IMG/VR virus record: IMGVR_UViG_3300026116_000048 | Span: 1 to 53,126 of that record | DNA length: 53,126 nucleotides | Origin: a virus | Direction: 5' to 3' (one strand) | Shown: positions 1-53,126 of the stretch, piece after piece | How positions within the stretch are numbered: the stretch's first letter is position 1 | Layout of the letters: every line of letters starts with the position of its first letter | The notes under the pieces: generated by a model | Seen by the model: the letters and a program-made list of their open reading frames with translations, nothing else | What the model was told of the DNA's origin: nothing | The model's database searches: none | Translations under genes and position numbers: made by a program

Positions 1-279
1 GATTGCTCCGATTGCTCCGATTGCTCCGATTGCTCCGATTGCTCCGATTGCTCCGATTGCTCCGATTGCTCCGATTGCTCCGATTGCTCCGATTGCTCCC
101 GTTGCTCCGATTGCTCGGGTTGCTCCGATTGCTCGGGTTGCTCCGGTTGCTCCGATTGCTCGGGTTGCTTCGATTGCTCCGATTGCTCCCGTTGCTCCGA
201 TTGCTCGGGTTGCTCCGATTGCTTCGATTGCTCGGGTTGCTCCGATTGCTTCGATTGCTCGGGTTGCTCCGATTGCTAC
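1..279 (+). repeat. 9-base tandem array (GATTGCTCC), left part
   Basis: There are 31 in-frame units of 9 bases. The first 11 are identical. The rest vary at codon 1 (GAT, GGT, CGT) and codon 3 (TCC, TCG, TTC, TAC), while the central TGC Cys codon never changes. The array continues from 52990 to the end of the window. Confidence 0.95.
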
Positions 280-606
280 AACAAGAAAGCTATCCTCACA
301 ATCCCAGTAATTGAACGCATTCATGCCAAGGTTTTGGAAGCTGTTTCCCGAGAGAATGCGTTTGATATGTCAAACTGGCATTCGTGCGAAACTACACATT
401 GTCGTGGCGGTTGGGTGATTCATTTGGCGGGTAAAGCTGGTAGCGATCTGGAGTCTATCACTTCGTCCGAGTTTGCGGCCATGGCCATTTACAATGCGTC
501 ATCGCCGATAAAAGTATCCCCTGTGCGCTTTTATGAAAGCGACGCAGCCGCAATGGCTGACATTAAGCGTTGTGCGGAGGAAGAATCACAACTTGCATCC
601 AAATGA
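1..606 (+). CDS. DCS tripeptide-repeat protein, C-terminal part
   Basis: The frame is open from base 1 and is the 3' part of a gene whose 5' end is at 52864, so the contig was cut inside it. Residues 1-93 are 31 tandem Asp/Gly/Arg-Cys-Ser/Phe/Tyr triplets, giving a Cys at every third position. A 108-residue non-repeat domain follows, with Cys residues in SCETTHC, then RGGWVIH and a C-terminal acidic helix with FYESDAAAMADIKRC. That C-terminal domain resembles one I know from many phage and environmental bacterial hypothetical proteins; I know no function for it. A TTG at 334 could serve as an internal start, but the open upstream frame argues for one long protein. It is followed by an ATGA overlap with the next gene. 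A metal-binding, Fe-S or disulfide scaffold is possible but only inference. Confidence 0.75.
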   Translation, partial: DCSDCSDCSDCSDCSDCSDCSDCSDCSDCSDCSRCSDCSGCSDCSGCSGCSDCSGCFDCSDCSRCSDCSGCSDCFDCSGCSDCFDCSGCSDCYNKKAILTIPVIERIHAKVLEAVSRENAFDMSNWHSCETTHCRGGWVIHLAGKAGSDLESITSSEFAAMAIYNASSPIKVSPVRFYESDAAAMADIKRCAEEESQLASK

Positions 607-878
607 ACTCACTACAACAACAGATTAACGAGGCTCGCGAGGAAGTGTCTCGGCTGCATCTTGAGAGTGTGCGTTGCAAGCAGGCGTGGCATATCGCCGA
701 GGAATTGCACGCCGGAGCGTGCGGCAGATTGGGGCAGCTTTTGGAGGAACAGAAGCGAGAGCAAATCGAAAATGCGGAGCGCGAGAGGTGCCAAAATAAG
801 TTTCGTCCAGTTACTGACCTGCCTCGTCCAGCGATGACGGCTGAACAACACAATGCATTCCCGAAAGGGCGCTATTAA
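603..878 (+). CDS. Small coiled-coil protein
   Basis: A 91-residue hypothetical protein. The ATG at 603 overlaps the stop of the DCS-repeat gene (ATGA), so it is probably translated by coupling. Residues 1-65 are mainly helical and charged with heptad-like spacing (LQQQINEAREEV, LLEEQKREQIENAERER), which suggests a coiled coil. The tail is basic and proline-containing. No catalytic motif or signal peptide is visible. It lies upstream of the recombination genes in an early-type + strand operon. The function is unknown, and I am fairly sure it is a real gene because of the coupling and coding bias. Confidence 0.6.
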   Translation: MNSLQQQINEAREEVSRLHLESVRCKQAWHIAEELHAGACGRLGQLLEEQKREQIENAERERCQNKFRPVTDLPRPAMTAEQHNAFPKGRY

Positions 879-879
879 C

Positions 880-1032
880 ATGAATCGAGGACAATTATTC
901 GCAGCATTTTTAGCGTTTATTTGGCTCACGATCATTGTCGCAGCGATATGTTTGAAAGAACCGTCAATAATCGGGGCGGGCATCTTTATAATAATCGCGC
1001 TCTGTGTGGGCTACGCACTCATCTATCACTGA
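880..1032 (+). CDS. Small two-helix membrane protein
   Basis: A 50-residue protein starting at ATG 880 just after the previous stop. Two hydrophobic segments (about residues 6-25 and 30-48) are separated by a short LKEPSIIG turn, the pattern of a small helical hairpin in the inner membrane. It has no conserved motif I recognise. Phages often encode such proteins in early operons for superinfection exclusion or membrane effects, but nothing here points to a specific role. It is too short to be certain; support comes from uninterrupted hydrophobicity and tight spacing. Confidence 0.5.
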   Translation: MNRGQLFAAFLAFIWLTIIVAAICLKEPSIIGAGIFIIIALCVGYALIYH

Positions 1033-1034
1033 TT

Positions 1035-1091
1035 ATGAACAGTATCGACGTAGCAACAGAAGCGGTGCCACAGACTACACAAAACCTATGA
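1035..1091 (+). CDS. Possible 18-codon leader ORF coupled to recT
   Basis: ATG 1035 opens an 18-codon frame whose TGA (1089-1091) overlaps the RecT ATG at 1088 as ATGA. The peptide MNSIDVATEAVPQTTQNL resembles the polar, Thr/Pro-rich N terminus often seen on RecT/Bet proteins. It could be a coupling leader or an ancestral N terminus separated by a frameshift. Chance occurrence cannot be excluded. Confidence 0.3.
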   Translation: MNSIDVATEAVPQTTQNL

Positions 1092-2122
1092 GCAATATCG
1101 AAAAAGTAGATAGATCAGAAAAGCCGATGGAATTCGTTCCATTTGGCAGCGAGCAAAAAATAAAACTCTCAATTGCAATCGTAAAAAACGTTTGCGCCGT
1201 AAAAACTAAGAGCGGTCGGACGTGCTCTGACAGCGACGCAATGAAGTTCATGATGCTCTGCCAGGGCAAGGGCCTGAACCCATTCGAAGGAGATGCCTAT
1301 TTGGTCGGCTATGACTCAAATCAGAACGGCACCATTATTCCAACCTTCAGCCAAATAACCGCACATCAAGCGTTGCTCAAGCGGGCTGAGGTGCACGCGG
1401 AATATAAAGGCATGGACAGCGGCATTGTAGTTCGTGGCGAGAACGGAGAGCAGCAAGAACGCAAGTCCTGTTTTATTCTGGAAGGCGAAGAACTTCTCGG
1501 AGGGTGGGCAACTGTGCATCGAGTGACTAAGATGCCAGTGTATTCGAAGTTGTCTGTAGTTCAACGCAAACCAAAATACGACACGCAGTTTTGGCAGGGC
1601 GCAAAGGCAGCGGAACAAATTCAGAAATGCGCAGAAGCCGATGCGTTGCGCATGGCATTTCCATCAAAGATCGGTGGGTTATATCTCCGAGACGAAATGG
1701 ACTTCCCAACAAATGTGGAAGTCACTGCATCCGACCTGCCGCAAAATAGATTGGTAGATGTTGCCGTCGTTGAAGATTTGGCCAGCGGCGATTCTGAGGC
1801 AACGCGGAATACTCAGGATCAGAAACAAGCCGCCGATACGGTATCCAGCCGCATGGAATCGAGATCGAATGAGCAAGCGTCAAGTAAGACGCCCGCTGGC
1901 CATTCTCCAGCAAACAGTGCGCGAGCTGACCTGGCACAATTCGTTGTCACTGAGGGTTATACATTTGGCCATTTTCAAAGGTGGGCACTGGAAACGAACA
2001 ATATTCCCGGCGCGGACTCGATCACGTCATTTGACGAAATCGCCGAAGCAGACGCTAAGCGGCTGATGCGATCAAAAGATGGTCTTAAAAAGGGATTGGC
2101 TAAAGCGAAAGGCGATCAATGA
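1088..2122 (+). CDS. recT: RecT/Bet family single-strand annealing protein
   Basis: A phage recombinase that anneals complementary single-stranded DNA during recombination and replication. About residues 15-230 match the RecT/Bet pattern: SDSDAMKFMMLCQGKGLNPFEGDAYLVGY, then FSQITAHQALLKRA, then GGWATVHR and a late EIQKCAEADALRMAFP-type helix. The C-terminal ~115 residues form a charged, low-complexity tail followed by a small helical region (GYTFGHFQRWA), possibly a partner-binding segment. The start at 1088 is chosen because the homologous region begins soon after and it couples to the short ORF at 1035; the open frame also extends upstream to 1004. The gene at 2119 overlaps by ATGA and is the usual RecT companion. 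There is no exonuclease of the lambda Exo type nearby. Confidence 0.9.
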   Translation: MSNIEKVDRSEKPMEFVPFGSEQKIKLSIAIVKNVCAVKTKSGRTCSDSDAMKFMMLCQGKGLNPFEGDAYLVGYDSNQNGTIIPTFSQITAHQALLKRAEVHAEYKGMDSGIVVRGENGEQQERKSCFILEGEELLGGWATVHRVTKMPVYSKLSVVQRKPKYDTQFWQGAKAAEQIQKCAEADALRMAFPSKIGGLYLRDEMDFPTNVEVTASDLPQNRLVDVAVVEDLASGDSEATRNTQDQKQAADTVSSRMESRSNEQASSKTPAGHSPANSARADLAQFVVTEGYTFGHFQRWALETNNIPGADSITSFDEIAEADAKRLMRSKDGLKKGLAKAKGDQ

Positions 2123-2838
2123 GTGAGCAAGCCTTGGTTGTTCGCAATGATGCGGTTCGCCGATTCAGTTTCACGCCAGCCGCTTTCGAGTTGAAAGAAA
2201 ATGCGCTCGTTAAGGGGGCCCTGGTTGGGAAGGTATCCAACGCTGATGAACAGAAGGACGCTGTCGCGGCACAAATCGAAGTTGCCAAAGTGCTTAAGCT
2301 GGCAGAGTCCGCACGCAAAACAGCCAAAGAGCCAATATTAGATTTTGGACGGATGATTGATGACGAGGCGAAGAAATTCGTTAAGGAGTTAAAGGAAGAG
2401 GAAATGCGCCTTGGCCGAATAGTTGCCGATTACGAACAACTTGAACAAGCCAGGATTCGTGCAGCGCAACAGGCCGAGAATCAACGACTGCTTGAAATCG
2501 AGCGCCAACGCGCTGCTGAAATGGCAAAGGCAAATAGCCATGATGACTTGGATAAGATCGCTGAGAAATTCGATCAGAAAGTCAAAGAGGACGCCCCGCT
2601 CCCGCAGACTATTAAACCAACCAGAGCCGAGGGCCAAAACATCCGCGAGGATTGGGATTTTGAAGTGACTGATATTTGGGCTTTGGCTCGTGCTCACCCT
2701 ATGTGCGTCTCAATCGAGCCCCGACGCACAGAAGTCAAAGCCCTTCTTATCGCCGGTATGAAAGTGACGGGTGTGCGTGCTTGGAAAGTAACAAAAGCTG
2801 GCGTCCGCGTCAAAACTCCTAACGCCATTGAGGTGTAA
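2119..2838 (+). CDS. RecT-associated coiled-coil protein (DUF1351-like)
   Basis: A 239-residue protein coupled to recT by an ATGA overlap. It has a long central coiled coil (about residues 35-155, with EEEMRLGRIVADYEQLEQARIRAAQQ-type sequence), then a C-terminal alpha/beta region (NIREDWDFEVTDIWALARAHP...VTGVRAWKV) typical of the DUF1351-like proteins found next to RecT in many phages. The C-terminal motif IREDWDFEVTD is characteristic. These partners are thought to help recombination, but the biochemical role is not established. I infer a role in the annealing complex from position. No enzyme motif is visible. Confidence 0.65.
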   Translation: MSEQALVVRNDAVRRFSFTPAAFELKENALVKGALVGKVSNADEQKDAVAAQIEVAKVLKLAESARKTAKEPILDFGRMIDDEAKKFVKELKEEEMRLGRIVADYEQLEQARIRAAQQAENQRLLEIERQRAAEMAKANSHDDLDKIAEKFDQKVKEDAPLPQTIKPTRAEGQNIREDWDFEVTDIWALARAHPMCVSIEPRRTEVKALLIAGMKVTGVRAWKVTKAGVRVKTPNAIEV

Positions 2839-2862
2839 AACCGAAACTATAATTCGCACACG

Positions 2863-3270
2863 ATGAGCATATTAATAGAAGACAAAGAGTTATATGGCGA
2901 GAACGCCCAAGAGTGGTTGCGTCGATGGGACGCAGGCAACGTTGTTTGGACAATTGAAATGGGAGGACTTGGACCCGGATATGAGCAATGCATCGCAATT
3001 CTTACGGCGGAAATATTGCGCATCTACTTGAATAAACAATACGACTTCAAAAAGGCCGAAAAGGATGATCTAGAAATCGCTAGAATTCGCGAGGAACGAG
3101 ACAAATTGCTGTTTGAGATACCTGAAGTAGCAAGACTTGGGGTGACCGGTGCTGAGCATGGCGCGGCCTGTTGTATAGCAGGTCATCTTTATCGGCGTGG
3201 ACCAATTGCCGTAATGAACGACCCAGAGGTTAAGGATCGACATATTCAAATATCCAAAAATTTTCCATGA
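2863..3270 (+). CDS. Conserved phage protein of unknown function
   Basis: A 135-residue protein. The segment VWTIEMGGLGPGYEQCIAILTAEILR resembles a block I know from numerous phage hypothetical proteins, and the HGAACCIAGHLYRRGP region fits the same family. No signal peptide or membrane segment is seen, and the protein is probably cytoplasmic. It is preceded by a 24-base gap without a strong Shine-Dalgarno, and followed by an ATGA overlap with a tiny membrane protein, so it belongs to the early + strand operon. No function is assigned. Confidence 0.65.
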   Translation: MSILIEDKELYGENAQEWLRRWDAGNVVWTIEMGGLGPGYEQCIAILTAEILRIYLNKQYDFKKAEKDDLEIARIREERDKLLFEIPEVARLGVTGAEHGAACCIAGHLYRRGPIAVMNDPEVKDRHIQISKNFP

Positions 3271-3392
3271 CCCCGATACTCGCCTACTCGTTGTTTGTGA
3301 TTCTGTCTGTTGTGGTGATCGTCGTGTTCACGGCGGCGCTGTGCGGAAAATCTGAGGCGCTGTCGCCAGAGGATAGGGAGGATGGAAAGTGA
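3267..3392 (+). CDS. 41-residue single-pass membrane protein
   Basis: ATG 3267 overlaps the preceding stop (ATGA). The peptide has one strongly hydrophobic segment (about residues 4-26, rich in Val and Ile) followed by a short acidic tail (SEALSPEDREDGK). This predicts an N-out or N-in single transmembrane helix with a charged cytoplasmic or periplasmic tail. The next gene starts inside its stop codon (GTGA). Such tight coupling on both sides supports a real gene despite the length. Function unknown. Confidence 0.5.
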   Translation: MTPILAYSLFVILSVVVIVVFTAALCGKSEALSPEDREDGK

Positions 3393-3535
3393 AGCCTAGA
3401 ACGATTCCTAAAAAAACGAGACAAGGTGCTTGCCGGTGCATCTGTGGGTTTGCTGTGACAGAGCATAGGGCTATCGGGTCAACAGGTCGGTTAATCCTGC
3501 CGAGTAGCCATCCCAAACCGGCACCGATTTTATGA
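3389..3535 (+). CDS. Small basic Cys-containing protein
   Basis: A GTG start at 3389 overlaps the preceding TGA (GTGA). The 48-residue product is basic (KPRTIPKKTRQ) and carries a CRCIC cluster near residue 15, which could bind a metal, though a single cluster is weak evidence. Its stop overlaps the next ATG. The position in a chain of coupled small genes is the main support; no family is recognised. Confidence 0.4.
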   Translation: MKPRTIPKKTRQGACRCICGFAVTEHRAIGSTGRLILPSSHPKPAPIL

Positions 3536-3708
3536 ACACGACGCGAGTTTGCCGCATTTGTCACGGACCGCTTGAGCCGACACAAGACATGTGGTGCTTG
3601 AAATGTATCATGGGTGACACGCTCGACGACCGCGACGATCAGAACCAGAAAGAGGAAGCGCAAAGCGCGTTGGAGATCGAAGCAAGGGATGATAGTGGGC
3701 TACTTTGA
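3532..3708 (+). CDS. Small zinc-ribbon protein
   Basis: A 58-residue protein with two CxxC-type pairs: CRIC at residues 7-10 and CLKC at 22-25, 12 residues apart, forming a compact treble-clef or ribbon zinc site. The remainder is an acidic helix (TLDDRDDQNQKEEAQSALEIEARDD). The ATG overlaps the preceding stop, and the TGA is immediately followed by the ATG of the next gene at 3709. Small zinc ribbons in phage early operons often contact nucleic acid or polymerase, but the target here is unknown. Confidence 0.6.
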   Translation: MNTTRVCRICHGPLEPTQDMWCLKCIMGDTLDDRDDQNQKEEAQSALEIEARDDSGLL

Positions 3709-4164
3709 ATGAAACTCGAACTGACACCCGTAAACTTGGACGAGGCGAACGCTTTCGTCTTATCGGTTCATCGGCACCATTCGCCCGTAGTTGGACACAA
3801 GTTTTCCATTGGTGCGAGTTGCGAAGAGAGAATTGTAGGAGTCATTATCGTTGGGCGTCCTGTCGCGAGGCGGCTTGATAATGGGCTGACCTTGGAGGTA
3901 ACACGATGCTGCACAAACGGCACGCCAAACGCTTGTTCCATGCTGTATCGCGCAGCTTGTCGTGTTGCCGTAAACCTTGGGTTCAAGCGCCTCATCACAT
4001 ACACGCTGGCAACAGAATCCGGGGCGAGCTTGCGCGGCGCGGGATTCTCTCTTTTAGGTATGAGGGGCGGCGGAAATTGGAATGTGCCAAGCCGCCCGCG
4101 CGTTGACACGGACAGTTTGCTTCGCGGCCAAAAACAACTTTGGGAGGTAACTTTTGAACAGTAG
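3709..4164 (+). CDS. XF1762-family GNAT-like protein
   Basis: A 151-residue protein that I place in the XF1762 family of phage-encoded GNAT-fold proteins. Family marks are the N-terminal VHRHHSPVVGHKFSIGA block, then VGVIIVGRPVARRLD, EVTRCCTNGTPNACSMLY and the LITYTLATESGASLRGAGF segment, which corresponds to the acetyl-CoA-binding part of the GNAT fold. The substrate is unknown. It sits directly upstream of, and overlaps, a DNA methyltransferase gene; XF1762-type genes commonly lie near DNA-modification genes, so a part in modifying phage DNA or a base is a reasonable guess. Confidence 0.8.
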   Translation: MKLELTPVNLDEANAFVLSVHRHHSPVVGHKFSIGASCEERIVGVIIVGRPVARRLDNGLTLEVTRCCTNGTPNACSMLYRAACRVAVNLGFKRLITYTLATESGASLRGAGFSLLGMRGGGNWNVPSRPRVDTDSLLRGQKQLWEVTFEQ

Positions 4165-5602
4165 CCCACTACTCAAGGGAGGGTCTGTGAACGCTGTTCA
4201 CGTCACAAAATGGACGGGGTGCTACGATTCGTCGTGGAAAGGACTGATCACGCCAGCAAGTTTTGCCCACCCGGCAAAGTTCAGTTTCGGACTCATCGAA
4301 AGGATTTTCAACCATTGCTTGGCGATGGGTTATCTGAAGAAAGGTGATCGAGTTGGGGACGCCTTTGGAGGGATAGGCACAGGTGGGATCGTGGCGGCTT
4401 ATCGCGGGTTAGAATGGGTCGGCGTGGAATTGGAGAGCCGTTTCGTAGCATTTGCAAATGACAATTTTGCGCTGCATCGACGGCATTGGGAACATATGGG
4501 CTTGCCGTTGCCACGAATCATCCAAGGCGATTCACGATGTTTTGCTGAGAAAGTCGCGGGCGTAGTTACAAGTCCGCCGTATGCGGATTCAATTGATCGG
4601 CCGAGCGGAATTGATCCCGACAAAGTGAAGAAACCCGGCGGGCCTAATGGCAATACTCACATGGATATTTATGGCGAGGCCTCCGGTCAGATTGGTTCCC
4701 TAAAATCTGGCCAAATTGAGGCTGTGATATCATCGCCGCCTTATGCTGGCACATCTGGCCAAGGCGGGGGCGGAATTAATGTCAATGGCTACAAACCGGC
4801 TCCGGGCCGTAAATGGACGCATCCTTGCGGCAACCCGGACGAAGTAGGCAAACGCACTTACCAAGGCCAAGGCGGTGATCGCAGTGCTGGCAACATTGAG
4901 ACTTTGAAAGAGGGAACGGTGCAAGCCGTTGTGAGTTCACCGCCATATTCTGACATTGCCGCGGGCGCTGGCGGTTTGAACACGAAGCCAGCGAAGAAAC
5001 CCGGCCAGCAATCTGGACGCAAAGCAGAGTCAGCAAGTCAGGACACAGATCAACGCTACGGCACTTCCACTGGCCAAATCTCACAACTCAAAGGCGGTAG
5101 CGTCGATGGTGTTGTGAGTTCGCCGCCGTTTGAGGGATGCGGGGCGAACCTCGGTGACGTTGGCGATACGCCGGGGCAACGACAAGAGATAAGCCAACGC
5201 AGCAAACCTCGAACCAACGCGTACGGGGGCGCTAATGGACAGATAGGGAATGAATCAGGCGAAACTTACTGGCAGGCCGTGGACGCTGTTTACCGATCCT
5301 GCTTTAAATGCATTAAGCCGGGCGGATATTTAATTTTAGTTCTCAAAGATTATTGCAAAGCGGGTAAAAGAGTCAGGCTCTGTGACGATACCATGCGCCT
5401 GCTAGAGCACATCGGATTTCAACCGTTGGAACGCATCCACGCCATGCTTGTCACTGAGACGGTCGAGAACGGGCTGTTCGGCGATGAAAAGACGAAGCGC
5501 CAGCGCAAATCGTTTTTCCGGCGTCTTTACGAGGCGCGGTTGCCTGAGAATGACGATAGGCGGATCGATTTTGAGGAAGTGTTGATATGCAGCCGACCAT
5601 GA
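4154..5602 (+). CDS. DNA amino-methyltransferase with four SPPY/F motifs
   Basis: A site-specific DNA adenine or cytosine-N4 methyltransferase. Motif I is DAFGGIGTGG (about residues 69-78), followed by the acidic GVELE (motif II). The catalytic motif IV SPPY is present four times: residues 140, 194, 262 and 323 (the last is SPPF). Copies 2-4 are each preceded by a GQI/GNI..LK.G...VVSS-type lead-in and separated by Gly-rich linkers, so the motif IV region was tandemly duplicated with a period of about 54-68 residues. The C-terminal part (KPGGYLILVLKDY...KSFFRRLYE) resembles phage methyltransferases. The start is ambiguous: TTG 4154 with GGAGG six bases upstream, or GTG 4187 with GGAGG four bases upstream. 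I keep 4154. Orphan enzyme: no cognate endonuclease is seen. Confidence 0.85.
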   Translation: MNSSPLLKGGSVNAVHVTKWTGCYDSSWKGLITPASFAHPAKFSFGLIERIFNHCLAMGYLKKGDRVGDAFGGIGTGGIVAAYRGLEWVGVELESRFVAFANDNFALHRRHWEHMGLPLPRIIQGDSRCFAEKVAGVVTSPPYADSIDRPSGIDPDKVKKPGGPNGNTHMDIYGEASGQIGSLKSGQIEAVISSPPYAGTSGQGGGGINVNGYKPAPGRKWTHPCGNPDEVGKRTYQGQGGDRSAGNIETLKEGTVQAVVSSPPYSDIAAGAGGLNTKPAKKPGQQSGRKAESASQDTDQRYGTSTGQISQLKGGSVDGVVSSPPFEGCGANLGDVGDTPGQRQEISQRSKPRTNAYGGANGQIGNESGETYWQAVDAVYRSCFKCIKPGGYLILVLKDYCKAGKRVRLCDDTMRLLEHIGFQPLERIHAMLVTETVENGLFGDEKTKRQRKSFFRRLYEARLPENDDRRIDFEEVLICSRP

Positions 5603-5629
5603 TTTCCATTCGCTGCTTCACAAAATGTG

Positions 5630-5815
5630 ATGCGACAACCAGACAAACCAGGCGGCCTAGAAACCCGCGCAAACATTGGTCTATTATCCGTAAACCAACA
5701 ACTATACGTCGTGCAGCAAACTCTATTGAGCACGCTGGCAGCGGATGGGCCTTTTCGTATTAACCACAAAATCAAAACCGTGAAGGCTGAAGGTGTCGAA
5801 GAGGACGAAGAATGA
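5630..5815 (+). CDS. Small protein of unknown function
   Basis: A 61-residue protein from ATG 5630 (a GTG at 5627 is an alternative). It is polar with a central amphipathic helix (VNQQLYVVQQTLLSTLA) and an acidic C terminus (AEGVEEDEE). The stop region overlaps the SWIM gene start. An alternative ORF in another frame, from ATG 5599 (coupled to the methyltransferase stop), would encode a very basic 54-residue peptide and seems less protein-like. No family recognised. Confidence 0.45.
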   Translation: MRQPDKPGGLETRANIGLLSVNQQLYVVQQTLLSTLAADGPFRINHKIKTVKAEGVEEDEE

Positions 5816-6020
5816 TGTACAGCAAATTCCCGGCGACTCGCGGTACCTCGTCAGGTCGTCGAGCCGCCGGGGAAAATATTACATCGTCGATCTCAGTGCC
5901 GAAGCCAAACGATACCAAGAGAGATGCACCTGTGCAGACCATCAATTCCGTGAAACCAAAACCTGCAAGCATGTCAGGAGAGCAATGCTTTATAAAAAAC
6001 AGCAAACGGCGCAAAAATAA
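5793..6020 (+). CDS. SWIM zinc-finger protein
   Basis: A 75-residue protein starting at GTG 5793. It carries a complete SWIM zinc-finger signature CxCx(10)CxH at residues C45, C47, C58 and H60, in the context RYQERCTCADHQ...TCKHVRRAMLY. The upstream beta region (YLVRSSSRRGKYYIVDLS) matches the usual SWIM arrangement, where a strand reading the processed substrate precedes the finger. SWIM domains bind nucleic acid or protein and are often parts of larger helicases or transposases; here the domain stands alone. Stand-alone SWIM proteins occur in phages near replication and recombination genes, which fits this operon. Confidence 0.8.
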   Translation: MSKRTKNDVQQIPGDSRYLVRSSSRRGKYYIVDLSAEAKRYQERCTCADHQFRETKTCKHVRRAMLYKKQQTAQK

Positions 6021-6144
6021 ACTTACGATAACGGATATTTTGTCCGAGATAGATAGGCGATGTAAGGGGATATGTGCCAACGACATTCAGCCGATTAAGC
6101 AAACACTGATGAATTTTAAATGGTGGATCGAGGAATTGTCGTGA
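5971..6144 (+). CDS. Small helical protein
   Basis: A 57-residue frame from ATG 5971, overlapping the SWIM gene by 50 bases. After a basic segment (KNSKRRKNK) it continues as a clear helical region (LTITDILSEIDRRCKGICANDIQPIKQTLMNFKWWIEEL) with good coding character. The frame is open further upstream to 5812, but that part is the shadow of the SWIM gene. A TTG at 6040 is a later possible start. It couples to the next gene by GTGA. Function unknown. Confidence 0.45.
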   Translation: MSGEQCFIKNSKRRKNKLTITDILSEIDRRCKGICANDIQPIKQTLMNFKWWIEELS

Positions 6145-6470
6145 AACCGCATAAACGCATCTCACCTATCAGCGCCAAAAGATCGGTGGAACTGGCCAAG
6201 TACGCCAAGGTAAAACGGCTGTGGTATAGGTTGCAGCAAGTGATCGCTGATGACGGCATACCGCGTTGCCAAGTGCCGGGGTGCAATGCGCCGGCGTCAA
6301 AGAACCCGTCTCACCGCTACGGCCGCATTGGATCGTTGCTCTGTGAGTATCGGCTTTGGGATCGGCTGTGCCCACGTCACTACAATTGGCCTGAATTGAA
6401 TCCCGAGGAAGCGCGCGCTCGTGGACTCGCTGCGCCCAAAGGACTGTACAATACAAATCCGTTCAAATGA
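6141..6470 (+). CDS. HNH-like / NinG-type zinc protein, degenerate
   Basis: A 109-residue protein. GTG 6141 overlaps the preceding stop (GTGA), and I prefer it to the longer frame from 6120. The middle has CQVPGCNAP, then SHRYGRIGSLLCEYRLWDRLCPRHYNW, which lines up with phage HNH or NinG-like zinc proteins, where Cys pairs and His residues hold a beta-beta-alpha metal fold. The expected catalytic HH and HNH positions read SHR and HYN, so nuclease activity is uncertain. Its place before a RusA-like resolvase suggests a role in recombination or packaging of DNA. Confidence 0.55.
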   Translation: MKPHKRISPISAKRSVELAKYAKVKRLWYRLQQVIADDGIPRCQVPGCNAPASKNPSHRYGRIGSLLCEYRLWDRLCPRHYNWPELNPEEARARGLAAPKGLYNTNPFK

Positions 6471-6928
6471 CCGAAGAAGAGCTTAAACAACGATTTCCAA
6501 GAATATCAGATGATTGCATCAGAAAAACGCTCGCCCAGGACGAAGCCCAAAGACTCAATCCACGGCTCTACGGCCCCGCAGCTCACAAACGGGCAGTTGA
6601 AAATGCGGAAGCCGAAAAAGCAGCTTGTAATGAGCGTGTGGATCAACTGGCTGAGTCCGTCGCCAAACAGAACGCGATACATGCACTGGACAATCAGCCG
6701 AAAGATCGCACTCGCCGCCAAGGCCGCGTGGCAATCATCGTTACAATCACATCCTACCGCCGTGCAGAGCTTGATTTCGACAATCTCGTATCTGGACTCA
6801 AGTCGCTCAGGGATGCCATAGCAAGTTCGCTTGCTCTCGACGATGCGGACAAAAGACTCCGATGGGAATACAGCCAAGTCGTGACGACCGGGATAACCGG
6901 AACGCATGTGCTTATCACGATGGTATGA
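6467..6928 (+). CDS. RusA-like Holliday-junction resolvase
   Basis: A 153-residue protein whose C-terminal two-thirds resemble RusA endonucleases: RRAELDFDNLVSGLKSLRDAIASSLALDDADKRLRWEY. It has the conserved Asp residues of DFDN and the LxxDDxxxxxW segment that hold the catalytic metal in RusA. RusA resolves four-way DNA junctions made during recombination and replication. The N-terminal 70 residues are a helical extension not usual for E. coli RusA (120 residues). ATGA overlaps are present on both sides, and it works plausibly with RecT upstream. Confidence 0.7.
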   Translation: MTEEELKQRFPRISDDCIRKTLAQDEAQRLNPRLYGPAAHKRAVENAEAEKAACNERVDQLAESVAKQNAIHALDNQPKDRTRRQGRVAIIVTITSYRRAELDFDNLVSGLKSLRDAIASSLALDDADKRLRWEYSQVVTTGITGTHVLITMV

Positions 6929-7932
6929 AGCCTTTAGTCTTCGATTTGTTTTGCGGTTTAGGCGGCTGGTCAGAGGCTTTCATCGCCGAAGGCTATGTTG
7001 CGATCGGGTTCGACATTGAAGCGCACGATTACGGCAACGGCGGTTATCCGGGCGCATTGGTTCTACGCGATGTGCGTTCAATCAATGGCGGCGAGCTCGT
7101 CAAACAATACGGCGTTCCAAACGTCATTGTAGCCAGTCCGCCTTGCCAAGAATTCAGCTATATGGCGATGCCTTGGACTAAGGCCAAAGAGAAACGGCGG
7201 AAGATACTCGCGAACCCGGCAGAAAGAACGCGATTGACTGATTTATTCAACCAATGCTTTCGGATTCAGCGCGAAGTCTCGGCGGCGGCTGGCCATTATG
7301 TGCCAATTGTTATTGAGAATGTGCGCGGTGCTCAAGAGTGGGTAGGCAAAGCGCGGTGGAATTTTGGAAGCTTCTACCTATGGGGAGATGTGCCGGCGTT
7401 GATGCCGATACCAGCGAAGTATCGTAAAACGCTGGAAGGCTTTTGGGATACAACGCGGGAGAATTACAATCCAAACCATTCATGGAAAGGCGAAGGCAAC
7501 AAAACGGTGGGCATGAACTGGTCGGATCAATCCATTCGCGGCCAAGATTTCACGCGCATTGCGGGCAAACAGGCCGAAGGAACGAAACTACCCGGAAACA
7601 ATTCGGCACGGCGTTGGGAAGATCGAGAAGTGAAACGATTGTGTGATGCCGGCGTCAAAGTCGCAAGCGAAAGCGGGCGGCGAACTGATATTGGGAATGG
7701 CACTCGTTTCACAACCCGCGATTGCGGGACTGAAGGCGTAAATGGCTTCACTCCAAACGGAGAGCCTTTAGGAAAAAACACTTTAGGAAGAATGCATGGA
7801 TCAAAATCACCAAAGCGCAAAAAAGCCTCAGCCGAAATTGCGAAGATACCTCACGCACTCGCGCAATGGATCGCCAGATGCTTTAAGCCGCACAAAATCC
7901 TTGCATCCACGTCGCAAACCCACAAGCCATGA
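6925..7932 (+). CDS. C5-cytosine DNA methyltransferase (Dcm-like)
   Basis: A 335-residue DNA cytosine-5 methyltransferase. Motif I is FDLFCGLGGWSEAF (residues 6-19), the catalytic Cys lies in SPPCQEFSY (C74), and motif VI is ENVRGAQEW (131-139). The target-recognition and C-terminal region is atypical: long Gly/Asn/Lys-rich loops (KGEGNKTVGMNWSDQS) and an ending AEIPHALAQWIARCF-type helix as motif X. The start ATG 6925 overlaps the RusA stop by ATGA; the frame is open further upstream. No restriction partner is visible, so it is probably an orphan modifying phage DNA against host restriction. It is the second DNA methyltransferase in the operon. Confidence 0.85.
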   Translation: MKPLVFDLFCGLGGWSEAFIAEGYVAIGFDIEAHDYGNGGYPGALVLRDVRSINGGELVKQYGVPNVIVASPPCQEFSYMAMPWTKAKEKRRKILANPAERTRLTDLFNQCFRIQREVSAAAGHYVPIVIENVRGAQEWVGKARWNFGSFYLWGDVPALMPIPAKYRKTLEGFWDTTRENYNPNHSWKGEGNKTVGMNWSDQSIRGQDFTRIAGKQAEGTKLPGNNSARRWEDREVKRLCDAGVKVASESGRRTDIGNGTRFTTRDCGTEGVNGFTPNGEPLGKNTLGRMHGSKSPKRKKASAEIAKIPHALAQWIARCFKPHKILASTSQTHKP

Positions 7933-8048
7933 AGCGTAATACCATCGCCAAAAATTTGCGGATTGAAGATCTTTGGAGACTTAGTCAGTCGAGATCATCA
8001 TTGACCGGAGTTTATGATCGTGGAACAGTACGAGTCGCATTCTCGTAA
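7929..8048 (+). CDS. Possible 39-residue protein
   Basis: ATG 7929 overlaps the stop of the cytosine methyltransferase (ATGA) and opens a 39-codon frame (MKRNTIAKNLRIEDLWRLSQ...). It runs 37 bases into the 3' end of the convergent AT-hook gene. It has no motif; only the coupled start supports it. Confidence 0.3.
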   Translation: MKRNTIAKNLRIEDLWRLSQSRSSLTGVYDRGTVRVAFS

Positions 8049-8278
8049 ACCGCGTCAACCGCGTCTCTGGCTGATGCCTCGTACCCCGCCGCCCTGTCGA
8101 GCTCATTGAAAATCCACTTCACCAGCGAGATCGGTTTTTTGGGATCAGGCGATGCGCGGAGTTTAGCCAGCATGTAAGCCTTCCGTCGCGCTGGCTGCAC
8201 ACGTAATTGAATTTGTTCAGTCGCCGCCTCACCTTCTGGCAATGGCGGGCGACCGCGTTTGGAAGATTTGGGTTTCAT
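8012..8278 (-). CDS. AT-hook / ribbon-helix-helix-like DNA-binding protein
   Basis: An 88-residue protein from the ATG at 8278 (the frame is open further upstream). The N terminus MKPKSSKRGRPP has an RGRPP AT-hook core that binds the minor groove of AT-rich DNA. It is followed by EQIQLRVQPARRKAYMLAKLRA, a strand plus helix like a CopG/ribbon-helix-helix unit, and a helix ISLVKWIFNELDRAAGY. It is likely a small repressor or nucleoid-type regulator, cytoplasmic. It is transcribed away from the 9.2 kb replication region. The target is unknown. Confidence 0.6.
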   Translation of the reverse strand: MKPKSSKRGRPPLPEGEAATEQIQLRVQPARRKAYMLAKLRASPDPKKPISLVKWIFNELDRAAGYEASARDAVDAVYENATRTVPRS

Positions 8279-8436
8279 CAAAATGTGACAGACTGAAACC
8301 AAGGCAAAGCCAGCACCCGGCAACGATCTTGACAAGAGAGTTTGTTCATGATGATTTAGTCTCGGCTGACCGAGGCCCCATTGAAGCGATGACGTTTCGT
8401 TTGGCGGCAGTCAAAACTGCTCTTCCAGTTCCTCGG

Positions 8437-8685
8437 TCAGCTATTCCCAATATTTCGGCGAAACTCACTGAGTTGCTCTCGTCGCAAATCAATAAACCGC
8501 GCGACCAAGAAAGTGCGGGCGCATCGAGGGCAAGAACCGCCCAAATCGCCCTCCCGTTCAAGCCCGCAGTGCTCGCAGCGAGTGATGCATATTTTTACGG
8601 TGGCGGGGATCGCCGGTGTCACCGCATTTTCCGCCGCGCTGTTCCATTTTTGTATTTTCATAAGGTTGGAAGATTTAGTGTTCAC
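8437..8685 (-). CDS. Small zinc-ribbon protein
   Basis: An 82-residue protein with GTG start at 8685 overlapping the upstream stop (GTGA); an internal ATG at 8661 is an alternative. A four-Cys zinc ribbon, CEHCG followed 11 residues later by CPRC, sits at about residues 37-55, then a helical tail (FLVARFIDLRREQLSEFRR). It is probably nucleic-acid or protein binding. It is followed on this strand by about 160 bases with no convincing gene before the AT-hook protein. Confidence 0.5.
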   Translation of the reverse strand: MNTKSSNLMKIQKWNSAAENAVTPAIPATVKICITRCEHCGLEREGDLGGSCPRCARTFLVARFIDLRREQLSEFRRNIGNS

Positions 8686-9008
8686 AAAAGCTCAATTGCT
8701 TCCGACAGTTTAACCTCCCACAAATTCTTATCATTTGCCCACTGCTTTCCAGAAACATAACCAGCATTCACGGCGAGAGTGTTTACGTAGCCCCCAGTCG
8801 TGAAGGCACTATCTGGCAACTCACACAGCTTTTTCGACTCATAAACATGATAAAATTCGCAGTCCTGCAATTGCGATTCCGCCTCCTCAAATGTTTCATA
8901 CCCAGAACCTTCACTGCCATCGGGATGGGCAAAGCTAAATTGTCCTGCCCGCGCTTCCCAAATCCTGCCGATACCGCTCTTCATTCTGATTTCAGATACT
9001 TGATTCAT
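8682..9008 (-). CDS. Hypothetical protein, first gene of leftward mini-operon
   Basis: A 108-residue protein. The pattern IWEARAGQFSFAHPDGSEGSGYETFEEAESQLQDCEFY, with aromatic and Gly-rich turns, suggests a small alpha/beta fold; YETFEEAESQL is an ordinary amphipathic helix. There is no signal peptide or catalytic signature. It is the leading gene of the short minus-strand unit 9008-8012 and shares the 9009-9186 control region with the rightward gene at 9187. Unknown function. Confidence 0.55.
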   Translation of the reverse strand: MNQVSEIRMKSGIGRIWEARAGQFSFAHPDGSEGSGYETFEEAESQLQDCEFYHVYESKKLCELPDSAFTTGGYVNTLAVNAGYVSGKQWANDKNLWEVKLSEAIELL

Positions 9009-9186
9009 TTTGTCTGTCTTTCTTTGACGTCCGGGAACCGCCCGGTCGGTTGTAACTCTTTGTTACGCGCTCAATATGGCAGCAGGGTGAATTATTGTCA
9101 ATACAATAAATAGAATCGACTATACTTTTTTGTTATGCTCAATTTTGCCTTTTCCTCCCAGCTCATTCACGCTATTTTAACGCTAA
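9009..9186. promoter_or_regulatory. Divergent intergenic region with three dyads
   Basis: 178 bases separate divergent genes. Visible dyads are CCGGG-5-CCCGG (9031-9045), GTAAC-5-GTTAC (9052-9066) and ATTGT-4-ACAAT (9094-9107). The right part is AT-rich (ATAAATAGAATCGACTATACTTTTTTG). This is probably promoters for both directions with regulator sites; I cannot fix -35 and -10 boxes with confidence. Confidence 0.4.
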
Positions 9187-9639
9187 ATGCAGCTCGTTCC
9201 TCGCATTAACTCAGCCAATGCGAGAGAATTCGCCGCTAAATCCCACGAAGCACGCCGTCAGAACAAGCTAAGACGTGAACAAGAGGCCATGGAAGCGAAA
9301 CTAGCGGCCTTGCAACAACAGCAAAACCCCAAACCAGTTGCTACTCCAGAATCCGAGGATAGCAAGTTCATCCTATCCAGACTCGTGCGCGTGCGAAAAC
9401 AGCTTGATAGGATTGATTCAATGATCGAGAAAGAGAAAGACCCAATGAAGCTTGATCGGCTCGCCTCAGCCCAAGCACGCCTTGCCGAGCAAGAGCGATT
9501 ACTGGCTGGGCGTCCAATGCCTGGCTCGCTGAAGCCTAAAGCCTCGAGTACGAAAGCATCATTAACCCTGCCACAATTCGATCCTGAGCCCATTCAACCC
9601 ACAATCCCGCCGGCAAGTGACACACAATCTGCGGGATGA
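9187..9639 (+). CDS. Charged coiled-coil protein
   Basis: A 150-residue protein. Residues 10-110 are nearly all helical and charged: ARRQNKLRREQEAMEAKLAALQQQQ, RLVRVRKQLDRIDSMIEKEKDPMKLDRLASAQARLAEQERLLAGRP. This is followed by a Pro/Ser-rich tail. Similar sequences (LDRLASA..RL.E.ERLLAGRPMPGS) occur next to replication or packaging genes of phages. A small-terminase role is possible but it lies 6 kb from the large terminase on the other strand. It is upstream of the iteron region and replication initiator-like gene. Confidence 0.55.
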   Translation: MQLVPRINSANAREFAAKSHEARRQNKLRREQEAMEAKLAALQQQQNPKPVATPESEDSKFILSRLVRVRKQLDRIDSMIEKEKDPMKLDRLASAQARLAEQERLLAGRPMPGSLKPKASSTKASLTLPQFDPEPIQPTIPPASDTQSAG

Positions 9640-9663
9640 GTGTCAGTGTGTCAGTGTGTCAGT
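9640..9663 (+). repeat. Three 8-base direct repeats GTGTCAGT
   Basis: Three perfect tandem copies begin just after the upstream gene's stop. The complementary word TGACACACA lies at 9618-9626, so a hairpin could also form. Followed by ATAAAAC. Confidence 0.8.
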
Positions 9664-9962
9664 ATAAAACAGGGTAAGGAATCTCTTTTTCTGGCCGGGA
9701 CCGTGGGGGCGGATGGCACCCGGGGAGGGTCCGCTGCCAATGAGATTTTAATTTGAGACTCCCTCTTTTAATCAGCGCGCCATTTTTGTAAAACTGACGA
9801 GCAACCCATCAGTCATCATTCTGTACTGTATATGTATCTGTATGCGCTTACCCTGCGATGACATGCGATGACATGCGATGACATTTGTCAAAATAGTCAG
9901 CGTTTGGCGATGACATGGGTGTATTTGTGGGGTATTGTCCCCATGTTGGCACTATCGATTGT
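9664..9962. other. Candidate replication origin region
   Basis: A non-coding stretch between a coiled-coil gene and a winged-helix initiator-like gene. It holds a G-rich segment with GGACC...GGTCC ends (about 9698-9730), an AT-rich part (GAGATTTTAATTTGAGACTCCCTCTTTTAATC), and at 9854-9915 three perfect plus one near copy of a 10-base iteron. Direct repeats of about one helical turn beside a replication gene are typical of lambda-like origins; this is inference from layout. Confidence 0.45.
9854..9915 (+). repeat. 10-base iterons TGCGATGACA
   Basis: Perfect copies lie at 9854-9863, 9864-9873 and 9874-9883, and a near copy (GGCGATGACA) at 9906-9915. The period equals about one DNA turn, so bound proteins would face the same side. 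An initiator-like protein is encoded 50 bases downstream. Confidence 0.8.
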
Positions 9963-10460
9963 ATGAACACATGGGCGCCGCTTTGGTCTGGGATTGTTGA
10001 CTCGAGCCTTTGGGATGAACCGGACAATGTTGTGAAAGTCTTTATGACTATGCTTGCGGTTAAAGACTCGGATCATATTGTGAGATTTAACGCCTATCAA
10101 TTGGCTCGTAAATCGCGCAAGACGGAGTTGGAGGTCATGGAGGCTCTGAAGGTATTGGCGGCGCCTGATAAGCGGCGCCTGGAGCATCAGGAATTTGAAG
10201 GCAGGCGCATTAAATCGGTTGAGGAGGGATGGTTGGTGTTGAATGGGGAGAAGTATCGATCAAAGGTTTCGTTGGAAATGAGAAGGGCAAGGAATCGAAA
10301 GGCTCAAGCAGCACGTAGGGAGAGGCTTAAGAATTTGGGAGGACCTGGGGCGAGAGAGATTGGTTATGTCAAAGAATTGGAGGATAATGGTCCGGAAGCC
10401 GCCGATCAATATCTTCGGGAAACCTCGCCTGAATATCGCACTGACACAATTTCCAGATGA
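9963..10460 (+). CDS. Winged-helix phage replication initiator-like protein
   Basis: A 165-residue protein from ATG 9963 (the frame is open from 9915). The N-terminal half, WAPLWSGIVDSSLWDEPDNVVKVFMTMLAVKDSDHIVRFNAYQLARKSRKTELEVMEALKVL, matches the winged helix of phage replisome-organiser or gpO-type proteins. It continues with RRLEHQEFEGRRIKSVEEGWLVLNGEKYR, the wing, and a basic helix RARNRKAQAARRERLKN. It probably binds the iterons just upstream and loads helicase. The C terminus is short, with no helicase or primase domain. ATGA overlap with the ATP-grasp gene. Confidence 0.65.
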   Translation: MNTWAPLWSGIVDSSLWDEPDNVVKVFMTMLAVKDSDHIVRFNAYQLARKSRKTELEVMEALKVLAAPDKRRLEHQEFEGRRIKSVEEGWLVLNGEKYRSKVSLEMRRARNRKAQAARRERLKNLGGPGAREIGYVKELEDNGPEAADQYLRETSPEYRTDTISR

Positions 10461-11278
10461 CACACTCTATTAATCCGATTTGGATAGTTGAGAACTACGC
10501 AAAGGAGCAAAGCTTCATCGAACTCATTGACGCGATCAGGTCAAGCGGGTCGAAGCTAATTGAAATTAAAGACGATTACTCGAAGTCAATCCTTGCGAAC
10601 AGGGATCGAGACGAACGAGTGATTCTTAATGGTTCGATTGCCATGTTGAATATTATCCGTGAAGACTTGCCTTTCGCTTGCAATGACGTTCTGTTCCCAA
10701 CGCTTCAAAATTATTCATGCTCGAAATATTACACACAGTACGGAGACTTGCTTTTCAATGACCGATACATGCTGATGACGCTATCGGAATTGGGTCGCCA
10801 GAGATGGATGGTTTATGAGGTACTCGGCAAGGAGGGTATTGTTTTTGTCAGACCGGATTCGGGAGAAAAGCCGTATCAGGCGCAGTTGTTGGATATACAA
10901 GATTTGGACGAGTTTTTAAGGATGAACGAAAAGGAACTGCATTCGCTCTGCTTGGTTTCATCTCCCAAAAACATTTGGTGGGAGGGCAGGTTTGTTTGCT
11001 ATCAACAAGAGATCATTGCGAAATCGACCTACAAAATGCAGGGGATGCTTACCAATATGCCATCAGTTCCTAAAGAGGCTGAGGAATGTTGCCGAAAAGT
11101 GCTACAAGTAGAGTGGAGGCCGGATCCCGTTTTCGTCGTGGATATTTGTGGTGTGCCGGACGGCAAAGAATACTATCTATTGGAATTGAACGCCTTTGCC
11201 AGCAGCGGGCTTTACGAATGTAATAAAGGCAGAATCGTAGAACGCCTAAATGAAATCGTATTGACTTCACTCCCCTGA
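10457..11278 (+). CDS. ATP-grasp enzyme, R2K clade (DUF4343-like)
   Basis: A 273-residue ATP-grasp protein. ATP-grasp enzymes join a carboxylate to an amine or thiol through an acyl-phosphate. The C-terminal signature DPVFVVDICGVPDGKEYYLLELNAFASSGLY (about residues 216-257) carries the D...E.N metal-binding residues of the family. Upstream, the RPDSGEKPYQAQ, SSPKNIWWEGRFVCYQQEIIAKSTYKMQG block is typical of the R2K clade found in phages and in peptide-tagging contexts. The substrate is unknown. It is translationally coupled to the replication initiator-like gene (ATGA), an unusual partner. Confidence 0.75.
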   Translation: MTHSINPIWIVENYAKEQSFIELIDAIRSSGSKLIEIKDDYSKSILANRDRDERVILNGSIAMLNIIREDLPFACNDVLFPTLQNYSCSKYYTQYGDLLFNDRYMLMTLSELGRQRWMVYEVLGKEGIVFVRPDSGEKPYQAQLLDIQDLDEFLRMNEKELHSLCLVSSPKNIWWEGRFVCYQQEIIAKSTYKMQGMLTNMPSVPKEAEECCRKVLQVEWRPDPVFVVDICGVPDGKEYYLLELNAFASSGLYECNKGRIVERLNEIVLTSLP

Positions 11279-11295
11279 CCTGATACTGTGTCAGC

Positions 11296-11398
11296 ACGAT
11301 GCTGGTTCAGTGGAAAATCAATTCCGAAAGCGTGATGGTCTGTCCGTGTGCCGGCCAGCATCGTAACTTGCAGGCATGCGATGGGTCGTCACGCTTTC
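11296..11398. promoter_or_regulatory. Interleaved inverted repeats before serine recombinase
   Basis: Two perfect 10-base inverted repeats are interleaved: ACGATGCTGG (11296-11305) with CCAGCATCGT (11355-11364), and GAAAGCGTGA (11326-11335) with TCACGCTTTC (11389-11398). The order A-B-A'-B' could fold as an RNA pseudoknot or be paired recombinase or operator sites. It lies directly before the recombinase start at 11414. Confidence 0.6.
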
Positions 11399-11413
11399 AG
11401 AGAGGATAACACA

Positions 11414-12094
11414 ATGACCAAAGCATTTTCTTACCTGCGGGTGTCTGGAATGTCTCAAGTCGAGGGCGACGGATTGCAACGCCAGCGGGAAAAGGTTGAG
11501 GCCTTCGCGGTGAATCACGGATATGAGATCGTTCAGGAATTTTCAGACGAAGGGGTGAGCGGAACCAAGGATCATCTGGATAGACCTGGGCTGTCGGCTC
11601 TGATGCTGGCAATGGCGGGCAATGGCGTGCGTGTGATGTTGATTGAGCGCGCGGACAGATTGGCCCGTAATTTGATGGTGGGTGAGATCGCGCTTGAAGA
11701 GTTCAGAAAGATAGAAGCCAAAGTAATTTCGGTGGATTTGGGGGCGGATTTGATTGTTAGCGATGAGGATGACCCGACAAAGAAACTGTTTCGGCAGTTT
11801 TTAGGCGCTATTGCCGAATGGGAAAAGACAGTGCTTGTGCATAAGCTAAGGCTGGCTCGGATGCGTATTAAGCAACAGAACGGCAAATGCGAGGGAATAA
11901 CCGCGTTTGGTTCGAAGGATGAAGAGAAGCCGATTGTCAGTCGAATGCTGGAATTAAAGAGCAAGGGCTATACAACGAGTATGATTGCTGCGAAACTGAA
12001 TGAGGAAGGCGCAAAAACGCGGATGAATGCGCAATGGCATAGGACTTCAGTTATCAGAGTGATTGAACGGCAGAAACCGTGTGGAGATTTATGA
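11414..12094 (+). CDS. Serine recombinase (resolvase/invertase family)
   Basis: A 226-residue site-specific serine recombinase. The catalytic Ser is S11 in SYLRVSGMSQ; the family Arg motif is present as LIERADRLARN, and FLGAIAEWEKTVLVHKLRLARMR forms the long E helix. The C-terminal 45 residues (VSRMLELKSKGYTTSMIAAKLNEEGA...WHRTSVIRVIER) form the helix-turn-helix. Size fits the small resolvase/invertase group, not the large phage integrases. ATG 11414 has AGAGAGGA upstream as ribosome-binding site. Since a tyrosine integrase is also present, this enzyme may resolve multimers or invert a segment. Its site could be the interleaved repeats just upstream. Confidence 0.85.
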   Translation: MTKAFSYLRVSGMSQVEGDGLQRQREKVEAFAVNHGYEIVQEFSDEGVSGTKDHLDRPGLSALMLAMAGNGVRVMLIERADRLARNLMVGEIALEEFRKIEAKVISVDLGADLIVSDEDDPTKKLFRQFLGAIAEWEKTVLVHKLRLARMRIKQQNGKCEGITAFGSKDEEKPIVSRMLELKSKGYTTSMIAAKLNEEGAKTRMNAQWHRTSVIRVIERQKPCGDL

Positions 12095-12366
12095 ACACAA
12101 AGATTGGCGGCGGTCCAGCATTTCCGAACGGCGGCGTATCAAAAGTGTCTCAGATAACCGGGAAAGTCTTGGAAAACTTTCAAGGATCACAAGGGATGTC
12201 ACTACGCGATTACTTTGCAGCGAGGGCTATGGTGGGAATTCTGTCGCAAGCATCAGAAAGAACGTGGCCATCAGAAAGAACGTGGCCATCAGATACACCC
12301 GAGGCATTGGCGCAATGTGCATACCAAACTGCCGATGCAATGCTTGCAGAACGTATAAAAAGTTAA
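12091..12366 (+). CDS. Conserved small phage protein with internal duplication
   Basis: A 91-residue protein from ATG 12091 (ATGA overlap with the recombinase). The GGPAFP N terminus, the central GMSLRDYFAARAM and the C-terminal AYQTADAMLAERIKS are marks of a very common phage hypothetical protein that is usually 80-100 residues long. Between them the six-residue unit SERTWP occurs twice in a row, from a perfect 18-base duplication. The function is not known. Confidence 0.7.
   Translation: MNTKIGGGPAFPNGGVSKVSQITGKVLENFQGSQGMSLRDYFAARAMVGILSQASERTWPSERTWPSDTPEALAQCAYQTADAMLAERIKS
12251..12286 (+). repeat. 18-base perfect tandem duplication
   Basis: The unit CATCAGAAAGAACGTGGC occurs at 12251-12268 and 12269-12286, followed by a partial third copy (CATCAGA). 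In frame, it inserts six residues into the encoded protein, so it looks recent and tolerated. Confidence 0.9.
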
Positions 12367-12373
12367 AGGCAAA

Positions 12374-12398
12374 GAGACGCGCTTTTGTTCGTCGTCTC
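12374..12398. terminator. Bidirectional terminator-like hairpin
   Basis: GAGACG (12374-12379) pairs with CGTCTC (12393-12398) across a 13-base loop, followed by GATTTT on the + strand. It lies in the short gap between convergent genes (stop at 12366 and the GroES stop at 12405), where a shared terminator is expected. The stem is short, so the call is tentative. Confidence 0.4.
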
Positions 12399-12404
12399 CG
12401 ATTT

Positions 12405-12680
12405 TCATGCCTCCACCAGCGTCAAAATCTCATCCTGTCTGAGCAAGCGATATTTTACGCCGTCGTACTCAAGGTCAGTGCCGCCAATCTTGGGCAAGAT
12501 GACCTTATCATCCGTTTTGACAATCATGGGCGATTGTTCTGAGCCGGGGCCAGCGGCGACAACCACGCCGCATTGAGATGGCTGCTTGAATTCGTCGGGG
12601 ATTTGAATGGAGAGAGATTCCGGGTTGGGATCGACCAGTTTAACGAGCACATTTGAACCGGTGGGCCTGAGAGTTTTCAT
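12405..12680 (-). CDS. groES: Phage-encoded GroES co-chaperonin
   Basis: A 91-residue Cpn10/GroES-family protein. The fold pattern is visible: LRPTGSNVLVKLVDPNPES at the N terminus (GroES starts I/LRPLxDRVLVKxxE), a mobile-loop region LSIQIPDEFKQPSQC, then GVVVAAGPGSEQSPMIVKTDDKVILPKIGGTDLEYDGVKYRLLRQDEILTLVE, matching the GroES VGDxVLF...G.EV...YLIMRExDILAIVE ending. The heptamer caps GroEL and aids protein folding. It is the last gene of the minus-strand packaging/head operon, so it probably helps fold the capsid or portal, as T4 gp31 does. The mobile loop lacks the usual GGIVL triplet, which may mean altered GroEL affinity. Confidence 0.85.
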   Translation of the reverse strand: MKTLRPTGSNVLVKLVDPNPESLSIQIPDEFKQPSQCGVVVAAGPGSEQSPMIVKTDDKVILPKIGGTDLEYDGVKYRLLRQDEILTLVEA

Positions 12681-12704
12681 ACTGATAGACTAGGGTGATT
12701 TAAG

Positions 12705-13172
12705 TTATTCGTAAACGAAGTAATTCGGCAGGGTGAAAACCTGCCCATCAGCGGTAGTATAGACAACATCGACAGAGCCGGGAGATCCGGTATTCCACGA
12801 CAACAACAGGGTGGTATCGTTTACATAAGTCGCAGCGGTAGAATCTCCGCCGATGGTGATCGTTCCTGTCCAATTTGCTCCAACCAAATCCTTTGTAAAC
12901 CCAACGCCGGTAACAACTGTGACCGCCGCACCACCGCCGGCAAGAGCGGAGTTCGGAGTCAGATAGAACATTCCACGAATTGAAGACGTTCCGCCTGTAG
13001 ATGCCAGCAGACCGGCCAGAGCAGTTGCGGCATCGGATGCGTTGGCATAATCAACACGCTCGGACTTTCCATTAACAAACAAGAGATTCAATGATTTGTT
13101 TTCCTGACCGACGGTCAAAACGTTATCAAAATTGACCAACCGACCATCAGGCATTGAAATGATTGTTGCCAT
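12705..13172 (-). CDS. Virion protein with IPT/TIG-like domain
   Basis: A 155-residue protein. The N-terminal half (MATIISMPDGRLVNFDNVLTVGQEN...) is followed by a Gly/Thr-rich beta domain of about 75 residues (AVTVVTGVGFTKDLVGANWTGTITIGG...DTTLLLSWNTGSPGSVDVVYTTADGQVFTLPNYFVYE) with the alternating pattern and terminal F.Y of IPT/TIG immunoglobulin-like folds. Such domains decorate capsids or tails. It lies 6 bases downstream of the portal gene, so a head or head-tail decoration role is likely but inferred. Confidence 0.6.
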   Translation of the reverse strand: MATIISMPDGRLVNFDNVLTVGQENKSLNLLFVNGKSERVDYANASDAATALAGLLASTGGTSSIRGMFYLTPNSALAGGGAAVTVVTGVGFTKDLVGANWTGTITIGGDSTAATYVNDTTLLLSWNTGSPGSVDVVYTTADGQVFTLPNYFVYE

Positions 13173-13178
13173 AATGCT

Positions 13179-15431
13179 CTATTCTCCGTTTTCAGTGCTG
13201 GCACTATGCACTGCCTTGATATTTTCACGCTGGATTTCTCCAAAGGCGGCCGCATCCTTTCTTCGTTCGTCGTGCTCCGTCTGCAAATCTTTGCGATGCT
13301 GCTCGCGGACAAAGGATTCGTCCTTATGCTGGTTCTTGAGATTCGCGTTTTGTTCTGAGATTTTGGCTTTAGTAACAGCCTGGGTGACCATGGATTGAAT
13401 TTTGGCCTGGGTCATCGCCATTTCGGACGCGCCATTCTCGCCATTTGGCATTTGTTCAGCCAATCGTTGCTCAAATCCCTTGACGGCATTCATCAATTTA
13501 CCGAGCGATTGGCCGAATTGTTTGGCAATCGGCATCTGTTGCTTATCCTGGGCGAGTTGGTCAATCATTTGGGCGGTATATGATTCGCAATTCTTGAGCC
13601 CGATAACTTCATCGGGCCTCGCCATGTTGCCGGTCTGTTCAATTCTGGCAATAACACCCGCCATACTGCCAAGCATGGTTGAAATCTGATCGATGAGAGA
13701 CAATCCCTGTCGGCGCTGGACGGGAACCCCGAGCATGAGGGTGGAAAAGGCGAGTTCAGCGTGTTCCTGAGCATCGGTAAGTCCGCGTTGCTGTCCGACG
13801 GGTGCCCATCGTTCGGCCTTTTTCGGATCGCCAGTGACGGCAATCAGCCATTCATGTTTGATTTCCTGTTGCGCGGTCGTATCGAAGGCAGGCAGGCGTT
13901 CCATGAGCGCGTTGCCCTGCGCGATTTCCATGGTTGGATTTCCGTTTCCGAGCGGCATAGCGACTTCGACTTCCCACATTTCGCTATTTATCCAAACGGA
14001 TGGGATGCCGTATTCCCGGCAGGCTTTTTGAAAGTCTCTGGCGTCTTGATCTTCTGAGTTTCGTAGGCAAAACCGCCGGCAAGTTTCTTCATACTGAAAA
14101 GTTTCATATTGTTGAGCTGTGCCGAGCAACCCGCTCATCATCGCGTTTACCTGTGAGATTCGGGCCATGACTTGAGTGGCCGTTTCTTCGGTGTTCCGAC
14201 GCGATTCACTGTCTTGTGTGTAGGCAAGAGACGCTTCCTGCTTCAATTCCCTCATTCCCTGCTTGGCCATGGCGACGATTTGAGGATTGATCTGATGCCG
14301 TTCGGTTTGTGGCACGATGGACACACCATCGGGAATCACCCCCATGTTATAGAGGTCCACTTTTTGAGCGCGCGCTTTGCCTTGCGCATCCTGAACACGA
14401 ATCCAGGCGTTCATGTGCTCATGAACATGCTGCAAAAACCGGCAATCGAGCAGATTGGAATGAAAGATCGGTTCCATGACGAGAAATCCGAGGGCACGAA
14501 TGCTGTGAATCAGGAAGGGAGGCTTGTTGTTGAGATCGCCATATTGCATTTGCAACAGATGCTCGATTTTCTTCGCGGCACAACGTTTTCCGCCGTCATA
14601 AATGAACTTATCGGTTGGCGCGGACAGCGCAGTTGTGTCCGGCACAATGCGCAAGCGCCATTCGGGATTTTTGCGATCACTATCGTCTAGAAAATAGAAG
14701 TGAAAGAGTGGAATTGTCGGCACGGCATCACCCGAATAAAATCCGCCATTCTGCTTGATGAGTTCAGCCATCTTTTCGGGATTATCCGCCCACTTTGGAG
14801 AGTTGGATTCCCAGTTCTGATTGTGAACGGCGTCCAACATTTGGGTAACCGCAGGCTTGTTCCAGCCCCTACCGCTGCCGCCAAAGACTTTCCGCGACAA
14901 TTCGCCTTCAGTATAAGGCTTTCGAACAGCGAACCATTGAAGATTGGACAAATCGCATCGGGTATCCGTCGGAAAACGAAAATCTTCAAGAGGAACAAAA
15001 TCTGGCTGCACGCAATAGTTGTCTGGGTATAGACACGGAGCATAACCATGGGGAAGCACAGCCGCCCATTTGGAGCGCTGGAGTTCAAAGTATTTGAGAG
15101 ATCGCTTTAGCGGTTTATTAATGCGCTTGGTAATGAATGCGCTCCAATCCGCTTGCTTCTCGGGTGGGGCATCGGGTAGGCGCACGGTAAAAAAATTGCT
15201 GCGGGAAAGAAAAGCGTTTTGATATTGGCGTCGGCCATGCTGGCCAAGAACCGGGGCTTCACCAAAATTGCAATTAATCTTCAGTCCCAATTTTTTGGCA
15301 TCTTCATCTGTAAGCAGTGGAGCTCCGTTGAAAATCTGATTGATTTTGGCGCGATTGTTGCCCTGCTTTCGGGCGGCTTCGTCGGTCGCGCGAATAGTGG
15401 CGAGGACTTTGGAGCAGTCGGAGAATATCAT
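13179..15431 (-). CDS. Portal protein
   Basis: A 750-residue protein placed two genes downstream of the large terminase. Its N-terminal region (NRAKINQIFNGAPLLTDED...GQHGRRQYQNAFLSRSNFF) and very long helical C terminus (ANLKNQHKDESFVREQHRKDLQTEHDERRKDAAAFGEIQ) fit portal proteins of podovirus type, which have a clip and wing domain and a C-terminal barrel of helices. The portal ring forms the DNA channel at one capsid vertex, binds the terminase and joins the tail. Residues SEDQDARDFQKACREYGIPSVWINSEMWEVEVAMPLGNGNP are consistent with the wing. The start ATG overlaps the upstream stop (ATGA). Confidence 0.75.
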   Translation of the reverse strand: MIFSDCSKVLATIRATDEAARKQGNNRAKINQIFNGAPLLTDEDAKKLGLKINCNFGEAPVLGQHGRRQYQNAFLSRSNFFTVRLPDAPPEKQADWSAFITKRINKPLKRSLKYFELQRSKWAAVLPHGYAPCLYPDNYCVQPDFVPLEDFRFPTDTRCDLSNLQWFAVRKPYTEGELSRKVFGGSGRGWNKPAVTQMLDAVHNQNWESNSPKWADNPEKMAELIKQNGGFYSGDAVPTIPLFHFYFLDDSDRKNPEWRLRIVPDTTALSAPTDKFIYDGGKRCAAKKIEHLLQMQYGDLNNKPPFLIHSIRALGFLVMEPIFHSNLLDCRFLQHVHEHMNAWIRVQDAQGKARAQKVDLYNMGVIPDGVSIVPQTERHQINPQIVAMAKQGMRELKQEASLAYTQDSESRRNTEETATQVMARISQVNAMMSGLLGTAQQYETFQYEETCRRFCLRNSEDQDARDFQKACREYGIPSVWINSEMWEVEVAMPLGNGNPTMEIAQGNALMERLPAFDTTAQQEIKHEWLIAVTGDPKKAERWAPVGQQRGLTDAQEHAELAFSTLMLGVPVQRRQGLSLIDQISTMLGSMAGVIARIEQTGNMARPDEVIGLKNCESYTAQMIDQLAQDKQQMPIAKQFGQSLGKLMNAVKGFEQRLAEQMPNGENGASEMAMTQAKIQSMVTQAVTKAKISEQNANLKNQHKDESFVREQHRKDLQTEHDERRKDAAAFGEIQRENIKAVHSASTENGE

Positions 15432-15826
15432 AACGAGGTTCCTTCACAGATTTCCTGTTTCATCCAGCAATGAGATGGGAGATCTAAAACGGTTTGTTTG
15501 TCCAACATCTTGCTTATATGCACAATCGGCACCCAAATTTTGCAAGGAAGACAGCATCCGCAGGCGCGGCATACATGCAGTTTGTCTTCAACAGCGATGT
15601 GCATCTGGCAATCGTTTTTGATGGCCAGCATATCGCGCATGGCGGCGGCAATACTTCCGGTTGTTTTGTTCCACCAATTGGGAGAAACGTTGTTGGGGCA
15701 TCCAATACAGGAACGCGCACGACGATCGGCTTGCTCTAGAGACACTGGATTGCCCCCCGCCCCGAGCCAGTCGGTGATGACGGCTGCACCTTTTGAAGTT
15801 TTGCGCAATGTATCCATCAGGCTCAT
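15428..15826 (-). CDS. Cys-rich metal-binding protein
   Basis: A 132-residue protein from ATG 15826, coupled to the upstream stop by ATGA (a GTG at 15841 is an alternative). The middle contains CIGCPNN and then CQMHIAVEDKLHVCRACGCCLPCKIWVPIVH, with seven Cys and two His in 40 residues, strongly suggesting zinc or another metal. It sits between the large terminase and portal, where small adaptor or nuclease-associated proteins occur. I do not recognise a named family. Confidence 0.6.
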   Translation of the reverse strand: MSLMDTLRKTSKGAAVITDWLGAGGNPVSLEQADRRARSCIGCPNNVSPNWWNKTTGSIAAAMRDMLAIKNDCQMHIAVEDKLHVCRACGCCLPCKIWVPIVHISKMLDKQTVLDLPSHCWMKQEICEGTSL

Positions 15827-16128
15827 ACGCTTGCACCACACCCCGCACAGCCACCGCTCGGTTGAGGTAGCAGTGCGGTTATATTCTGGTCGGTTTCAAT
15901 CACCCATTCGCTACGCGGATCGAGACGGGAGACGGTGAATTGAATTACATCAACCATGCAGGATTGGCCGTCTGAACGCGGAAGTGAATTGCCTCGGCGA
16001 AATTCGCTGACCATACTGGCAACCTGTCCTATGAGTGGCGAAGGGCCGAATGTATGAGAACCAGCTTCGGCTTGTTTGTAATAAAATTCTCCGGGAGGGC
16101 AATTGGTTAGATTTTTTAGCCACAGCAT
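15823..16128 (-). CDS. Hypothetical protein downstream of terminase
   Basis: A 101-residue protein beginning three bases after the terminase stop. Sequence FGPSPLIGQVASMVSEFRRGNSLPRSDGQSCMVDVIQFTVSRL has a helix-turn then beta strand, and the C terminus ends GGCAGCGA with a Cys pair. The order terminase, this gene, Cys-rich protein, portal is tightly packed. Function unknown; a packaging accessory is a guess from position only. Confidence 0.5.
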   Translation of the reverse strand: MLWLKNLTNCPPGEFYYKQAEAGSHTFGPSPLIGQVASMVSEFRRGNSLPRSDGQSCMVDVIQFTVSRLDPRSEWVIETDQNITALLPQPSGGCAGCGASV

Positions 16129-16131
16129 AAA

Positions 16132-17958
16132 TCAATTGTGTTCAAGCATAGCGCTTTGAAATATGTCACTCTGTTTCTTAGCCTCTTCTTCAAGCCATGA
16201 GTCGTAATCGCTTTGATCGGTTTCTTTTGCCAGTTTGGCGATTTGAAATCCGCGTCGGCGTGCGCCTTCAGCCAGAATTGCGAGCTGATCAAACATGTCC
16301 GGACTTTGTCGGGTGCGGACTTTCATGTCCTCCTTTGGTTCAACCTGAATGACTTTTACTCCGCCGCGAGGGACATAATCCCATTCGCGTTTGCAGCCCT
16401 CATCCATTACATCATCTGAAAGCCCGCGAAGCTGGCCGGATTCGATCATGTAGCGCACGGCAAACCACAGTTCAGTGACGAAGTTGTGATAATGTTCGTC
16501 CGAAAGTTTTAGGCGCATGCCGCTGGTCTCTTCATCGTGAATGAACATATCAAGCGAGACGGGCCGGGTTGTGGGCCTGCCGCCGAATTCAATAGGATTG
16601 CAGGCGGCAGACCAATGACGAGCCAAGGCGGTACCGAGCGAGCCGCGTCCGGTGGAATCGTGAAAGAAATCTTCAGGCTCAATGCGCAGATCCTCGCATT
16701 TATGTTTTACCCATCGGGCGATCTGGTTCTCTGGTTCGTCTTTGCCTACGATGATGGGAACTATGAACGGCGGATAGACACACAGGATTTGACGCCCTTC
16801 GATGTCGGTGCCGAATTCACCCCAACCAAACATACATCGGTCCCCGCCGTAAGCAGCATCGAGGGAGGCAATGCGCTTACGGTCGTCGTTCAACCAGCGC
16901 GGCATGTCGAGCGCATGATTGTCGCGGCACATTTTGCGCGTGATGACGCGGCGGGCCATCATCGCGATCTTCATAGAGCCGACGCATTGGGAGTAATACT
17001 CGGGAGAGTCTTTGGAGAAGAATGAGAGCGTTTCCTGAATCTTTTCGCGACTGATAAGATATTTGAATCGGGCGGGTCCAGGCAGATCGAAATTGGGAGA
17101 ATCGGTCCCAATCAGATTAACACAGACGCCGCCCATGAATCGCGTTTGCCAGACGGTGGTTTTTTCCACATCCATGTAACTGCCCCATCCGTCGATAGGT
17201 TCAGCGGCCATGCCAAGGGGATCGGAGATGTCGATTGGATTTCCGGAGAGTGCAGCTCGAAAATCTTCGTTCTTGTTCAGGTTTGCGAATGCGCTCAGGA
17301 AGCTTGGCCCCATTAACTGCGCTTCATCGGCGAGCAATCGCACTCTCTTTTGTTTGACGCCCACCCATTTTCCAAGGCCGACAGATTTGTTGCCTTGAAT
17401 AGTTGGTATGCCGACGATGCCTTTGCGCATGTCGCGCACTCGCTTGGCCTCATCAACCTCATTGTCTTCCAAGGTATCGGTGGTTATGGCAATCCGGCTG
17501 TCCAATAAATTGCCGGGAAGATAATCGAATCGATCTTTGGCCTTTTGCCACAGGTCGGAAATCTCACCCCAAACGCGCAGACGCAGTCCGCGCACGTCCG
17601 TCGAAGAGACGAGCACAAGCGTTTCTTGCGGGAAACAAAGATATTCGCAAAGGAAAACCCAGGAAGCTCCGTTAGTTTTTCCGCTAGACCCCGGCCCCAT
17701 CAACACTGTGATTTTATTTCTAAGAAGTTCATCGCGGCAGAGATTGTGCCATCGGTGATCGTCCATGTGCGGCCATAGGAGTTTACGCATTTCCTCGAAA
17801 TGGAAACTGAGGCCATTGCCGAAAATGCGACCGCTTTTATCCTTCCACTGTCCCCCTTTCTGAATCATCCACATTTCGACCTTGAGTTGGTCGTATTGAT
17901 CGGCCCTCCAACTGAGACCGTATTTTGTGAATGAACGCGCTGGTTGAGTGTCGGCCAC
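16132..17958 (-). CDS. terL: Terminase large subunit
   Basis: A 608-residue packaging motor. ATPase: Walker A is MGPGSSGKT (residues 87-95), Walker B is VRLLADEAQ (206-213) with the catalytic Glu, and LSGNP (238-241) is the coupling motif. Nuclease: RNase H-like Asp at SLDAAYGGD (D367), HDSTGRGS (D434) and SPDMFDQLA (553-560). The motor cuts concatemeric DNA and drives it through the portal using ATP. The start is GTG 17958, opposite a divergent + strand operon. It is the first gene of the leftward head operon. No small terminase is recognisable nearby. Confidence 0.9.
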   Translation of the reverse strand: MADTQPARSFTKYGLSWRADQYDQLKVEMWMIQKGGQWKDKSGRIFGNGLSFHFEEMRKLLWPHMDDHRWHNLCRDELLRNKITVLMGPGSSGKTNGASWVFLCEYLCFPQETLVLVSSTDVRGLRLRVWGEISDLWQKAKDRFDYLPGNLLDSRIAITTDTLEDNEVDEAKRVRDMRKGIVGIPTIQGNKSVGLGKWVGVKQKRVRLLADEAQLMGPSFLSAFANLNKNEDFRAALSGNPIDISDPLGMAAEPIDGWGSYMDVEKTTVWQTRFMGGVCVNLIGTDSPNFDLPGPARFKYLISREKIQETLSFFSKDSPEYYSQCVGSMKIAMMARRVITRKMCRDNHALDMPRWLNDDRKRIASLDAAYGGDRCMFGWGEFGTDIEGRQILCVYPPFIVPIIVGKDEPENQIARWVKHKCEDLRIEPEDFFHDSTGRGSLGTALARHWSAACNPIEFGGRPTTRPVSLDMFIHDEETSGMRLKLSDEHYHNFVTELWFAVRYMIESGQLRGLSDDVMDEGCKREWDYVPRGGVKVIQVEPKEDMKVRTRQSPDMFDQLAILAEGARRRGFQIAKLAKETDQSDYDSWLEEEAKKQSDIFQSAMLEHN

Positions 17959-18005
17959 GTTGCGGCCAGAATATCATAAGCCAAGGCTACAAATACTAAA
18001 CTATG

Positions 18006-18024
18006 TGTTACACAATGTGTAACA
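18006..18024. promoter_or_regulatory. Palindromic operator TGTTACACAATGTGTAACA
   Basis: A perfect 9-base-arm palindrome with one central base, lying between the divergent terminase and tail-gene operons. A near-identical palindrome lies at 35117-35133 in the other divergent late promoter, next to an XRE regulator gene. Likely an operator overlapping the late promoters. Confidence 0.75.
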
Positions 18025-18072
18025 TACTACATATAGTAATTAAATTTATGGCATGTTAAAAATTGCGTGATT

Positions 18073-18924
18073 ATGAGTTCGCCTACGCCTTGCACGCCAT
18101 GCTGTTCGGAAACTCAAACAGTCAATGTGCCGGGGAGCACCGGAGCTAGCGCGATAACGGTAACGACTGCAAACTTCATCATTCCCTCCGTTGGCGGTTC
18201 GGTAACGGTTTCGGTCGGTGATACGAGCTGGATGACGGAAGGGAAAAATCTGTTTGTCAGCGACGGAGGTACGACTGGAAATTTCGAGGTCTCTTTTATC
18301 AATGGGGCAACCAGTGTCGATTTAACTTTTTTGGGCATGGTTGGTGACTCTCTGGTTGGCCAAACGATAGTCGCTGGATCAATTGTTGCGCCCGGTCTTG
18401 GCCATTACACCGTTTCTTCAGATCTTGATTTGCTCACCGCATTTACCGACAACACTGGTGGAACCAAGTCAGATACAATCCCCGTCAGTCTAGCGAAGAG
18501 CACACTGATAATTCCGGTCAGCCTGGTAGGAATTACAGCCAACTCGCTTCAGGCGGCAATTGCGGTGCCATTCGCATTCACGCTCAACAGTGTTCAATTT
18601 CGCGTCAGTAAAATTGCATCTACGTCGTCGAAACTCGCGACTCTCACAGCTCAGGTCAATGGATCATCTGTCACCGGCGGAGCAGTGGCGCTGACGACTT
18701 CCAATTGCGGAACCTATGGCGCGACCGTGGCTGGCAGTGCGATCACTGGAGGGAACACCGGCACTGCCGGCCAGACGATTGGTTTTGTTTCCAGCAGTGT
18801 CACCGCTTTTTCTGAAGGCGATGGATTCATGGAATTCAATGTAACCAATCTGGACCAAACCGCGTGGATTGCGGCGGTGGCATTCAAGCTCAACCAACTA
18901 CGTACAGCGCTGCGGCATCAATAA
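18073..18924 (+). CDS. Beta-rich virion structural protein
   Basis: A 283-residue protein from ATG 18073. The N terminus PCTPCCSETQTVNVPGSTGASA is one I associate with structural proteins of environmental phages; it is followed by Gly/Thr/Ser-rich short beta repeats (TVTTANFIIPSVGGSVTVSVGDTSWM) like a fibre or decoration domain, and a C-terminal beta domain ending DQTAWIAAVAFKLNQLRTAL. It begins the rightward structural operon facing the terminase operon. Likely a tail or decoration protein exposed on the virion; receptor specificity unknown. Confidence 0.6.
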   Translation: MSSPTPCTPCCSETQTVNVPGSTGASAITVTTANFIIPSVGGSVTVSVGDTSWMTEGKNLFVSDGGTTGNFEVSFINGATSVDLTFLGMVGDSLVGQTIVAGSIVAPGLGHYTVSSDLDLLTAFTDNTGGTKSDTIPVSLAKSTLIIPVSLVGITANSLQAAIAVPFAFTLNSVQFRVSKIASTSSKLATLTAQVNGSSVTGGAVALTTSNCGTYGATVAGSAITGGNTGTAGQTIGFVSSSVTAFSEGDGFMEFNVTNLDQTAWIAAVAFKLNQLRTALRHQ

Positions 18925-18925
18925 A

Positions 18926-21496
18926 ATGCCATCAGAGGCAAAATATGTTCTGGACGTAATACGAGACGCCTCGGCGGGAATGAATGCGGGGATTGACCCG
19001 CTATTGCTGCAACGCAATCAACTGGCCTTTGCTCGAAATGTAACCGCGAGAGGTACATTTCCAACGCATAGACCAGCTTACGTTAAAATTCCTATAGATT
19101 TTGGCGGCGGTCTGTTTCAAAGCGCATTGGAAAGTGGATTATTCCAAGGGGCTCAATACTACAAACCGGATTTTGGCACTGAATCCATTATTTTGTCGAT
19201 CAGTGGAAGGTTGTTCAAATTGGACATTGTGTCGAATTCAGCGACGGCTTCTGAAATTGGTATTTCGGGAGATAACAATTCGGCAACTGCAGTACAGGTT
19301 TGGATGTGGCAGGCGGAGAAATGGATGATTATTAACGACAGTTTGAATTTGCCAATTTTCTTCGATGGAAATTCTTCGCGCCGGTCGGTTGGTGAATCGG
19401 CTCAAGTTGCTACGGTGAACACAAACTTTACAGCTCCGGCACAGGGAATCACGGTAAACGTCACTCTTAATAGCACATTCTCAGGTCCATTTGATGTTCC
19501 ATTGAGATTCACATCGCCAGCGGGTGGGCCAATCGGAACGTTTCAAGCCGTTGGGACAGGCGGAAGCTTCACGGGTTATCCAGTTACTCTAAAAAATATC
19601 AACGATACGGCAGGATCGACTCAGGCAGCGAACAGCTCTGTTGTTACGGCAAACATAGTAGGAACAGCGGCGCACGAGATTACGATAAGCGGATTGAGTT
19701 CGCACCCAAGTCTGCGCATTGATTTGAATGGGTTTCCGGCTCCAAATTTTGGCCAAGTATTGGTGCAGATCGATTTTTCACATAGTGGCGACGGTTCAAA
19801 TGTGCAATTGAGATCTGGCACAATTACTGAGTCCAGACTTCCAATCGAAGGCGATCCTTATTATTCAATAGTTGTTACATTCGATGTGCCCATACCAGCG
19901 GGGGCGGGCGGATATATTCATATCAACTACCCCGTTCTTACTTCAGGTTCAAATTCGTCGCTTGTTGCACATTTGAATGCCTCAATCAATGCGCCGGCAA
20001 TAAACTCCACAGTGACAGCACTGTTCGATCTTCCCTACACAGGATCGATTCCACAGAACGTTTTTATCAACAATAAGCAGTACCAAATAACTGCCATTGG
20101 AACGCCCGAACCATCGAATCAAGTGGTTTTTTTGAATGTGAATGCAACTCAGGGGGATTTATTCACCGGCAGTGCCACGCCTGCAAGCGCGACCAGCGTT
20201 GATACCATATCTGAGCTACCAGCTGGAAGGATGGGGGCATACGGGCTTGGCAGAGTTTGGGAAGCCCTCACAGATGGAATCAGTTATATCGGCGGCGATA
20301 TTGTAGGAGGATCGAGTGGTCTGGCCGCGTACAACAAGCGTGATGCGGTGCTGAAAGTTCAGGAGAATGACAGACTTGCGGGCGGTGGAAATTTTCGCGT
20401 GCCGGGACAAGTGGGCGACATTCGCGCCATGATTTTTACGTCTGTGCTGGATGCGTCGCTTGGGCAAGGGCCGCTGGCGATATTGACCCCCAATATCGTT
20501 TTCACCTGTAACGCTCCTGTTGATCGAACGACGTGGCAAAATATGGTTAACCCGATTCAAAGCGAGGGGTTAAAGGGTTTCGGAGGGACCGGTCAGGATT
20601 CAACCCTGATTGCAAATAGCGATGTGATGATGCGATCATTGATTGGGTTTGCATCTTATATTCAGGGACGGCGGGATTTCGACGTTTGGGGCAACGTGCC
20701 GATTTCGCGTGAAGTTGACCCGATTATTGCCGCAGACAATTCAGGTCTTTTGCAGTTCGCAAGCGGGGCTGATTTTGATAATCGAATGCTCCAGACAACC
20801 GGGCCAGTTCAATGCAACTTTGGAGTTTATTGGACGAAATTGGTTGCCTTGAATTTCGATCCAGTCAGTTCGCTACGTGGGAAGGCACCCTCTATCTATG
20901 ACGGTGTTTGGGATGGTTTGAATATTCTCAAATTGGTAAAAGGCTCGTTTGCTGGTGTCGAAAGGCTGTTCGCCATCTGTGTATCGGAGGACTTGGACAA
21001 GATCGAACTGTGGGAAATCCTCAAGAGCGCCGATAGTGAATTTCAGGACGAAGACGACACCCAAATTGTTTGGGAATATGAAAGCGCGGCGCTGAATTTC
21101 AACGAGCAAGACCCGAGAAAGCGAAATTACCTTCGACTGATTGACGGGGAATTGAGAATTGATCGGTTGGATAAGACATTGTTTGGCACGCCGATCACCG
21201 AACGACACACAGTTTATTTTGAGACATTTTTCAAAGCAGATCAGGCGCCTGAATGGACGGCATGGAAATCGTTTTCGACCACGTTCGATCCAAATAAAGA
21301 TGATCCAGGTTATCGCTATGCTTTTGGATTGGGCGAACCGACGGCAGAATCGTTTGACGAAACGAACAATTTACCGCTGCGCGAAGGTAGTTCGTTTCAG
21401 GTCAAACTCAGAGTGACCGGCCATTGCCGAATTATTCAATGGCGACTAAAGGCGGTAGAAGTTTCGAAGATCGATTTCGTGGCACCCGTGGATTAA
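18926..21496 (+). CDS. Large beta-propeller-like tail protein (gp12-like)
   Basis: An 856-residue protein starting one base after the previous stop. The N terminus DVIRDASAGMNAGIDPLLLQRNQLAFARNVTARGTFPTHRPAY and the repeated beta pattern (KLDIVSNSATASEIG...VWMWQAEKWMIINDSLNLPIFFDGN) recall the layout of T7-type tail tubular protein B: a platform that binds the tube, then a propeller. The C-terminal ERHTVYFETFFKADQAPEWTAWKSFS...GHCRIIQWRLKAVEV is a beta domain. It precedes a gp11-like gene, the reverse of T7 order. Assignment rests on architecture and order, not clear identity. Confidence 0.5.
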   Translation: MPSEAKYVLDVIRDASAGMNAGIDPLLLQRNQLAFARNVTARGTFPTHRPAYVKIPIDFGGGLFQSALESGLFQGAQYYKPDFGTESIILSISGRLFKLDIVSNSATASEIGISGDNNSATAVQVWMWQAEKWMIINDSLNLPIFFDGNSSRRSVGESAQVATVNTNFTAPAQGITVNVTLNSTFSGPFDVPLRFTSPAGGPIGTFQAVGTGGSFTGYPVTLKNINDTAGSTQAANSSVVTANIVGTAAHEITISGLSSHPSLRIDLNGFPAPNFGQVLVQIDFSHSGDGSNVQLRSGTITESRLPIEGDPYYSIVVTFDVPIPAGAGGYIHINYPVLTSGSNSSLVAHLNASINAPAINSTVTALFDLPYTGSIPQNVFINNKQYQITAIGTPEPSNQVVFLNVNATQGDLFTGSATPASATSVDTISELPAGRMGAYGLGRVWEALTDGISYIGGDIVGGSSGLAAYNKRDAVLKVQENDRLAGGGNFRVPGQVGDIRAMIFTSVLDASLGQGPLAILTPNIVFTCNAPVDRTTWQNMVNPIQSEGLKGFGGTGQDSTLIANSDVMMRSLIGFASYIQGRRDFDVWGNVPISREVDPIIAADNSGLLQFASGADFDNRMLQTTGPVQCNFGVYWTKLVALNFDPVSSLRGKAPSIYDGVWDGLNILKLVKGSFAGVERLFAICVSEDLDKIELWEILKSADSEFQDEDDTQIVWEYESAALNFNEQDPRKRNYLRLIDGELRIDRLDKTLFGTPITERHTVYFETFFKADQAPEWTAWKSFSTTFDPNKDDPGYRYAFGLGEPTAESFDETNNLPLREGSSFQVKLRVTGHCRIIQWRLKAVEVSKIDFVAPVD

Positions 21497-21508
21497 CGTA
21501 TCTAACCC

Positions 21509-22507
21509 ATGATAACCTTTGGCGCATTTAAAGAAACCTCGGCGGCGAATATCGCTGGTGTGTCTCCAAACAGTAACGAGTTCAAACGTCTCTTAAACGA
21601 GTCAACCGAACGACTAATGCGCCGAGGCGATTGGGAAGGGACAATTGTTCCAATATACACCTGTGTTCGAAATGGTTGTGTCGTCTGGCCTCGCTATGTG
21701 GGACAGGTGCGGCAGTTAAATTACTGCAACCGGCACATTCCCATCAATAACGTCTGGTATGACTATCTGCCTTACGAACGTAGGCACGGCTGGCATGCTA
21801 ATGAATGGTGGGGCTGGCTCGGACGCAGGGGATCGATGGTGAACCAAAGCCGATGCCCGGTATTCCAAGATGTGCTTGGTGATGGCAGGACCATTCGCGC
21901 TTACAATGAATCACCGTTGGATAATAACAAAAGCATTTGGATTTTTGGTGAGGACGACAACGGCCAGCGATTGATGACCAAAGGAGTTGGTCCATGGAAA
22001 GACGGGATTCAACTGATTCTGCGCGCTCCCTATGTGGAAACTCCGGTCAATGTTCGTCGTATCGAAAGGGTGTTAAAAGATGAAACCAATGGTCCGGTTC
22101 GTCTCTATGCCTGGAACAGTTCGTCCAGCGTACTCGAGGACATTGCGTATTACGAACCGTCCGAAACGCATCCGAATTATCTTCGGTCCCGTTTATCTCT
22201 TTCCTGTCAGAGTAATTGTTCAGACGATTCAAAGCCGGTGATTGCATTAGTGAAGTTGCAATATATCCCGGTCAAAACCGACACTGATCTTGTTCTCATC
22301 GACAACACTTTGGCGCTGAAATTTGCGATTCAAGGTATTCGTGCTGAGGAAGCGGAGGACGGCGCAAAGGGACGGGAATTTCTGATGACGGCGGTCGATG
22401 AGCTGAATCAGGAATTGGCAGAAGCAAATCCGGAAACACAAATCCCGGTGGAATTGAACGCATTGGGACATAATCAACATAGCCTTGGAAATCAGAGGTG
22501 CTTTTAA
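21509..22507 (+). CDS. Tail adaptor/tube protein (gp11-like)
   Basis: A 332-residue protein. N-terminal helices NEFKRLLNESTERLMRRGDWEGTIVPIYTCVRNGCVVWPRYVGQVRQLNYCNRHIP look like the helical bundle plus beta domain of phage tail tubular A or adaptor proteins, and the C-terminal helix LKFAIQGIRAEEAEDGAKGREFLMTAVDELNQELAEA matches their final helix. It would join the portal ring to the nozzle. It follows the large propeller-like protein by 12 bases. The Trp/Tyr-rich YDYLPYERRHGWHANEWWGWLGRR insertion is unusual. Confidence 0.55.
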   Translation: MITFGAFKETSAANIAGVSPNSNEFKRLLNESTERLMRRGDWEGTIVPIYTCVRNGCVVWPRYVGQVRQLNYCNRHIPINNVWYDYLPYERRHGWHANEWWGWLGRRGSMVNQSRCPVFQDVLGDGRTIRAYNESPLDNNKSIWIFGEDDNGQRLMTKGVGPWKDGIQLILRAPYVETPVNVRRIERVLKDETNGPVRLYAWNSSSSVLEDIAYYEPSETHPNYLRSRLSLSCQSNCSDDSKPVIALVKLQYIPVKTDTDLVLIDNTLALKFAIQGIRAEEAEDGAKGREFLMTAVDELNQELAEANPETQIPVELNALGHNQHSLGNQRCF

Positions 22508-22510
22508 TTT

Positions 22511-23191
22511 ATGCCGACACCAGCTTGGAATGCAATAGGCGGAATGCCATTGATAGTCACCGGAACCGGCGGTGGGGCATCGCCATCGGATATTTATGGA
22601 AGTCGAGTTGGGCCGATTCCGGGTGTCAACGGTCCATCACTCAACTCGGTTTATCCGAACTTGAGTGGAACCAATTCAGCGGCTTCAGGTGCTTTAATGT
22701 CAGAATTGACCGGGCACCTCTCACCGCAAACTTTAGCGGCGATCAACGATGCGGCGGCGAGTTTCGGAGTTTCCAGCGGAATGCCAGGAAGCGGATTGGC
22801 GATGAATCGTTATCCTCGTGATGTTGGTCTGGCGACCGAAGATTTGATACATCGAGGAATTGGAGATTATGCGAGTCTCGTTCCGTCTGTATCGGCGACT
22901 CAGACAGTCAGTCCGGCGCAATCAGCCTCGCTGAACACGGAAATAAACGCGACCAATGCGGTCAATGCGGCGGCTCCGAATCCGGCATCGGCTGGCACAT
23001 ATGCACAACAATTATTCGACCGATATTTGGGCCAGATGAGCAGGCCGTCGGGCGGGACAGGATCAACCATGCCATGGTACGCGCAGGCTGTGAATGCTGG
23101 AGGATCGGGATGGGGACCGGCTGCCGGTGTGACAACGACAAGAACAAACCGAGATAACCCGCTTGGGCTACTTCCACCGGGAGGATTTTAA
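22511..23191 (+). CDS. Gly/Ser-rich virion protein
   Basis: A 226-residue protein rich in Gly, Ser, Ala and Pro with low-complexity stretches. One block, LSPQTLAAINDAAASFGVSSGMPGSGLAMNRYPRDVGLATEDL, is helical and looks conserved-phage-like. It lies three bases after the adaptor gene and before two helical ejection-type proteins. It is probably a small internal or tail virion protein; no enzymatic motif is visible. The C terminus is Gly/Pro-rich (NPLGLLPPGGF). Confidence 0.55.
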   Translation: MPTPAWNAIGGMPLIVTGTGGGASPSDIYGSRVGPIPGVNGPSLNSVYPNLSGTNSAASGALMSELTGHLSPQTLAAINDAAASFGVSSGMPGSGLAMNRYPRDVGLATEDLIHRGIGDYASLVPSVSATQTVSPAQSASLNTEINATNAVNAAAPNPASAGTYAQQLFDRYLGQMSRPSGGTGSTMPWYAQAVNAGGSGWGPAAGVTTTRTNRDNPLGLLPPGGF

Positions 23192-23192
23192 T

Positions 23193-24404
23193 ATGGCGCT
23201 TGCTCCACCACCACCGTGGACCTCATTCACGCCGCTTGATTTCGTCAATGCGGCTTCGTCTGGTGCACACCTCGGTCTTGAACAGGCTGGTCAGATCAAT
23301 GCCGCGAACGAGGCGGCAGATCGGCTTAGACTTGGTTATGCTCAACTGGCGGCAGAAAATGCGAGGGCAGGAATGGCTGCGGCTGCGTCGGAACGTGAAG
23401 CAAATGCTGCGAATGCGCTTCGGTTTTCACAACAAAACGCTTTGAATCAATTTCGGGAAGGAGAATTGGAAGATCGAAAAGCTTCGAATGCTTTAGATCA
23501 GCAGAAATTCGATACTACACAGGCTGGAAATGCCAAATTGATGAATGAGACATCTAATCTTTTTAACGATCTTTCGAACGCAAAAAGTCCATCAGACCAA
23601 TTAAAGACACTCTCAAAATATCCAACTGCCGCCCATGCGCTTAAAGCCGGAATTCTTAATGATTTTGTTCAAAAACCAGAACAACCTCCAGCGTCGGTCA
23701 AATTGGTGGACGAAATTCAAAAAACTGAGCAGGCGGCAAATGATGCGTTTTCCAAAGGCGACACGACAGCCGCAACTCAACTCCGTGATCGGGCCGCTCT
23801 TCTGCGCGAACAAACCAAGGGACAGGAAGTGGTTACCGGATGGGATGATCAAGGTCGTCCAATTGTGCGAGTTGGCAAAGGTCTTGGTCAAGCTACCGTT
23901 GCAACGGAATCTCAAGCACAACAGAAACTAATTCGCTATGAAAATGCGATTGAGTTGATGAACCATTTGGACAAGGTTATGAAACCGGAGCACCTTGGGG
24001 CCGCTGGTGTTGCGGGTGAATGGATTCTGGATCGCTCGCTATCTCAATTAGTGCCAGAATTGATGAACAAGGATAGGGTTGATGCACGGTCTGCGTTGAT
24101 CGCACTCAGGGAGGGTTTATCGCGCGAAATGTCAGATGATCGAGGCAGGTTCAGTGCCGCAGACAGGGAAGAAATTATGCGGGCACTCCCGAGCAATGGA
24201 ATATTCGAGAGTTTGCCTGACGCTTCACAACGCATTTCGACAGTGCGCAACATTCTCACTCAACGCGCACGAAATTATTCAAACGCGATTGGCCAATCAA
24301 CCCCACCGCTTTGGACACTCAGCCCTGATGAAATCAAATCTTTGTTTAAACAAGGCAAGATTGACGAAAAGTCGGCATTGAATGCACTAATTCGATTTTA
24401 CTAA
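23193..24404 (+). CDS. Internal virion (ejection-type) coiled-coil protein
   Basis: A 403-residue protein from ATG 23193. After a short Pro-rich start it is almost wholly helical and Ala/Gln/Glu-rich (RLRLGYAQLAAENARAGMAAAASEREANAANALRFSQQNALNQFREG). The middle has GWDDQGRPIVRVG and the C terminus has AADREEIMRALPSNGIFESLPDASQRISTVRNILTQRARNYS. Such proteins are internal core or ejection proteins of podovirus-like phages, released into the host envelope with the DNA. It lies directly before the 965-residue gene. Inference from composition and order. Confidence 0.55.
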   Translation: MALAPPPPWTSFTPLDFVNAASSGAHLGLEQAGQINAANEAADRLRLGYAQLAAENARAGMAAAASEREANAANALRFSQQNALNQFREGELEDRKASNALDQQKFDTTQAGNAKLMNETSNLFNDLSNAKSPSDQLKTLSKYPTAAHALKAGILNDFVQKPEQPPASVKLVDEIQKTEQAANDAFSKGDTTAATQLRDRAALLREQTKGQEVVTGWDDQGRPIVRVGKGLGQATVATESQAQQKLIRYENAIELMNHLDKVMKPEHLGAAGVAGEWILDRSLSQLVPELMNKDRVDARSALIALREGLSREMSDDRGRFSAADREEIMRALPSNGIFESLPDASQRISTVRNILTQRARNYSNAIGQSTPPLWTLSPDEIKSLFKQGKIDEKSALNALIRFY

Positions 24405-24405
24405 G

Positions 24406-27303
24406 ATGGATCAAGCCGATGCCATAAAATTTCTTGGTGCGGATGATTCGAATACAAACGTCCCGCCTCTTTCTCCTGTAAATCCAAGCCCCACAAGCCT
24501 TGGTCCTCCAGCAATGGCCATACGCCCGACGGTGGCACAATCCGAACAGGAATTCCGGGATGCAAACCGGCAACCAGGAGTAGATTTTGATAGCGAAACC
24601 GGGGCATCGCCATGGGAGAGGTTCATGTTGTCGTTTCGGCGCGAGAGAAAGAATCAGGTCAAATATCTCGAGGATAAATATGGACCAGGAACAGTGCGAG
24701 AATCGAGCGATGGCGGATTAATCGTTCGTATTCCAGATAGCGAAAATCCCGGAAAGAGCAAAGACCTGCTTGTGGATGAAAGGAAAATGTCAGCCAAGGA
24801 TTTTATCGATCTTGCTGGCTCAGTGCCCGAAATCGCTGCCAGCATCTATGCAGTTTCAAAGGGCAAAAAGATGCCTTTTCTTAAGAATGGCATTGGTAGC
24901 GTTGCTAAAGATATTGCCACAGCAACTGCTGGCGCTGAAGGAACTGGGTTGATTAAAGACCTTGGGATGAACGTGTATGATCGCGGCACGTTGGATTTGG
25001 GCTCAACTGCCAACGAACGCGCCAAAATGGCCGGTCTTGACATTGCAGTTGGTGCAATCAGCTATCCAGTAGCGCGTTTCTTTCAATGGCTCAAGAATCC
25101 CGCCAATAGTTACCGGGGACAAGTTCAATTTGATGCTTTGGCGGCTCAGAAGTATTTCAAAGATAAGTATGGAGTGAGTGTGCCGTTAAGTGTGGGAGAA
25201 TCAACTGGCATGCCGCTTGCCGCACGCTCTGAGGTATTCATAGAGAAGATGCCCGGTGGCACAGGTCCGCTTCGGGAACTTAAATCTGAACAGGAGCAGT
25301 CATTTCGAAAGCTTCAGGAAATACTCATGGGCAATCCCGGCACAGACGAGCAAGTTGGACAGGCCGCGATTGACGCCATTCGAAGGAATATCGAACCGAC
25401 TGTTGGCGCAGAAACAGCCGCACGCCACGGATTGGGCATGCAAGCGCAATCAGCCATCGAAAGCATGATTGGAAAAGAAACAACGCCGGCACGCGAGCTT
25501 TACAAGTCCAGCCTTGGGAATGACATTCGACAATCGGTTATTGCCAAACGCGATGCGGCCAGAGCGGAGGCGGATCGGCTTTATGGAATTGCCAAATCCC
25601 TACCCGGTGGTGAAGGAAAGGTATTTGATGCTTCCGGGTTGCAATCTGACTTTAAAGACATTCTAAAATCCTTGCCATCATCCGAACAAATGGTGACCAA
25701 GCCAGTCGGATTGATAGATCAATTTGGAAATGAGATCAAAGAGAGCTCCAAGACAACGGCGACCCTGAGAGAATTCGTGCCGCCAAATGTGTTGCAACGT
25801 CTTGAAGCGGTGACAAATCTAAAGGACGCTAAATTCAGCCTCTCCGACCTTCAACAAATGCGCCGAGAGGTTTATGATGATATTGCAAAAGGTGAAGGCG
25901 TCCCCGGACTCGGCACACATTATCTTGCCGACATCGGGGACGCTTTGACCAAGGCGATTGACAAAGGCGTGTCGTCTCTTCCGAGTGGTGATCTCAAATC
26001 CGCGCTACAAGCAGCCAATCAGCATTACAAAAATCAGGTTGTTCCGTTCAACCGACAAGGGTTGACTGATTTATTCAGAAGTGCTGATGAACCGGGATTC
26101 GTCAGCGATTATGAAGTCGTATCACGATTGCTTGGTGGCGATAAATCGGTGCGTAATTGGCAATTAATGAAAGATAACGTCTCACCACCAGTTTTGGATC
26201 GCATGCGCCGAGCCGTGGCTGACAACATTCTTGAATCGAGCCGGTTGCCGGGAGAAAATACATTGGATGCCAAATCGTTCATATCGAATCTATACCAATT
26301 TCGGATGAATTATCCCGAGATTGCAAAGGATGTGTTTTCTGGACAGGAAAACGAGTTATTCAAACAGGCCAAATTTCTCAAGTATGCTCAAGGCGATAAG
26401 ATCGATGAACAGCAGCTTTCGGCGTTGCTAAAAGACCCAAATGCAACGGCAGATAAGTTGAGAATTCTGGTCGAAGCAGAGCGCAAGAAAGATGAGATAT
26501 TTCGAAATCAGATAATGAAGGCCATTGGCTCTGGCGATTTGAATGAGCAGATGCTAAAACCCACCGAATTCGTTAATCGGATGCTGGATAAGGCAGAGCC
26601 GAAAGAAGTTGAGCAGGTTTTGTCTTCGATTTCCTCTAAACCGGAACTGGTTCAAGACCTTCGACAAAAGACGTTCGAAAAGATTTTCCGGGATGCTGCA
26701 CGTAATGCAACTGCTGAGGATGTGAACCGCATCATGTCGGGCGAGAACACGCATATTCTTTCAGGAGTGAAGATCGCTGATATGCTCAAAAATCCGACGT
26801 TCAACCACAAGGTAAAATCAATCCTTGGCCATGAACTTTATGGCGATCTGACTCAATATGTTAAACTCCAATCAGCCCCAGAACAGGCGGCCAAGTCATT
26901 CGCGGCTGCGGGCGGAATTGCGGCTGGAACACAGATTGCCAATCTTGAACGGCGTGGACCATTTGCATATCTCAGTGATTCGATGAGAAATTTTATTTTC
27001 TCAACAGTGCTGACAAGCAAGCCACTCCGATCCTATCTGACTCGCATTCCTGAGCAACCGGGAAAATGGTCACTTATTCTCAGTAGCCCGCCATTTCTTG
27101 AAGCTGTGACTAAAGAATTCGGAAAAGGGACCGGTGCGGACGCCTTCATGGCCAATCTCAAATCGGCAATTGATCGCAGTATGACGGCAACGCCTCCAAC
27201 GCAACGCACGCCCAGTCCTATTGTAACACGACCAATTGGTGATCGTGAAAACGAATGGCGACAGTGGCTAAATGGGACAAACACAATTCCAGCGACTCCT
27301 TAA
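24406..27303 (+). CDS. Large internal virion protein
   Basis: A 965-residue mostly helical protein. Features: a proline-rich N terminus; a recognisable block RRERKNQVKYLEDKYGPGTVRESSDGGLIVRI common to phage ejection-type proteins; then Ala/Gly hydrophobic regions (IDLAGSVPEIAASIYAVSKG, DIAVGAISYPVARFF) that could cross membranes; then long coiled-coil regions (DAARAEADRLYGIAKS, LAALLKD-type). Lysozyme or transglycosylase motifs are not evident, although internal proteins of podoviruses often carry one. Probably ejected with the genome to form a channel across the host envelope. Confidence 0.6.
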   Translation: MDQADAIKFLGADDSNTNVPPLSPVNPSPTSLGPPAMAIRPTVAQSEQEFRDANRQPGVDFDSETGASPWERFMLSFRRERKNQVKYLEDKYGPGTVRESSDGGLIVRIPDSENPGKSKDLLVDERKMSAKDFIDLAGSVPEIAASIYAVSKGKKMPFLKNGIGSVAKDIATATAGAEGTGLIKDLGMNVYDRGTLDLGSTANERAKMAGLDIAVGAISYPVARFFQWLKNPANSYRGQVQFDALAAQKYFKDKYGVSVPLSVGESTGMPLAARSEVFIEKMPGGTGPLRELKSEQEQSFRKLQEILMGNPGTDEQVGQAAIDAIRRNIEPTVGAETAARHGLGMQAQSAIESMIGKETTPARELYKSSLGNDIRQSVIAKRDAARAEADRLYGIAKSLPGGEGKVFDASGLQSDFKDILKSLPSSEQMVTKPVGLIDQFGNEIKESSKTTATLREFVPPNVLQRLEAVTNLKDAKFSLSDLQQMRREVYDDIAKGEGVPGLGTHYLADIGDALTKAIDKGVSSLPSGDLKSALQAANQHYKNQVVPFNRQGLTDLFRSADEPGFVSDYEVVSRLLGGDKSVRNWQLMKDNVSPPVLDRMRRAVADNILESSRLPGENTLDAKSFISNLYQFRMNYPEIAKDVFSGQENELFKQAKFLKYAQGDKIDEQQLSALLKDPNATADKLRILVEAERKKDEIFRNQIMKAIGSGDLNEQMLKPTEFVNRMLDKAEPKEVEQVLSSISSKPELVQDLRQKTFEKIFRDAARNATAEDVNRIMSGENTHILSGVKIADMLKNPTFNHKVKSILGHELYGDLTQYVKLQSAPEQAAKSFAAAGGIAAGTQIANLERRGPFAYLSDSMRNFIFSTVLTSKPLRSYLTRIPEQPGKWSLILSSPPFLEAVTKEFGKGTGADAFMANLKSAIDRSMTATPPTQRTPSPIVTRPIGDRENEWRQWLNGTNTIPATP

Positions 27304-27308
27304 CGTGC

Positions 27309-27470
27309 ATGCCATTCCGATCTGAAGCCCAAAGACGGTTTCTCTGGTTAAAACATCCAGAAATAGCTAGAAAATGGGCACACGAATACCCCAATAGTCA
27401 GTACAATCTTCCAAAACACTCAGGTAAGGGAAAAGAGCATCGCACTTTCCGCAAAAAAACATCGCGGTAG
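27309..27470 (+). CDS. Small conserved phage protein (MPFxSEAQRRF family)
   Basis: A 53-residue basic protein from ATG 27309. The start MPFRSEAQRRFLWLKHPEIARKWAHEYP is a familiar short phage family (MPxKSxAQRRxx..xPxIAKKWxxE), present in many siphoviruses and podoviruses and always small. Its role is unknown; it may bind DNA or capsid protein. It follows the large internal virion gene and precedes a small membrane protein. Confident as a gene because of family resemblance, unsure about function. Confidence 0.7.
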   Translation: MPFRSEAQRRFLWLKHPEIARKWAHEYPNSQYNLPKHSGKGKEHRTFRKKTSR

Positions 27471-27495
27471 AGCACTTTGCAAAATTGGCACGGTC

Positions 27496-27690
27496 TTGGC
27501 TAAGTTCGGGAGAATGCTCCATATTGCTGGCGGGATATTAATCGCGATAATCGTAATAATAGTGGCGGCGATATTCATTCCTTTGTTTTTCAAAATCATC
27601 GAGCCGATCGTTCTCGCGATTGTGTATATAATCCTCGGACCATTTATGCTCTATGATTGGCTTAAAAAGAAATTGAAAAAAGAACTTTAA
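27496..27690 (+). CDS. Small two-helix membrane protein, holin-like
   Basis: A 64-residue protein with TTG start at 27496 or ATG at 27514. Two long Ile/Val/Leu segments (residues 11-31 and 36-53) separated by FFKIIEP and a lysine-rich C terminus WLKKKLKKEL suggest a hairpin inner-membrane protein with cytoplasmic tail. Size and layout are compatible with a class II holin, though a clearer holin lies at 41907. Its stop overlaps the convergent scaffold stop. Confidence 0.5.
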   Translation: MAKFGRMLHIAGGILIAIIVIIVAAIFIPLFFKIIEPIVLAIVYIILGPFMLYDWLKKKLKKEL

Positions 27691-28898
27691 CCCTTCAAAT
27701 CCTTCAATTCCTCGGCAAACGTCTTTTTAGCAGGTGTATTGGTCGAATCTCCCCCCGGTCGTTGGGTCTTTCCCGGATCACTGTCTTTCAACTCAGCAAT
27801 CTGTGCCTGTAATTCAGCAATTTGTTCTTTGGCTTTGTTCAGGTCGTAGCGCAGAACTGGAAATGCGGCCGCACGCAGGCGCACATTGGCATCGAGAGTA
27901 ATTCTCTGCGCTTCAGTGAGGCTGGTTCCGTTGTGCCGGCTGTCTACCAGGGCGAGCGATTTGGTGAATAAATCGGCCCGTTGTTTGTCCTTCGGATCGG
28001 GTTGGAATACATCCGGGTTTTTCTCCGAAATATCGGTGTTGACCTTCGTCCAGGTGCTGGCGATCCATTCCCGGCGTTTATTGGCTTCGGCAATCTCAGC
28101 ATCACCGCGTTCTTTAGCCTTGGACTTTTCTTCAGCCAAAGCTTTGTTGCGCATGTAATCGAGGCGATGCAGTTCGTTGATATGATTGAGGACGGTTTGC
28201 GCCGAGTCACCGAATAATTCCTTGGCCGCAGCGGTCGCCTTACCCATAGATGACTTGGCAAGGTGATAGAGTGAACCGAAATCTTCCCATGTGGCAGCGC
28301 GCGTGCCAGTTTCACCGTTGGCCTGCTTGGTGACGACTTCAAGTCCGCTGACAATTTGTTTGGCGAATTCGGCGGCCTGGTCGAACGGCTTATCGTATTT
28401 CTCTTTGAATTCCGGAGAGGCTTCCTGTTTGAGTGCTCGAATTTCCGATTGCCGCTCTTCAAGATGCTTTTCTAGAGTGGTAATGCGCTCAGTCAATGCC
28501 GTGGTATCTTTGCCTCGTTTTTCGTAATCGGTGACTTTGGCGTTCAGTTCGTTAAGTTTGGCTGAAAGCGTTTTATTCTCGGATTCAATGCGCGAGGCAT
28601 ATTCCCTCAGACCCTTTGGCGTTTGAATGGTCTTATCAGGTTTGCCTTTGTCATCCGCTGGCTTTTGAGGTTCTGGCGGTTTTGCATCCGGTTTTTTATT
28701 GGGATCTGGACTCTCCGGCTCTTTCGGCTCGATGGCCTTGGCCGGTTTCTCCATGTCCGACAATTCGGCAAAAATATCTTCACCTGAATTACCGGCCATT
28801 GGCGCGGCGGGAGCATCGGAAGTTTTATCGGCGACGGGAGCAGTAACGGGTGCGGCAACTACACCTTCGGGGGCGAGATTAAGGATGCGTCGTAACAT
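27687..28898 (-). CDS. Capsid scaffolding protein
   Basis: A 403-residue, highly charged protein. Pro/Ala/Lys-rich disordered N-terminal 90 residues (AIEPKEPESPDPNKKPDAKPP), a long coiled coil (residues 100-170, YASRIESENKTLSAKLNELNAKVTDYEKR...ITTLEKHLEERQSEIRALKQE), another helical stretch with LAEEKSKAKERGDAEIAEANKRREW, and a positively charged small C-terminal helix-turn-helix-like end (KKTFAEELKDLKG) fit phage scaffold proteins, which direct shell assembly and then exit. It sits on the minus strand, separated from the capsid gene (35301, + strand) by the glycan cassette, which is unusual. Confidence 0.7.
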   Translation of the reverse strand: MLRRILNLAPEGVVAAPVTAPVADKTSDAPAAPMAGNSGEDIFAELSDMEKPAKAIEPKEPESPDPNKKPDAKPPEPQKPADDKGKPDKTIQTPKGLREYASRIESENKTLSAKLNELNAKVTDYEKRGKDTTALTERITTLEKHLEERQSEIRALKQEASPEFKEKYDKPFDQAAEFAKQIVSGLEVVTKQANGETGTRAATWEDFGSLYHLAKSSMGKATAAAKELFGDSAQTVLNHINELHRLDYMRNKALAEEKSKAKERGDAEIAEANKRREWIASTWTKVNTDISEKNPDVFQPDPKDKQRADLFTKSLALVDSRHNGTSLTEAQRITLDANVRLRAAAFPVLRYDLNKAKEQIAELQAQIAELKDSDPGKTQRPGGDSTNTPAKKTFAEELKDLKG

Positions 28899-28916
28899 AG
28901 GCTATGTGGTTATGAA

Positions 28917-29183
28917 TTATAATTTGCTGAACGATATAATTGCGCAATTTGTGGGAGTAAAACCGTTGGCTGCGCAAGCTTGCCGCAACAGTTCTTTAAG
29001 ATCTGGCTGATGATCGGGTGTTATTTCATCAAGCATAATTATATTACCAAATTTCCACGAGTGTGGGTATTCGTTTTTCTCAAACCCAACGAAGTAGCAG
29101 ATTTTTTTCGTTTGTGGTAATTCTTGCCGGTGACACCCGAACAAGAGTGACGTTGATAAAAGAAGCAAGACGATCCGTACCAT
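28917..29183 (-). CDS. Small phage lipoprotein
   Basis: An 88-residue protein with a lipoprotein signal: basic start, hydrophobic core and lipobox LLFGC with C17 as lipid attachment site. The mature part begins HRQELPQTKKICYFVGFEKNEYPHSW and is hydrophilic. It would be exported and anchored in a membrane. Phage lipoproteins serve as outer spanins (Rz1) or superinfection-exclusion factors; no proline-rich Rz1 pattern is seen, so I lean to exclusion, but without proof. Genes around it are otherwise unrelated. Confidence 0.6.
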   Translation of the reverse strand: MVRIVLLLLSTSLLFGCHRQELPQTKKICYFVGFEKNEYPHSWKFGNIIMLDEITPDHQPDLKELLRQACAANGFTPTNCAIISFSKL

Positions 29184-29185
29184 GA

Positions 29186-29464
29186 TTATTCGGTTGGTTT
29201 AACAGTTCTCGGTTGTGGATCTAAATCGTGCTCTAATCCGCTCTTGGGATATTCGGGTTCGGGCGGATCGGATTCAGCCAGATTCTCAAGGATTCGGCGG
29301 TACATCTTTGCACCGCGTATCATATCCGAATTCAGATCGGGTTCAGCAAGCAATTCTGCATTAGCAAAAGCGAACACTTTCGCGGCATCGGGGCCATGAG
29401 TCCATCCGGACCATTTGTCGGAAAGAGTTTTGTCTTTGAGAAAGATTTCTTTATCTTTAGCCAT
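29186..29464 (-). CDS. Hypothetical protein
   Basis: A 92-residue protein from the internal ATG at 29464 (the frame is open to 29608, but the upstream part reads as a shadow of the next gene). The sequence MAKDKEIFLKDKTLSDKWSGWTHGPDAAKVFAFANAELLAEPDLNSDMIRGAKMYRRILENLAESDPPEPEYP is charged and helical with an acidic Pro-rich tail. Two bases separate it from the lipoprotein gene. No family recognised. Confidence 0.5.
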   Translation of the reverse strand: MAKDKEIFLKDKTLSDKWSGWTHGPDAAKVFAFANAELLAEPDLNSDMIRGAKMYRRILENLAESDPPEPEYPKSGLEHDLDPQPRTVKPTE

Positions 29465-29466
29465 AA

Positions 29467-29727
29467 TCAATTCGAGTTTGGAACGTGCAGGATGTTTGAC
29501 GTTGTTTTGGGAACAAGTTTCGAGAGGTGTTCGACCTTTTCGGCGAGTGTATTCAGTGCCTCGGTGTGCGATGAACCGATTGCTTCGATGGTTGTTTTTG
29601 AATGCCAATCATTGAGTCCCATCATCTGAGTCGCGGCAACCATTGCGCCGCCATCTTGTCCGTTTGTAAACGTGATAGCGCTACAGCCTTTTGATAGCAG
29701 ATCGTTAATGCGTTCCTGAATGTTCAT
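29467..29727 (-). CDS. Hypothetical protein
   Basis: An 86-residue protein beginning MNIQERINDLLSKGCSAITFTNGQDGGAMVAATQMMGLNDW. A helical segment THTEALNTLAEKVEHLSKL-type follows. It overlaps the stop of the galactosyltransferase-like gene (ATGA), so it is translated as part of the glycan cassette operon. No enzyme motif is visible; unknown function. Confidence 0.5.
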   Translation of the reverse strand: MNIQERINDLLSKGCSAITFTNGQDGGAMVAATQMMGLNDWHSKTTIEAIGSSHTEALNTLAEKVEHLSKLVPKTTSNILHVPNSN

Positions 29728-30638
29728 AATTCTGAAAGTGGTTGACCGTCGTACCAATCGTGAAGTGGATTTTTTTGAATTGGGAATGAGCCGCCGGCCA
29801 ATATGTGTTTCCTCAGTGCCGCAATGTCCGGGAACGGGTCAAAGTTATTATCGAATCGTTTGCATTCCTGCATCATGCGAACAGCCGCCCACGATTTGGA
29901 ATTCGATTTTCCAATTTCACCCTTATCGCAGCGCTTCATCAATGGCTCCTGAAAGTGTAATTCCTCACTCTCATAGGTAAACATTCGGCGATCGTACTTA
30001 ACGGCATGACCCGTTCTCACGAGTGTTTCGCCAGTGAAGCAGTCCTCAGCTCCAACTCCAGTAGAATCGCAAATCGCTTCCGGCCATCCATTAATCTTTT
30101 CGAGCGCAGCAACTGGCAGACAAACTGAGCAACCAAACAGCCAATTTGGTGGACATGCAACCGCTTTTTTATCGCTACCTTTTTCGAAACGATGATCGTG
30201 GCCTTGTGGAAAGTCCATGAACTCAATCACGCGGCCAACTTGAATATTGAGATGCTTGACCTTTTGAAAAGCACCGCACGCGATGTAGTTACCAGTGATA
30301 GCCTCGCGTACAGAAGACAGCCATTGCGGGCCAAGCACTGAAAGATCGTCCACGTAAGCTATGTGATCATGTTTGGCATAGCAGAGCGCGGTATTTCGGG
30401 CAGAACTTGGTGCGAAATAATCATTTCTGGTAAGGCGATGCGGACCTTGCCAGACAGTCGGCTTTGGCGGTACGTGAAGCCAGCCTTCAAGTTTGGACCA
30501 TTTGCGTTCAGCGTGAAAGAAGTCCACGACGATGATTTGTATATCGTCGGACGGAAGTATCTGGCGACAGAGCGAGTCTCTGAACCATTCAACTTTACAG
30601 TCTCGCCGAGCCGTCATGTATGCCACACTGAGTCTCAC
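29724..30638 (-). CDS. Glycosyltransferase, GT2/galactosyltransferase-like
   Basis: A 304-residue GT-A-fold glycosyltransferase. Visible parts are a Rossmann-like start (RLSVAYMTARRDCKVEWF), ARNTALCYAKHDHIAYVDDLSVLGPQWLSSV with the DxD-like acidic motif VDD, and FGCSVCLPVAALEKINGWPEAICDSTGVGAEDC, matching the C-terminal galactosyltransferase signature (GWPE...GxGxED). It transfers a sugar from a nucleotide donor, presumably to a host surface glycan or the virion. The GTG start overlaps the upstream gene (GTGA). No membrane segments. Confidence 0.75.
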   Translation of the reverse strand: MRLSVAYMTARRDCKVEWFRDSLCRQILPSDDIQIIVVDFFHAERKWSKLEGWLHVPPKPTVWQGPHRLTRNDYFAPSSARNTALCYAKHDHIAYVDDLSVLGPQWLSSVREAITGNYIACGAFQKVKHLNIQVGRVIEFMDFPQGHDHRFEKGSDKKAVACPPNWLFGCSVCLPVAALEKINGWPEAICDSTGVGAEDCFTGETLVRTGHAVKYDRRMFTYESEELHFQEPLMKRCDKGEIGKSNSKSWAAVRMMQECKRFDNNFDPFPDIAALRKHILAGGSFPIQKNPLHDWYDGQPLSEL

Positions 30639-31207
30639 CTGACCCTCCCATCGTGAAAGTAAGATACGCCCTTGAGCAATTGCACAGGCCAGTTATTTTG
30701 TCGAACGACACTCAGCCATTGATCATCAACAGGGTTGCTGTGCTTCAGTTTTTTGCAAATGACAGTTGGCATTATCAACCCCGGAGGACCACTATTCGGC
30801 CAATTGGAATAATGGCTTTGACCAAGCACATAGAATTCAGAATTACAGGCCGGTCCATTTTCGCCAGACTCAATCTTTTCGAGCTGTGTTTGCCAATCGC
30901 CTTCAACCCATGCGTCATCGTCAAACAGCCAGCACCATCGACCTTTTGCCAACGTCATCAGGTCATCAATGAACTGGCCCATTTCGATATAGCCTCGTCC
31001 GCGTGGACCGATGAATGCCGTTACGCCAAACTCTTTTTCGAGTTCCGGCAATTCTGAAATGCGTTGTTGGTTATCGTCATCAACGCGCAGCAGGATTTGA
31101 ACGGCATCGAAATGCGTGGCGCTCTTTTTGATGGATTCAAGTGCTCGGCGCAGACCTTCAATCGGATTGATGGTAGGCATCAGAACACTAATGAGTGGTT
31201 GAGTCAT
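30635..31207 (-). CDS. Glycosyltransferase family 2-like
   Basis: A 190-residue protein with a GT2 fold: SVLMPTINPIEGLRRALESIKK at the N terminus, QILLRVDDDN with the catalytic DxD, then GRWCWLFDDDAWVEGDW and the acceptor-side PVDDQWLSV. It is shorter than typical GT2 enzymes (about 250), so the C-terminal lid may be missing or supplied by partners. Coupled to the next gene by ATGA. Acts on nucleotide-sugar donors; acceptor unknown. Confidence 0.75.
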   Translation of the reverse strand: MTQPLISVLMPTINPIEGLRRALESIKKSATHFDAVQILLRVDDDNQQRISELPELEKEFGVTAFIGPRGRGYIEMGQFIDDLMTLAKGRWCWLFDDDAWVEGDWQTQLEKIESGENGPACNSEFYVLGQSHYSNWPNSGPPGLIMPTVICKKLKHSNPVDDQWLSVVRQNNWPVQLLKGVSYFHDGRVR

Positions 31208-31944
31208 GTCGCTAAAGAATCTTCGGCAAGGTGCAGGTCCGAATTTTGAGGGCAGTCGGCCATAACGGGATGATTTCCATTAACAAAATTGGAGCAGTAT
31301 TGATTTGATTTTCCGCCCGGCATGCCTTTGATCACCGGCGAATAAACTTTTGCATTCCCCAACGTTGCCGCCCACCAAGAGAAAGTGCTATTCGCCCGGA
31401 AATGCACTTTGGCGGTCATCATTCTATAAAATGCCGGAATGGAAACGGCAGTTGTGCCGAGTCCGCAGGCATTGACGTTGCCATCAAATTCAGTCAGGCG
31501 CGTAGGCGAATCCGGAAATATCTCCCACGAAATATCCGCACTTCCGTAGCCATGTTTAAGGCAGGCATCCCAATAACATTCGTTGCCGAGACAAACCAAG
31601 CCAGCATCGATCATGTCTTGTCCGCGACGAATATCGAGCAGGACTTCCGGCGCTTTGACGGGCTTTAACTTCTCCAAAATCTCCGGCTTGAAACTGAACC
31701 ATTCACGGACCTGTTTGCGCGTATAAATCAGATCGTTTTGATGCTGATACATGCGTTCCGGCCATTCGATGTCTGGTTTGTGCTCATTTGGCCGAACTGC
31801 TTTTGGAATATTAAATATCTTCTCCCCGAACCATGGCCACGTGGAGAGCGTGTAACCGTTTTGATCGCACCACGCCAAGCCGTAGGCCACTTGGAAAAGG
31901 ATATTTCCCGTGCGACCAAGCAAAGGCAGGTAAACAGTTTTCAT
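31204..31944 (-). CDS. GT11-like fucosyltransferase
   Basis: A 246-residue enzyme resembling alpha-1,2-fucosyltransferases. The N-terminal LPLLGRTGNILFQVAYGLAW matches the GT11 GGLGNQLFQYA-type motif, the middle LLDIRRGQDM corresponds to the basic HxRRGDY donor-binding motif, and KVHFRANSTFSWWAATLG corresponds to the S(N)STFSWWxA signature. The usual His of HxRRGDY is replaced and Tyr is Met, so donor or activity may differ. Coupled on both sides. Likely adds a fucose-like sugar in the same pathway. Confidence 0.8.
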   Translation of the reverse strand: MKTVYLPLLGRTGNILFQVAYGLAWCDQNGYTLSTWPWFGEKIFNIPKAVRPNEHKPDIEWPERMYQHQNDLIYTRKQVREWFSFKPEILEKLKPVKAPEVLLDIRRGQDMIDAGLVCLGNECYWDACLKHGYGSADISWEIFPDSPTRLTEFDGNVNACGLGTTAVSIPAFYRMMTAKVHFRANSTFSWWAATLGNAKVYSPVIKGMPGGKSNQYCSNFVNGNHPVMADCPQNSDLHLAEDSLAT

Positions 31945-32540
31945 CAGCAGCGTTGGAACATCATGCCGGTTTCAATCGGATAGAGTTCTCGGAAGCCCAT
32001 GGAACGCAGATGGGCAACCGCACGAAGCACGCCGCCACCCGCCCACTCCAAATCGTCGCAATAAACGAATCCACCGCTCAAGACTCTGGGAGCCCACTTC
32101 TTGACATCATCCACGGCTTCATTGCCATGATTGGCGTCAATGATCAGAAATCCAATGCCGTCTGGCGGTTCGACATCGCGCGTCCTTTTTCGAATGACGG
32201 TAGTGCAATTTTGAACACCCAAAACTTGGACATTTTTCAGGACGGATTGATAAGCAGCTTCGTGGTTTGCGCTTCCCCAATGTTTTCTGTCGGCCTCATT
32301 TATCTGTCCTTCCACTGAAGCTTCGGGCGACCAAGCGTCAATCGCATAAACCATGCCCTTGCCGATTTCTTTGTGGGCGAGAGCAAGACTCAAGGCTCCC
32401 CTTCCCATCCACACGCCCAACTCCACGGAAATCATCGGGCGATAGCTCAAAATCAATCCGGCGAACGTTTGAGCCTTGGGCACAGAGGTCCAACCGCCGA
32501 GCGATGGAACAAGGGTTGAAATTTGTTCAAAGAGTTTCAT
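31944..32540 (-). CDS. SAM-dependent methyltransferase (class I)
   Basis: A 198-residue class I methyltransferase. Motif I is VELGVWMGRGALSLALA (about residues 38-54), the acidic end of strand 2 is VYAIDAWSPE, and GIGFLIIDANHGNEAVDDVKKWAPRVLSGGFVYCDDLEW is the post-strand-4 region of the CmcI/Methyltransf_24 type, with IID and DDLEW acidic residues. The substrate is presumably a sugar or nucleotide sugar, as the gene is embedded between glycosyltransferases. One-base stop-start overlap with the GT11 gene. Confidence 0.75.
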   Translation of the reverse strand: MKLFEQISTLVPSLGGWTSVPKAQTFAGLILSYRPMISVELGVWMGRGALSLALAHKEIGKGMVYAIDAWSPEASVEGQINEADRKHWGSANHEAAYQSVLKNVQVLGVQNCTTVIRKRTRDVEPPDGIGFLIIDANHGNEAVDDVKKWAPRVLSGGFVYCDDLEWAGGGVLRAVAHLRSMGFRELYPIETGMMFQRC

Positions 32541-34897
32541 GTGAAATTCAAATCCTTCTCAGTTATCGTGAACAATCCGCAATGGCTGTCATTTATTCCG
32601 GCGGACAAAATCCATTTCCCCGACGAGGCTTCAACGGCACCAAGGGGAAATATGACTTTTACTTTGTGCTGAAGACATCCACTGCGTTCTACCGCCGAAA
32701 GTGTATCCAGCTCACTTCCCCAAATGATTGGCCGCTTGGAGATCGCGATTGGTTTGAACGGCGGTTGACCATCCATGAGCATTGCGCCAACGAAATAGCG
32801 GCGGCGATTTGGCGGAGGTTCGGAATCGACCGCAGAATGGAAGAAGCGCAAGAGTGAGCCTTTGTATAATATCGGCGTAGCCCCGCCTCGGATTGCGCCC
32901 CACGGCCAGCGAGGACCATCATATTCAGCGATTATCTTCGCAATTGGTCCTTGAAGTTCGATAACAACCGTCTTCGGCGAGGTTGAATAGATGCAGACGA
33001 TCTTTCCGGCATGACTCCATAGCAGCCAATTCTTTTCGCATGCGGACATATCGTTCTGTCCGTAATTCGGTTGAGAAACATTCTCCAGTTTCCACGTGGA
33101 ACTTTCGATCAGGCGCCCGTATTTGACGACCGCTCTGGGCGGCATAGCGGGAAAGGTCGAATCGACGTAAGATAGCCAAAGTTCGTTGTTGTGGGCGAAC
33201 AGGCGAGGGTCTTCTTCGGAGCCTCCTGATTGCGGCAGCAGGATTGATTTCTTGTCGTAAACGTTTCCTTTTTCATCGACTTGAGCGATGGCCAAAGCGG
33301 TCGAAAGATTACGGTCGTCGTGATAGCGATATGCGAGTAAAAGCTTGCCTCCAAACCGAACGATGCTCCCGTTGTATCCATAGGAGTCCAAGGCGTGGCG
33401 ATTGACGATAGCGGCGGGGAGTTGTTCGACGCATGGCTTGGCCAGAGCGATTTGACCATGTTTGGCCTCAAAGTCATTATGGCATTGCTCATTCCATAGG
33501 TAGCGCCTGCCCCCTTGGATTTTTGCGGTTGATGGCGAGCGATAAACTCCGAACTGGATTTCTCTGCCGCCGGAGCTCTTTACGATATGAAGCAATGTTC
33601 GGCTCCAAAATTGGTCCGATCCTAAAAAGAATTCGGGCAGATCAGATTGATGTTTGGTCCACCATTTTTTTGTGAAGGCGAACAGGTCAACTTGGGGATT
33701 CCAGTTATCTCCGGTTTCATCCCGGTAGGTTCGATAGCTGTAGGCAGGCAATTCACCAGTCATTAATTCCATCGAAAGCGTTTCGGAAAAGCAGGTATCA
33801 GAACGGGTAAGAATGATAATGTCATCCGGGCGAGCGCGATAACAGGCGAGTCGGATAACGTCTTTCACATACGGATGCCGTTGATCGTCTTTAACAATTG
33901 AGTGGGCGTTGCTATCTCGGCCTAACGCGCCAACTTCGATTGGGCAGGCAATCCAAGGCCATTCTGCGTATTCGGGAAGCCAACTACTCTTTGCGGTTTG
34001 GTGTCGCGCCTTGGATTCATCGTGGAGTTCGTATTTACTCCAGACATGGATGAGGCGAGGTCCGGTACCGGTTTGAACCTTGAAATACGATCCGATTGAT
34101 CCAATACCTTCAATTGCATCCAACATTTCCACAGCGCGCAACGGGAAGTCTGAATAGCGAATGTGACTGATGTGATTGTATCGCCATGCTGAACCAAACC
34201 AGAGTTTTGGAGAGTCGTTTACCAAGGCGCAGACCGGAATTGGAATATTTGAACAGGCTTGGGCCAAATGAAGAAAAGCCGAATCAACGCTAATCAGGCA
34301 TCGTGCGGATTCCAGCAGTCCAATAAAGTCGTAAAACCGCTCGGCTTTAATTTGATTCAGGTCTATCAACCGGAGCGATCTTCCGCGCAGAAGTTCAAAC
34401 AGTAATTCGCGATACGGGAATGGGGACGATTTGCCGTTGGCGGCAACAAGAATGCCTGGCTGAGAATATCTGAATTTTAATTCTGTCTCTCTGGCAGTAT
34501 TCCGTCTATCGAAAATAGGTGGCGGCTGTCTGGACCAGATCTCCTGATTCTTTGTCAGCCAATATGGTTCCTTTTGGAAGCTATCGGTTTGGGCCTTATC
34601 GAATCCAGCAGGTCCATAGGTGATGTCTTTGACAACTTGGGTGTCGCCGATAACCTGTAAAGAGACTATCTCATCGCCGGTTGCTTTAGCCTCAGAATAT
34701 GCGCGGCGAAGTTCATTATCTTTGCCGTCGAATGGAATGCACTGCACGTAGGAAGTTCCTTCGAACAGCGAGGCATATTCCCGGCAACACATGACGCGGC
34801 ATGGCTGTCCGGTCGTCTGTGATTCGGCAAAGAAGATCGGAAGACAATTTATTAAGTCCCCAAGTCTGCCTAAGAGGATGAATGTCTTACTTGCCAT
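32537..34897 (-). CDS. GT9/GH130-like fusion glycan enzyme
   Basis: A 786-residue multidomain protein (ATG 34897; a TTG at 34912 would extend it). Domain 1 (1 to about 265) resembles GT9 heptosyltransferases: LLGRLGDLINCLP, SVDSAFLHLAQA. Domain 2 (about 270-450) is unknown but globular (HPYVKDVIRLACYRARPDDIIILTRSDTCF, WWTKHQSDLPEFFLGSDQFWSRTL). Domain 3 (about 480-786) looks like a GH130/GH43-type five-bladed propeller: SEEDPRLFAHNNELWLSYVDS, EKNWLLW, RGGATPILYKGSLLRFFHS, RRYFVGAMLMDGQPPFKPIAIS, VIFPLGAVEASSGKWILSAGINDSH. A transferase joined to a phosphorylase-like propeller could build and trim a glycan. It overlaps the XRE start by 11 bases. Confidence 0.75.
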   Translation of the reverse strand: MASKTFILLGRLGDLINCLPIFFAESQTTGQPCRVMCCREYASLFEGTSYVQCIPFDGKDNELRRAYSEAKATGDEIVSLQVIGDTQVVKDITYGPAGFDKAQTDSFQKEPYWLTKNQEIWSRQPPPIFDRRNTARETELKFRYSQPGILVAANGKSSPFPYRELLFELLRGRSLRLIDLNQIKAERFYDFIGLLESARCLISVDSAFLHLAQACSNIPIPVCALVNDSPKLWFGSAWRYNHISHIRYSDFPLRAVEMLDAIEGIGSIGSYFKVQTGTGPRLIHVWSKYELHDESKARHQTAKSSWLPEYAEWPWIACPIEVGALGRDSNAHSIVKDDQRHPYVKDVIRLACYRARPDDIIILTRSDTCFSETLSMELMTGELPAYSYRTYRDETGDNWNPQVDLFAFTKKWWTKHQSDLPEFFLGSDQFWSRTLLHIVKSSGGREIQFGVYRSPSTAKIQGGRRYLWNEQCHNDFEAKHGQIALAKPCVEQLPAAIVNRHALDSYGYNGSIVRFGGKLLLAYRYHDDRNLSTALAIAQVDEKGNVYDKKSILLPQSGGSEEDPRLFAHNNELWLSYVDSTFPAMPPRAVVKYGRLIESSTWKLENVSQPNYGQNDMSACEKNWLLWSHAGKIVCIYSTSPKTVVIELQGPIAKIIAEYDGPRWPWGAIRGGATPILYKGSLLRFFHSAVDSEPPPNRRRYFVGAMLMDGQPPFKPIAISKRPIIWGSELDTLSAVERSGCLQHKVKVIFPLGAVEASSGKWILSAGINDSHCGLFTITEKDLNFT

Positions 34898-35081
34898 TTT
34901 CCGCCGCTTCAATTCTTCGAATTAATTCCACCATGGCCACACTGTCGGGTGTGCGCTCACCGCGTTCGTAAGATCCGTATCTTCTAAGAGATAGTCCGAG
35001 GAGATTGGCGATCTCTTTTTGCCTCATGTTTTTCGATAAGCGCAGAGCCAACAATCTGTTCTTTAATAGAACGTCTGACAT
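34887..35081 (-). CDS. XRE-family regulator, controls late divergent promoters
   Basis: A 64-residue XRE/Cro-type repressor or activator. The helix-turn-helix is MRQKEIANLLGLSLRRYGSYERGERTPD (residues 19-46), with the usual QxxxAxxLGxxxxxxSxxExGxR pattern. It has no ligand or dimerisation domain, like Cro or restriction-modification controller proteins. Its gene sits exactly between the glycan cassette and the capsid operon, and palindromes lie 10-50 bases upstream of its ATG. The same palindrome lies in the 18 kb late promoter, so it probably coordinates late structural operons and itself. Confidence 0.75.
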   Translation of the reverse strand: MSDVLLKNRLLALRLSKNMRQKEIANLLGLSLRRYGSYERGERTPDSVAMVELIRRIEAAENGK

Positions 35082-35090
35082 TACATTTAT

Positions 35091-35133
35091 TTCTGTGTTA
35101 ACAGAATTTACTGTAAATTACACATTGTGTAAC
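35091..35133. promoter_or_regulatory. Three overlapping palindromes (operator array)
   Basis: TTCTGT-GTTA-ACAGAA (35091-35106), AATTTA-CTG-TAAATT (35105-35119) and ATTACACA-T-TGTGTAAC (35117-35133). The last differs from the 18007-18023 palindrome only at the first and the central base. They lie between the leftward XRE gene and the rightward capsid gene, so they could control both. Confidence 0.7.
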
Positions 35134-35300
35134 ATAAATAACAAGACAAATTTTTCAATCAGTCGTATAAGCAAAATTGAGAGTCGGGCCATTATCGCTC
35201 TCATCAGGTTTTAACGAACCTTGCAAGGCCAAAGCTGGGCGTAAGACGACCTCCCCAACGTCGCGTCGGTAAACCGTTAACCGTTTAACGAATTACAGCT

Positions 35301-36674
35301 ATGGCCATTGATTGCCCGAAACTTTCTGACTTTTTGTTCCGCCGAACACCGGATTGGGACATGGAACTTGCCCGTGATCGTTTTCCCCTGGACTACACCT
35401 ACCTCGGTCTTTACGAGAGCCAAAATTGGGATGCATTCAGCGGCACAGTTCATACCTGGGACCGCGTGCATGTCGCCATGGACAATGACGACGGCTGTTG
35501 GGACCAGATGGATGCGGACACGTTCACCAATGGCGAATGCGTGAAGCAGGATATGTGCGGACCGACGCGATTGGAAATCGGTTGGGGCAGCACTCGTAGC
35601 ACGTATGGCAAATACCACCGGGATTATACGACCCGTCCATTCTGCATGGATCGTCTGCGCCACATCGAGGAAGCGCGGCAGCAATTGGGAGCGATTGTCG
35701 AAGGCTTGCGAGATCTGCCTGAACAGATTCAAAGCAATTTCCAGAAGCTATTGGCCGTGCGCCAAGCTGATTACATTCATGTGTGCAGCCAGACCAACAG
35801 CTTTCCGACGGTGACCGTCAGCAACTCGATTTTCACGAACAATTGCACGCGCATCAACCTTGGCAGCAGCACGAAAGTGCCGACCTCAAAGTTGTCGATG
35901 CAGTACCTGAATCACTTTGCGCCAACGCTGATGTATAAGGGCTATTTCAATAAGAAATTCCTCAGCGGCAAAGAAGGCATGTCGCCCGCCGGCAAGTTCA
36001 CGATCATGACCGACATCCAGACACAGCAGGAATTGACGAATGCCAATCCTGCCCTGACCGGCATGTATAAGGCGGCTGACTTTACCAAGGGCGGCCAATT
36101 CTTCTCCTACGGAGTCATGGGCGGTTGTGGCGATTGGCTTTTCAAGGTCGATCCACAGCCAATGCGCTTTCTGCATACCGGCAACGGCGTTCTGATCCGC
36201 GTTCGTCCCTATCAAAATGTCTCGGCAACCGTCGGAAAAAAGCCTCAGTTCGATTCGCTCTACGAAAACGCGACCATCCAGCTTTCGCATATCTACGCAA
36301 GATCCGCCCGCGTCGTCTATACCGGCGACATTACCAGCGTGCATCCTGACATGCCGTTTGCCGCGCGCAGTCTCAACGGCAAATGGAGTTGGAAACAACC
36401 GGACGCTTTTCAGTATCGCGATCCTGAAACAGGCACTAACTGCACCTACTACAACGACAAAAAGAACCGGGGCTATTTCCTTGGCGAATTCGAGATCGGG
36501 ATGAAAACCATTTATCCCGAAATCGAAATGTGGGTGCTGCACTTGCGCGAAGCTCAGGCGGTTACAGACATCCCGCTCTCGGCGACGTTCACTAATCCGG
36601 CTCCGAACAGCGACGGCACATACCAGACGCTGACGCCTTACAACTCCGGCTGCGATACAACTGAGGAAGTTTAA
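35301..36674 (+). CDS. Major capsid protein
   Basis: A 457-residue protein in the usual position: first gene of a strong late operon, followed by decoration-like genes and a stem-loop. It has no signal peptide or enzyme motif. Sequence features include the N-terminal MAIDCPKLSDFLFRRTPDWDM arm, a charged helix RLRHIEEARQQLGAIVEGLRDLPEQIQSNFQKLLAVRQADYIHV, and a beta-rich C terminus (RGYFLGEFEIGMKTIYPEIEMWVLHLREAQAV). A long N arm plus helical spine is compatible with HK97-fold capsids. No close family recognised; the call depends on context and size. Confidence 0.65.
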   Translation: MAIDCPKLSDFLFRRTPDWDMELARDRFPLDYTYLGLYESQNWDAFSGTVHTWDRVHVAMDNDDGCWDQMDADTFTNGECVKQDMCGPTRLEIGWGSTRSTYGKYHRDYTTRPFCMDRLRHIEEARQQLGAIVEGLRDLPEQIQSNFQKLLAVRQADYIHVCSQTNSFPTVTVSNSIFTNNCTRINLGSSTKVPTSKLSMQYLNHFAPTLMYKGYFNKKFLSGKEGMSPAGKFTIMTDIQTQQELTNANPALTGMYKAADFTKGGQFFSYGVMGGCGDWLFKVDPQPMRFLHTGNGVLIRVRPYQNVSATVGKKPQFDSLYENATIQLSHIYARSARVVYTGDITSVHPDMPFAARSLNGKWSWKQPDAFQYRDPETGTNCTYYNDKKNRGYFLGEFEIGMKTIYPEIEMWVLHLREAQAVTDIPLSATFTNPAPNSDGTYQTLTPYNSGCDTTEEV

Positions 36675-36684
36675 ACATGAGATC

Positions 36685-36717
36685 GGCAGGGCAGGATTGA
36701 GGGTTGCCTGCCCCGCC
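36685..36717 (+). terminator. GC-rich stem-loop after capsid gene
   Basis: GGCAGGGCAGG (36685-36695) pairs with CCTGCCCCGCC (36707-36717), ten of eleven pairs, with an 11-base loop. No run of T follows. This is the position where many phages place a partial terminator that lowers expression of downstream genes relative to the capsid gene. Confidence 0.45.
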
Positions 36718-36730
36718 ACTCAATAAATTT

Positions 36731-36994
36731 ATGCCTTACGGCGATTCAACAGATTCGGGAAGCGCGGCAGACGATTTGAACAATCCGCCAGACGACTCTC
36801 AGCCAGACGATCAAGGCGGTTCTTTTTATCTACCATCGGATTTCCCGGGCGCAGAAAACTTAAAGCCTGGAGATACCATCACCTTGACCATCGTCGGCAA
36901 AGATGCGGATGGAGATATTGAAGTTCAACCAGCTGAATCAGCGGGGGCGACAAAGAAGGGCATGATGGACCATTTCGATGAGGAAGTGAAGTAA
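36731..36994 (+). CDS. Acidic decoration-like protein
   Basis: An 87-residue acidic protein from ATG 36731. Disordered Asp/Pro/Ser-rich start (DSTDSGSAADDLNNPPDDSQPDDQ) then a small beta domain (SFYLPSDFPGAENLKPGDTITLTIVGKDADGDIEVQPAE). The size, acidity and place right after the capsid gene suggest a small capsid-associated protein. The upstream sequence AATAAATTT has no Shine-Dalgarno. Function is inferred only from location. Confidence 0.5.
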   Translation: MPYGDSTDSGSAADDLNNPPDDSQPDDQGGSFYLPSDFPGAENLKPGDTITLTIVGKDADGDIEVQPAESAGATKKGMMDHFDEEVK

Positions 36995-36998
36995 GCGT

Positions 36999-37373
36999 AT
37001 GGCGAATTATGATATTTTAGTAACTAACGCAGCCAAGTTTCAGGGTTTATCGGCCAAACAGCAAAAAATTTGTGAGGCTGTTGTTAAGACATGTGTAATT
37101 GCCTTCACTACTCCGACAGGTCTCGCCGATGCCGATGTCCGATTAAGGGTAACGCGAGCAGTCCAAAATCTTCCTTTCGCGGCTGGAGTGAGTCGTCAGG
37201 CCGTCCGAACTGCAATTTGGTCCAAATATGCCGATAGCCAAGTATCCGGTGTTGCATCAGCCACTCCTGCGCAAATGCTGGCGGCTGGAAGGGTTCTTCA
37301 GGGAATGAGCGAAGAACAAATAGACGATATTAACCTTTGGTTGATCGGCGAAACATTGGGACAACTCAGTTAG
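36999..37373 (+). CDS. Hypothetical helical protein
   Basis: A 124-residue protein, all helical: AAKFQGLSAKQQKICEAVVKTCVIAFTTPTGLADADVRLRVTRAVQNLPFAAGVSRQAVRTAIWSKYAD, then AQMLAAGRVLQGMSEEQIDDINLWLIGETLGQL. There is no membrane segment. It lies between the decoration-like gene and the first secreted-type protein and may be a head completion or small virion protein. The start is four bases after the previous stop; no family recognised. Confidence 0.5.
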   Translation: MANYDILVTNAAKFQGLSAKQQKICEAVVKTCVIAFTTPTGLADADVRLRVTRAVQNLPFAAGVSRQAVRTAIWSKYADSQVSGVASATPAQMLAAGRVLQGMSEEQIDDINLWLIGETLGQLS

Positions 37374-37390
37374 TGCGATGCGTGATTCAA

Positions 37391-39022
37391 ATGCGAAATT
37401 TGAAAGCTACCGCAATATCAATTGTCATTGCCGTTGTTCTTACGGTTCCGGTTTCAGCCCAAAGTAGCGCTGCTGTTGCACAGTCTAAATCCTTTCAATC
37501 TCTTTCTGACCGAGATTTGTCGGTCATTAGAAGTTACTATAGTGCATACCTTGTAGCACTCAGCGCAGTTGCGCCATCCATCGCAATTTCAAACGCGATA
37601 TCTTTCTCAAGTCTGGACGATCATTCGCTTTCAGCGATCCAAGCTTATTATCTGGCGAATTTGTCTGGTTCTTTCTCAGGCATAATTCCGCCGGCATCAA
37701 TCATCGTTTCGGCAACCAATGGAAATAATGCAAGCGATGGGCTAGGCGTTCTTTCTGCTGTTTCCACGGTTTCGAATGCGCTTACAAAAATCACAGCGAA
37801 CATAACTAATATTTACGTTTTGCCGGGTTTTTACAATCTCGGAACAAACCAGATTATTTTGCCTAACGGGGTGAATCTTTATGGAGCAGGAGAGGATGCG
37901 GTAAATTTCTTTGGTTGGGCTGATTGCGCCGGACCCGAAACTGGATCATCCCCAACTGGCGGGCCGCAGATAAATCAGGGTGATAATTCAGTCGCCAGCG
38001 ATTTTACAGTAACGTGCGATACAAACAGCCTGATTGCTTCCGTGCAAGCTGGTCATCATTCGGGAACGTGGGCTGGAATAGGCGTCAGCTACCTTAATCC
38101 TCCAGCGCACAAAGGGGCGACGAATATGATAACTGAGAGAGTGAGGGTATTACGAGGCTACTTCGATTGTTTCCATAACAATACGACTAATCGGATGGAC
38201 TGGACCATTAGAGATTGTGAGGCAGATGCTGAAGGTGTCTTGATAAACAACATTTGCGCAACAACCGTAAACCCAAGCAATCGGATTCAGATCGTCAATT
38301 TCCGTGGGGCATCCAGAGGGGATTTTCCCCAACCGATCCTGGATGCTTTTGCGAATACAGCACCGGGGTTTTTAACGACGGATGGTCCAGTAACGGTTGA
38401 AGATAGCTACTGCACTGTAACTGCGACTAGTGGAAGCACATTATTTTCTGGCAATACATCTCAATCCAATTCAGCACCAAGGATTCTTCTGGATAATTGT
38501 CATTTCTGGAGTGCCGACACTAGCGATACTTCTGCTTTTAATTTGCCAATTGTTTATGGGACTTGGGAATTCAAAGGAACAAACTATGGGCGTCCGTTTC
38601 TTGGGGCCAATGGAAGGGCTGGACGCGCGTTTATTCAGCCCATATTTAAGAATCTCACAGATGCAACGGCGGTGACGTTATTCACCCTGACACTTGCAAA
38701 TAACAAGTTTGTCGGGGCGAGGGTTTATGCGACTACTACCGCTACAGACAACACGGATTACCAAGCGGTAACTGAAACTGTGGCTGTGGCGACAGTGAAT
38801 AAGGCGGGAACGGTGGCTTCTCCGACGGTTGCTAGTGCAGTAGCTTCAGCGAATAAAACGTCTTCCGGAACGTTGACAACTGCATGGACTGCAACTGTGT
38901 CTGGGACAACGATTTCAATAAAGGAAAATGCTGATTCTTCACTAACCGGTCCAACAATAAAATGTTTATGGCGAGTGGAATTAGATACTGACGATACAAC
39001 TCTGACAATTGTACCCCAATGA
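37391..39022 (+). CDS. Tail-spike-like protein with signal peptide and SLS-YY motif pair
   Basis: A 543-residue protein from ATG 37391. It opens with a clear signal-peptide-like segment (MRNLKATAISIVIAVVLTVPVSAQ), then two copies of an SLSxxxLxxIxxYY motif (about residues 34-54 and 71-91, SFSSLDDHSLSAIQAYYLA). The central 130-430 region (NGNNASDGLGVLSAVSTVSNALTKI...NIYVLPGFYNLGTNQIILPNGVNLYGAGED) shows the turn pattern of a right-handed parallel beta-helix, typical of tail spikes. The C-terminal domain is a Thr-rich beta region. The same motif pair occurs in the next gene. Signal peptides are unusual in tail spikes. Confidence 0.65.
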   Translation: MRNLKATAISIVIAVVLTVPVSAQSSAAVAQSKSFQSLSDRDLSVIRSYYSAYLVALSAVAPSIAISNAISFSSLDDHSLSAIQAYYLANLSGSFSGIIPPASIIVSATNGNNASDGLGVLSAVSTVSNALTKITANITNIYVLPGFYNLGTNQIILPNGVNLYGAGEDAVNFFGWADCAGPETGSSPTGGPQINQGDNSVASDFTVTCDTNSLIASVQAGHHSGTWAGIGVSYLNPPAHKGATNMITERVRVLRGYFDCFHNNTTNRMDWTIRDCEADAEGVLINNICATTVNPSNRIQIVNFRGASRGDFPQPILDAFANTAPGFLTTDGPVTVEDSYCTVTATSGSTLFSGNTSQSNSAPRILLDNCHFWSADTSDTSAFNLPIVYGTWEFKGTNYGRPFLGANGRAGRAFIQPIFKNLTDATAVTLFTLTLANNKFVGARVYATTTATDNTDYQAVTETVAVATVNKAGTVASPTVASAVASANKTSSGTLTTAWTATVSGTTISIKENADSSLTGPTIKCLWRVELDTDDTTLTIVPQ

Positions 39023-39136
39023 TTAGATCGGATCGTAGCCTCCAGATTTAAGCGTGGCAACAATTCGGTATATGATCCAAATCAAAGCCAAAGCAGCAGG
39101 CGACAAACAAAGCAGGGTTTTGGTGCGGACTTTCAT
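39023..39136 (-). CDS. Possible 37-residue membrane peptide
   Basis: The gap between two + strand genes holds a minus-strand frame starting ATG 39136 and ending exactly at the end of the tail-spike gene. The product MKVRTKTLLCLSPAALALIWIIYRIVATLKSGG... has a basic start and one hydrophobic segment. No Shine-Dalgarno. It could be a real membrane peptide or a chance frame. Confidence 0.35.
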   Translation of the reverse strand: MKVRTKTLLCLSPAALALIWIIYRIVATLKSGGYDPI

Positions 39137-39181
39137 TGTTAGCATGATATCGAATTACTTACAGGCGGCAATGATTTTGCA

Positions 39182-39802
39182 ATGAAAATCAAAATAACCG
39201 CAATCGCTCTGTTGATCGGCTTTCTGGCCTTCGTTGTCTATGCGACGACACAGGATCAGGCGATTACGGCTGCTTCAGGTTATTTAAGCCTTTCAGAACA
39301 CGCGCTGAATTCGGTTGAGGCGTACTATTTAGCGGGTGCGGTCTCATCCACGATAGCAATTTCAAACGCGATTCCATACAGCAGTTTGGACGAGCACTCG
39401 CTTTCAGCTATTAGGGCTTACTATGCGGCAAATTCATCAAGTTCGAGTACGATCACAAATGTATATGAATTCTGCCTCTCCGACGAAACGACAGCGATAA
39501 CGACCGGAACGGCGAAAGTTAGTTGGCGTGCGCCTCATGCGATGACGTTGAAGGATTGCCGCGCCTCGCTCTCGACCGCATCGAGCTCAGGAATTCCGAC
39601 GGTCAATATTAAGGAGTCCGGAACGACTATCTTTTCAACTAAACTGACAATTGACGCGAATGAGACGACGAGCACGACCGCAGCGACGCCTTACGCTTTC
39701 TCCGACACGTCGATTGCGGACGATGCTTTAATCACTTTTGACATTGATGTCGCTGGAACCGGGGCGGCTGGTCTTAAAGTAAAGCTGTACTACACGCGAT
39801 GA
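39182..39802 (+). CDS. Secreted-type tail protein with SLS-YY motif pair
   Basis: A 206-residue protein with N-terminal hydrophobic signal (ITAIALLIGFLAFVVYATT), then two motif copies (residues 33-53 GYLSLSEHALNSVEAYYLA and 65-84 PYSSLDEHSLSAIRAYYAA). The C-terminal 110 residues (FCLSDETTAITTGTAKVSWRAPHAMTLKDCRASLST...ESGTTIFSTKLTIDANETTSTTAATPYAFSDTSIADDALITFDIDVAGTGAAGLKVKLYYTR) belong to a domain I recognise as common in phage tail proteins. The stop overlaps the next gene's ATG. Likely a short tail or anchor partner for the spike. Confidence 0.7.
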   Translation: MKIKITAIALLIGFLAFVVYATTQDQAITAASGYLSLSEHALNSVEAYYLAGAVSSTIAISNAIPYSSLDEHSLSAIRAYYAANSSSSSTITNVYEFCLSDETTAITTGTAKVSWRAPHAMTLKDCRASLSTASSSGIPTVNIKESGTTIFSTKLTIDANETTSTTAATPYAFSDTSIADDALITFDIDVAGTGAAGLKVKLYYTR

Positions 39803-41910
39803 GAGCTGAAATCTTAATCCTTCTATTTGCGTGTGCTCAGGTATTCGCACAGCCGAATTTGATTAACCCATATCGGTTTGCGGGGTTTCAGTCGGAAACG
39901 CTGACTTACCAATCCAACATCCTTGCCAATTCCGGTACGATTTCAGCGAGCGATTTGGCGGCGGTGGATACCTTTGTCGTCAATGCCAAGGTGCATGGTT
40001 ACTGGTCTTCGTTGATTGATTGCTCGCCATTGGCCGGTGATCAGACCAATGCGGCGGTTATCAAACTTGTTCAAGGATCAGGTTCAAACGTGCGACTGAC
40101 GATCAACGGACTGACATCTGCGAATTACACCAAAGCAGATGGCTGGAACAATCCAGCCAATGCCTGGCTGGATACGACTTTCTCGGCGGTGCCGGTTACA
40201 AATCAGGGAATGGCTTTCTGGATTAGCAAACCGATGACGAATTTGGCGAGTCAAGAAAGGCCGATGGGTCATTCTTCCGCGCCGTCAGGAAACGAGTTTG
40301 ATTTCTATTTCCTGGATTACTCAAACGACCCGATTATGGCGCACGCCGTGAGCCTGGATCAGGTTGCTTCACTTCCGAACAATCAATATCGCTATACGCC
40401 AGGGGTGGGTTTATTTGGCTACACGCGGACGGCAAACAACCGGCTTCACCTATACCAAAATGGCGAGCCGATAGTTGTAAATTCATCAGCAGCAGCATCT
40501 ACGGCGAACAATCAGCCGGTGACGATCCTGGGCTCGTATCACAATTTTTCGGGGGGTGTGCCTTCGACATTTAGTTTCATCAACAAGCCGATTGGCTTTT
40601 ACGCGATTGACAGCGGGATCGGGACGAACCTGATCGCATCGTATTACGCGGACGTGCGGGATTTGATGAAAGCGATTGGCAGAACGGCGCAGTTTAATTT
40701 TCCGCAGCAGACATTTTTGATTGTGGGCCAGAGCCTTGCGGTTGCGGGCGGCAGCGGGTCGCTATCCAGCACGGCGATCATTACGACGAATGGAAACTCG
40801 AAAGCGCTTTATACTGGCGGACTATTCAACCCGGCTGGCAATGGCACTCTCTATACTCCGAACAAGACTCGTTCGACGATGTTTGAGTATGGATCGGAAA
40901 CCGGCTGGAGAGCATTCGCAGATCATCTTTATTACCTGTGCACGAACAACAGCTACGGCGCGAGCACCAATGGAACGTTATTGGTCAATTGGGCTGAGGG
41001 AGGTCAAAACTACGCTTACCTAAAGAAAACGTCCAGCTCGACCGAGACGATTAATGGGGTGGTGAACAATATCTATGGATTTTCGACGAACGATTTGACG
41101 ATGCAGCAAGCCTTGCAGCAATCGATCTATGGCCAATCGCTGAACGTGAAAGGTATTTTGGTTTGCCATGGGGAATCGGATGCGGCGACGACGGGTTATT
41201 CGAACAATATCGCGGAATGGTCTCGGGATTATCAATTGGACATTCCGGCGATTACTGGACAGGCGACGCCACCGCCATTGTTTTGGATGCAATCAGCGGA
41301 TTTGAATTGGCCGACGGGCGGCGGATCGTATCCGTACGCAGTCAAGGCAATGTACGATTTGCACAAGAATTCAGCCGGGAGCAATATTCTGGTTTCTTCA
41401 CGGTACCATTTGATTCACCAGACTGACGCGGTTCACCTCTATAACATTTCGTACCAGAGGCAGGGAGAGTACTTCGCAGAAGCAGCATATAGCAAATTTT
41501 TCAGTCGAGGTTATTGGGAACCGTTGAGACCGGTATCGGTAACGCGATCCACTTCGACCATTACGGTGACAGTTACAAACATTACCGGAACCGGAATGAT
41601 AAAGGATACGACCCTTGTAACGGCGGCTGATCATGATGGCTTCACATACACAAACAATGACGTGAGCGTTCCTACGATTACAGGCGTCACGTTAACCGGC
41701 GCTACAACTAACCAGATTCAGATCACGCTTTCAGGAACTCCGGGGACTGCTGGCATTCTTCGATATGCAATGAATTGCACGAACGTGAACAGCACTGGGC
41801 CGACGCAAGGAGCGCGCGGCAATATCCGAGACCGTTATTCGGGGCTTGGATTCATAACGACGAGTAACATGTATAACTGGATGCCAGCTTGGGAGGAATC
41901 AGTCCCGTGA
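39799..41910 (+). CDS. Tail-spike-like SGNH carbohydrate esterase
   Basis: A 703-residue protein. N-terminal residues MRAEILILLFACAQVFAQ look like a signal peptide. Residues about 40-290 are a beta-rich carbohydrate-binding-like region. From 305 there is an SGNH/sialate O-acetylesterase-like domain: block I VGQSLA with Ser312, block III CHGESDA (457-461), and DAVH (Asp543, His546) as block V. Esterases of this group remove acetyl groups from surface sugars; phages use them as depolymerising receptor enzymes. The C-terminal 110 residues form a beta domain (TITVTVTNITGTGM...). It ends by a GTGA overlap with the holin. Receptor unknown. Confidence 0.75.
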   Translation: MRAEILILLFACAQVFAQPNLINPYRFAGFQSETLTYQSNILANSGTISASDLAAVDTFVVNAKVHGYWSSLIDCSPLAGDQTNAAVIKLVQGSGSNVRLTINGLTSANYTKADGWNNPANAWLDTTFSAVPVTNQGMAFWISKPMTNLASQERPMGHSSAPSGNEFDFYFLDYSNDPIMAHAVSLDQVASLPNNQYRYTPGVGLFGYTRTANNRLHLYQNGEPIVVNSSAAASTANNQPVTILGSYHNFSGGVPSTFSFINKPIGFYAIDSGIGTNLIASYYADVRDLMKAIGRTAQFNFPQQTFLIVGQSLAVAGGSGSLSSTAIITTNGNSKALYTGGLFNPAGNGTLYTPNKTRSTMFEYGSETGWRAFADHLYYLCTNNSYGASTNGTLLVNWAEGGQNYAYLKKTSSSTETINGVVNNIYGFSTNDLTMQQALQQSIYGQSLNVKGILVCHGESDAATTGYSNNIAEWSRDYQLDIPAITGQATPPPLFWMQSADLNWPTGGGSYPYAVKAMYDLHKNSAGSNILVSSRYHLIHQTDAVHLYNISYQRQGEYFAEAAYSKFFSRGYWEPLRPVSVTRSTSTITVTVTNITGTGMIKDTTLVTAADHDGFTYTNNDVSVPTITGVTLTGATTNQIQITLSGTPGTAGILRYAMNCTNVNSTGPTQGARGNIRDRYSGLGFITTSNMYNWMPAWEESVP

Positions 41911-42311
41911 CCATCGACCTCGACAAAATCTTTGAGTTTTTGAACAGCCTTGGAGGCATGCCGAAGTGCGGCCTTGTCTTCGTGTTCTGCCTCGCGCTCG
42001 GGTTCGCGTTAAAGAAATGTCCATGGGTGCCGAATAGCGCGATCCCGTCGTGCGTAATTTTAGCCGGCGCTCTCTTGCTGCCGATGCTCTCCGATTGGCA
42101 GATGAGCACATTGCACAGCGTACGTGTGTTCATTCTGACGCAAGCCTTGATTGGATTCATTGATGGCACTCTGGCTTGGGTGACGCATCGGTTGGTCATT
42201 AAGCCGTTGTTGGCGAAGTTTGGCGCAAAGGATGCCGATTTAGATTCCGATCCGCCGTTCCCAAAACAAGACGGGTCGAACACAAAACCACAAACCGAAA
42301 CAAAACCATGA
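41907..42311 (+). CDS. Phage holin
   Basis: A 134-residue membrane protein from GTG 41907 (GTGA overlap; GGGAGGA upstream is a good ribosome-binding site). Three hydrophobic segments: CGLVFVFCLALGFAL, IPSCVILAGALLLPML and FILTQALIGFIDGTLAWV, then a charged tail. The pattern LKKCPWVPNSAIPSCVILAGALL...ALIGFIDG is typical of phage holins, which hold lysis timing and form membrane holes. It lies in the lysis region beside small lipoprotein and membrane genes. No endolysin is recognised nearby. Confidence 0.75.
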   Translation: MTIDLDKIFEFLNSLGGMPKCGLVFVFCLALGFALKKCPWVPNSAIPSCVILAGALLLPMLSDWQMSTLHSVRVFILTQALIGFIDGTLAWVTHRLVIKPLLAKFGAKDADLDSDPPFPKQDGSNTKPQTETKP

Positions 42312-42847
42312 ATAACGATCTGATGAGAATACTTGCCGTCATTTTATTGGCGGCCGCTTTCGGCGCGGGCTGCGTCATCGGCCTCATTTGGCTTTGGTTC
42401 AAATCCTGGGAAGTCACAAACAAAAGAGAAAGCTACGTATCGAAAACTATGAAAAAACTGTCAGTATTCTTGCTCCTATTGCCGCTATTCCTGATCGGAT
42501 GCGCGGACCTGAACACAAACGCTTATCACTCTGAGAGACTGGCCGCTGATGTTGGCGTCTCTGGAGTGCATACCTTCAACGTCTATTACGGAACTGCAAC
42601 AAACGGGGCTGCGCCGGCCAAGATCGACGAACTGAACAAGACTCGCGATCAGGTTTACGACGCCAGTCGAAAACTTTCCGCCGTGTTGGCTGTCACAGAA
42701 GCCGCGAGACTGGCTTATTCCACCAACGCAACTCCTGCCAATGAGGCGACATTGCGATCGGCGCTTTCGGCTTTGTCTGCGAATTCCGGGAACATTACCG
42801 GACTTGTGGATAATGCCATGTCTCCATTTTCACCATTAACCAAATAA
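42308..42847 (+). CDS. Membrane/lipoprotein with in-frame dual starts
   Basis: A 179-residue frame starting at ATG 42308 (ATGA overlap with the holin). The first start gives a transmembrane segment ILAVILLAAAFGAGCVIGLIWLW. A second in-frame ATG at 42449 begins MKKLSVFLLLLPLFLIGCADLN, a perfect lipoprotein signal with lipobox LIGC and Cys at position 18 of that form. The mature part is helical (IDELNKTRDQVYDASRKLSAVLAVTEAARLAYSTN). Which start is used decides whether it is a lipoprotein alone or a fused membrane protein. A spanin-like or lysis-linked role is possible from the location. Confidence 0.55.
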   Translation: MNNDLMRILAVILLAAAFGAGCVIGLIWLWFKSWEVTNKRESYVSKTMKKLSVFLLLLPLFLIGCADLNTNAYHSERLAADVGVSGVHTFNVYYGTATNGAAPAKIDELNKTRDQVYDASRKLSAVLAVTEAARLAYSTNATPANEATLRSALSALSANSGNITGLVDNAMSPFSPLTK

Positions 42848-42851
42848 TTTT

Positions 42852-43100
42852 ATGACCCAAGATCAAATCGACGCAATCAAAGCCGAAATTACGGCCGTAG
42901 TTAACACAGGCAGCACTATCGCAGCAACAGTGGCACCAGAATATCTGCCTTTCATTGTGCTTGGTAAAGCTGTTGCGCTTCAGGTGCCACCGCTTTTTGA
43001 AGACGTGGTAAAGCTGATTCAGAAAGAGGCTCCGACGGAAGCTGATGCACAGGCATTGGCGGTGAAGATCGCGCAATTGTCGCACCCGGAAACTATTTAG
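42852..43100 (+). CDS. Small helical protein
   Basis: An 82-residue protein after the lipoprotein gene. MTQDQIDAIKAEITAVVNTGSTIAATVAPEYLPFIVLGKAVALQVPPLFEDVVKLIQKEAPTEADAQALAVKIAQL. It is amphipathic helical with a mildly hydrophobic centre (YLPFIVLGKAVAL). It may sit at the membrane or be a virion component. Part of the lysis-end operon; unknown function. Confidence 0.5.
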   Translation: MTQDQIDAIKAEITAVVNTGSTIAATVAPEYLPFIVLGKAVALQVPPLFEDVVKLIQKEAPTEADAQALAVKIAQLSHPETI

Positions 43101-43319
43101 GTGAAGGTTGAGAGACCCACACTCCAGTTTTACGAAGCCCAGGTTAAGAGCCTCGTCAATGAGGCTCTGTCAGGCCGCGCCGACATTGCTAAAGAGCAGC
43201 TTGTGCAGCTTGTGCGCAGTGCTTATTACCGCGGCGACACTGCCGCCATTGCCGCCGCTTGCAAAGAGCGTGCCGATGCCGAACACGAACAAGTTTCATC
43301 TGACACTCACATGGGATAG
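43101..43319 (+). CDS. Small helical protein
   Basis: A 72-residue protein with GTG start immediately after the previous stop. KVERPTLQFYEAQVKSLVNEALSGRADIAKEQLVQLVRSAYYRGDTAAIAAACKERADAEHEQ forms helices. Its last 44 bases overlap the start of the fibronectin-like gene, which reads in another frame. I cannot assign a function. Confidence 0.45.
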   Translation: MKVERPTLQFYEAQVKSLVNEALSGRADIAKEQLVQLVRSAYYRGDTAAIAAACKERADAEHEQVSSDTHMG

Positions 43320-43641
43320 CGTGAGCAATGCTGACGCTTACGCGGTGATCGTGCGTTCGAATGGCATCGAAACGCAGCGGGTGTGGACGCTCGGGACTGA
43401 AGTAATAGTGAGCAATCTATCGAGACTGGACGCCTGCCAGTTCACAGCTATTGCGACTAATAGCGCCGGTGCAAGCGCAGAGAGTGCGCCCGCCGTGCTT
43501 CACTGGATGACTGTGATTGAATCTGACTCGAGTACTGGACCTTGGACATTGCTGGCCACCAACAGCTTTGTTCCGACTGCGCCACAACACTTTGTGGCGT
43601 TGAGCAATTACAACGCCCTGGCGTTGGCAAAACCAGACTGA
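43276..43641 (+). CDS. Fibronectin type III-like domain protein
   Basis: A 121-residue protein from ATG 43276. The sequence KFHLTLTWDSVSNADAYAVIVRSNGIETQRVWTLGTEVIVSNLSRLDACQFTAIATNSAGASAESAPAVLHWM follows the fibronectin type III pattern (strand B LTWD, Y.V, then ...ATNSAG.S). The frame is open upstream to 43108, but that overlaps the preceding gene. Such domains occur on phage virions as low-affinity carbohydrate binders. Located at the end of the late operon before a small membrane gene. Confidence 0.65.
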   Translation: MPNTNKFHLTLTWDSVSNADAYAVIVRSNGIETQRVWTLGTEVIVSNLSRLDACQFTAIATNSAGASAESAPAVLHWMTVIESDSSTGPWTLLATNSFVPTAPQHFVALSNYNALALAKPD

Positions 43642-43653
43642 AATGGTGGAACA

Positions 43654-43908
43654 ATGCGAAAAATCGTGGGCAGGCAAACTGACATAATGCTCGCTTCGGC
43701 GGGTTCTCTTTACACGCTGGGGACAATTCCAGAGGCGGCTCTCAGGTATCTTCCTGGAATACTCACTGTGATTTATGTGGTGGTGAAAATTGTAATCTCC
43801 ATCCGCCGGGAGCGGGATCGCATTACTGATCGCAGGGCGCAGTCAGCGATCATTGCCAATGCCCATCGCAAACCACTCAAAGAGGAAGAACTAGAGGACG
43901 ACATTTAG
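43654..43908 (+). CDS. Small membrane protein, lysis-region
   Basis: An 84-residue protein with a polar start, two hydrophobic stretches (DIMLASAGSLYTLGTIPEAALRYL and GILTVIYVVVKIVISI) and a long basic-acidic tail (RRERDRITDRRAQSAIIANAHRKPLKEEELEDD). One or two transmembrane helices with a cytoplasmic tail are likely. It may be an antiholin or accessory holin. It is the last gene of the + strand late operon, adjoining the stop of a convergent gene. Confidence 0.55.
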   Translation: MRKIVGRQTDIMLASAGSLYTLGTIPEAALRYLPGILTVIYVVVKIVISIRRERDRITDRRAQSAIIANAHRKPLKEEELEDDI

Positions 43909-44157
43909 CTAATCGTTCTTGGCTTGATTGATGGCGGCTTCGATGGCTTCTGCTCGTTCTGATATTATAGCGTCAATCAAATCGAAGTCTGATACCAAAG
44001 GAGTGCCCGCTTTGTTCTTTGGCATTCTGCGTCCAACTATGGAACGGAGAGCATTTACGAACTTGACGCGCGAGGCGAGGCTTGTTTGGACTTTCGTCCA
44101 GTCTCTTTTCAATCCTTGGGGTGTTTTTAGTTTTATAAAATCTCCGGGTTTAGTCAT
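43909..44157 (-). CDS. Hypothetical small basic protein
   Basis: An 82-residue protein at the tail of the leftward early operon. It begins TKPGDFIKLKTPQGLKRDWTKVQTSLASRVKFVNALRSIVGRRMP and ends in an acidic helix (DLIDAIISERAEAIEAAINQAKND). Basic front half and helical ending could bind DNA. It abuts the convergent membrane gene without a gap. Unknown family. Confidence 0.45.
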   Translation of the reverse strand: MTKPGDFIKLKTPQGLKRDWTKVQTSLASRVKFVNALRSIVGRRMPKNKAGTPLVSDFDLIDAIISERAEAIEAAINQAKND

Positions 44158-44210
44158 CTCATTCTCCTTTTGGGTGGGTGGTTAGACACTAGTGATTTTT
44201 ATGTGATGAA

Positions 44211-44978
44211 TTATGCTTCTCGGTCGTCTAATGGACAGTGGCGACCACTTTTATTCGGCTCGCCGTCCCTAAGTTGTGGGCAATCGCCCCAATGACACTC
44301 GCCATCACTCCCTGCGTGACAATGCTCACTTCCCTTCAGTGCTGCTTTGGCTTTGTCGGCCCGATTATGGATGGAATCACGTAAATCAAGTCCACAACTT
44401 TTACAGACGTCGCTTTGGTTATCGGAAACGTGGTTGTGATGGAATGCTGCAACCAACTCCCTCTCACGCTCTTGGGAGAGGGTGAGTTGTGCCCGAAGTT
44501 GCTGCTGGTCGGTTCTCGTTTTAAGCAACTCGCACATCCAATACCCGTTGGCCTTTTCAACAGCGGCGTTGTAAATCGCATGGAGGTTACCCGTAGAAAT
44601 AAATCCGTATCCATGGTCACATGCCCAAGCTACAAACTGTTTATCGGCACTCCAACTTTCGCGTGCTTTCCATACCCCGTATTCTAATTCTGGATGCTTT
44701 GCTTTGTCGGTTACAAATTTTTGCCAATTTATTTCCTCCTGTGCCTTCTCCAAAGCCTTTTTAAGCCGATGAACTTCGACTATTAAGGTGCCTTTTGACT
44801 CGGACTCCAACGCCTTTTTGAGACTTTCGTTTTCAGCTTTGAGTTCGGCAGTGTAGGCGTCGATATGACGTTGAATGATTGTTGCAAGCTGGTGAAGTAG
44901 CGAATTCGGGTATTCAAAACCTCCGAACTGTTTTGCTAATTCCTCCGCACATTGTCTGGCGGTTTCGGTGGGGTTCAT
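44211..44978 (-). CDS. Coiled-coil protein with Cys/His-rich C terminus
   Basis: A 255-residue protein. Residues 30-95 form a coiled coil (AELKAENESLKKALESESKGTLIVEVHRLKKALEKAQEE). A middle block (SWSADKQFVAWACDHGYGFIS) follows. The C-terminal third is Cys/His-rich: CKSCGLD, then SEHCHAGSDGECHWGDCPQLRDG and HCPLD, so several zinc sites are likely. Part of the early - strand operon with an ATGA overlap upstream. Function unknown; nucleic-acid binding is possible. Confidence 0.55.
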   Translation of the reverse strand: MNPTETARQCAEELAKQFGGFEYPNSLLHQLATIIQRHIDAYTAELKAENESLKKALESESKGTLIVEVHRLKKALEKAQEEINWQKFVTDKAKHPELEYGVWKARESWSADKQFVAWACDHGYGFISTGNLHAIYNAAVEKANGYWMCELLKTRTDQQQLRAQLTLSQERERELVAAFHHNHVSDNQSDVCKSCGLDLRDSIHNRADKAKAALKGSEHCHAGSDGECHWGDCPQLRDGEPNKSGRHCPLDDREA

Positions 44979-45253
44979 TGTTTGGATTTTACAAGTGCCT
45001 TTAGAATTTCGTTATGGGCATGCGCCCAAGTCTCGTGACTATCCCGACTGTTAAGGTTTGGAAATAACGGAAAAGGACAATCTAGAATAACATAGACAGC
45101 TTCACAGCTACTCAAGCCGCCACGTTCAGCAAGCCGTTGCAACGATTGGCCTCCGTGGTTCAAACGCGCCTGCTCTTCGTGGGGGTCAATTACATCCCAA
45201 GGGATTTCCCCAATGTGATCACTGGCATAACGTTGGATTGGGAACATCTTCAT
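44975..45253 (-). CDS. Conserved phage protein of unknown function
   Basis: A 92-residue protein from ATG 45253 (coupled to the upstream gene by ATGA; the frame is open further upstream). MKMFPIQRYASDHIGEIPWDVIDPHEEQARLNHGGQSLQRLAERGGLSSCEAVYVILD follows a pattern I know from many phage hypothetical proteins (IPW..I.PHE.QA..NHGQSLERLA.RGGLS.CEA). The function is unknown. It lies between a zinc-rich protein and an HNH-like gene. Confidence 0.65.
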   Translation of the reverse strand: MKMFPIQRYASDHIGEIPWDVIDPHEEQARLNHGGQSLQRLAERGGLSSCEAVYVILDCPFPLFPNLNSRDSHETWAHAHNEILKALVKSKQ

Positions 45254-45774
45254 TGCTTTATGGTTTTGTATAGGGCGGTGAGACGTTGTTTTCCCCATCT
45301 CTGCATGGCGCTCTCTTTTTGGTAATCTTTTTTCACAGGAGTGCTCAATGCTGAAACAATATCCATCCCAGACCTTTCGCGACAATAAACCGTCCCCATG
45401 TTTATGCCGAAGTGAATGCACCATTGCTTAAAGGATTTTGTCACTCCATCTATCGTAATATTTCTATTGTTTGTGCGGTTTAATTGCTGTTCTGAATCTG
45501 TTGCCCATCGACAATTTCCGGGTTCGTAATTTCCGGCGTTATTTGGATAGCGGTCGAGCGTCGTTCCATCCGGACGCGATCCCATGTCAGCAAGGAAATT
45601 TTCAAATACCAACCAACGTTCGCAGACTGTTATGCCGCAAGCTCCGTATCGGCTAAACTTACCACTCTTTGGATTCAAACACCTGTCCTTCATGCTTGTC
45701 CACGACGAACGGGTGCGCTTAATCGCAATTCGCATTTCGTTGATTGTGGGTTCGGTTGTGTTGTTCTGGGTCAT
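45250..45774 (-). CDS. HNH-type homing-endonuclease-like protein
   Basis: A 174-residue protein. The core WTSMKDRCLNPKSGKFSRYGACGITVCERWLVFENFLADMGSRPDGTTLDRYPNNAGNYEPGNCRWATDSEQQLNRTNNR matches a phage family of HNH nucleases with the DR..N.G.Y.P.NCRWA..xxQ..NRR signature, where the Asp, His/Asn and Cys residues form the beta-beta-alpha metal site. A second segment (ITIDGVTKSFKQWCIHFGINMGTVYCR) looks like a helix-turn-helix DNA-binding repeat, common in homing enzymes. It is the selfish-type insertion in this operon. Confidence 0.75.
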   Translation of the reverse strand: MTQNNTTEPTINEMRIAIKRTRSSWTSMKDRCLNPKSGKFSRYGACGITVCERWLVFENFLADMGSRPDGTTLDRYPNNAGNYEPGNCRWATDSEQQLNRTNNRNITIDGVTKSFKQWCIHFGINMGTVYCRERSGMDIVSALSTPVKKDYQKESAMQRWGKQRLTALYKTIKQ

Positions 45775-45959
45775 GGATCGAAATAGTAAAGTTTGTAGTT
45801 GTCTTCAACAGCCTTGAAATAATCAGGACTGGAATTACCACTAAATCGTTTGTTCAAGTCCTCGACTATCTTATCGGCATAAAATGCCGGAACTTTTTCG
45901 GCAATTAAGCAGTCCGATATTGTTTCGCGAGCGAAATTGTCTGTTTTAATAATTTTCAC
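45771..45959 (-). CDS. Small protein, unknown
   Basis: A 62-residue protein, GTG start at 45959 overlapping the upstream stop (GTGA). MKIIKTDNFARETISDCLIAEKVPAFYADKIVEDLNKRFSGNSSPDYFKAVEDNYKLYYFDP looks like a compact alpha/beta unit, with helices around DKIVEDLNKRF. It is similar to small hypothetical phage proteins, without known function. Coupled on both sides within the - strand operon. Confidence 0.5.
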   Translation of the reverse strand: MKIIKTDNFARETISDCLIAEKVPAFYADKIVEDLNKRFSGNSSPDYFKAVEDNYKLYYFDP

Positions 45960-46351
45960 TTCACGCCTTTCACTTCGCAGTATAGCTCTGCGAGGGTTGA
46001 GGGTTGGGTTTTGAGGATCTGTTCAATAACGCTAATTGTCGTCGCGGGTCTTAAGAAGCTGTAAAGTTTCTCACTAAATGAACGCCATTCCTCTTCCGTC
46101 ATCCCCATCAATGCCTCTCGGACGTGGTTGGCGTCGGTAGGGTCTGGAAGGCGTGGGTCCATGCAAATTGTCGCATATCGCCATGCATCCTCTTTGGTTT
46201 TATGCCACGGATATAAATAGCTTCCACTTGGTGGAATCCACTTGATGCCACCATTTTCGTGAGCTAATGAATCGTCAAGTTTCCACCCCAACGCCTCGGC
46301 GAATCGGATGCGAAGTGGTTTGGTTGAGCCGGTGCTAGGATTAGGAATCAT
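45956..46351 (-). CDS. Hypothetical protein, 131 residues
   Basis: The start ATG 46351 is chosen because it overlaps the upstream stop; the frame is open to 46405. RIRFAEALGWKLDDSLAHENGGIKWIPPSGSYLYPWHKTKEDAWRYATICMDPRLPDPTDANHVREALMGMTEEEWRSFSEKLYSF contains a short DUF-like region with a Trp-rich hydrophobic core and a PDPxxxAxxxxEAL-type segment. Phage-like, no known function. Confidence 0.5.
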   Translation of the reverse strand: MIPNPSTGSTKPLRIRFAEALGWKLDDSLAHENGGIKWIPPSGSYLYPWHKTKEDAWRYATICMDPRLPDPTDANHVREALMGMTEEEWRSFSEKLYSFLRPATTISVIEQILKTQPSTLAELYCEVKGVK

Positions 46352-46548
46352 ACTTGTCTGATCTGTCCCTTGGACACAAAACACGCATCTGTTCCATGCG
46401 AGCAATTGTCCAATTTAACTTCAGCCATGAGTTTCCCAAATAACGAAATAATCTTACCAGTTAAAACGCCAACTTCGTCAGCGTGCGGATGCTCTGGATC
46501 ACAGATGATAACTTTGCCTATTTCGTCTGCCTTAGTTTCAGCTTTCAT
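46348..46548 (-). CDS. Small beta-rich protein
   Basis: A 66-residue protein: MKAETKADEIGKVIICDPEHPHADEVGVLTGKIISLFGKLMAEVKLDNCSHGTDACFVSKGQIRQV. The pattern of short beta strands (GKVIICDP, VGVLTGKIIS, AEVKL) resembles a small beta-barrel such as an SH3-like or HNH-associated module. Coupled by ATGA to its neighbour upstream. No function assigned. Confidence 0.5.
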   Translation of the reverse strand: MKAETKADEIGKVIICDPEHPHADEVGVLTGKIISLFGKLMAEVKLDNCSHGTDACFVSKGQIRQV

Positions 46549-46931
46549 TCGTGCCTCAGTTGTTCGGCGTTTTTAATTGCCTTACGAGTAGCTTCCCACG
46601 CAGGACAGTCACAAGGATTGTTTGTTGTATGCATCATGTATTCATGGTCGGCGTAGCGTTCCCATAACGCCTCCAACAACTCCTTGCGGGAGGATTCGAG
46701 GCGGTCGTAGTTGTTGACGGCTTTGACGATGAAGTCGGCATCGGCATCATTCAGGAAAATGGCATCATCCTTCAATCCATCACGATCCGTGTGAACGACT
46801 ATGCGATCTACCTTGTGACTATTCTTCCTCAGTGGACCTATCCAGTTGGTCGATGGTGTTCGCTCGATTCCCCATGGAGTGGGCGTGTGAGGATGCTCAG
46901 TTTTTCCTACTGGATAGAATTCAGCACTCAT
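46545..46931 (-). CDS. Conserved phage protein (HTPTPW family)
   Basis: A 128-residue protein with the HTPTPWGIERTP opening and the NDADADFIVKAVNNYDRLESSRKELLEALW block that marks a widespread family of phage hypothetical proteins (HTPTPW...NDADAAFIVRAVNxHDxL). It ends in a Cys-containing helical part (CDCPAWEATRKAIKNAEQLRHE). Coupled by ATGA on both sides. Known only as an early-operon protein. Confidence 0.7.
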   Translation of the reverse strand: MSAEFYPVGKTEHPHTPTPWGIERTPSTNWIGPLRKNSHKVDRIVVHTDRDGLKDDAIFLNDADADFIVKAVNNYDRLESSRKELLEALWERYADHEYMMHTTNNPCDCPAWEATRKAIKNAEQLRHE

Positions 46932-47170
46932 AATTTAGTGGCACCGATTACGGGGTTTTGTAGTCCAATCGTTTCGCAAAGTTTGTCAGAGTAAGCGCGA
47001 GAGATTTTCTGTCCGTCCAAATAACCAACTTCATACCATTTCTGAAATTCAACGTTATCGTGTTGGACAATTGGTTTTCTTGAAACACCGTCGCGAAATC
47101 CTTCCATAACCCTGCGAAATTGAGAATTCGAAATAGCATGCAGCAACTCCGTATGTTTCTCAGTGCTCAT
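46928..47170 (-). CDS. Small hypothetical protein
   Basis: An 80-residue protein from ATG 47170 (the frame is open further, but upstream sequence belongs to the next gene). MSTEKHTELLHAISNSQFRRVMEGFRDGVSRKPIVQHDNVEFQKWYEVGYLDGQKIS. The FQKWYEVGYLDGQ piece recalls small proteins with a G-Y-D-G motif (ribosome modulation factor-like WxxGYxxG pattern), which is suggestive but not enough to assign. Coupled to downstream by ATGA. Confidence 0.5.
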   Translation of the reverse strand: MSTEKHTELLHAISNSQFRRVMEGFRDGVSRKPIVQHDNVEFQKWYEVGYLDGQKISRAYSDKLCETIGLQNPVIGATKL

Positions 47171-47184
47171 TGTGTCCTTTCGTC

Positions 47185-47364
47185 CTATGTTGTTAACTTC
47201 CCGTCTCGCCATATACCCCAAGCCTTGTGCATCAGATCCATTCTTTCGCGCTCGCTTTTGTCGCTGATCTGCGGCGATATTATCGAATCCCAAAACCGTT
47301 GGAACCGCTCCCGTTGCTCGCTCATTTGTTCCTGATGCTCTTTAAGTTCTGTCTCAGTTGTCAT
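47185..47364 (-). CDS. Small charged helical protein
   Basis: A 59-residue protein from ATG 47364, overlapping the primase-helicase stop by 11 bases. MTTETELKEHQEQMSEQRERFQRFWDSIISPQISDKSERERMDLMHKAWGIWRDGKLTT is strongly helical and charged. The clean overlap with the upstream stop and coding character support a real gene. Because of location it may be a helicase partner or loader fragment; nothing proves that. Confidence 0.5.
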   Translation of the reverse strand: MTTETELKEHQEQMSEQRERFQRFWDSIISPQISDKSERERMDLMHKAWGIWRDGKLTT

Positions 47365-49042
47365 TTTCCGTCCTCACTTTGCTGCGCTCAGTTATCGCCA
47401 GCGTTTTCACATTGTAATCGCACTCGAATTCCATCCCGGCACCGCCCTTCGTGGATTTAAGCACACGAATTTTTGCGGTGTCGCTGCTAGGCCGCCAGAG
47501 CCCAAGTACTAACCCGCTGGAATTCTCTAAACTGCCACTGTCTTTGCCGTCTTGCAGGGTGACGTCCGGGTGAGAATCGTCTCCCTTTCTCGACACCTGC
47601 GACGACACTATGACGATTGTTTGAAGTGCCTTGGCCATATTTTTCAGGTCTTCGGCTACTTGGCTGATTCTCTCGTACCTGCTTTTGCCTTGCCCTTTCA
47701 TCAGTTGAATGTAATCGAGCAGAACCAATTTCGGGCGCTGGCCGATCTTCAATTCGCTTCGTGAAATAAGCATCTCAAGGTCTTTAACTGTAAGTGCCGG
47801 CTGAGTGCAGATATAAAGATGCGGCCAATCGCTATCCACCGCATTTTCTCCAAGTGATTCACCGTTTTTGTATGTCGTCTCAACTTCCTTGCAGGCCAGA
47901 TTCCTGGAAAGTGCCATGCTGCGTTCGTACATCGTTTCGGCTGGCAGTTCTAATTCGAAAAACAGTGTCGGCAACGGGCGCGCGCTCTTGGCGATGTTTG
48001 TAAGTGATGCGGTTTTTCCAATCCCTGTCCCGGCCAGAATCAAAGCTAAGTCGCCAGGGACAAGCCCGCGGAGTTTATACATTCCGGGGATCCATTTTCC
48101 GAGGTTGTAGGCCGTGTGCTTGAGGTTCTGGACAAATCGTTCGTAGCCTGGTTCAAGTTCCGACATTTTATATATCGGCATCCCGACGCCTTTGACATGC
48201 GGCATTGCTGCGTCCCACAGTGCTTCCAAAGCGTGTTTGCAGTCCTCTTTATTGTCAAAGGATGCGGCATAGTCGGACACGTCCTTGAATGATTCTGGCA
48301 CCTTTACGAGCCGGAGGGTCTTTACCTTTCCAGCAATTGAATCGAATACGGTTTTTACGTGATTTTTGCCTACCTCGTCGTTGTCTCCGCAGATCGTTAC
48401 GTGTTTTTTGTGCAACGACTCAGTGTAAGCGTCCAGCCACTTACCGGCCCCTCCGACATTGCATGTCGCGTTGAAGCCCATCGCTATCAGCGTTTCGGCA
48501 TCCTTTTCTCCCTCAACTATCCAAACTGATTTTTCATTTGCCCACTCAGGTAACCGATATAGCACGCGCTCGACGCCTTCCATGTCCCAGACCCACCCGT
48601 TTGCAACGGGCCGTCGCTGCCTGAACGTCTTCACATATCCGCATTCCTTGTCTTTGACCGGCGCGTGTTGTCTGACGACCTGATAAACGATGTTCCCAAG
48701 AGTGTCCTCGTAATTGTAGGTAGCAACCGTTTCCCATTTCAGCGGCTCTTCTCGCGTCGCAATTCGGTGGACATGGCCGTTTCCGTTTACGCCGGCGGAC
48801 TTCAACACTTGGATCGGTGTGATATTGTCGAATCTGGCTATCAGATCGATGACCGATCCGCCGCCGCAGCCTGCGTGACAATGCCACAATCCAGTGGTTA
48901 CGTTTACAGACATTGAAGCTGTCCGATCTTCGTGAAACGGACATTTCACCGAGCGTTGAGCACCACCGCCGATCACCCTTACCCCACGATGCTCGAGTAC
49001 GGTCATGATCGGGTTTTTAGCTATGAACTCTTCGCGGGTCAC
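47354..49042 (-). CDS. Primase-helicase (CHC2 + TOPRIM + DnaB-like)
   Basis: A 562-residue replication enzyme. Zinc finger CPFHEDRT...WHCHAGCG (C34, H37, C55, C59) is the CHC2-type primase finger. TOPRIM domain: SVWIVEGEKDAETLIAMG (172-189) and VTICGDND (215-222). C-terminal RecA-fold: Walker A LAGTGIGKTAS (336-346) and Walker B LVLLDYIQLM (439-448), then KALQTIVIVSSQ and GSLENSSG loops. It makes RNA primers and unwinds DNA, like T7 gp4. Start GTG 49042 with GGAGG eight bases upstream, coupled to the 43-residue gene by GTGA. Confidence 0.9.
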   Translation of the reverse strand: MTREEFIAKNPIMTVLEHRGVRVIGGGAQRSVKCPFHEDRTASMSVNVTTGLWHCHAGCGGGSVIDLIARFDNITPIQVLKSAGVNGNGHVHRIATREEPLKWETVATYNYEDTLGNIVYQVVRQHAPVKDKECGYVKTFRQRRPVANGWVWDMEGVERVLYRLPEWANEKSVWIVEGEKDAETLIAMGFNATCNVGGAGKWLDAYTESLHKKHVTICGDNDEVGKNHVKTVFDSIAGKVKTLRLVKVPESFKDVSDYAASFDNKEDCKHALEALWDAAMPHVKGVGMPIYKMSELEPGYERFVQNLKHTAYNLGKWIPGMYKLRGLVPGDLALILAGTGIGKTASLTNIAKSARPLPTLFFELELPAETMYERSMALSRNLACKEVETTYKNGESLGENAVDSDWPHLYICTQPALTVKDLEMLISRSELKIGQRPKLVLLDYIQLMKGQGKSRYERISQVAEDLKNMAKALQTIVIVSSQVSRKGDDSHPDVTLQDGKDSGSLENSSGLVLGLWRPSSDTAKIRVLKSTKGGAGMEFECDYNVKTLAITERSKVRTENDN

Positions 49043-49170
49043 CTGATAGCCTCCAACCAAATGTTGAGACGCGATTGCCAATAAGCAAAACGCCAGAAAA
49101 TACGCGAAGGTACTGCACACGCTAGAAGTGCCAACCGAGCCAAAAACCTTTTGATCTTCATCAGTTTCAT
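49039..49170 (-). CDS. 43-residue basic membrane-like protein
   Basis: ATG 49170 overlaps the previous stop (ATGA) and the TGA overlaps the primase-helicase GTG (GTGA). MKLMKIKRFLARLALLACAVPSRIFWRFAYWQSRLNIWLEAIR has a basic start, one hydrophobic segment and a Trp/Arg-rich tail. The gene contains the GGAGG ribosome-binding site of the helicase gene inside it. Coupling on both ends supports it. Function unknown. Confidence 0.5.
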   Translation of the reverse strand: MKLMKIKRFLARLALLACAVPSRIFWRFAYWQSRLNIWLEAIR

Positions 49171-49799
49171 GGCGTGAACAGTTGGCGCTGCGGGCGGCTG
49201 TGGCCGTTAGCGAACTTTTTAGCGTTCTCCCTCCACGTCACCATTGCCTGCCTCCAATCCACCATCGGAAGTCCGGTTTTATACTTCCATCCACGGGAAC
49301 TGTGATAAGCAAAGAACCCTTCAATCTCAGACGGTGGTAATCCGATCTTTGAAGCGTGTAGTTCCATTTCTGAAAACGTTGGTATACTAAATCTCTTTAG
49401 AGATTTAGGTTCCCGGTTCCCGGTTCCCGGTTCTGCTACCCTTTTTGGGGTACCTTTCGGGGGTCTTTCGGGGGTCTTTCGGGGGTCTTCGACGTGAGTA
49501 AGGTGTCCGTTTTGGGGTATCTTTGAATGGCACGCTGCATTGGGGAGTTGATATACCCTCACTTGCTGGGTTGCACCGGTACGCTTTCCGGTATCAACTA
49601 TCAGTCCTTGTTCGGTCAATGATTTAAGCGCCCGGCGAACGGCTTTGTCCTCAGCTTGGGTGATACCACAGACCGTCTCTACAGTGGGATACGCTTTACC
49701 GGTTTCGCTGGCGAAGTTACAAAGTGCCAAAAGCACCAGTTTTTGTGTGGACGATTGAACTTCCGTTTCAAACGCCCAAGATAATGCTTTTAGGCTCAT
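49167..49799 (-). CDS. Winged-helix protein of the replication operon
   Basis: A 210-residue protein from ATG 49799. Residues 1-90 form a winged helix-turn-helix (HTH_36-like): SWAFETEVQSSTQKLVLLALCNFASETGKAYPTVETVCGITQAEDKAVRRALKSLTEQGLIV. A Pro/Arg/Lys/Gly-rich linker (EDPRKTPERPPKGTPKR) encoded by repeats follows, then a C-terminal block with FFAYHSSRGWKYKTGLPMVDWRQAMVTWRENAKKF, which is common in phage replication proteins. Likely a helicase loader or initiator for the primase-helicase just downstream. This is a second winged-helix protein besides that at 9963. Confidence 0.7.
   Translation of the reverse strand: MSLKALSWAFETEVQSSTQKLVLLALCNFASETGKAYPTVETVCGITQAEDKAVRRALKSLTEQGLIVDTGKRTGATQQVRVYQLPNAACHSKIPQNGHLTHVEDPRKTPERPPKGTPKRVAEPGTGNREPKSLKRFSIPTFSEMELHASKIGLPPSEIEGFFAYHSSRGWKYKTGLPMVDWRQAMVTWRENAKKFANGHSRPQRQLFTP
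49389..49406. repeat. Strong hairpin AAATCTCT-TT-AGAGATTT
   Basis: Perfect 8-base arms around a two-base centre inside the coding sequence of the winged-helix protein, directly beside the repeat block at 49408-49488. Could be a transcript structure or a protein site; no known role. Confidence 0.6.
49408..49488 (-). repeat. Short tandem repeats (7-mer and 11-mer) in the linker
   Basis: GGTTCCC occurs three times at 49408-49428, and the 11-base unit TTCGGGGGTCT three times at 49456-49488. Neither unit is a multiple of three, but three copies are (21 and 33 bases), so the frame is kept only with three-fold copy changes. They encode the Pro/Arg/Gly/Glu linker of the winged-helix protein. Confidence 0.85.
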
Positions 49800-50050
49800 A
49801 GCGACTTCTCCTTGTGCGAGTTTTCTCCAGCGATGTAACAACGCTCTCCTGTTTGCGAGATGGTTCTACAAAGAGCGGAAAACGATTCAAGTACGTCAGG
49901 GTTTCGGCATCCTGTAAGTATGTCGCTAATAGCAGTAGCCGAATCCGGATTATTACGTAGCAAGTCGTGAAGTTCCGAGAAGCAGTTCAGACTAGAAAGG
50001 TGTAATCGTAAAGGGTCCCTTGAGGATTTTAGTGTTTCCAAGAAGGTCAT
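49796..50050 (-). CDS. First gene of the leftward early operon, unknown
   Basis: An 84-residue protein from ATG 50050 (the frame is open to 50152). MTFLETLKSSRDPLRLHLSSLNCFSELHDLLRNNPDSATAISDILTGCRNPDVLESFSALCRTIS is a series of short helices with three Cys. No family is recognised. It begins the leftward operon, 124 bases downstream of the first operator-like 16-mer, so it is probably an early regulator or replication factor. Confidence 0.5.
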   Translation of the reverse strand: MTFLETLKSSRDPLRLHLSSLNCFSELHDLLRNNPDSATAISDILTGCRNPDVLESFSALCRTISQTGERCYIAGENSHKEKSL

Positions 50051-50173
50051 AGGTAGGTGATTGTTCGGCGCTGCTGCTGATCGGTTTGGTGTCAAGTGCA
50101 AGCCAAGGCGGGCATTTGCCAACCAACAGCAGCGCGGAATAATCTCTGTCACTTAACACCGAGGCGACTTCAC

Positions 50174-50189
50174 CACAGTGTTCTACACT
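50174..50189. promoter_or_regulatory. Operator-like 16-mer, copy 1
   Basis: CACAGTGTTCTACACT, identical to 50320-50335. Related half-sites (AGTGTAGAACA, GAACACTGTG) lie between the divergent repressor genes near 52190-52225. Likely a repressor binding site before the leftward early operon. Confidence 0.7.
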
Positions 50190-50319
50190 CGTCAACACTT
50201 ATTTTGCTGTGTACAGGTCTGTGTACATTTTTTTATCTCCTAACTGATTCTGCATTTTCGTATCGAAATGCACTTAAAGCCTTGTTGGCATGTGCTCTTA
50301 ATTGTGTAAACCACTGATT

Positions 50320-50335
50320 CACAGTGTTCTACACT
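50320..50335. promoter_or_regulatory. Operator-like 16-mer, copy 2
   Basis: A second perfect copy of CACAGTGTTCTACACT, 131 bases from the first and 10 bases before the tRNA fragment, so it may also affect attP or the integrase region. Confidence 0.7.
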
Positions 50336-50345
50336 GGCGGAGGAA

Positions 50346-50394
50346 CTGACTTCGGATCAGAAGGTTACAGGTTCAAGTCCTGTCGGACGCGCCA
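50346..50394 (+). other. Candidate attP: 3' part of tRNA-Arg(TCG)
   Basis: The 49 bases contain a complete anticodon loop (CTGA-CTTCGGA-TCAG, anticodon TCG), variable loop, T arm (ACAGG-TTCAAGT-CCTGT) and acceptor 3' strand ending GCCA. The 5' acceptor strand (expected GCGTCCG) is absent upstream, so it is not a full tRNA gene. It lies 10 bases beyond the integrase stop. This is the usual form of attP for tyrosine integrases that use a tRNA 3' end; the host attB would be a tRNA-Arg(TCG) gene. Confidence 0.8.
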
Positions 50395-50404
50395 CTTATG
50401 GAAG

Positions 50405-51628
50405 CTATTTTTTTTCGTGTACTGGCACGTGTACATCCAGAGAGAGAATATTGCCAGGCATCTTCAACATCGCCCATGCCGGTTCACCTTTCGGCATCCA
50501 AGTCAAACCTTCTCCTCCTCGCCAATTGTCTGGAATGCCACCGTAGCTGGCGACTACTGTCGAGGCTCCGCTACTGTCGCCAAGCTCGTCTGCGATCTGG
50601 CCGTCTCCAATGCCTTGCGACCGGCGCACGGTCACGTAGTACGCACGCAAGCCGTGACTAGTGCGATGTTTGCCGCACACGGAGCGCGAGGCCCGCGCCA
50701 GTGACTTTGTGAGAGATGACGCATTCAACGGAATTTCCTTTCCGCTGTGTGAACTGGGCAACCACCAAGGCCCAGTCTTGTTTCTCCACAAACGCCAGCG
50801 TTTTAATGCTTCAAGGCATTCTTTAAGCGAATCGTGAATGTGAGACCAAGGGCGCACTCCATTCTTCGAACGATTCAACCACAGCCAATCGTTTTCAACA
50901 AAACCAGCCTCGGTGCGATCCTTAGCATCCCATCGCAGTCGGACAATCTCGGAGGTTCTACAGCCGGTCATGGCTTGCAACAAAACCTGCCATCCGAGGA
51001 CTTCGCTCTGTCGCCGCTTAAAAAAATAGGTCGCAAGCGCGTGAAGCTCCTCGGCATCAGAGGGCATGAATTGATAACAGTGCTTAATCGTTTTGCCCGG
51101 TCGAAAGCGTTGGCGGACTGCAATCGGATTAGCGTCCATCTTGCCAAGAGATACCGCCCAATTAAAAACGTTAGCCAAAGTAACCAGTTCAAGATCGGTC
51201 GTGCGTGCGCCGGTGCCCCTTTTCACGCGCGCCTTACGCCAACTAAAATAGAGACCGCAGTCTTTTGACCTTATTGTGTCGGCCTGTCGTTTGCCAAAAA
51301 ATGCGATCAGTTGCTTGATTCGGCTTTGTTCATCATACAACTGCTTACCTTTTCGCGAACTGTGCTGGCGATCAGGGCAACCTTTCTTTTCGTATTCAAT
51401 ACATAAGTCCGCCACGGTTTTGGCTGGAGGTGCGTAAGGATCACGGGCCAACCCGTGCACTGCGCGTGCTTGGTCTGTGCGCCGCGCCGAAAGCATATCT
51501 TTGGCATCTTTTAGGGTTTGCGCGGGGATTTTGCGCCAAGTTGTTTTGCCGTTGATTATGGGGCGCTCTAAAAAGCTTCCATTTCGAGAATCAACATAGA
51601 TGCCAGGGGCAATACTTTTGCGGCTCAT
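50405..51628 (-). CDS. int: Tyrosine integrase
   Basis: A 407-residue tyrosine recombinase. Catalytic residues: R224 in TGCRTSEIVRLRW, HGLR (H325, R328) and the nucleophile Y362 in VVASYGGIPDNW. The second conserved H/K position is less clear (ELGDSSGAS). The N-terminal 180 residues contain arm-binding and SAM-like core-binding parts (AKTVADLCIEYEKK, KDCGLYFSWRKARVKRGTG). It recombines attP with the host tRNA-Arg gene for integration and excision. The gene ends next to the attP fragment. ATG 51628. Confidence 0.9.
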   Translation of the reverse strand: MSRKSIAPGIYVDSRNGSFLERPIINGKTTWRKIPAQTLKDAKDMLSARRTDQARAVHGLARDPYAPPAKTVADLCIEYEKKGCPDRQHSSRKGKQLYDEQSRIKQLIAFFGKRQADTIRSKDCGLYFSWRKARVKRGTGARTTDLELVTLANVFNWAVSLGKMDANPIAVRQRFRPGKTIKHCYQFMPSDAEELHALATYFFKRRQSEVLGWQVLLQAMTGCRTSEIVRLRWDAKDRTEAGFVENDWLWLNRSKNGVRPWSHIHDSLKECLEALKRWRLWRNKTGPWWLPSSHSGKEIPLNASSLTKSLARASRSVCGKHRTSHGLRAYYVTVRRSQGIGDGQIADELGDSSGASTVVASYGGIPDNWRGGEGLTWMPKGEPAWAMLKMPGNILSLDVHVPVHEKK

Positions 51629-51718
51629 GGTTTACGGCTGGCACGAGTCAGGCTGTGTCAAAATTGCGAGCAAAGGCTTGGGGGCGAAAACTAGGCAGGG
51701 CGTAGCCGATTATGAAAA
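51629..51718. other. Integrase upstream region
   Basis: About 90 bases before the integrase start. No clear operator or gene is seen; GGGGCGAAAACTAGGCAGGGCG is the only G-rich block. The opposite strand begins a short frame at 51719. Confidence 0.3.
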
Positions 51719-51895
51719 ATGGATAGAGACCTTCTGAAGTATCTTCGCGAATTACCACAACAACGGCAAGATGATGAAATCGACGACATTTTGCAGGCCA
51801 TCACCGTTATTTTTGATGAACGTTACGGACATGATCTCGCCTCCAGCGAAGTCCGGCAGAAGGTGTTGTGCTCGCTTTGCCCTCTAAAGAATTAG
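51719..51895 (+). CDS. Possible 58-residue protein overlapping repressor 3' end
   Basis: ATG 51719 opens a 58-codon frame (MDRDLLKYLRELPQQRQDDEIDDILQAITVIFDERYGHDLASSEVRQKV) with strong helical and charged character. Its last 89 bases are antisense to the end of the leftward repressor gene (51807-52112). It could be a small regulator. Coding quality looks better than chance, but the antisense overlap makes it uncertain. Confidence 0.4.
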   Translation: MDRDLLKYLRELPQQRQDDEIDDILQAITVIFDERYGHDLASSEVRQKVLCSLCPLKN

Positions 51896-52112
51896 CCTCA
51901 GCCTCAATTTCGGGCCTTCTAACGCGGTAATCTGAAAATACTTCTTCATCGGAGACCTTTATACCCGCATTCCGCAGTTTTTCAGCATAAGCTGTCAGCG
52001 CAAAATGTGTTTGGCTAGTTCCGGGGTGGCGTCTTAGCCATTCGTCAATTTTGGCTTGTAATGCGGGCGTAACCCAAGCACCTACCGTTTTCTTACCGCG
52101 CCGTTTACCCAT
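51807..52112 (-). CDS. Repressor-like DNA-binding protein A (paralogue pair)
   Basis: A 101-residue protein from ATG 52112. The N-terminal core KKTVGAWVTPALQAKIDEWLRRHPGTSQTHFALTAYAEKLRNAGIKV is clearly similar to that of the divergent gene at 52208 (shared EWLxxHP, FAxxAxxEKLxxxGIK). This looks like a ribbon-helix-helix or short helix unit, preceded by a basic MGKRRGKK arm. The C terminus is a longer polar tail. Presumably a phage switch repressor; it lies 178 bases from the integrase start. Confidence 0.65.
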   Translation of the reverse strand: MGKRRGKKTVGAWVTPALQAKIDEWLRRHPGTSQTHFALTAYAEKLRNAGIKVSDEEVFSDYRVRRPEIEAEANSLEGKASTTPSAGLRWRRDHVRNVHQK

Positions 52113-52189
52113 AATTGTCAGCACTCTTAACACTGTTGGTAAATAAAATCAATATTTTTGAAAATATATATTGACCGGAAATTACGGAT

Positions 52190-52225
52190 AGTGTAGAACA
52201 GTGTTCGATGATAGAGAACACTGTG
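52190..52225. promoter_or_regulatory. Operator half-sites between divergent repressors
   Basis: AGTGTAGAACA (52190-52200) matches the reverse complement of the 16-mer at 50174 and 50320, and GAACACTGTG (52216-52225) matches its other end; together they frame the start of the rightward gene, the second half lying inside its coding sequence. Consistent with autoregulation. Confidence 0.55.
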
Positions 52226-52411
52226 AAGCGGAACTCGGATAAAAGGACCAAAAAAACCAAGCAAACATTGGTATCGGCGCAGGTTCCTCCTGAGATGTTC
52301 GACGGGATTAACGAATGGTTGGCTAAGCACCCGGAGATCGAAAACAACCAATCCATATTTGCTAGGATGGCATTTAAGGAAAAGCTGACTCGCGACGGCA
52401 TCAAAATTTAA
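52208..52411 (+). CDS. Repressor-like DNA-binding protein B (paralogue pair)
   Basis: A 67-residue protein. Basic arm KRNSDKRTKKTKQ, then SAQVPPEMFDGINEWLAKHPEIENNQSIFARMAFKEKLTRDGIKI, similar to protein A at 51807-52112 (EWLxxHP, FAxxAxxEKLxxxGIK). It lacks the extended C terminus of protein A. Divergent promoters with shared operator half-sites suggest a cI/cro-like mutual switch built from two members of the same small fold. Confidence 0.65.
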   Translation: MIENTVKRNSDKRTKKTKQTLVSAQVPPEMFDGINEWLAKHPEIENNQSIFARMAFKEKLTRDGIKI

Positions 52412-52426
52412 CAACCGAAAGGAACT

Positions 52427-52771
52427 ATGTATCCAGTAATACCTGTAGATGAGAGCATTTTGGCCAGAGTGACTGAATCTGATGTTCAGTCGTGGATGGT
52501 CGCAAGGCTGAATCAGATCAGAAGCAACGGGCTGCCAGTTCGAAGCCTAGAGCTCAATGTCTTATTTTCGGTCAATGAATTTCATATCAGTTGGACCGGG
52601 AATTGTTTTGATGAATGCTGCATTTCTTGCGACGACTCTGCTGAGGTCGAAAGAAAACTTCGCGAAGCTTGTATTGGTGCGCCTGAACGGAAGGCCAGCG
52701 AAAAGAGAGCAGAGGCCAAACGGTTGTTAGAGCAGGCTGAAGAGCTGGAGAAGCTGGCCAGCGTAAGATAA
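52427..52771 (+). CDS. Hypothetical protein with coiled-coil tail
   Basis: A 114-residue protein downstream of repressor B. The first 60 residues (PVIPVDESILARVTESDVQSWMVARLNQIRSNGLPVRSLELNVLFSVNEFHISWTG) look like a small alpha/beta fold, followed by CFDECCISCDD and a charged helix ERKASEKRAEAKRLLEQAEELEKLA. Part of the rightward early operon. Function unknown. Confidence 0.5.
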   Translation: MYPVIPVDESILARVTESDVQSWMVARLNQIRSNGLPVRSLELNVLFSVNEFHISWTGNCFDECCISCDDSAEVERKLREACIGAPERKASEKRAEAKRLLEQAEELEKLASVR

Positions 52772-52789
52772 CCCACTTTTCCCCGCAGC

Positions 52790-52840
52790 GATCATGCGCC
52801 TCTGCACAATGCGAGTAAGCCGTCTCTGAGGTTGCGGGGA
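52790..52840 (+). other. Stem-loop in leader of the DCS-repeat gene
   Basis: TCCCCGCA (52790-52797) pairs perfectly with TGCGGGGA (52833-52840) across a 35-base loop, 24 bases before the ATG at 52864. Could be a leader RNA structure or terminator-like element; no T run follows. Confidence 0.4.
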
Positions 52841-52863
52841 TCAGGATTTAACTAACTCAAAAT

Positions 52864-53126
52864 ATGGCAACTCAAATATTCGAAACCAAGGAAGACTTCG
52901 ATAATCGAGCGGACAAATCCGTAAACGGCGTCTCAAAAAAATTTGCGATCCAAAATAGCGACTGGGAAAAACAAAACGCAACTAACTACGGTTGCTTCGA
53001 TTGCTCCGGTTGCTCCGATTGCTCGGGTTGCTCCGATTGCTCCGATTGCTCCGATTGCTCCGATTGCTCCGATTGCTCCGATTGCTCCGATTGCTCCGAT
53101 TGCTCCGATTGCTCCGATTGCTCCGA
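52864..53126 (+). CDS. DCS tripeptide-repeat protein, N-terminal part
   Basis: The 5' part of the gene continued at 1-606. ATG 52864 encodes 42 residues (MATQIFETKEDFDNRADKSVNGVSKKFAIQN...EKQNATNY), a charged N-terminal domain, then GCF, DCS, GCS, DCS, GCS and ten or more DCS units to the end of the window. The final two bases (GA) do not complete a codon, so the circular join must overlap the start by 2 or 2+9n bases to keep the frame. Minimum protein length is about 289 residues with 46 triplets. The N-terminal domain matches a pattern I know from Cys-triplet proteins of phages. Confidence 0.75.
   Translation, partial: MATQIFETKEDFDNRADKSVNGVSKKFAIQNSDWEKQNATNYGCFDCSGCSDCSGCSDCSDCSDCSDCSDCSDCSDCSDCSDCSDCS
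52990..53126 (+). repeat. 9-base tandem array (GATTGCTCC), right part
   Basis: Five varied units (GGTTGCTTC, GATTGCTCC, GGTTGCTCC, GATTGCTCG, GGTTGCTCC) and then ten perfect GATTGCTCC units plus two bases. With the left end this gives at least 21 identical units in a row, flanked by varied ones on both sides. Confidence 0.95.

Follow-up and report, generated by a model that had tools for sequence, protein, structure and literature searches.

Arrays of exchangeable motif IV cassettes in a family of predicted phage amino-methyltransferases: a possible route to multispecific DNA methylation

What could a DNA methyltransferase do with four copies of its catalytic motif IV? This question is raised by a gene in a 53,126-bp viral stretch from IMG/VR, the whole of which we refer to as the window. 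An earlier note on this DNA had pointed to SPPY, SPPY, SPPY and SPPF at residues 140, 194, 262 and 323 of one open reading frame and to a common lead-in in front of three of them, and had offered two readings: either the enzyme modifies several targets, or one copy is catalytic and the others are target-recognition decoys. Translation of the ORF places all four motifs exactly at these residues, and the common lead-in, G[QN]I..LK.G.V.(A/G)V[VI]SSPP[YF], is present in copies 2-4; copy 1 is preceded by an ordinary core lead-in, IIQGDSRCFAEKVAGVVTSPPY. As the chance expectation for one SPP[YFW] is about 0.01 per protein of this size (a rough composition estimate), and as the two relatives retrieved by whole-protein searches bear the same four copies (the closest one, L001, 59%) and six copies (L002), the presence of four motifs is not a matter of chance.

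A predicted amino-methyltransferase with permuted motif order

The ORF (4154-5602, plus strand) is open and gives 482 aa from its TTG codon; translation may instead start at GTG 4187 (471 aa), as relatives begin a few residues before W-x-G-C-Y-D. Judging by its motifs, the product is most probably an amino-methyltransferase, acting on either N4 of cytosine or N6 of adenine. Motif X, motif I and GDSR are all intact (Table 1), the PF01555 match (40.2 bits against a cutoff of 26.7) spans residues 33-102, that is the motif X and motif I SAM-binding region, and a search for C5 catalytic motifs gave no PF00145 match in this multi-SPPY protein.

Table 1. Features of the multi-SPPY gene and its immediate upstream neighbour, in window coordinates
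Feature	Positions	Strand	Basis
Mom-like DNA-modification gene; overlaps the methyltransferase ORF start, outside the array	3709..4164	+	phrog_1384, E 2.6e-35
Predicted multi-motif-IV amino-methyltransferase, whole ORF	4154..5602	+	PF01555 N6_N4_Mtase, E 4.8e-10
Motif X FAHPAK, residues 37-42	4262..4279	+	aligns with motif X of 2zie, 1boo, 6pbd
Motif I DAFGGIGTGG, SAM-binding, residues 69-78	4358..4387	+	PF01555 and solved methyltransferases
GDSR (motif III region), end of N-terminal core, copy 1 lead-in	4526..4537	+	conserved in family
Motif IV copy 1 SPPY, residues 140-143, +1 Ala	4571..4582	+	
Cassette body 1, type GID..K, cluster 0, 23 members	4583..4669	+	body clustering
Copy 2 lead-in YGEASGQIGSLKSGQIEAVIS	4670-4732	+	
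Motif IV copy 2 SPPY, residues 194-197, +1 Ala	4733..4744	+	
Cassette body 2, type GGGI..KGY..VGKR, cluster 3, 8 members	4745..4873	+	body clustering
Copy 3 lead-in GDRSAGNIETLKEGTVQAVVS	4874-4936	+	
Motif IV copy 3 SPPY, residues 262-265, +1 Ser	4937..4948	+	
Cassette body 3, type IAAGAGGLNTKPA..GQQ, cluster 2, 9 members	4949..5056	+	body clustering
Copy 4 lead-in YGTSTGQISQLKGGSVDGVVS	5057-5119	+	
Motif IV copy 4 SPPF, residues 323-326, +1 Glu, core-proximal	5120..5131	+	
Cassette body 4, type NIGAVGDTP..RQQI..SKPR, cluster 7, 5 members	5132..5221	+	body clustering
C-terminal core: YGGANGQIG, GETYWQA helix, IKPGG, ...RKSFFRRL...RIDFEEVLI	5222..5599	+	

Comparison with the PF01555 amino-methyltransferases TTH0409 (2zie) and M.PvuII (1boo) shows what is shared and what is not. 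Motif X HPA.F, motif I, SPP[YWF] and the Y..tpGQLG segment with its helix and pGG can all be aligned. The solved enzymes, however, possess a single motif IV with the GQLG segment directly behind it, and their order is IV...VIII-X-I, whereas the phage family shows the permuted order X-I-III-IV..VIII and carries bodies of 25-50 aa in the loop after motif IV. In the window protein, the element made of motif IV ([SDN]PP[YFW]), a GQ[LI]G segment and a helix, which aligns to 2zie 49-129, occurs four times. The beta-class order (IV-VIII, recognition domain, X-I) was not found in this protein, which runs X-I-III-IV-...-VIII and ends after the motif VIII region; the canonical recognition domain, located in beta-class enzymes between VIII and X, is thus missing. 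In TTH0409, about 2 aa separate SPPYW from KRYEDTPGQLG, which leads into a helix before pGG. Each body is therefore inserted on the catalytic face, into the loop that comes after motif IV.

A family with one to seven copies

Further relatives were collected in two ways. A degenerate 60-nt DNA pattern covering the lead-in and SSPP[YF] matched 19 viral and 4 bacterial-assembly stretches (a 59-nt version, shorter by one base, matched none), and a scan with the C-terminal core only, which does not select on copy number but was seeded with multi-copy proteins, gave 67 viral loci. Altogether, 63 distinct proteins were gathered, nearly all of them encoded by uncultivated phages. A second clade with a diverged core (L116-L130, with C-terminal ..SFWRxxYxxKYPDAP..) adds members with 1-4 copies. 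The number of intact copies before the C-terminal core, counted in 62 proteins, most of which come from the core-based scan, was one in 4 proteins, two in 21, three in 20, four in 9, five in 4, six in 1 and seven in 3. Arrays thus extend beyond the four copies seen in the window. Lack of conservation in homologues, which the earlier note had named as an argument against a special role of the extra copies, is the opposite of what we observed: SPP[YFW] copies are kept in relatives.

An origin as a bacterial housekeeping gene or as part of an ordinary restriction-modification system was considered and rejected, as scans of about 390 genomes per phylum in two bacterial phyla gave essentially no members of the family (seed genomes excepted), and the core found no match among annotated phages (INPHARED) or plasmids.

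Bodies drawn from a shared lexicon

The repeated unit consists of the lead-in YG.[TS].G[QN][LI]G.[LM]..G.[VIF]DA[VA][VI], then [ST]SPP[YFW], then a variable body which runs to the next YG. In short form, GQ[IL]..[LM]..G.VDAVV stands before SSPP[YF] and YG.T.GQ[IL] after the body. The bodies, with a median length of 34 aa (5-95%: 23-47), are the sole large variable parts of the family proteins.

These inserts turned out to be recurrent types, a feature which the earlier note had not remarked on. At a score of at least 50, relatives in other proteins exist for 112 of 186 bodies, compared with 1 of 186 after shuffling, and an all-against-all comparison yielded 27 clusters of two or more members; all four window bodies belong to such types. 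At least one type, GGGIAxKGYxG..DLVGKRSYMP, is common to the main family and the second core clade. Related bodies may stand first, in the middle or last in an array, and every combination of these positions occurs; the cluster of window body 4 occupies all three. Inside single proteins, on the other hand, none of 245 body pairs scored 60 or more, against 1.7 expected from the between-protein rate; the arrays therefore look non-redundant, and tandem duplication was rejected as the way in which the repeats arose.

Body content is decoupled from core divergence. The first bodies of L020 and L086 are 81% identical with cores at 35%, and window body 3 is 76% identical to body 2 of L008 with cores at 41%. 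Conversely, the cores of L086 and L092 are 72% identical and no body is common to both, and the C-terminal cores of the window protein and L026 are 84% identical, with one of four bodies in common. The pair L008/L024 permits a view at the DNA level: per 15-nt block, 12-15 positions are identical across the lead-in and SPPY, and 4-6 right after SPPY and before YG, so that a scaffold of about 90% DNA identity falls to chance level at SPPY. A body was replaced here inside a kept scaffold. Variation in the family proceeds by modular replacement rather than by scattered substitution, which would make a diversity-generating retroelement a less likely source. No near-identical protein pair with different or rearranged arrays was present among the collected family. 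By analogy, the whole pattern resembles that of arrayed target-recognition modules.

Protein-level selection on SPP and a distinct last copy

Leaving aside lead-ins that continue into the core, 96 of 107 precede an intact xSPP[YFW]; the remaining 11 are mostly inserted domains, array ends and single changes (SPGF, SPVY, SPPH). One could imagine that SPPY is kept merely as a DNA box for recombination, but this was rejected. The serine codon class of SPP (TCN or AGY) differs in 142 of 284 within-gene pairs, and since a switch between these classes is impossible by one synonymous substitution, it is the residue and not the DNA that is conserved.

The copy next to the C-terminal core differs systematically from those upstream, which in the window is copy 4 against copies 1-3 and which also goes beyond the earlier note. 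Glu directly follows SPP[YFW] in 41 of 58 last copies, against 4 of the 127 copies lying upstream (Fisher p = 8e-23, a value which is only indicative as the sequences are related), and the aromatic residue is Trp in 11 of 58 and 3 of 127, respectively. When related bodies were compared, one from a last and one from an upstream copy, 27 pairs had Glu in the last copy alone, and no pair had it in the upstream copy alone; the +1 residue thus tracks position, independently of body type. Glu at +1 likewise marks the last copy in the second core clade (10/11 last versus 5/21 upstream), and the window protein conforms, with Ala, Ala and Ser upstream and Glu in copy 4. This rule indicates that the core-proximal slot is special.

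Possible mechanism and alternatives

The array suggests that one enzyme marks several DNA sequences and so evades several bacterial defences. The reading we favor, with a probability of roughly 55%, is a multispecific amino-methyltransferase in which interchangeable cassettes of motif IV and recognition loop take turns at one SAM-binding core. Each cassette would contribute its own beta-4 strand, an SPP[YF] catalytic loop and a body of about 34 aa reading a different DNA target; the target would be set by the cassette held in the beta-4 slot, which is flanked by the N-terminal core (X, I, III) on one side and by the C-terminal core (V-VIII) on the other, and cassettes outside the slot would be looped out on long flexible linkers. 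Beta-4 is an inner strand of the methyltransferase fold, and as there is one core per chain, only one copy could occupy the active position at once. Bodies may be gained, lost and swapped between phages via recombination in the conserved scaffold, and one gene could in this way provide several methylated sequences and a shield against several restriction systems. Of the two readings proposed initially, it is modification of several targets that gains from protein-level selection on all SPP[YFW] copies and from the exchangeable inserts, and the decoy reading is left without support.

Whether the protein is in fact a 'revolver' enzyme, where competing copies of a Rossmann-fold strand, a catalytic motif and a recognition loop exchange in one active site and strand exchange inside a single polypeptide would thereby select the specificity, we consider an even bet. 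We know of no enzyme with several competing copies of a core strand and catalytic motif, and a literature search that covered few subscription journals gave no description of a multi-motif-IV cassette architecture. Against the favored reading stand L016, L063 and L080, where simple in-line turn-taking would require cassettes located past the core to dock from the C-terminal end or in trans, and the few broken copies (SPGF, SPVY, SPPH).

The systematic difference of the core-proximal copy could mean that this copy alone is catalytic, and the idea of a single catalytic copy thus retains some support from the Glu rule. In that case, upstream SPPY copies would be recognition or DNA-scanning modules with the motif IV fold and no chemistry. 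The special rule at the last copy (Glu at +1, more Trp), which applies whatever the body type and in both core clades, argues for it, as does SPPYE in two of the four single-copy members (L073, L081). We nevertheless find it unlikely, as upstream copies keep S-P-P-aromatic together with the beta-4 hydrophobic pattern under protein-level selection, and as a single intact copy may also be of the upstream type (SPPYA in L072, SPPFL in L046). Positional dependence of the +1 residue would also fit upstream cassettes being a silent reservoir, from which bodies are recombined into one functional position to switch specificity between phage generations. The L008/L024 body swap within a kept scaffold would fit, and movement of HsdS domains by flanking repeats is known (PMC3077401). 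Such a reservoir, however, needs DNA similarity and not a conserved protein, and every second within-gene pair has its SPP serines in different codon classes. Decay would moreover be expected, yet about 90% of lead-ins keep SPP[YFW], with several of the exceptions being insertions or array ends, and no near-identical pair with rearranged cassettes occurs in the family, which makes this explanation distinctly improbable. Finally, unequal recombination can produce repeats of this kind, and the array might therefore be a functionless by-product of slippage or tandem duplication. But copies from one and the same protein resemble each other no more than unrelated copies do, similar copies reside instead in unrelated proteins, and SPP is conserved, so that we find a by-product hardly credible.

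Relation to known multispecific systems

In the C5 methyltransferases of Bacillus phages, the array of recognition modules lies beside an unrepeated catalytic domain. Those of Bacillus subtilis phages (SPbeta, phi3T; Trautner and colleagues) have one core, tandem short recognition modules and an anti-restriction role, one enzyme with several recognition domains protecting against many R-M systems (PMC12707154). The new family likewise has a tandem series of different short modules on a single core, and these modules are common to different enzymes. It differs in that amino-methylation is predicted and in that the repeated unit itself holds the beta-4/motif IV catalytic loop.

The second parallel is domain movement (DOMO) in HsdS and Type IIG proteins, where repeat-flanked modules change in number and position and are common to positions and loci; HsdS recognition domains move between positions via flanking repeats arranged as x-TRD-y-x-TRD-y (PMC3077401). 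Repeat-flanked modules exchanged between positions and genes are found here as well, and x would correspond to the lead-in with SPPY and y to the YG.T.GQ[IL] segment. HsdS, however, is a separate specificity subunit without catalytic residues and has one to three modules, whereas the present cassettes, up to seven, lie inside the catalytic polypeptide, and only their x holds a beta-4 strand and catalytic motif.

A few Bacillus phages were already known to achieve multispecific methylation through arrayed modules, with C5 enzymes. What would be new is that amino-methyltransferases reach multispecificity by another architecture, in which the catalytic motif itself is duplicated, and that environmental phages draw their recognition cassettes from one pool. 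Should every body read a single DNA target, the 27 clusters present in this sample would amount to a parts list for decoding DNA-methylation specificity, and exchange of a Rossmann-fold core strand in a working enzyme would become directly testable.

Insertions, split genes and genome context

Several relatives contain additional sequences in the cassette region. An HNH_3 endonuclease domain is inserted at or between cassettes of L074 (2336-4342), and L002 has a winged-helix-like insert (5601-6000) in common with gene 52 of Mycobacterium phage PenguinLover67, a match rejected as a family relative since only this domain is shared. Repeat-like filler separates cassettes in L022 and L028. The linkers therefore tolerate large insertions. 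L070 (2879-4348) shows a possible helix-turn-helix insert, with no Pfam match, after a single FPPF. Polar inserts of about 100-200 aa are related between L046 and L081 and between L014 and L079, proteins otherwise distant (alignment scores 119 and 94 versus shuffled maxima of 59 and 55).

Two or three extra SPPY cassettes past the C-terminal core, after ..RKSFFRRL..VVLCMQK, are present in L016/L133, L063 (3101-4867) and L080 (2945-4876), and the post-core arrays of L016, L063 and L080 each end in a lead-in without SPPY. These same three genes, together with L012, L018 and L047, have the motif X codons HP|AK interrupted by 5-9 nt with a TGA (e.g. HP*LAKF, HP*VLAKF), which splits each of the six ORFs some 35-40 aa in, at a position that matches from gene to gene. 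Recoding, reinitiation and a homing-endonuclease scar are candidate explanations; an HNH-like ORF lies directly upstream of L018.

Genes in the window include those for RecT, a RusA-like protein, a Mom-like protein, a C5-methyltransferase and an integrase. With the Mom-like gene overlapping the array gene and the separate C5-methyltransferase gene nearby (6862-7932), the phage seems to carry a DNA-modification island. At the contig end (1-277), the window contains about 31 tandem copies of a 9-nt unit, GATTGCTCC, which read as a Leu/Arg repeat ORF.

Follow-up and report, generated by a model that had tools for sequence, protein, structure and literature searches.

Two copies of one palindrome between divergent phage genes, with a 64-residue XRE protein as candidate regulator

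Two divergent intergenic regions of a viral genome, some 17 kb apart, contain nearly the same palindrome, and a gene for a small XRE protein lies beside one of them, which raises the question of whether a single regulator acts on the four transcription units that diverge from these sites. To our knowledge, gene regulation in phages of uncultured Verrucomicrobia, the probable hosts in this case, has hardly been described.

RESULTS

A probably complete genome of a probable temperate phage

The window, i.e., the whole stretch of DNA that was analyzed, measures 53,126 bp and corresponds to an entire IMG/VR virus record. Since both record ends (positions 1 to 99 and about 53032 to 53126) consist of a shared GATTGCTCC minisatellite and, when connected, give a single open frame, the record probably represents a complete circular genome. 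The open reading frame (ORF) that starts at 52864 and crosses this junction specifies a long protein of Cys-Ser-Asp and Cys-Ser-Gly tripeptide repeats (MATQIFETKEDFDNRAD...), with an uncertain repeat copy number. Among the encoded proteins are a tyrosine integrase (50405 to 51628), a serine recombinase, RecT, a DnaB-like helicase-primase, and a replication initiator; the serine recombinase (11348 to 12542) contains a Resolvase domain and a partial Recombinase domain and is possibly split over two frames. Beside the integrase gene, at about 50349 to 50394, we found the 3' portion of a gene for tRNA-Arg(TCG), anticodon loop included, and the attP region (50175 to 50394) combines this segment with two copies of a CACAGTGTTCTACACT repeat that are likely arm sites for the integrase. 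A 45-bp exact query with the tRNA segment against 84,980 species genomes yielded four matching stretches, three of them from Verrucomicrobia metagenome-assembled genomes (MAGs), with two of these three in one subdivision 3 contig, and the fourth from an unclassified MAG. On the basis of the integrase and these matches to the attP segment, we infer that the phage is temperate and that its probable host belongs to the Verrucomicrobia.

The palindrome occurs twice, in divergent gaps only

The sequence TTACACA-N-TGTGTAA is present in exactly two copies in the 53,126 bp (18008 to 18022 and 35118 to 35132), against 6.7e-5 exact copies expected. Site 1 (18006 to 18024, no strand assigned; TGTTACACAATGTGTAACA) is a perfect 9+1+9 palindrome located between the terL-like gene (minus strand) and the gene at 18067 (plus strand). 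In site 2 (35117 to 35133, likewise strandless; ATTACACATTGTGTAAC), the outer A/C pair is mismatched, so that perfection is limited to the 15 bp from 35118 to 35132. The near-identity of the two sites reported in the first-pass annotation was confirmed, as the reverse complement of site 2 equals site 1 over 17 bp (TGTTACACAATGTGTAA). A scan of the whole record with TTACACANTGTGTAA, allowing up to three mismatches, returned nothing beyond these two sites, both intergenic and between divergent genes, and hence none of the random coding-region copies that the same annotation had named as a check on its proposal. For the site 1 19-mer, the next best match in the record has five mismatches, and a search of IMG/VR for the full 19-mer found none except in the window's own record.

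Chance is a poor account of this arrangement. When the window was simulated 300 times with a Markov model, two 15-bp palindromes with identical arms never arose, and 0 of 20,000 simulated intergenic pairs of the same composition shared a 15-bp palindrome; moreover, the window has three perfect odd 15-bp palindromes (at 18008, 35105, and 35118), and each falls inside one of the two divergent gaps, which make up 0.6% of its length. Given these statistics, the two-operator reading is well supported, and the two palindromes are very likely to be, as predicted, two operators of one regulator.

The third of these perfect palindromes (35105 to 35119, strandless; AATTTACTGTAAATT), absent from the first-pass annotation, overlaps site 2 by 2 bp, with its center 13 bp away, and is a candidate accessory site. 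The two further palindromes that had been described as flanking site 2 are indeed present, and both are imperfect and strandless: one, interrupted (TTACATTTATTTCTGT/ACAGAATTTACTGTAA; 35081 to 35116), spans the leader of the XRE gene with 13 of 16 arm positions matched, while the other, of 26 bp (35266 to 35291), lies upstream of the 35301 gene and is unlike the operators in sequence. RNA folding of these two regions (35081 to 35116 and 35266 to 35291) was no better than that of shuffled sequences, and we rejected the palindromes as RNA hairpins or terminators on account of such folds and the absence of a T run. Also rejected was a LexA box, since the motifs in PMC8565304 (e.g., the Bdellovibrio TTAC-N3-GTAA) do not fit TTACACANTGTGTAA.

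Probable structural genes flank both sites

The first gene leftward of site 1 (16132 to 17958, minus strand) encodes a probable terminase large subunit, with a Walker A motif (GPGSSGKT) and a Walker B motif (VRLLADEA); a PDB sequence search with this protein gave no match; 25 relatives in all were found in IMG/VR, the first 11 of which share 53 to 62% identity with it. A 750-residue protein (13179 to 15431, minus strand), conserved near the terminase in relatives, is portal-like judging from its position. The first gene of the operon rightward of site 1 (18067 to 18924, plus strand) probably starts at the ATG at 18073. In relatives, too, the leading genes of this operon, including homologues of the first one, point away from the terminase gene.

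The first gene rightward of site 2 (35301 to 36674, plus strand) encodes a 457-residue protein that we take, from its position after a scaffold-like gene in relatives, to be capsid-like. The gene in question encodes a coiled-coil protein (27687 to 28898, minus strand), presumably scaffold-like, which is conserved in relatives and can directly precede the 35301 homologue there; in two of them (G002 and G003), the homologue of the 457-residue protein follows that of the coiled-coil protein on one strand. In the window, these two genes point apart and are separated by a block of glycosyltransferase, methyltransferase, and GH130-like genes together with the XRE gene. The divergent blocks include the probable terminase and other structural-module genes. 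That the sites lie between divergent late operons, as the first-pass annotation put it, holds for the divergent gaps, whereas "late" comes from gene content only; on that ground, we would expect all four units to be transcribed late.

The XRE gene heads the operon leftward of site 2

The 64-residue XRE protein had been placed beside site 2, and the gene (34887 to 35081, minus strand) indeed starts, at 35081, only 36 bp from it. The product matches Pfam HTH_3 (PF01381) with an E value of 5.7e-8 and 33.1 bits, above the curated cutoff of 23. The gene is the first of a leftward operon, and since its stop overlaps the downstream gene's ATG (34897) by 11 nucleotides, as read from the sequence, it is probably translationally coupled to that gene (32537 to 34912, minus strand; 786 to 791 residues), the product of which is Glyco_hydro_130-like in its C-terminal part. 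Methyltransferase- and glycosyltransferase-like genes follow.

Among the window proteins scanned, this was the only HTH_3 protein; no CI/S24-like repressor was recognized, nor any other transcription repressor. No toxin family match was obtained for the adjoining genes, the neighbors being GH130-like in the leftward operon and capsid-like in the rightward one. Neither a divergent early lytic operon nor a Cro-like partner, as sought for a CI-type repressor, is present, and the divergent operon begins with the 35301-36674 gene. A PDB sequence search with the XRE protein gave weak matches only (best, C.AhdI; E value of 0.0066), and a single-sequence AF2 model was uninformative as to the five-helix fold, since it showed a pair of long helices that an HTH domain would hardly form.

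The palindrome elsewhere

Across two sets of Verrucomicrobiota genomes with some overlap (384 and 387; about 640 in all), the exact palindrome was found in two copies in total, each just upstream of a toxin-antitoxin operon with an HTH_3 antitoxin. One copy (L051) lies about 10 bp upstream of an operon for a RelE-type toxin and an MqsA/HigA-like HTH_3 antitoxin and the other (L052) about 20 bp upstream of an operon for a HicA toxin and a HicB-type HTH_3 antitoxin; the recognition helices differ among these two antitoxins and the window protein. None of nine relaxed matches (TTACACNNNGTGTAA) in Verrucomicrobiota genomes lay beside recognizable toxin-antitoxin genes.

In viral contigs, one lineage (L073, L090, L095, and L170) has the palindrome in the gap from which a CI-like and a Cro-like HTH_3 gene diverge, with a second copy, containing two mismatches, 127 bp away. 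The copies at the two XRE-antitoxin operons and at this CI/Cro-type switch support, by sequence comparison, the use of this type of palindrome as an XRE operator elsewhere. As a group, viral copies were not enriched beside XRE genes (4 of 127 sites, all in one lineage, versus 2 of 83 for a reversed-palindrome control). Intergenic enrichment (19 of 50 lineages versus 6 of 46; P = 0.01) was carried by C/G-centered copies, and for A/T-centered copies, the type seen in the window, the figures with lineages collapsed were not significantly different (11 of 34 versus 5 of 25; P = 0.38). Since in another phage lineage (L084, L104, L124, L138, L140, and probably L168) a gene for a 142-residue DnaA_C-domain protein, which may itself bind the neighboring palindrome, ends 74 bp from TTACACANTGTGTAA, the palindrome is not diagnostic of XRE proteins.

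The palindrome was absent from the 25 terminase-related loci, and no XRE homologue was found in the nine relatives' records searched; palindromes also precede the gene of a small XRE homologue (L003). No prophage relatives emerged when the contigs of named genomes were scanned with a terminase profile. Because relatives that reach the region upstream of terminase lack the palindrome there, we ruled out a conserved late operator of the phage group. The operator arrangement is thus specific to this phage rather than part of a conserved late-gene system, and operators and XRE gene would have been acquired recently. No relative found carries either the operators or the XRE gene.

DISCUSSION

A candidate XRE repressor with two operators

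The 64-residue XRE protein is likely the regulator of both palindromes: it is the best candidate because no other scanned protein of the window belongs to HTH_3, because its gene comes first in the operon at site 2, and because the palindrome elsewhere heads operons for XRE antitoxins. We consider it slightly better than an even bet that the protein (34887 to 35081) is an autoregulated repressor that governs four divergent transcripts from two operators. In an XRE homodimer, each subunit would place its recognition helix in one TTACACA half-site. From site 2, the dimer would repress the operon on the left, which encodes it, and the capsid-like operon on the right; from site 1, it would repress the terminase operon on the left and the structural operon on the right. 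The four structural-region transcripts would thereby be kept at a common low level until XRE is removed or outcompeted. The earlier proposal that one small regulator controls all four late units stands in part: the palindrome statistics, the first position of XRE in the adjoining operon, and the palindrome at XRE-antitoxin operons speak for it, whereas control of four units is read from position only and XRE as the binder is a prediction. Repression of all four divergent units is our best guess, and binding by XRE, repression rather than activation, and late transcription should all be read as putative.

The circuit would be of a known kind in an unusual place, among structural genes. The Vibrio cholerae HigA2 operator, TGTACGC(N)5GCGTACA, lies immediately downstream of the -35 element and reaches across the -10 element (PMC11006873), and Pseudomonas aeruginosa HigA, with the operator TTAACGTTAA, has a further operator at mvfR (PMC6987408), in line with the second site at another promoter in the window. 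Antitoxins of the HigA, MqsA, and HicB type resemble the window in combining an HTH_3 protein with a palindrome in its own promoter, which at the L051 and L052 operons is identical (TTACACANTGTGTAA); in the window, however, no toxin adjoins XRE, glycan and methyltransferase genes follow it, and the targets are structural phage operons. Phage CI/Cro-type switches likewise share a small HTH_3 protein, divergent promoters, and neighboring palindromes with the window, and in the L073 lineage the intergenic palindrome is the same, but here a capsid-like gene takes the place of the divergent partner regulator, the second site, at the terminase promoter, is 17 kb distant, and the locus is far from the integrase. 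Since both the antitoxin operons and the CI/Cro-type lineage carry the palindrome, one would, by analogy with HigA2, expect XRE to be what binds and repression to be the result.

In mycobacteriophages, the stoperators are likewise operator copies at a distance from the gene for the repressor; the window differs in having two sites only, both in divergent promoters and not within operons.

Other readings of the two sites

That the sites are instead operators of a different phage protein, e.g., the product of 51807-52133 (with a weak HTH_32 match) or the HTH_36 replication initiator (49167 to 49841), with XRE present by coincidence or binding only the overlapping AATTTACTGTAAATT palindrome at 35105 to 35119, is unlikely, though to be taken seriously: the DnaA_C-domain protein does adjoin the same palindrome in another lineage, but the XRE gene is a direct neighbor and heads its operon, and no other protein scanned was recognized as a transcription repressor.

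Unlikely too, and somewhat harder to uphold, is an XRE protein that binds both sites as a late-gene activator and switches on the four structural transcripts together. In phage Mu, the C protein acts at dyad-symmetric sites common to several late promoters, and the sites studied here are at structural blocks rather than at any early switch; C belongs to a different protein family, however, and activation is not indicated in the window. Promoter predictions at both sites were at about chance level, and one weak sigma70-like match, which puts the site 1 palindrome over the -35 position, would suit an activator, but promoter elements clearly above chance were not found, and the interpretable exact copies elsewhere are in promoters of autoregulating antitoxins or of a CI/Cro-type pair, the usual setting of repression.

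We give only a slim chance to a host regulator, such as an XRE antitoxin or some other factor encoded by the host chromosome, whose binding to the sites the phage exploits. Two Verrucomicrobiota genomes do carry an exact copy just ahead of XRE-antitoxin operons of their own, but two copies in about 1.4 Gb of genomes of the class are close to the chance estimate of two, the relaxed palindrome occurs no more often than the reversed one used as a control, and two of the genomes that have the attP tRNA segment in common with the phage contain no exact copy, which argues against a widespread host regulon; moreover, it is the phage's own XRE gene that adjoins the site.

Finally, single-stranded hairpin promoters of an N4-like virion RNA polymerase are very unlikely, to the point of being negligible, because the apparently complete circular record lacks a giant RNA polymerase gene (largest ORF, 965 residues), and the two copies have A/T centers in a genome with an integrase, whereas the C/G-centered palindrome recurs five to six times in contigs (L126 and L184) with MoxR/VWA-like genes.

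A more far-reaching scenario for the XRE repressor can be imagined, which we regard as a long way from probable: a glycan-modification cassette of a temperate Verrucomicrobia phage, with its minimal 64-residue repressor, would have inserted between the scaffold-like and capsid-like genes, and a second operator would have arisen at the terminase promoter, so that both structural blocks were captured; the repressor would then hold structural genes instead of an early switch, and relatives without the cassette would be without the operators. If confirmed, this would provide a defined two-operator circuit in which a very small repressor acts on structural genes and would show that a mobile cassette can put a late module under new control; if the conservative part alone is true, it adds one more XRE repressor with two operators.

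Observations in other phage contigs

Two to six exact TTACACA-N-TGTGTAA copies, mostly C/G centered, are present in six contigs (L126, L184, L173, L146, L117, and L142) that have MoxR-ATPase-like and VWA-like genes similar to the ones in N4-like phages; copies are located at 399, 1551, 2886, 4017, 4091, and 6601 in L126 and at 464, 3154, 6920, 8366, and 9971 in L184. In these contigs, the palindromes are candidate hairpin promoters of a virion RNA polymerase.

Among the terminase large-subunit relatives, four (L013, L014, L015, and L037) appear to carry inteins, and in L037 a GIY-YIG-like gene is inserted in the divergent terminase intergenic region. One clade (L033, L034, L035, and L041) has an inverted repeat of its own in the divergent terminase promoter, ACGCTAG...CTAGCGT, with the two parts about 55 bp apart.

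Follow-up and report, generated by a model that had tools for sequence, protein, structure and literature searches.

A modular phage gene with cysteine at every third residue, and a possible thin solenoid between conserved end domains

The Cys-triplet gene and its neighbourhood

The window, i.e. the whole stretch of 53,126 bp analysed here, is the virus record IMGVR_UViG_3300026116_000048 and looks like the genome of a temperate tailed phage. Its main features, including a gene of unusual composition that runs across the two contig ends, are collected in Table 1.

Table 1. Features located in the window
Feature	Positions	Strand	Remarks
N-cap, type A	52864..52989	+	42 residues, MATQIFETKEDFDNRADKSVNGVSKKFAIQNSDWEKQNATNY; ATG at 52864
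XCX array, first part	52990..53126	+	15 Cys; leaves the contig end
XCX array, second part	1..279	+	31 Cys in phase; from the opposite contig end
C domain	283..606	+	107 residues and stop (604-606); predicted helical; WHSCETTHCRGGW motif; phrog_31265, E=3e-27
RecT single-strand annealing protein	1088..2122	+	PF03837, E=1e-26 on 1004-2119; downstream of the Cys-triplet gene, co-directional
Possible exonuclease	2119..2838	+	weak match, phrog_10477, E=9e-4
DNA methyltransferases	between 4154 and 7932
Glycosyltransferase-like protein	31204-31944	-
GH130 mannooligosaccharide phosphorylase	32537-34912	-	marginal match
Tail fibre	39799-41907
Primase-helicase	47354-49120
Two short tandem repeats	49408-49489		GGTTCCC x3.7 and CTTTCGGGGGT x3.3; near the primase-helicase gene
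Integrase	50405-51628

The initial annotation had proposed that both contig ends belong to a single gene, coding for a 42-residue N domain, about 46 XCX triplets and a C domain of 108 residues that includes a Cys pair. This layout was found as claimed. Both ends consist of the pure GATTGCTCC repeat, with a 9-bp unit, over 99 bp each (Tandem Repeats Finder scores of 242 and 414). A blunt join of the ends is 2 bases out of register; identical overlaps common to both ends have lengths of 11, 20 and so on up to 92 bp, in steps of 9, and each of them joins N-cap, triplets and C domain in one open frame, giving a protein of 258-285 aa. Moreover, relatives that lie intact on a single contig (e.g. L177, L166 and L139) have the same N-cap, array and C domain, also in one frame. 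Thus, the proposal of one translated gene is borne out, and the contrary outcomes that the initial annotation had considered, a stop or frameshift at the join or an array out of frame in related genomes, were found neither at these overlaps nor in the intact relatives. The figure of about 46 triplets is not supported, since between 1 and 10 of the array units counted (15 + 31 Cys) are common to both ends via the overlap if the contig is circular, and the assembler may have collapsed more. As the contig end also falls inside the array in 22 other XCX relatives with the C domain, the break in the window is regarded as an artefact of assembling the repeat; six contigs carry the C domain and the N-cap at opposite ends (L141/L246, L142/L277, L147/L262, L152/L249, L171/L280 and L181/L252). 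The array of the window is strongly acidic and contains no Thr.

Within 5 kb of the array genes (96 loci), genes for YqaJ (13 loci), RecT, ERF, DNA methylases, an SNF2-type helicase, YopX and DnaB are found. These neighbours, together with those of the window, place the Cys-triplet gene in an early or recombination region, and its product would thus probably be cytoplasmic.

Family, end domains and exchange of modules

Neither Pfam nor NCBIfam has a match on the window gene, and no literature on Cys-triplet phage proteins was found in paper searches. Two PHROGs families, phrog_31265 and phrog_15341, match the C domain and the array region, the former aligning with the C domain at E=3.3e-27 over profile positions 149-250 of 264; both carry no assigned function. 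The C domain of the window was recovered at 342 viral loci in one profile scan, as well as at 24 loci in bacterial genomes (including Bacteroidota and Alpha-, Beta- and Gammaproteobacteria), which are probably prophages. The profile-HMM search envisaged in the initial annotation has therefore led to at least 340 viral loci with this domain, and the gene is not a one-off. The arrays span about 3 to 60 repeats across phages, and two cultured relatives are available: Flavobacterium phage FL-1, in which N-cap, array and C domain are all present, and Vibrio phage 1.238, with N-cap and array. The Cys-triplet protein is thus real and common in environmental phages, with no assigned function. In the FL-1 record (L013:7618-7962; KY421186.2 26567-26911), the annotated CDS uses the wrong array frame, as an IAP/VAP repeat; read in the other frame, the gene consists of the N-cap, 36 triplets and the C domain, the last being interrupted by an apparent frameshift.

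Different N-caps are involved. In the type A cap, found by profile at 49 viral loci, N21, G22, C44 and C50 are invariant when the window protein is aligned with 10 phage relatives; its loci have no bearing on cap specificity, because the type A profile included array residues. The type B cap (WIxDANGNRCSVEYFGSxEAA) was sampled at 41 loci, all of which have XCX arrays and none another repeat type. Furthermore, a scan for TGY at every ninth base, cleared by ORF inspection of false matches, which were collagen-like and simple repeats read in another frame or strand, and whose counts are lower bounds, has revealed additional Cys-triplet proteins that bear different caps and are often encoded by paralogues in tandem. 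In L024, L025, L041, L053 and L090, each phage carries two to five of these paralogues in tandem, with differing arrays. A further C domain, ADLRGYTWLAIYENDEWRIRAGCRNFSITEAREHW, follows the XCX array in L360.

The C domain of the window has H14, M29, W32, C35, H39, C40, R41, G43 and W44 among its invariant residues, and, when predicted alone, it is modelled by AF2 as six helices with a pLDDT of 90. The best match of a PDB sequence search with this domain had E=0.19, and Foldseek gave no PDB fold match for the confident model (best E=8.8, at a threshold of E<1e-3); in BFVD, one match of 74 residues at 51% identity was obtained, which is probably a fragment of FL-1.

The same C domain is found behind other repeats. 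An HMM of the domain built from XCX proteins only matches the phage pentapeptide-repeat proteins L227, L229, L230, L232-L235 and L238, as well as a Bordetella bronchiseptica plasmid pentapeptide protein, at E=3e-28 to 9e-35, and the LRR-like protein L222 at E=3e-37; correspondingly, phrog_31265 joins in one profile a pentapeptide N half and the window-type C domain. A second C domain (IGSRN...CGCF), absent from the window protein, follows XCX arrays in L289-L307. An HMM search (E=1e-5 to 3e-15, Z=1e6) places it after a hexapeptide left-handed beta-helix in Bacteroides BF766P1, Ruminococcus phiRM10, Chryseobacterium MA9V-1, Bacillus Bp8p-C and Bobb, Paenibacillus Pd_22F and others, and after pentapeptides in Listeria phage LWP01. 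A third (HMQVGCQ), with 128 matching phage records, lies after the XCX array in L074 and after pentapeptides in Caulobacter BL94 and Acinetobacter Acba_16, the viral contigs L321 and L322 showing the same swap. Since three unrelated C domains follow both XCX arrays and known beta-helices, the XCX arrays take the place of a beta-helix rod; this sharing shows equivalence of position, not of structure. In L222 (1-427), the repeat before the window-type C domain is LRR-like (LSGTPITALPDGLTVGGGLYL), a fourth repeat type.

Therefore, the modular layout of the gene, with a conserved N-cap, Cys-centred units of three residues and a conserved C domain (predicted to be helical) in one frame, is well established and widespread in phages. 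Two groups of phage proteins share it. The pentapeptide-repeat proteins (PF00805; with a WHTC...THCRAGW or HMQIGCQ C domain, phrog_31265) have the cap-repeat-C arrangement and the C domains of the XCX proteins, but their unit is A(D/N)LXX and their N-caps are different. The hexapeptide proteins (annotated as 'putative acyltransferase', phrog_7964/20532) have the same layout and share the IGSRN...CGCF domain with another XCX branch; their unit is [DN]AxVxG, again with other N-caps. The window protein itself was rejected as a pentapeptide-repeat protein, no Pfam family being found on it, while a control pentapeptide relative scores PF00805 at E=8e-24.

Conservation and variation within the array

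The initial annotation took the invariance of the TGC codon in the window as a sign that the spacing of Cys is selected. The invariance proves little, because every wobble position of the unit, including that of the preceding codon, is near-uniform in this array. Selection on the spacing is supported, however, by the TGT-only and mixed arrays of other phages: in 160 non-redundant arrays (4029 units), Cys is coded by TGC in 3145 units and by TGT in 884, with 71 arrays all TGC, 19 all TGT and 70 mixed, and the Ser codon, depending on the phage, is TCC, TCG, TCT, TCA, AGT or AGC. Even strongly divergent arrays (L014, L020, L071, L084 and L025) still have Cys at every third residue.

On the coding strand of 165 arrays, 25 in-phase replacements were counted beside 4460 Cys, and Cys is present at about 99.4% of array positions. 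The replacing residues were Ser (9), Leu (6), Ala (3), Phe (2), Arg (2), Ile (1), Met (1) and Tyr (1). His, Asp and Glu never appear among these 25, and Gly and Trp, both one base change away from TGY, are equally absent; Leu, Ala, Ile and Met are each at least two base changes away. The residues flanking Cys are polar, mainly Ser after it and Asp, Gly, Arg, Asn, Ser or Tyr before it. Judged from the sequences, the replacements at Cys have the pattern of a buried core position. L135 has an array of only about 3 Cys, and in L152 several Cys are changed to Ser.

Array length shifts by whole units even between near-identical phages. In L166/L169, with 10-kb surroundings 99.7% identical, a three-unit indel and one Gly/Asp change were found; L167 and L186, 99.2% identical upstream, have 30 and 50 units, respectively; and between L185 and L192 there are four indels of one unit each and one substitution. 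Repeat number, a point raised in the initial annotation, does therefore vary between siblings. No synonymous unit substitution was found in the alignments of these three pairs. In addition, the L289/L290 siblings have identical C domains and array ends and equal total length, while about eight triplets in the middle of the array are replaced, as if by recombination with a paralogue.

A similar tendency is seen in the 63 Asp/Gly/Arg-Cys-Ser arrays, which use 14 different codon backgrounds: at least 122 nonsynonymous events at the pre-Cys codon stand against 17 synonymous events at all three codons, these being minimum-event counts, blind to unit copying, and hence no formal dN/dS; synonymous variants are completely absent from 48 of the 63 arrays. 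The pentapeptide and hexapeptide relatives share the homogenised core codons, their surface codons varying at positions 1-2 with few or no synonymous variants; L315 has none in 46 units, and three or four such variants occur in L229 and L309, which are exceptions. Unequal recombination would homogenise the rod fast, purging neutral variants, and selection would keep a mixed charged surface (Asp/Gly/Arg); the two together are the likely explanation of the nonsynonymous-only variation. Targeted mutation may be a source of array variation. A diversity-generating retroelement is considered improbable, as the variants are limited to Asp/Gly/Arg and a few others, not random NNY, and no reverse transcriptase was noticed among the window genes examined. 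The idea of a DNA mimic as a general feature was discarded, the mean net charge being only -0.13 per triplet and Arg being common.

Structure and possible role of the array

The reading that we consider somewhat probable is that of a modular solenoid, in which the XCX triplets form a thin rod of variable length. Each triplet would be a short face of a very thin solenoid, with Cys pointing inward and the two flanking polar residues outward, in a geometry like that of beetle antifreeze protein, where a coil of 12 residues has four x-in-x triplets. The N-cap would start the coil, the array would be the rod and the C domain the part acting separately. TmAFP (PDB 1EZG; IPR016133) folds as a right-handed beta-helix whose coils have 12 residues each, in an out-in-out arrangement repeated four times; its in-facing residues are Cys, Ser, Cys and Ala, and the Cys pair is disulfide-bonded, the disulfides being needed for folding (PMC8038014). 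In 1ezg, C, S or A recurs at every third residue over most of the sequence, and the XCX family profile matches 1ezg at E=2.3e-4 through the array alone, the similarity being partly compositional. When the in-facing rule of TmAFP is set against the arrays, Ser and Ala appear among the commonest replacements of Cys, but so does Leu. Both proteins would have an inward residue at every third position, polar outward residues and tandem repeats. In contrast, the XCX core is all Cys; the unit is of 3 residues, without a TCT or TxT face, and not the 12-residue repeat TCTxSxNCxxAx with its TxT face; and the XCX N-cap and C domain have no counterpart in TmAFP, so that the likeness is one of geometry at most. 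Membership of the TmAFP-type insect antifreeze proteins was rejected on the 3-residue unit, the lack of Thr in the window array and the lack of lag-4 triplet periodicity; with no TxT face and no Thr, the window array would not be ice-binding.

The specificity of the type B cap is counted in favour of the solenoid, since a cap must fit its solenoid. From the position of the array and its pattern of substitution, we infer that it acts like a beta-helix rod, the structure itself being a prediction from sequence. Structure prediction, as proposed in the initial annotation, succeeded for part of the protein: with a 32-row alignment, AF2 modelled the N-cap and most of the C domain confidently (pLDDT of about 83 in the N-cap region of the relative L177), but the array reached a pLDDT of only about 30. 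AF2 reportedly tends to give repeats a confident beta-solenoid (PMC11795689), so that its low score here speaks against a plain solenoid, and the array may, on the evidence of the model, be disordered or in need of a ligand. The high retention of Cys, moreover, may exceed what core packing by itself would explain. No turn was detected in the residue order across arrays, which has no peak at 3 or 4 triplets, residues after Cys clustering only locally; array length modulo 2, 3, 4 and 5 is likewise flat, with no preferred value.

The low pLDDT would be accounted for if the array were an unstructured low-complexity linker, a flexible or condensing tether between folded ends in which Cys serves as a sticker or redox handle, and low complexity and freely variable length agree with this. 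Nevertheless, we hold it to be unlikely: a strict phase of three residues with near-invariant Cys is unexpected in a flexible linker, Cys is replaced by small or hydrophobic residues, and the array swaps with two known beta-helix repeats.

A failure of AF2 to fold the array without ligand is also what a metal or Fe-S scaffold would produce, in which Zn, Fe, Cu(I) or iron-sulphur clusters are bound along the Cys ladder, for example with one Cys4 site per 12-residue turn, as a metal-filled wire or sink. Metal sites typically show CxxC spacing, a TmAFP-like coil with four inward Cys would be geometrically suited, and Cys is kept at its near-constant frequency despite the codon differences between phages. 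However, the residues that do replace Cys include hydrophobic ones and never His, Asp or Glu, arrays persist with about 3 Cys or with several Cys turned into Ser, and the shared C domains also follow Cys-free solenoids; this scaffold is accordingly given a low probability.

The in-facing spacing shared with TmAFP, which needs disulfides to fold (PMC8038014), would fit a disulfide-bonded fibre of the beetle antifreeze kind, perhaps virion-associated or released, and gp68 of Vibrio phage 1.238 is annotated as 'insect antifreeze protein'. Yet the N-caps, inspected by eye, look soluble and lack a signal peptide-like N terminus, and a product of a gene set among recombination and replication genes, if it is cytoplasmic and early, would sit in a reducing compartment, which speaks against disulfides; we regard such a fibre as very improbable. 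Finally, the array as a DNA-level element (a recombination hotspot or binding site) with incidental translation, to which uniform wobble bases within each array and the RecT, YqaJ and ERF neighbours might point, is refuted as the main explanation by the 14 codon backgrounds for the same units, including TGT-only and AGT/AGC serine arrays, together with the conservation of frame, N-cap and C domain in intact genes. Among the three structures offered by the initial annotation, then, the extended solenoid is the best supported, whereas no support was found for the metal or Fe-S scaffold and the disulfide fibre.

As to the role of a solenoid protein of this type, the C domain and the variable rod of a cytoplasmic early protein would contact a macromolecule of the host or of a rival phage, evolving quickly. 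Rapid evolution and a mixed charged surface are as expected for an early protein in such contact, and a rapidly evolving early host-interaction protein is put forward here only tentatively. Similarly speculative is a wider proposal: that there is one class of phage early proteins in which interchangeable solenoids (Cys triplet, pentapeptide and hexapeptide) are combined with a few shared C domains, and in which diversification goes on continually at the surface of the solenoid, sparing the core and involving almost no synonymous change, as an arms-race 'variable rod' system; the Cys-triplet rod would be a new minimal solenoid, whose all-thiol core may have a chemical function.

If the Cys-triplet array does form a solenoid, it would be about the thinnest in nature and, to our knowledge, would have its only precedent for one in-facing residue per three in the insect antifreeze proteins. 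The exchange of repeat folds before shared C domains unites hundreds of phage genes that are unannotated or misannotated (as 'insect antifreeze', 'acyltransferase' or 'pentapeptide repeat') in one testable class, and the heavy surface variation, with near-absent synonymous variation, points to a selective force, perhaps conflict with the host.
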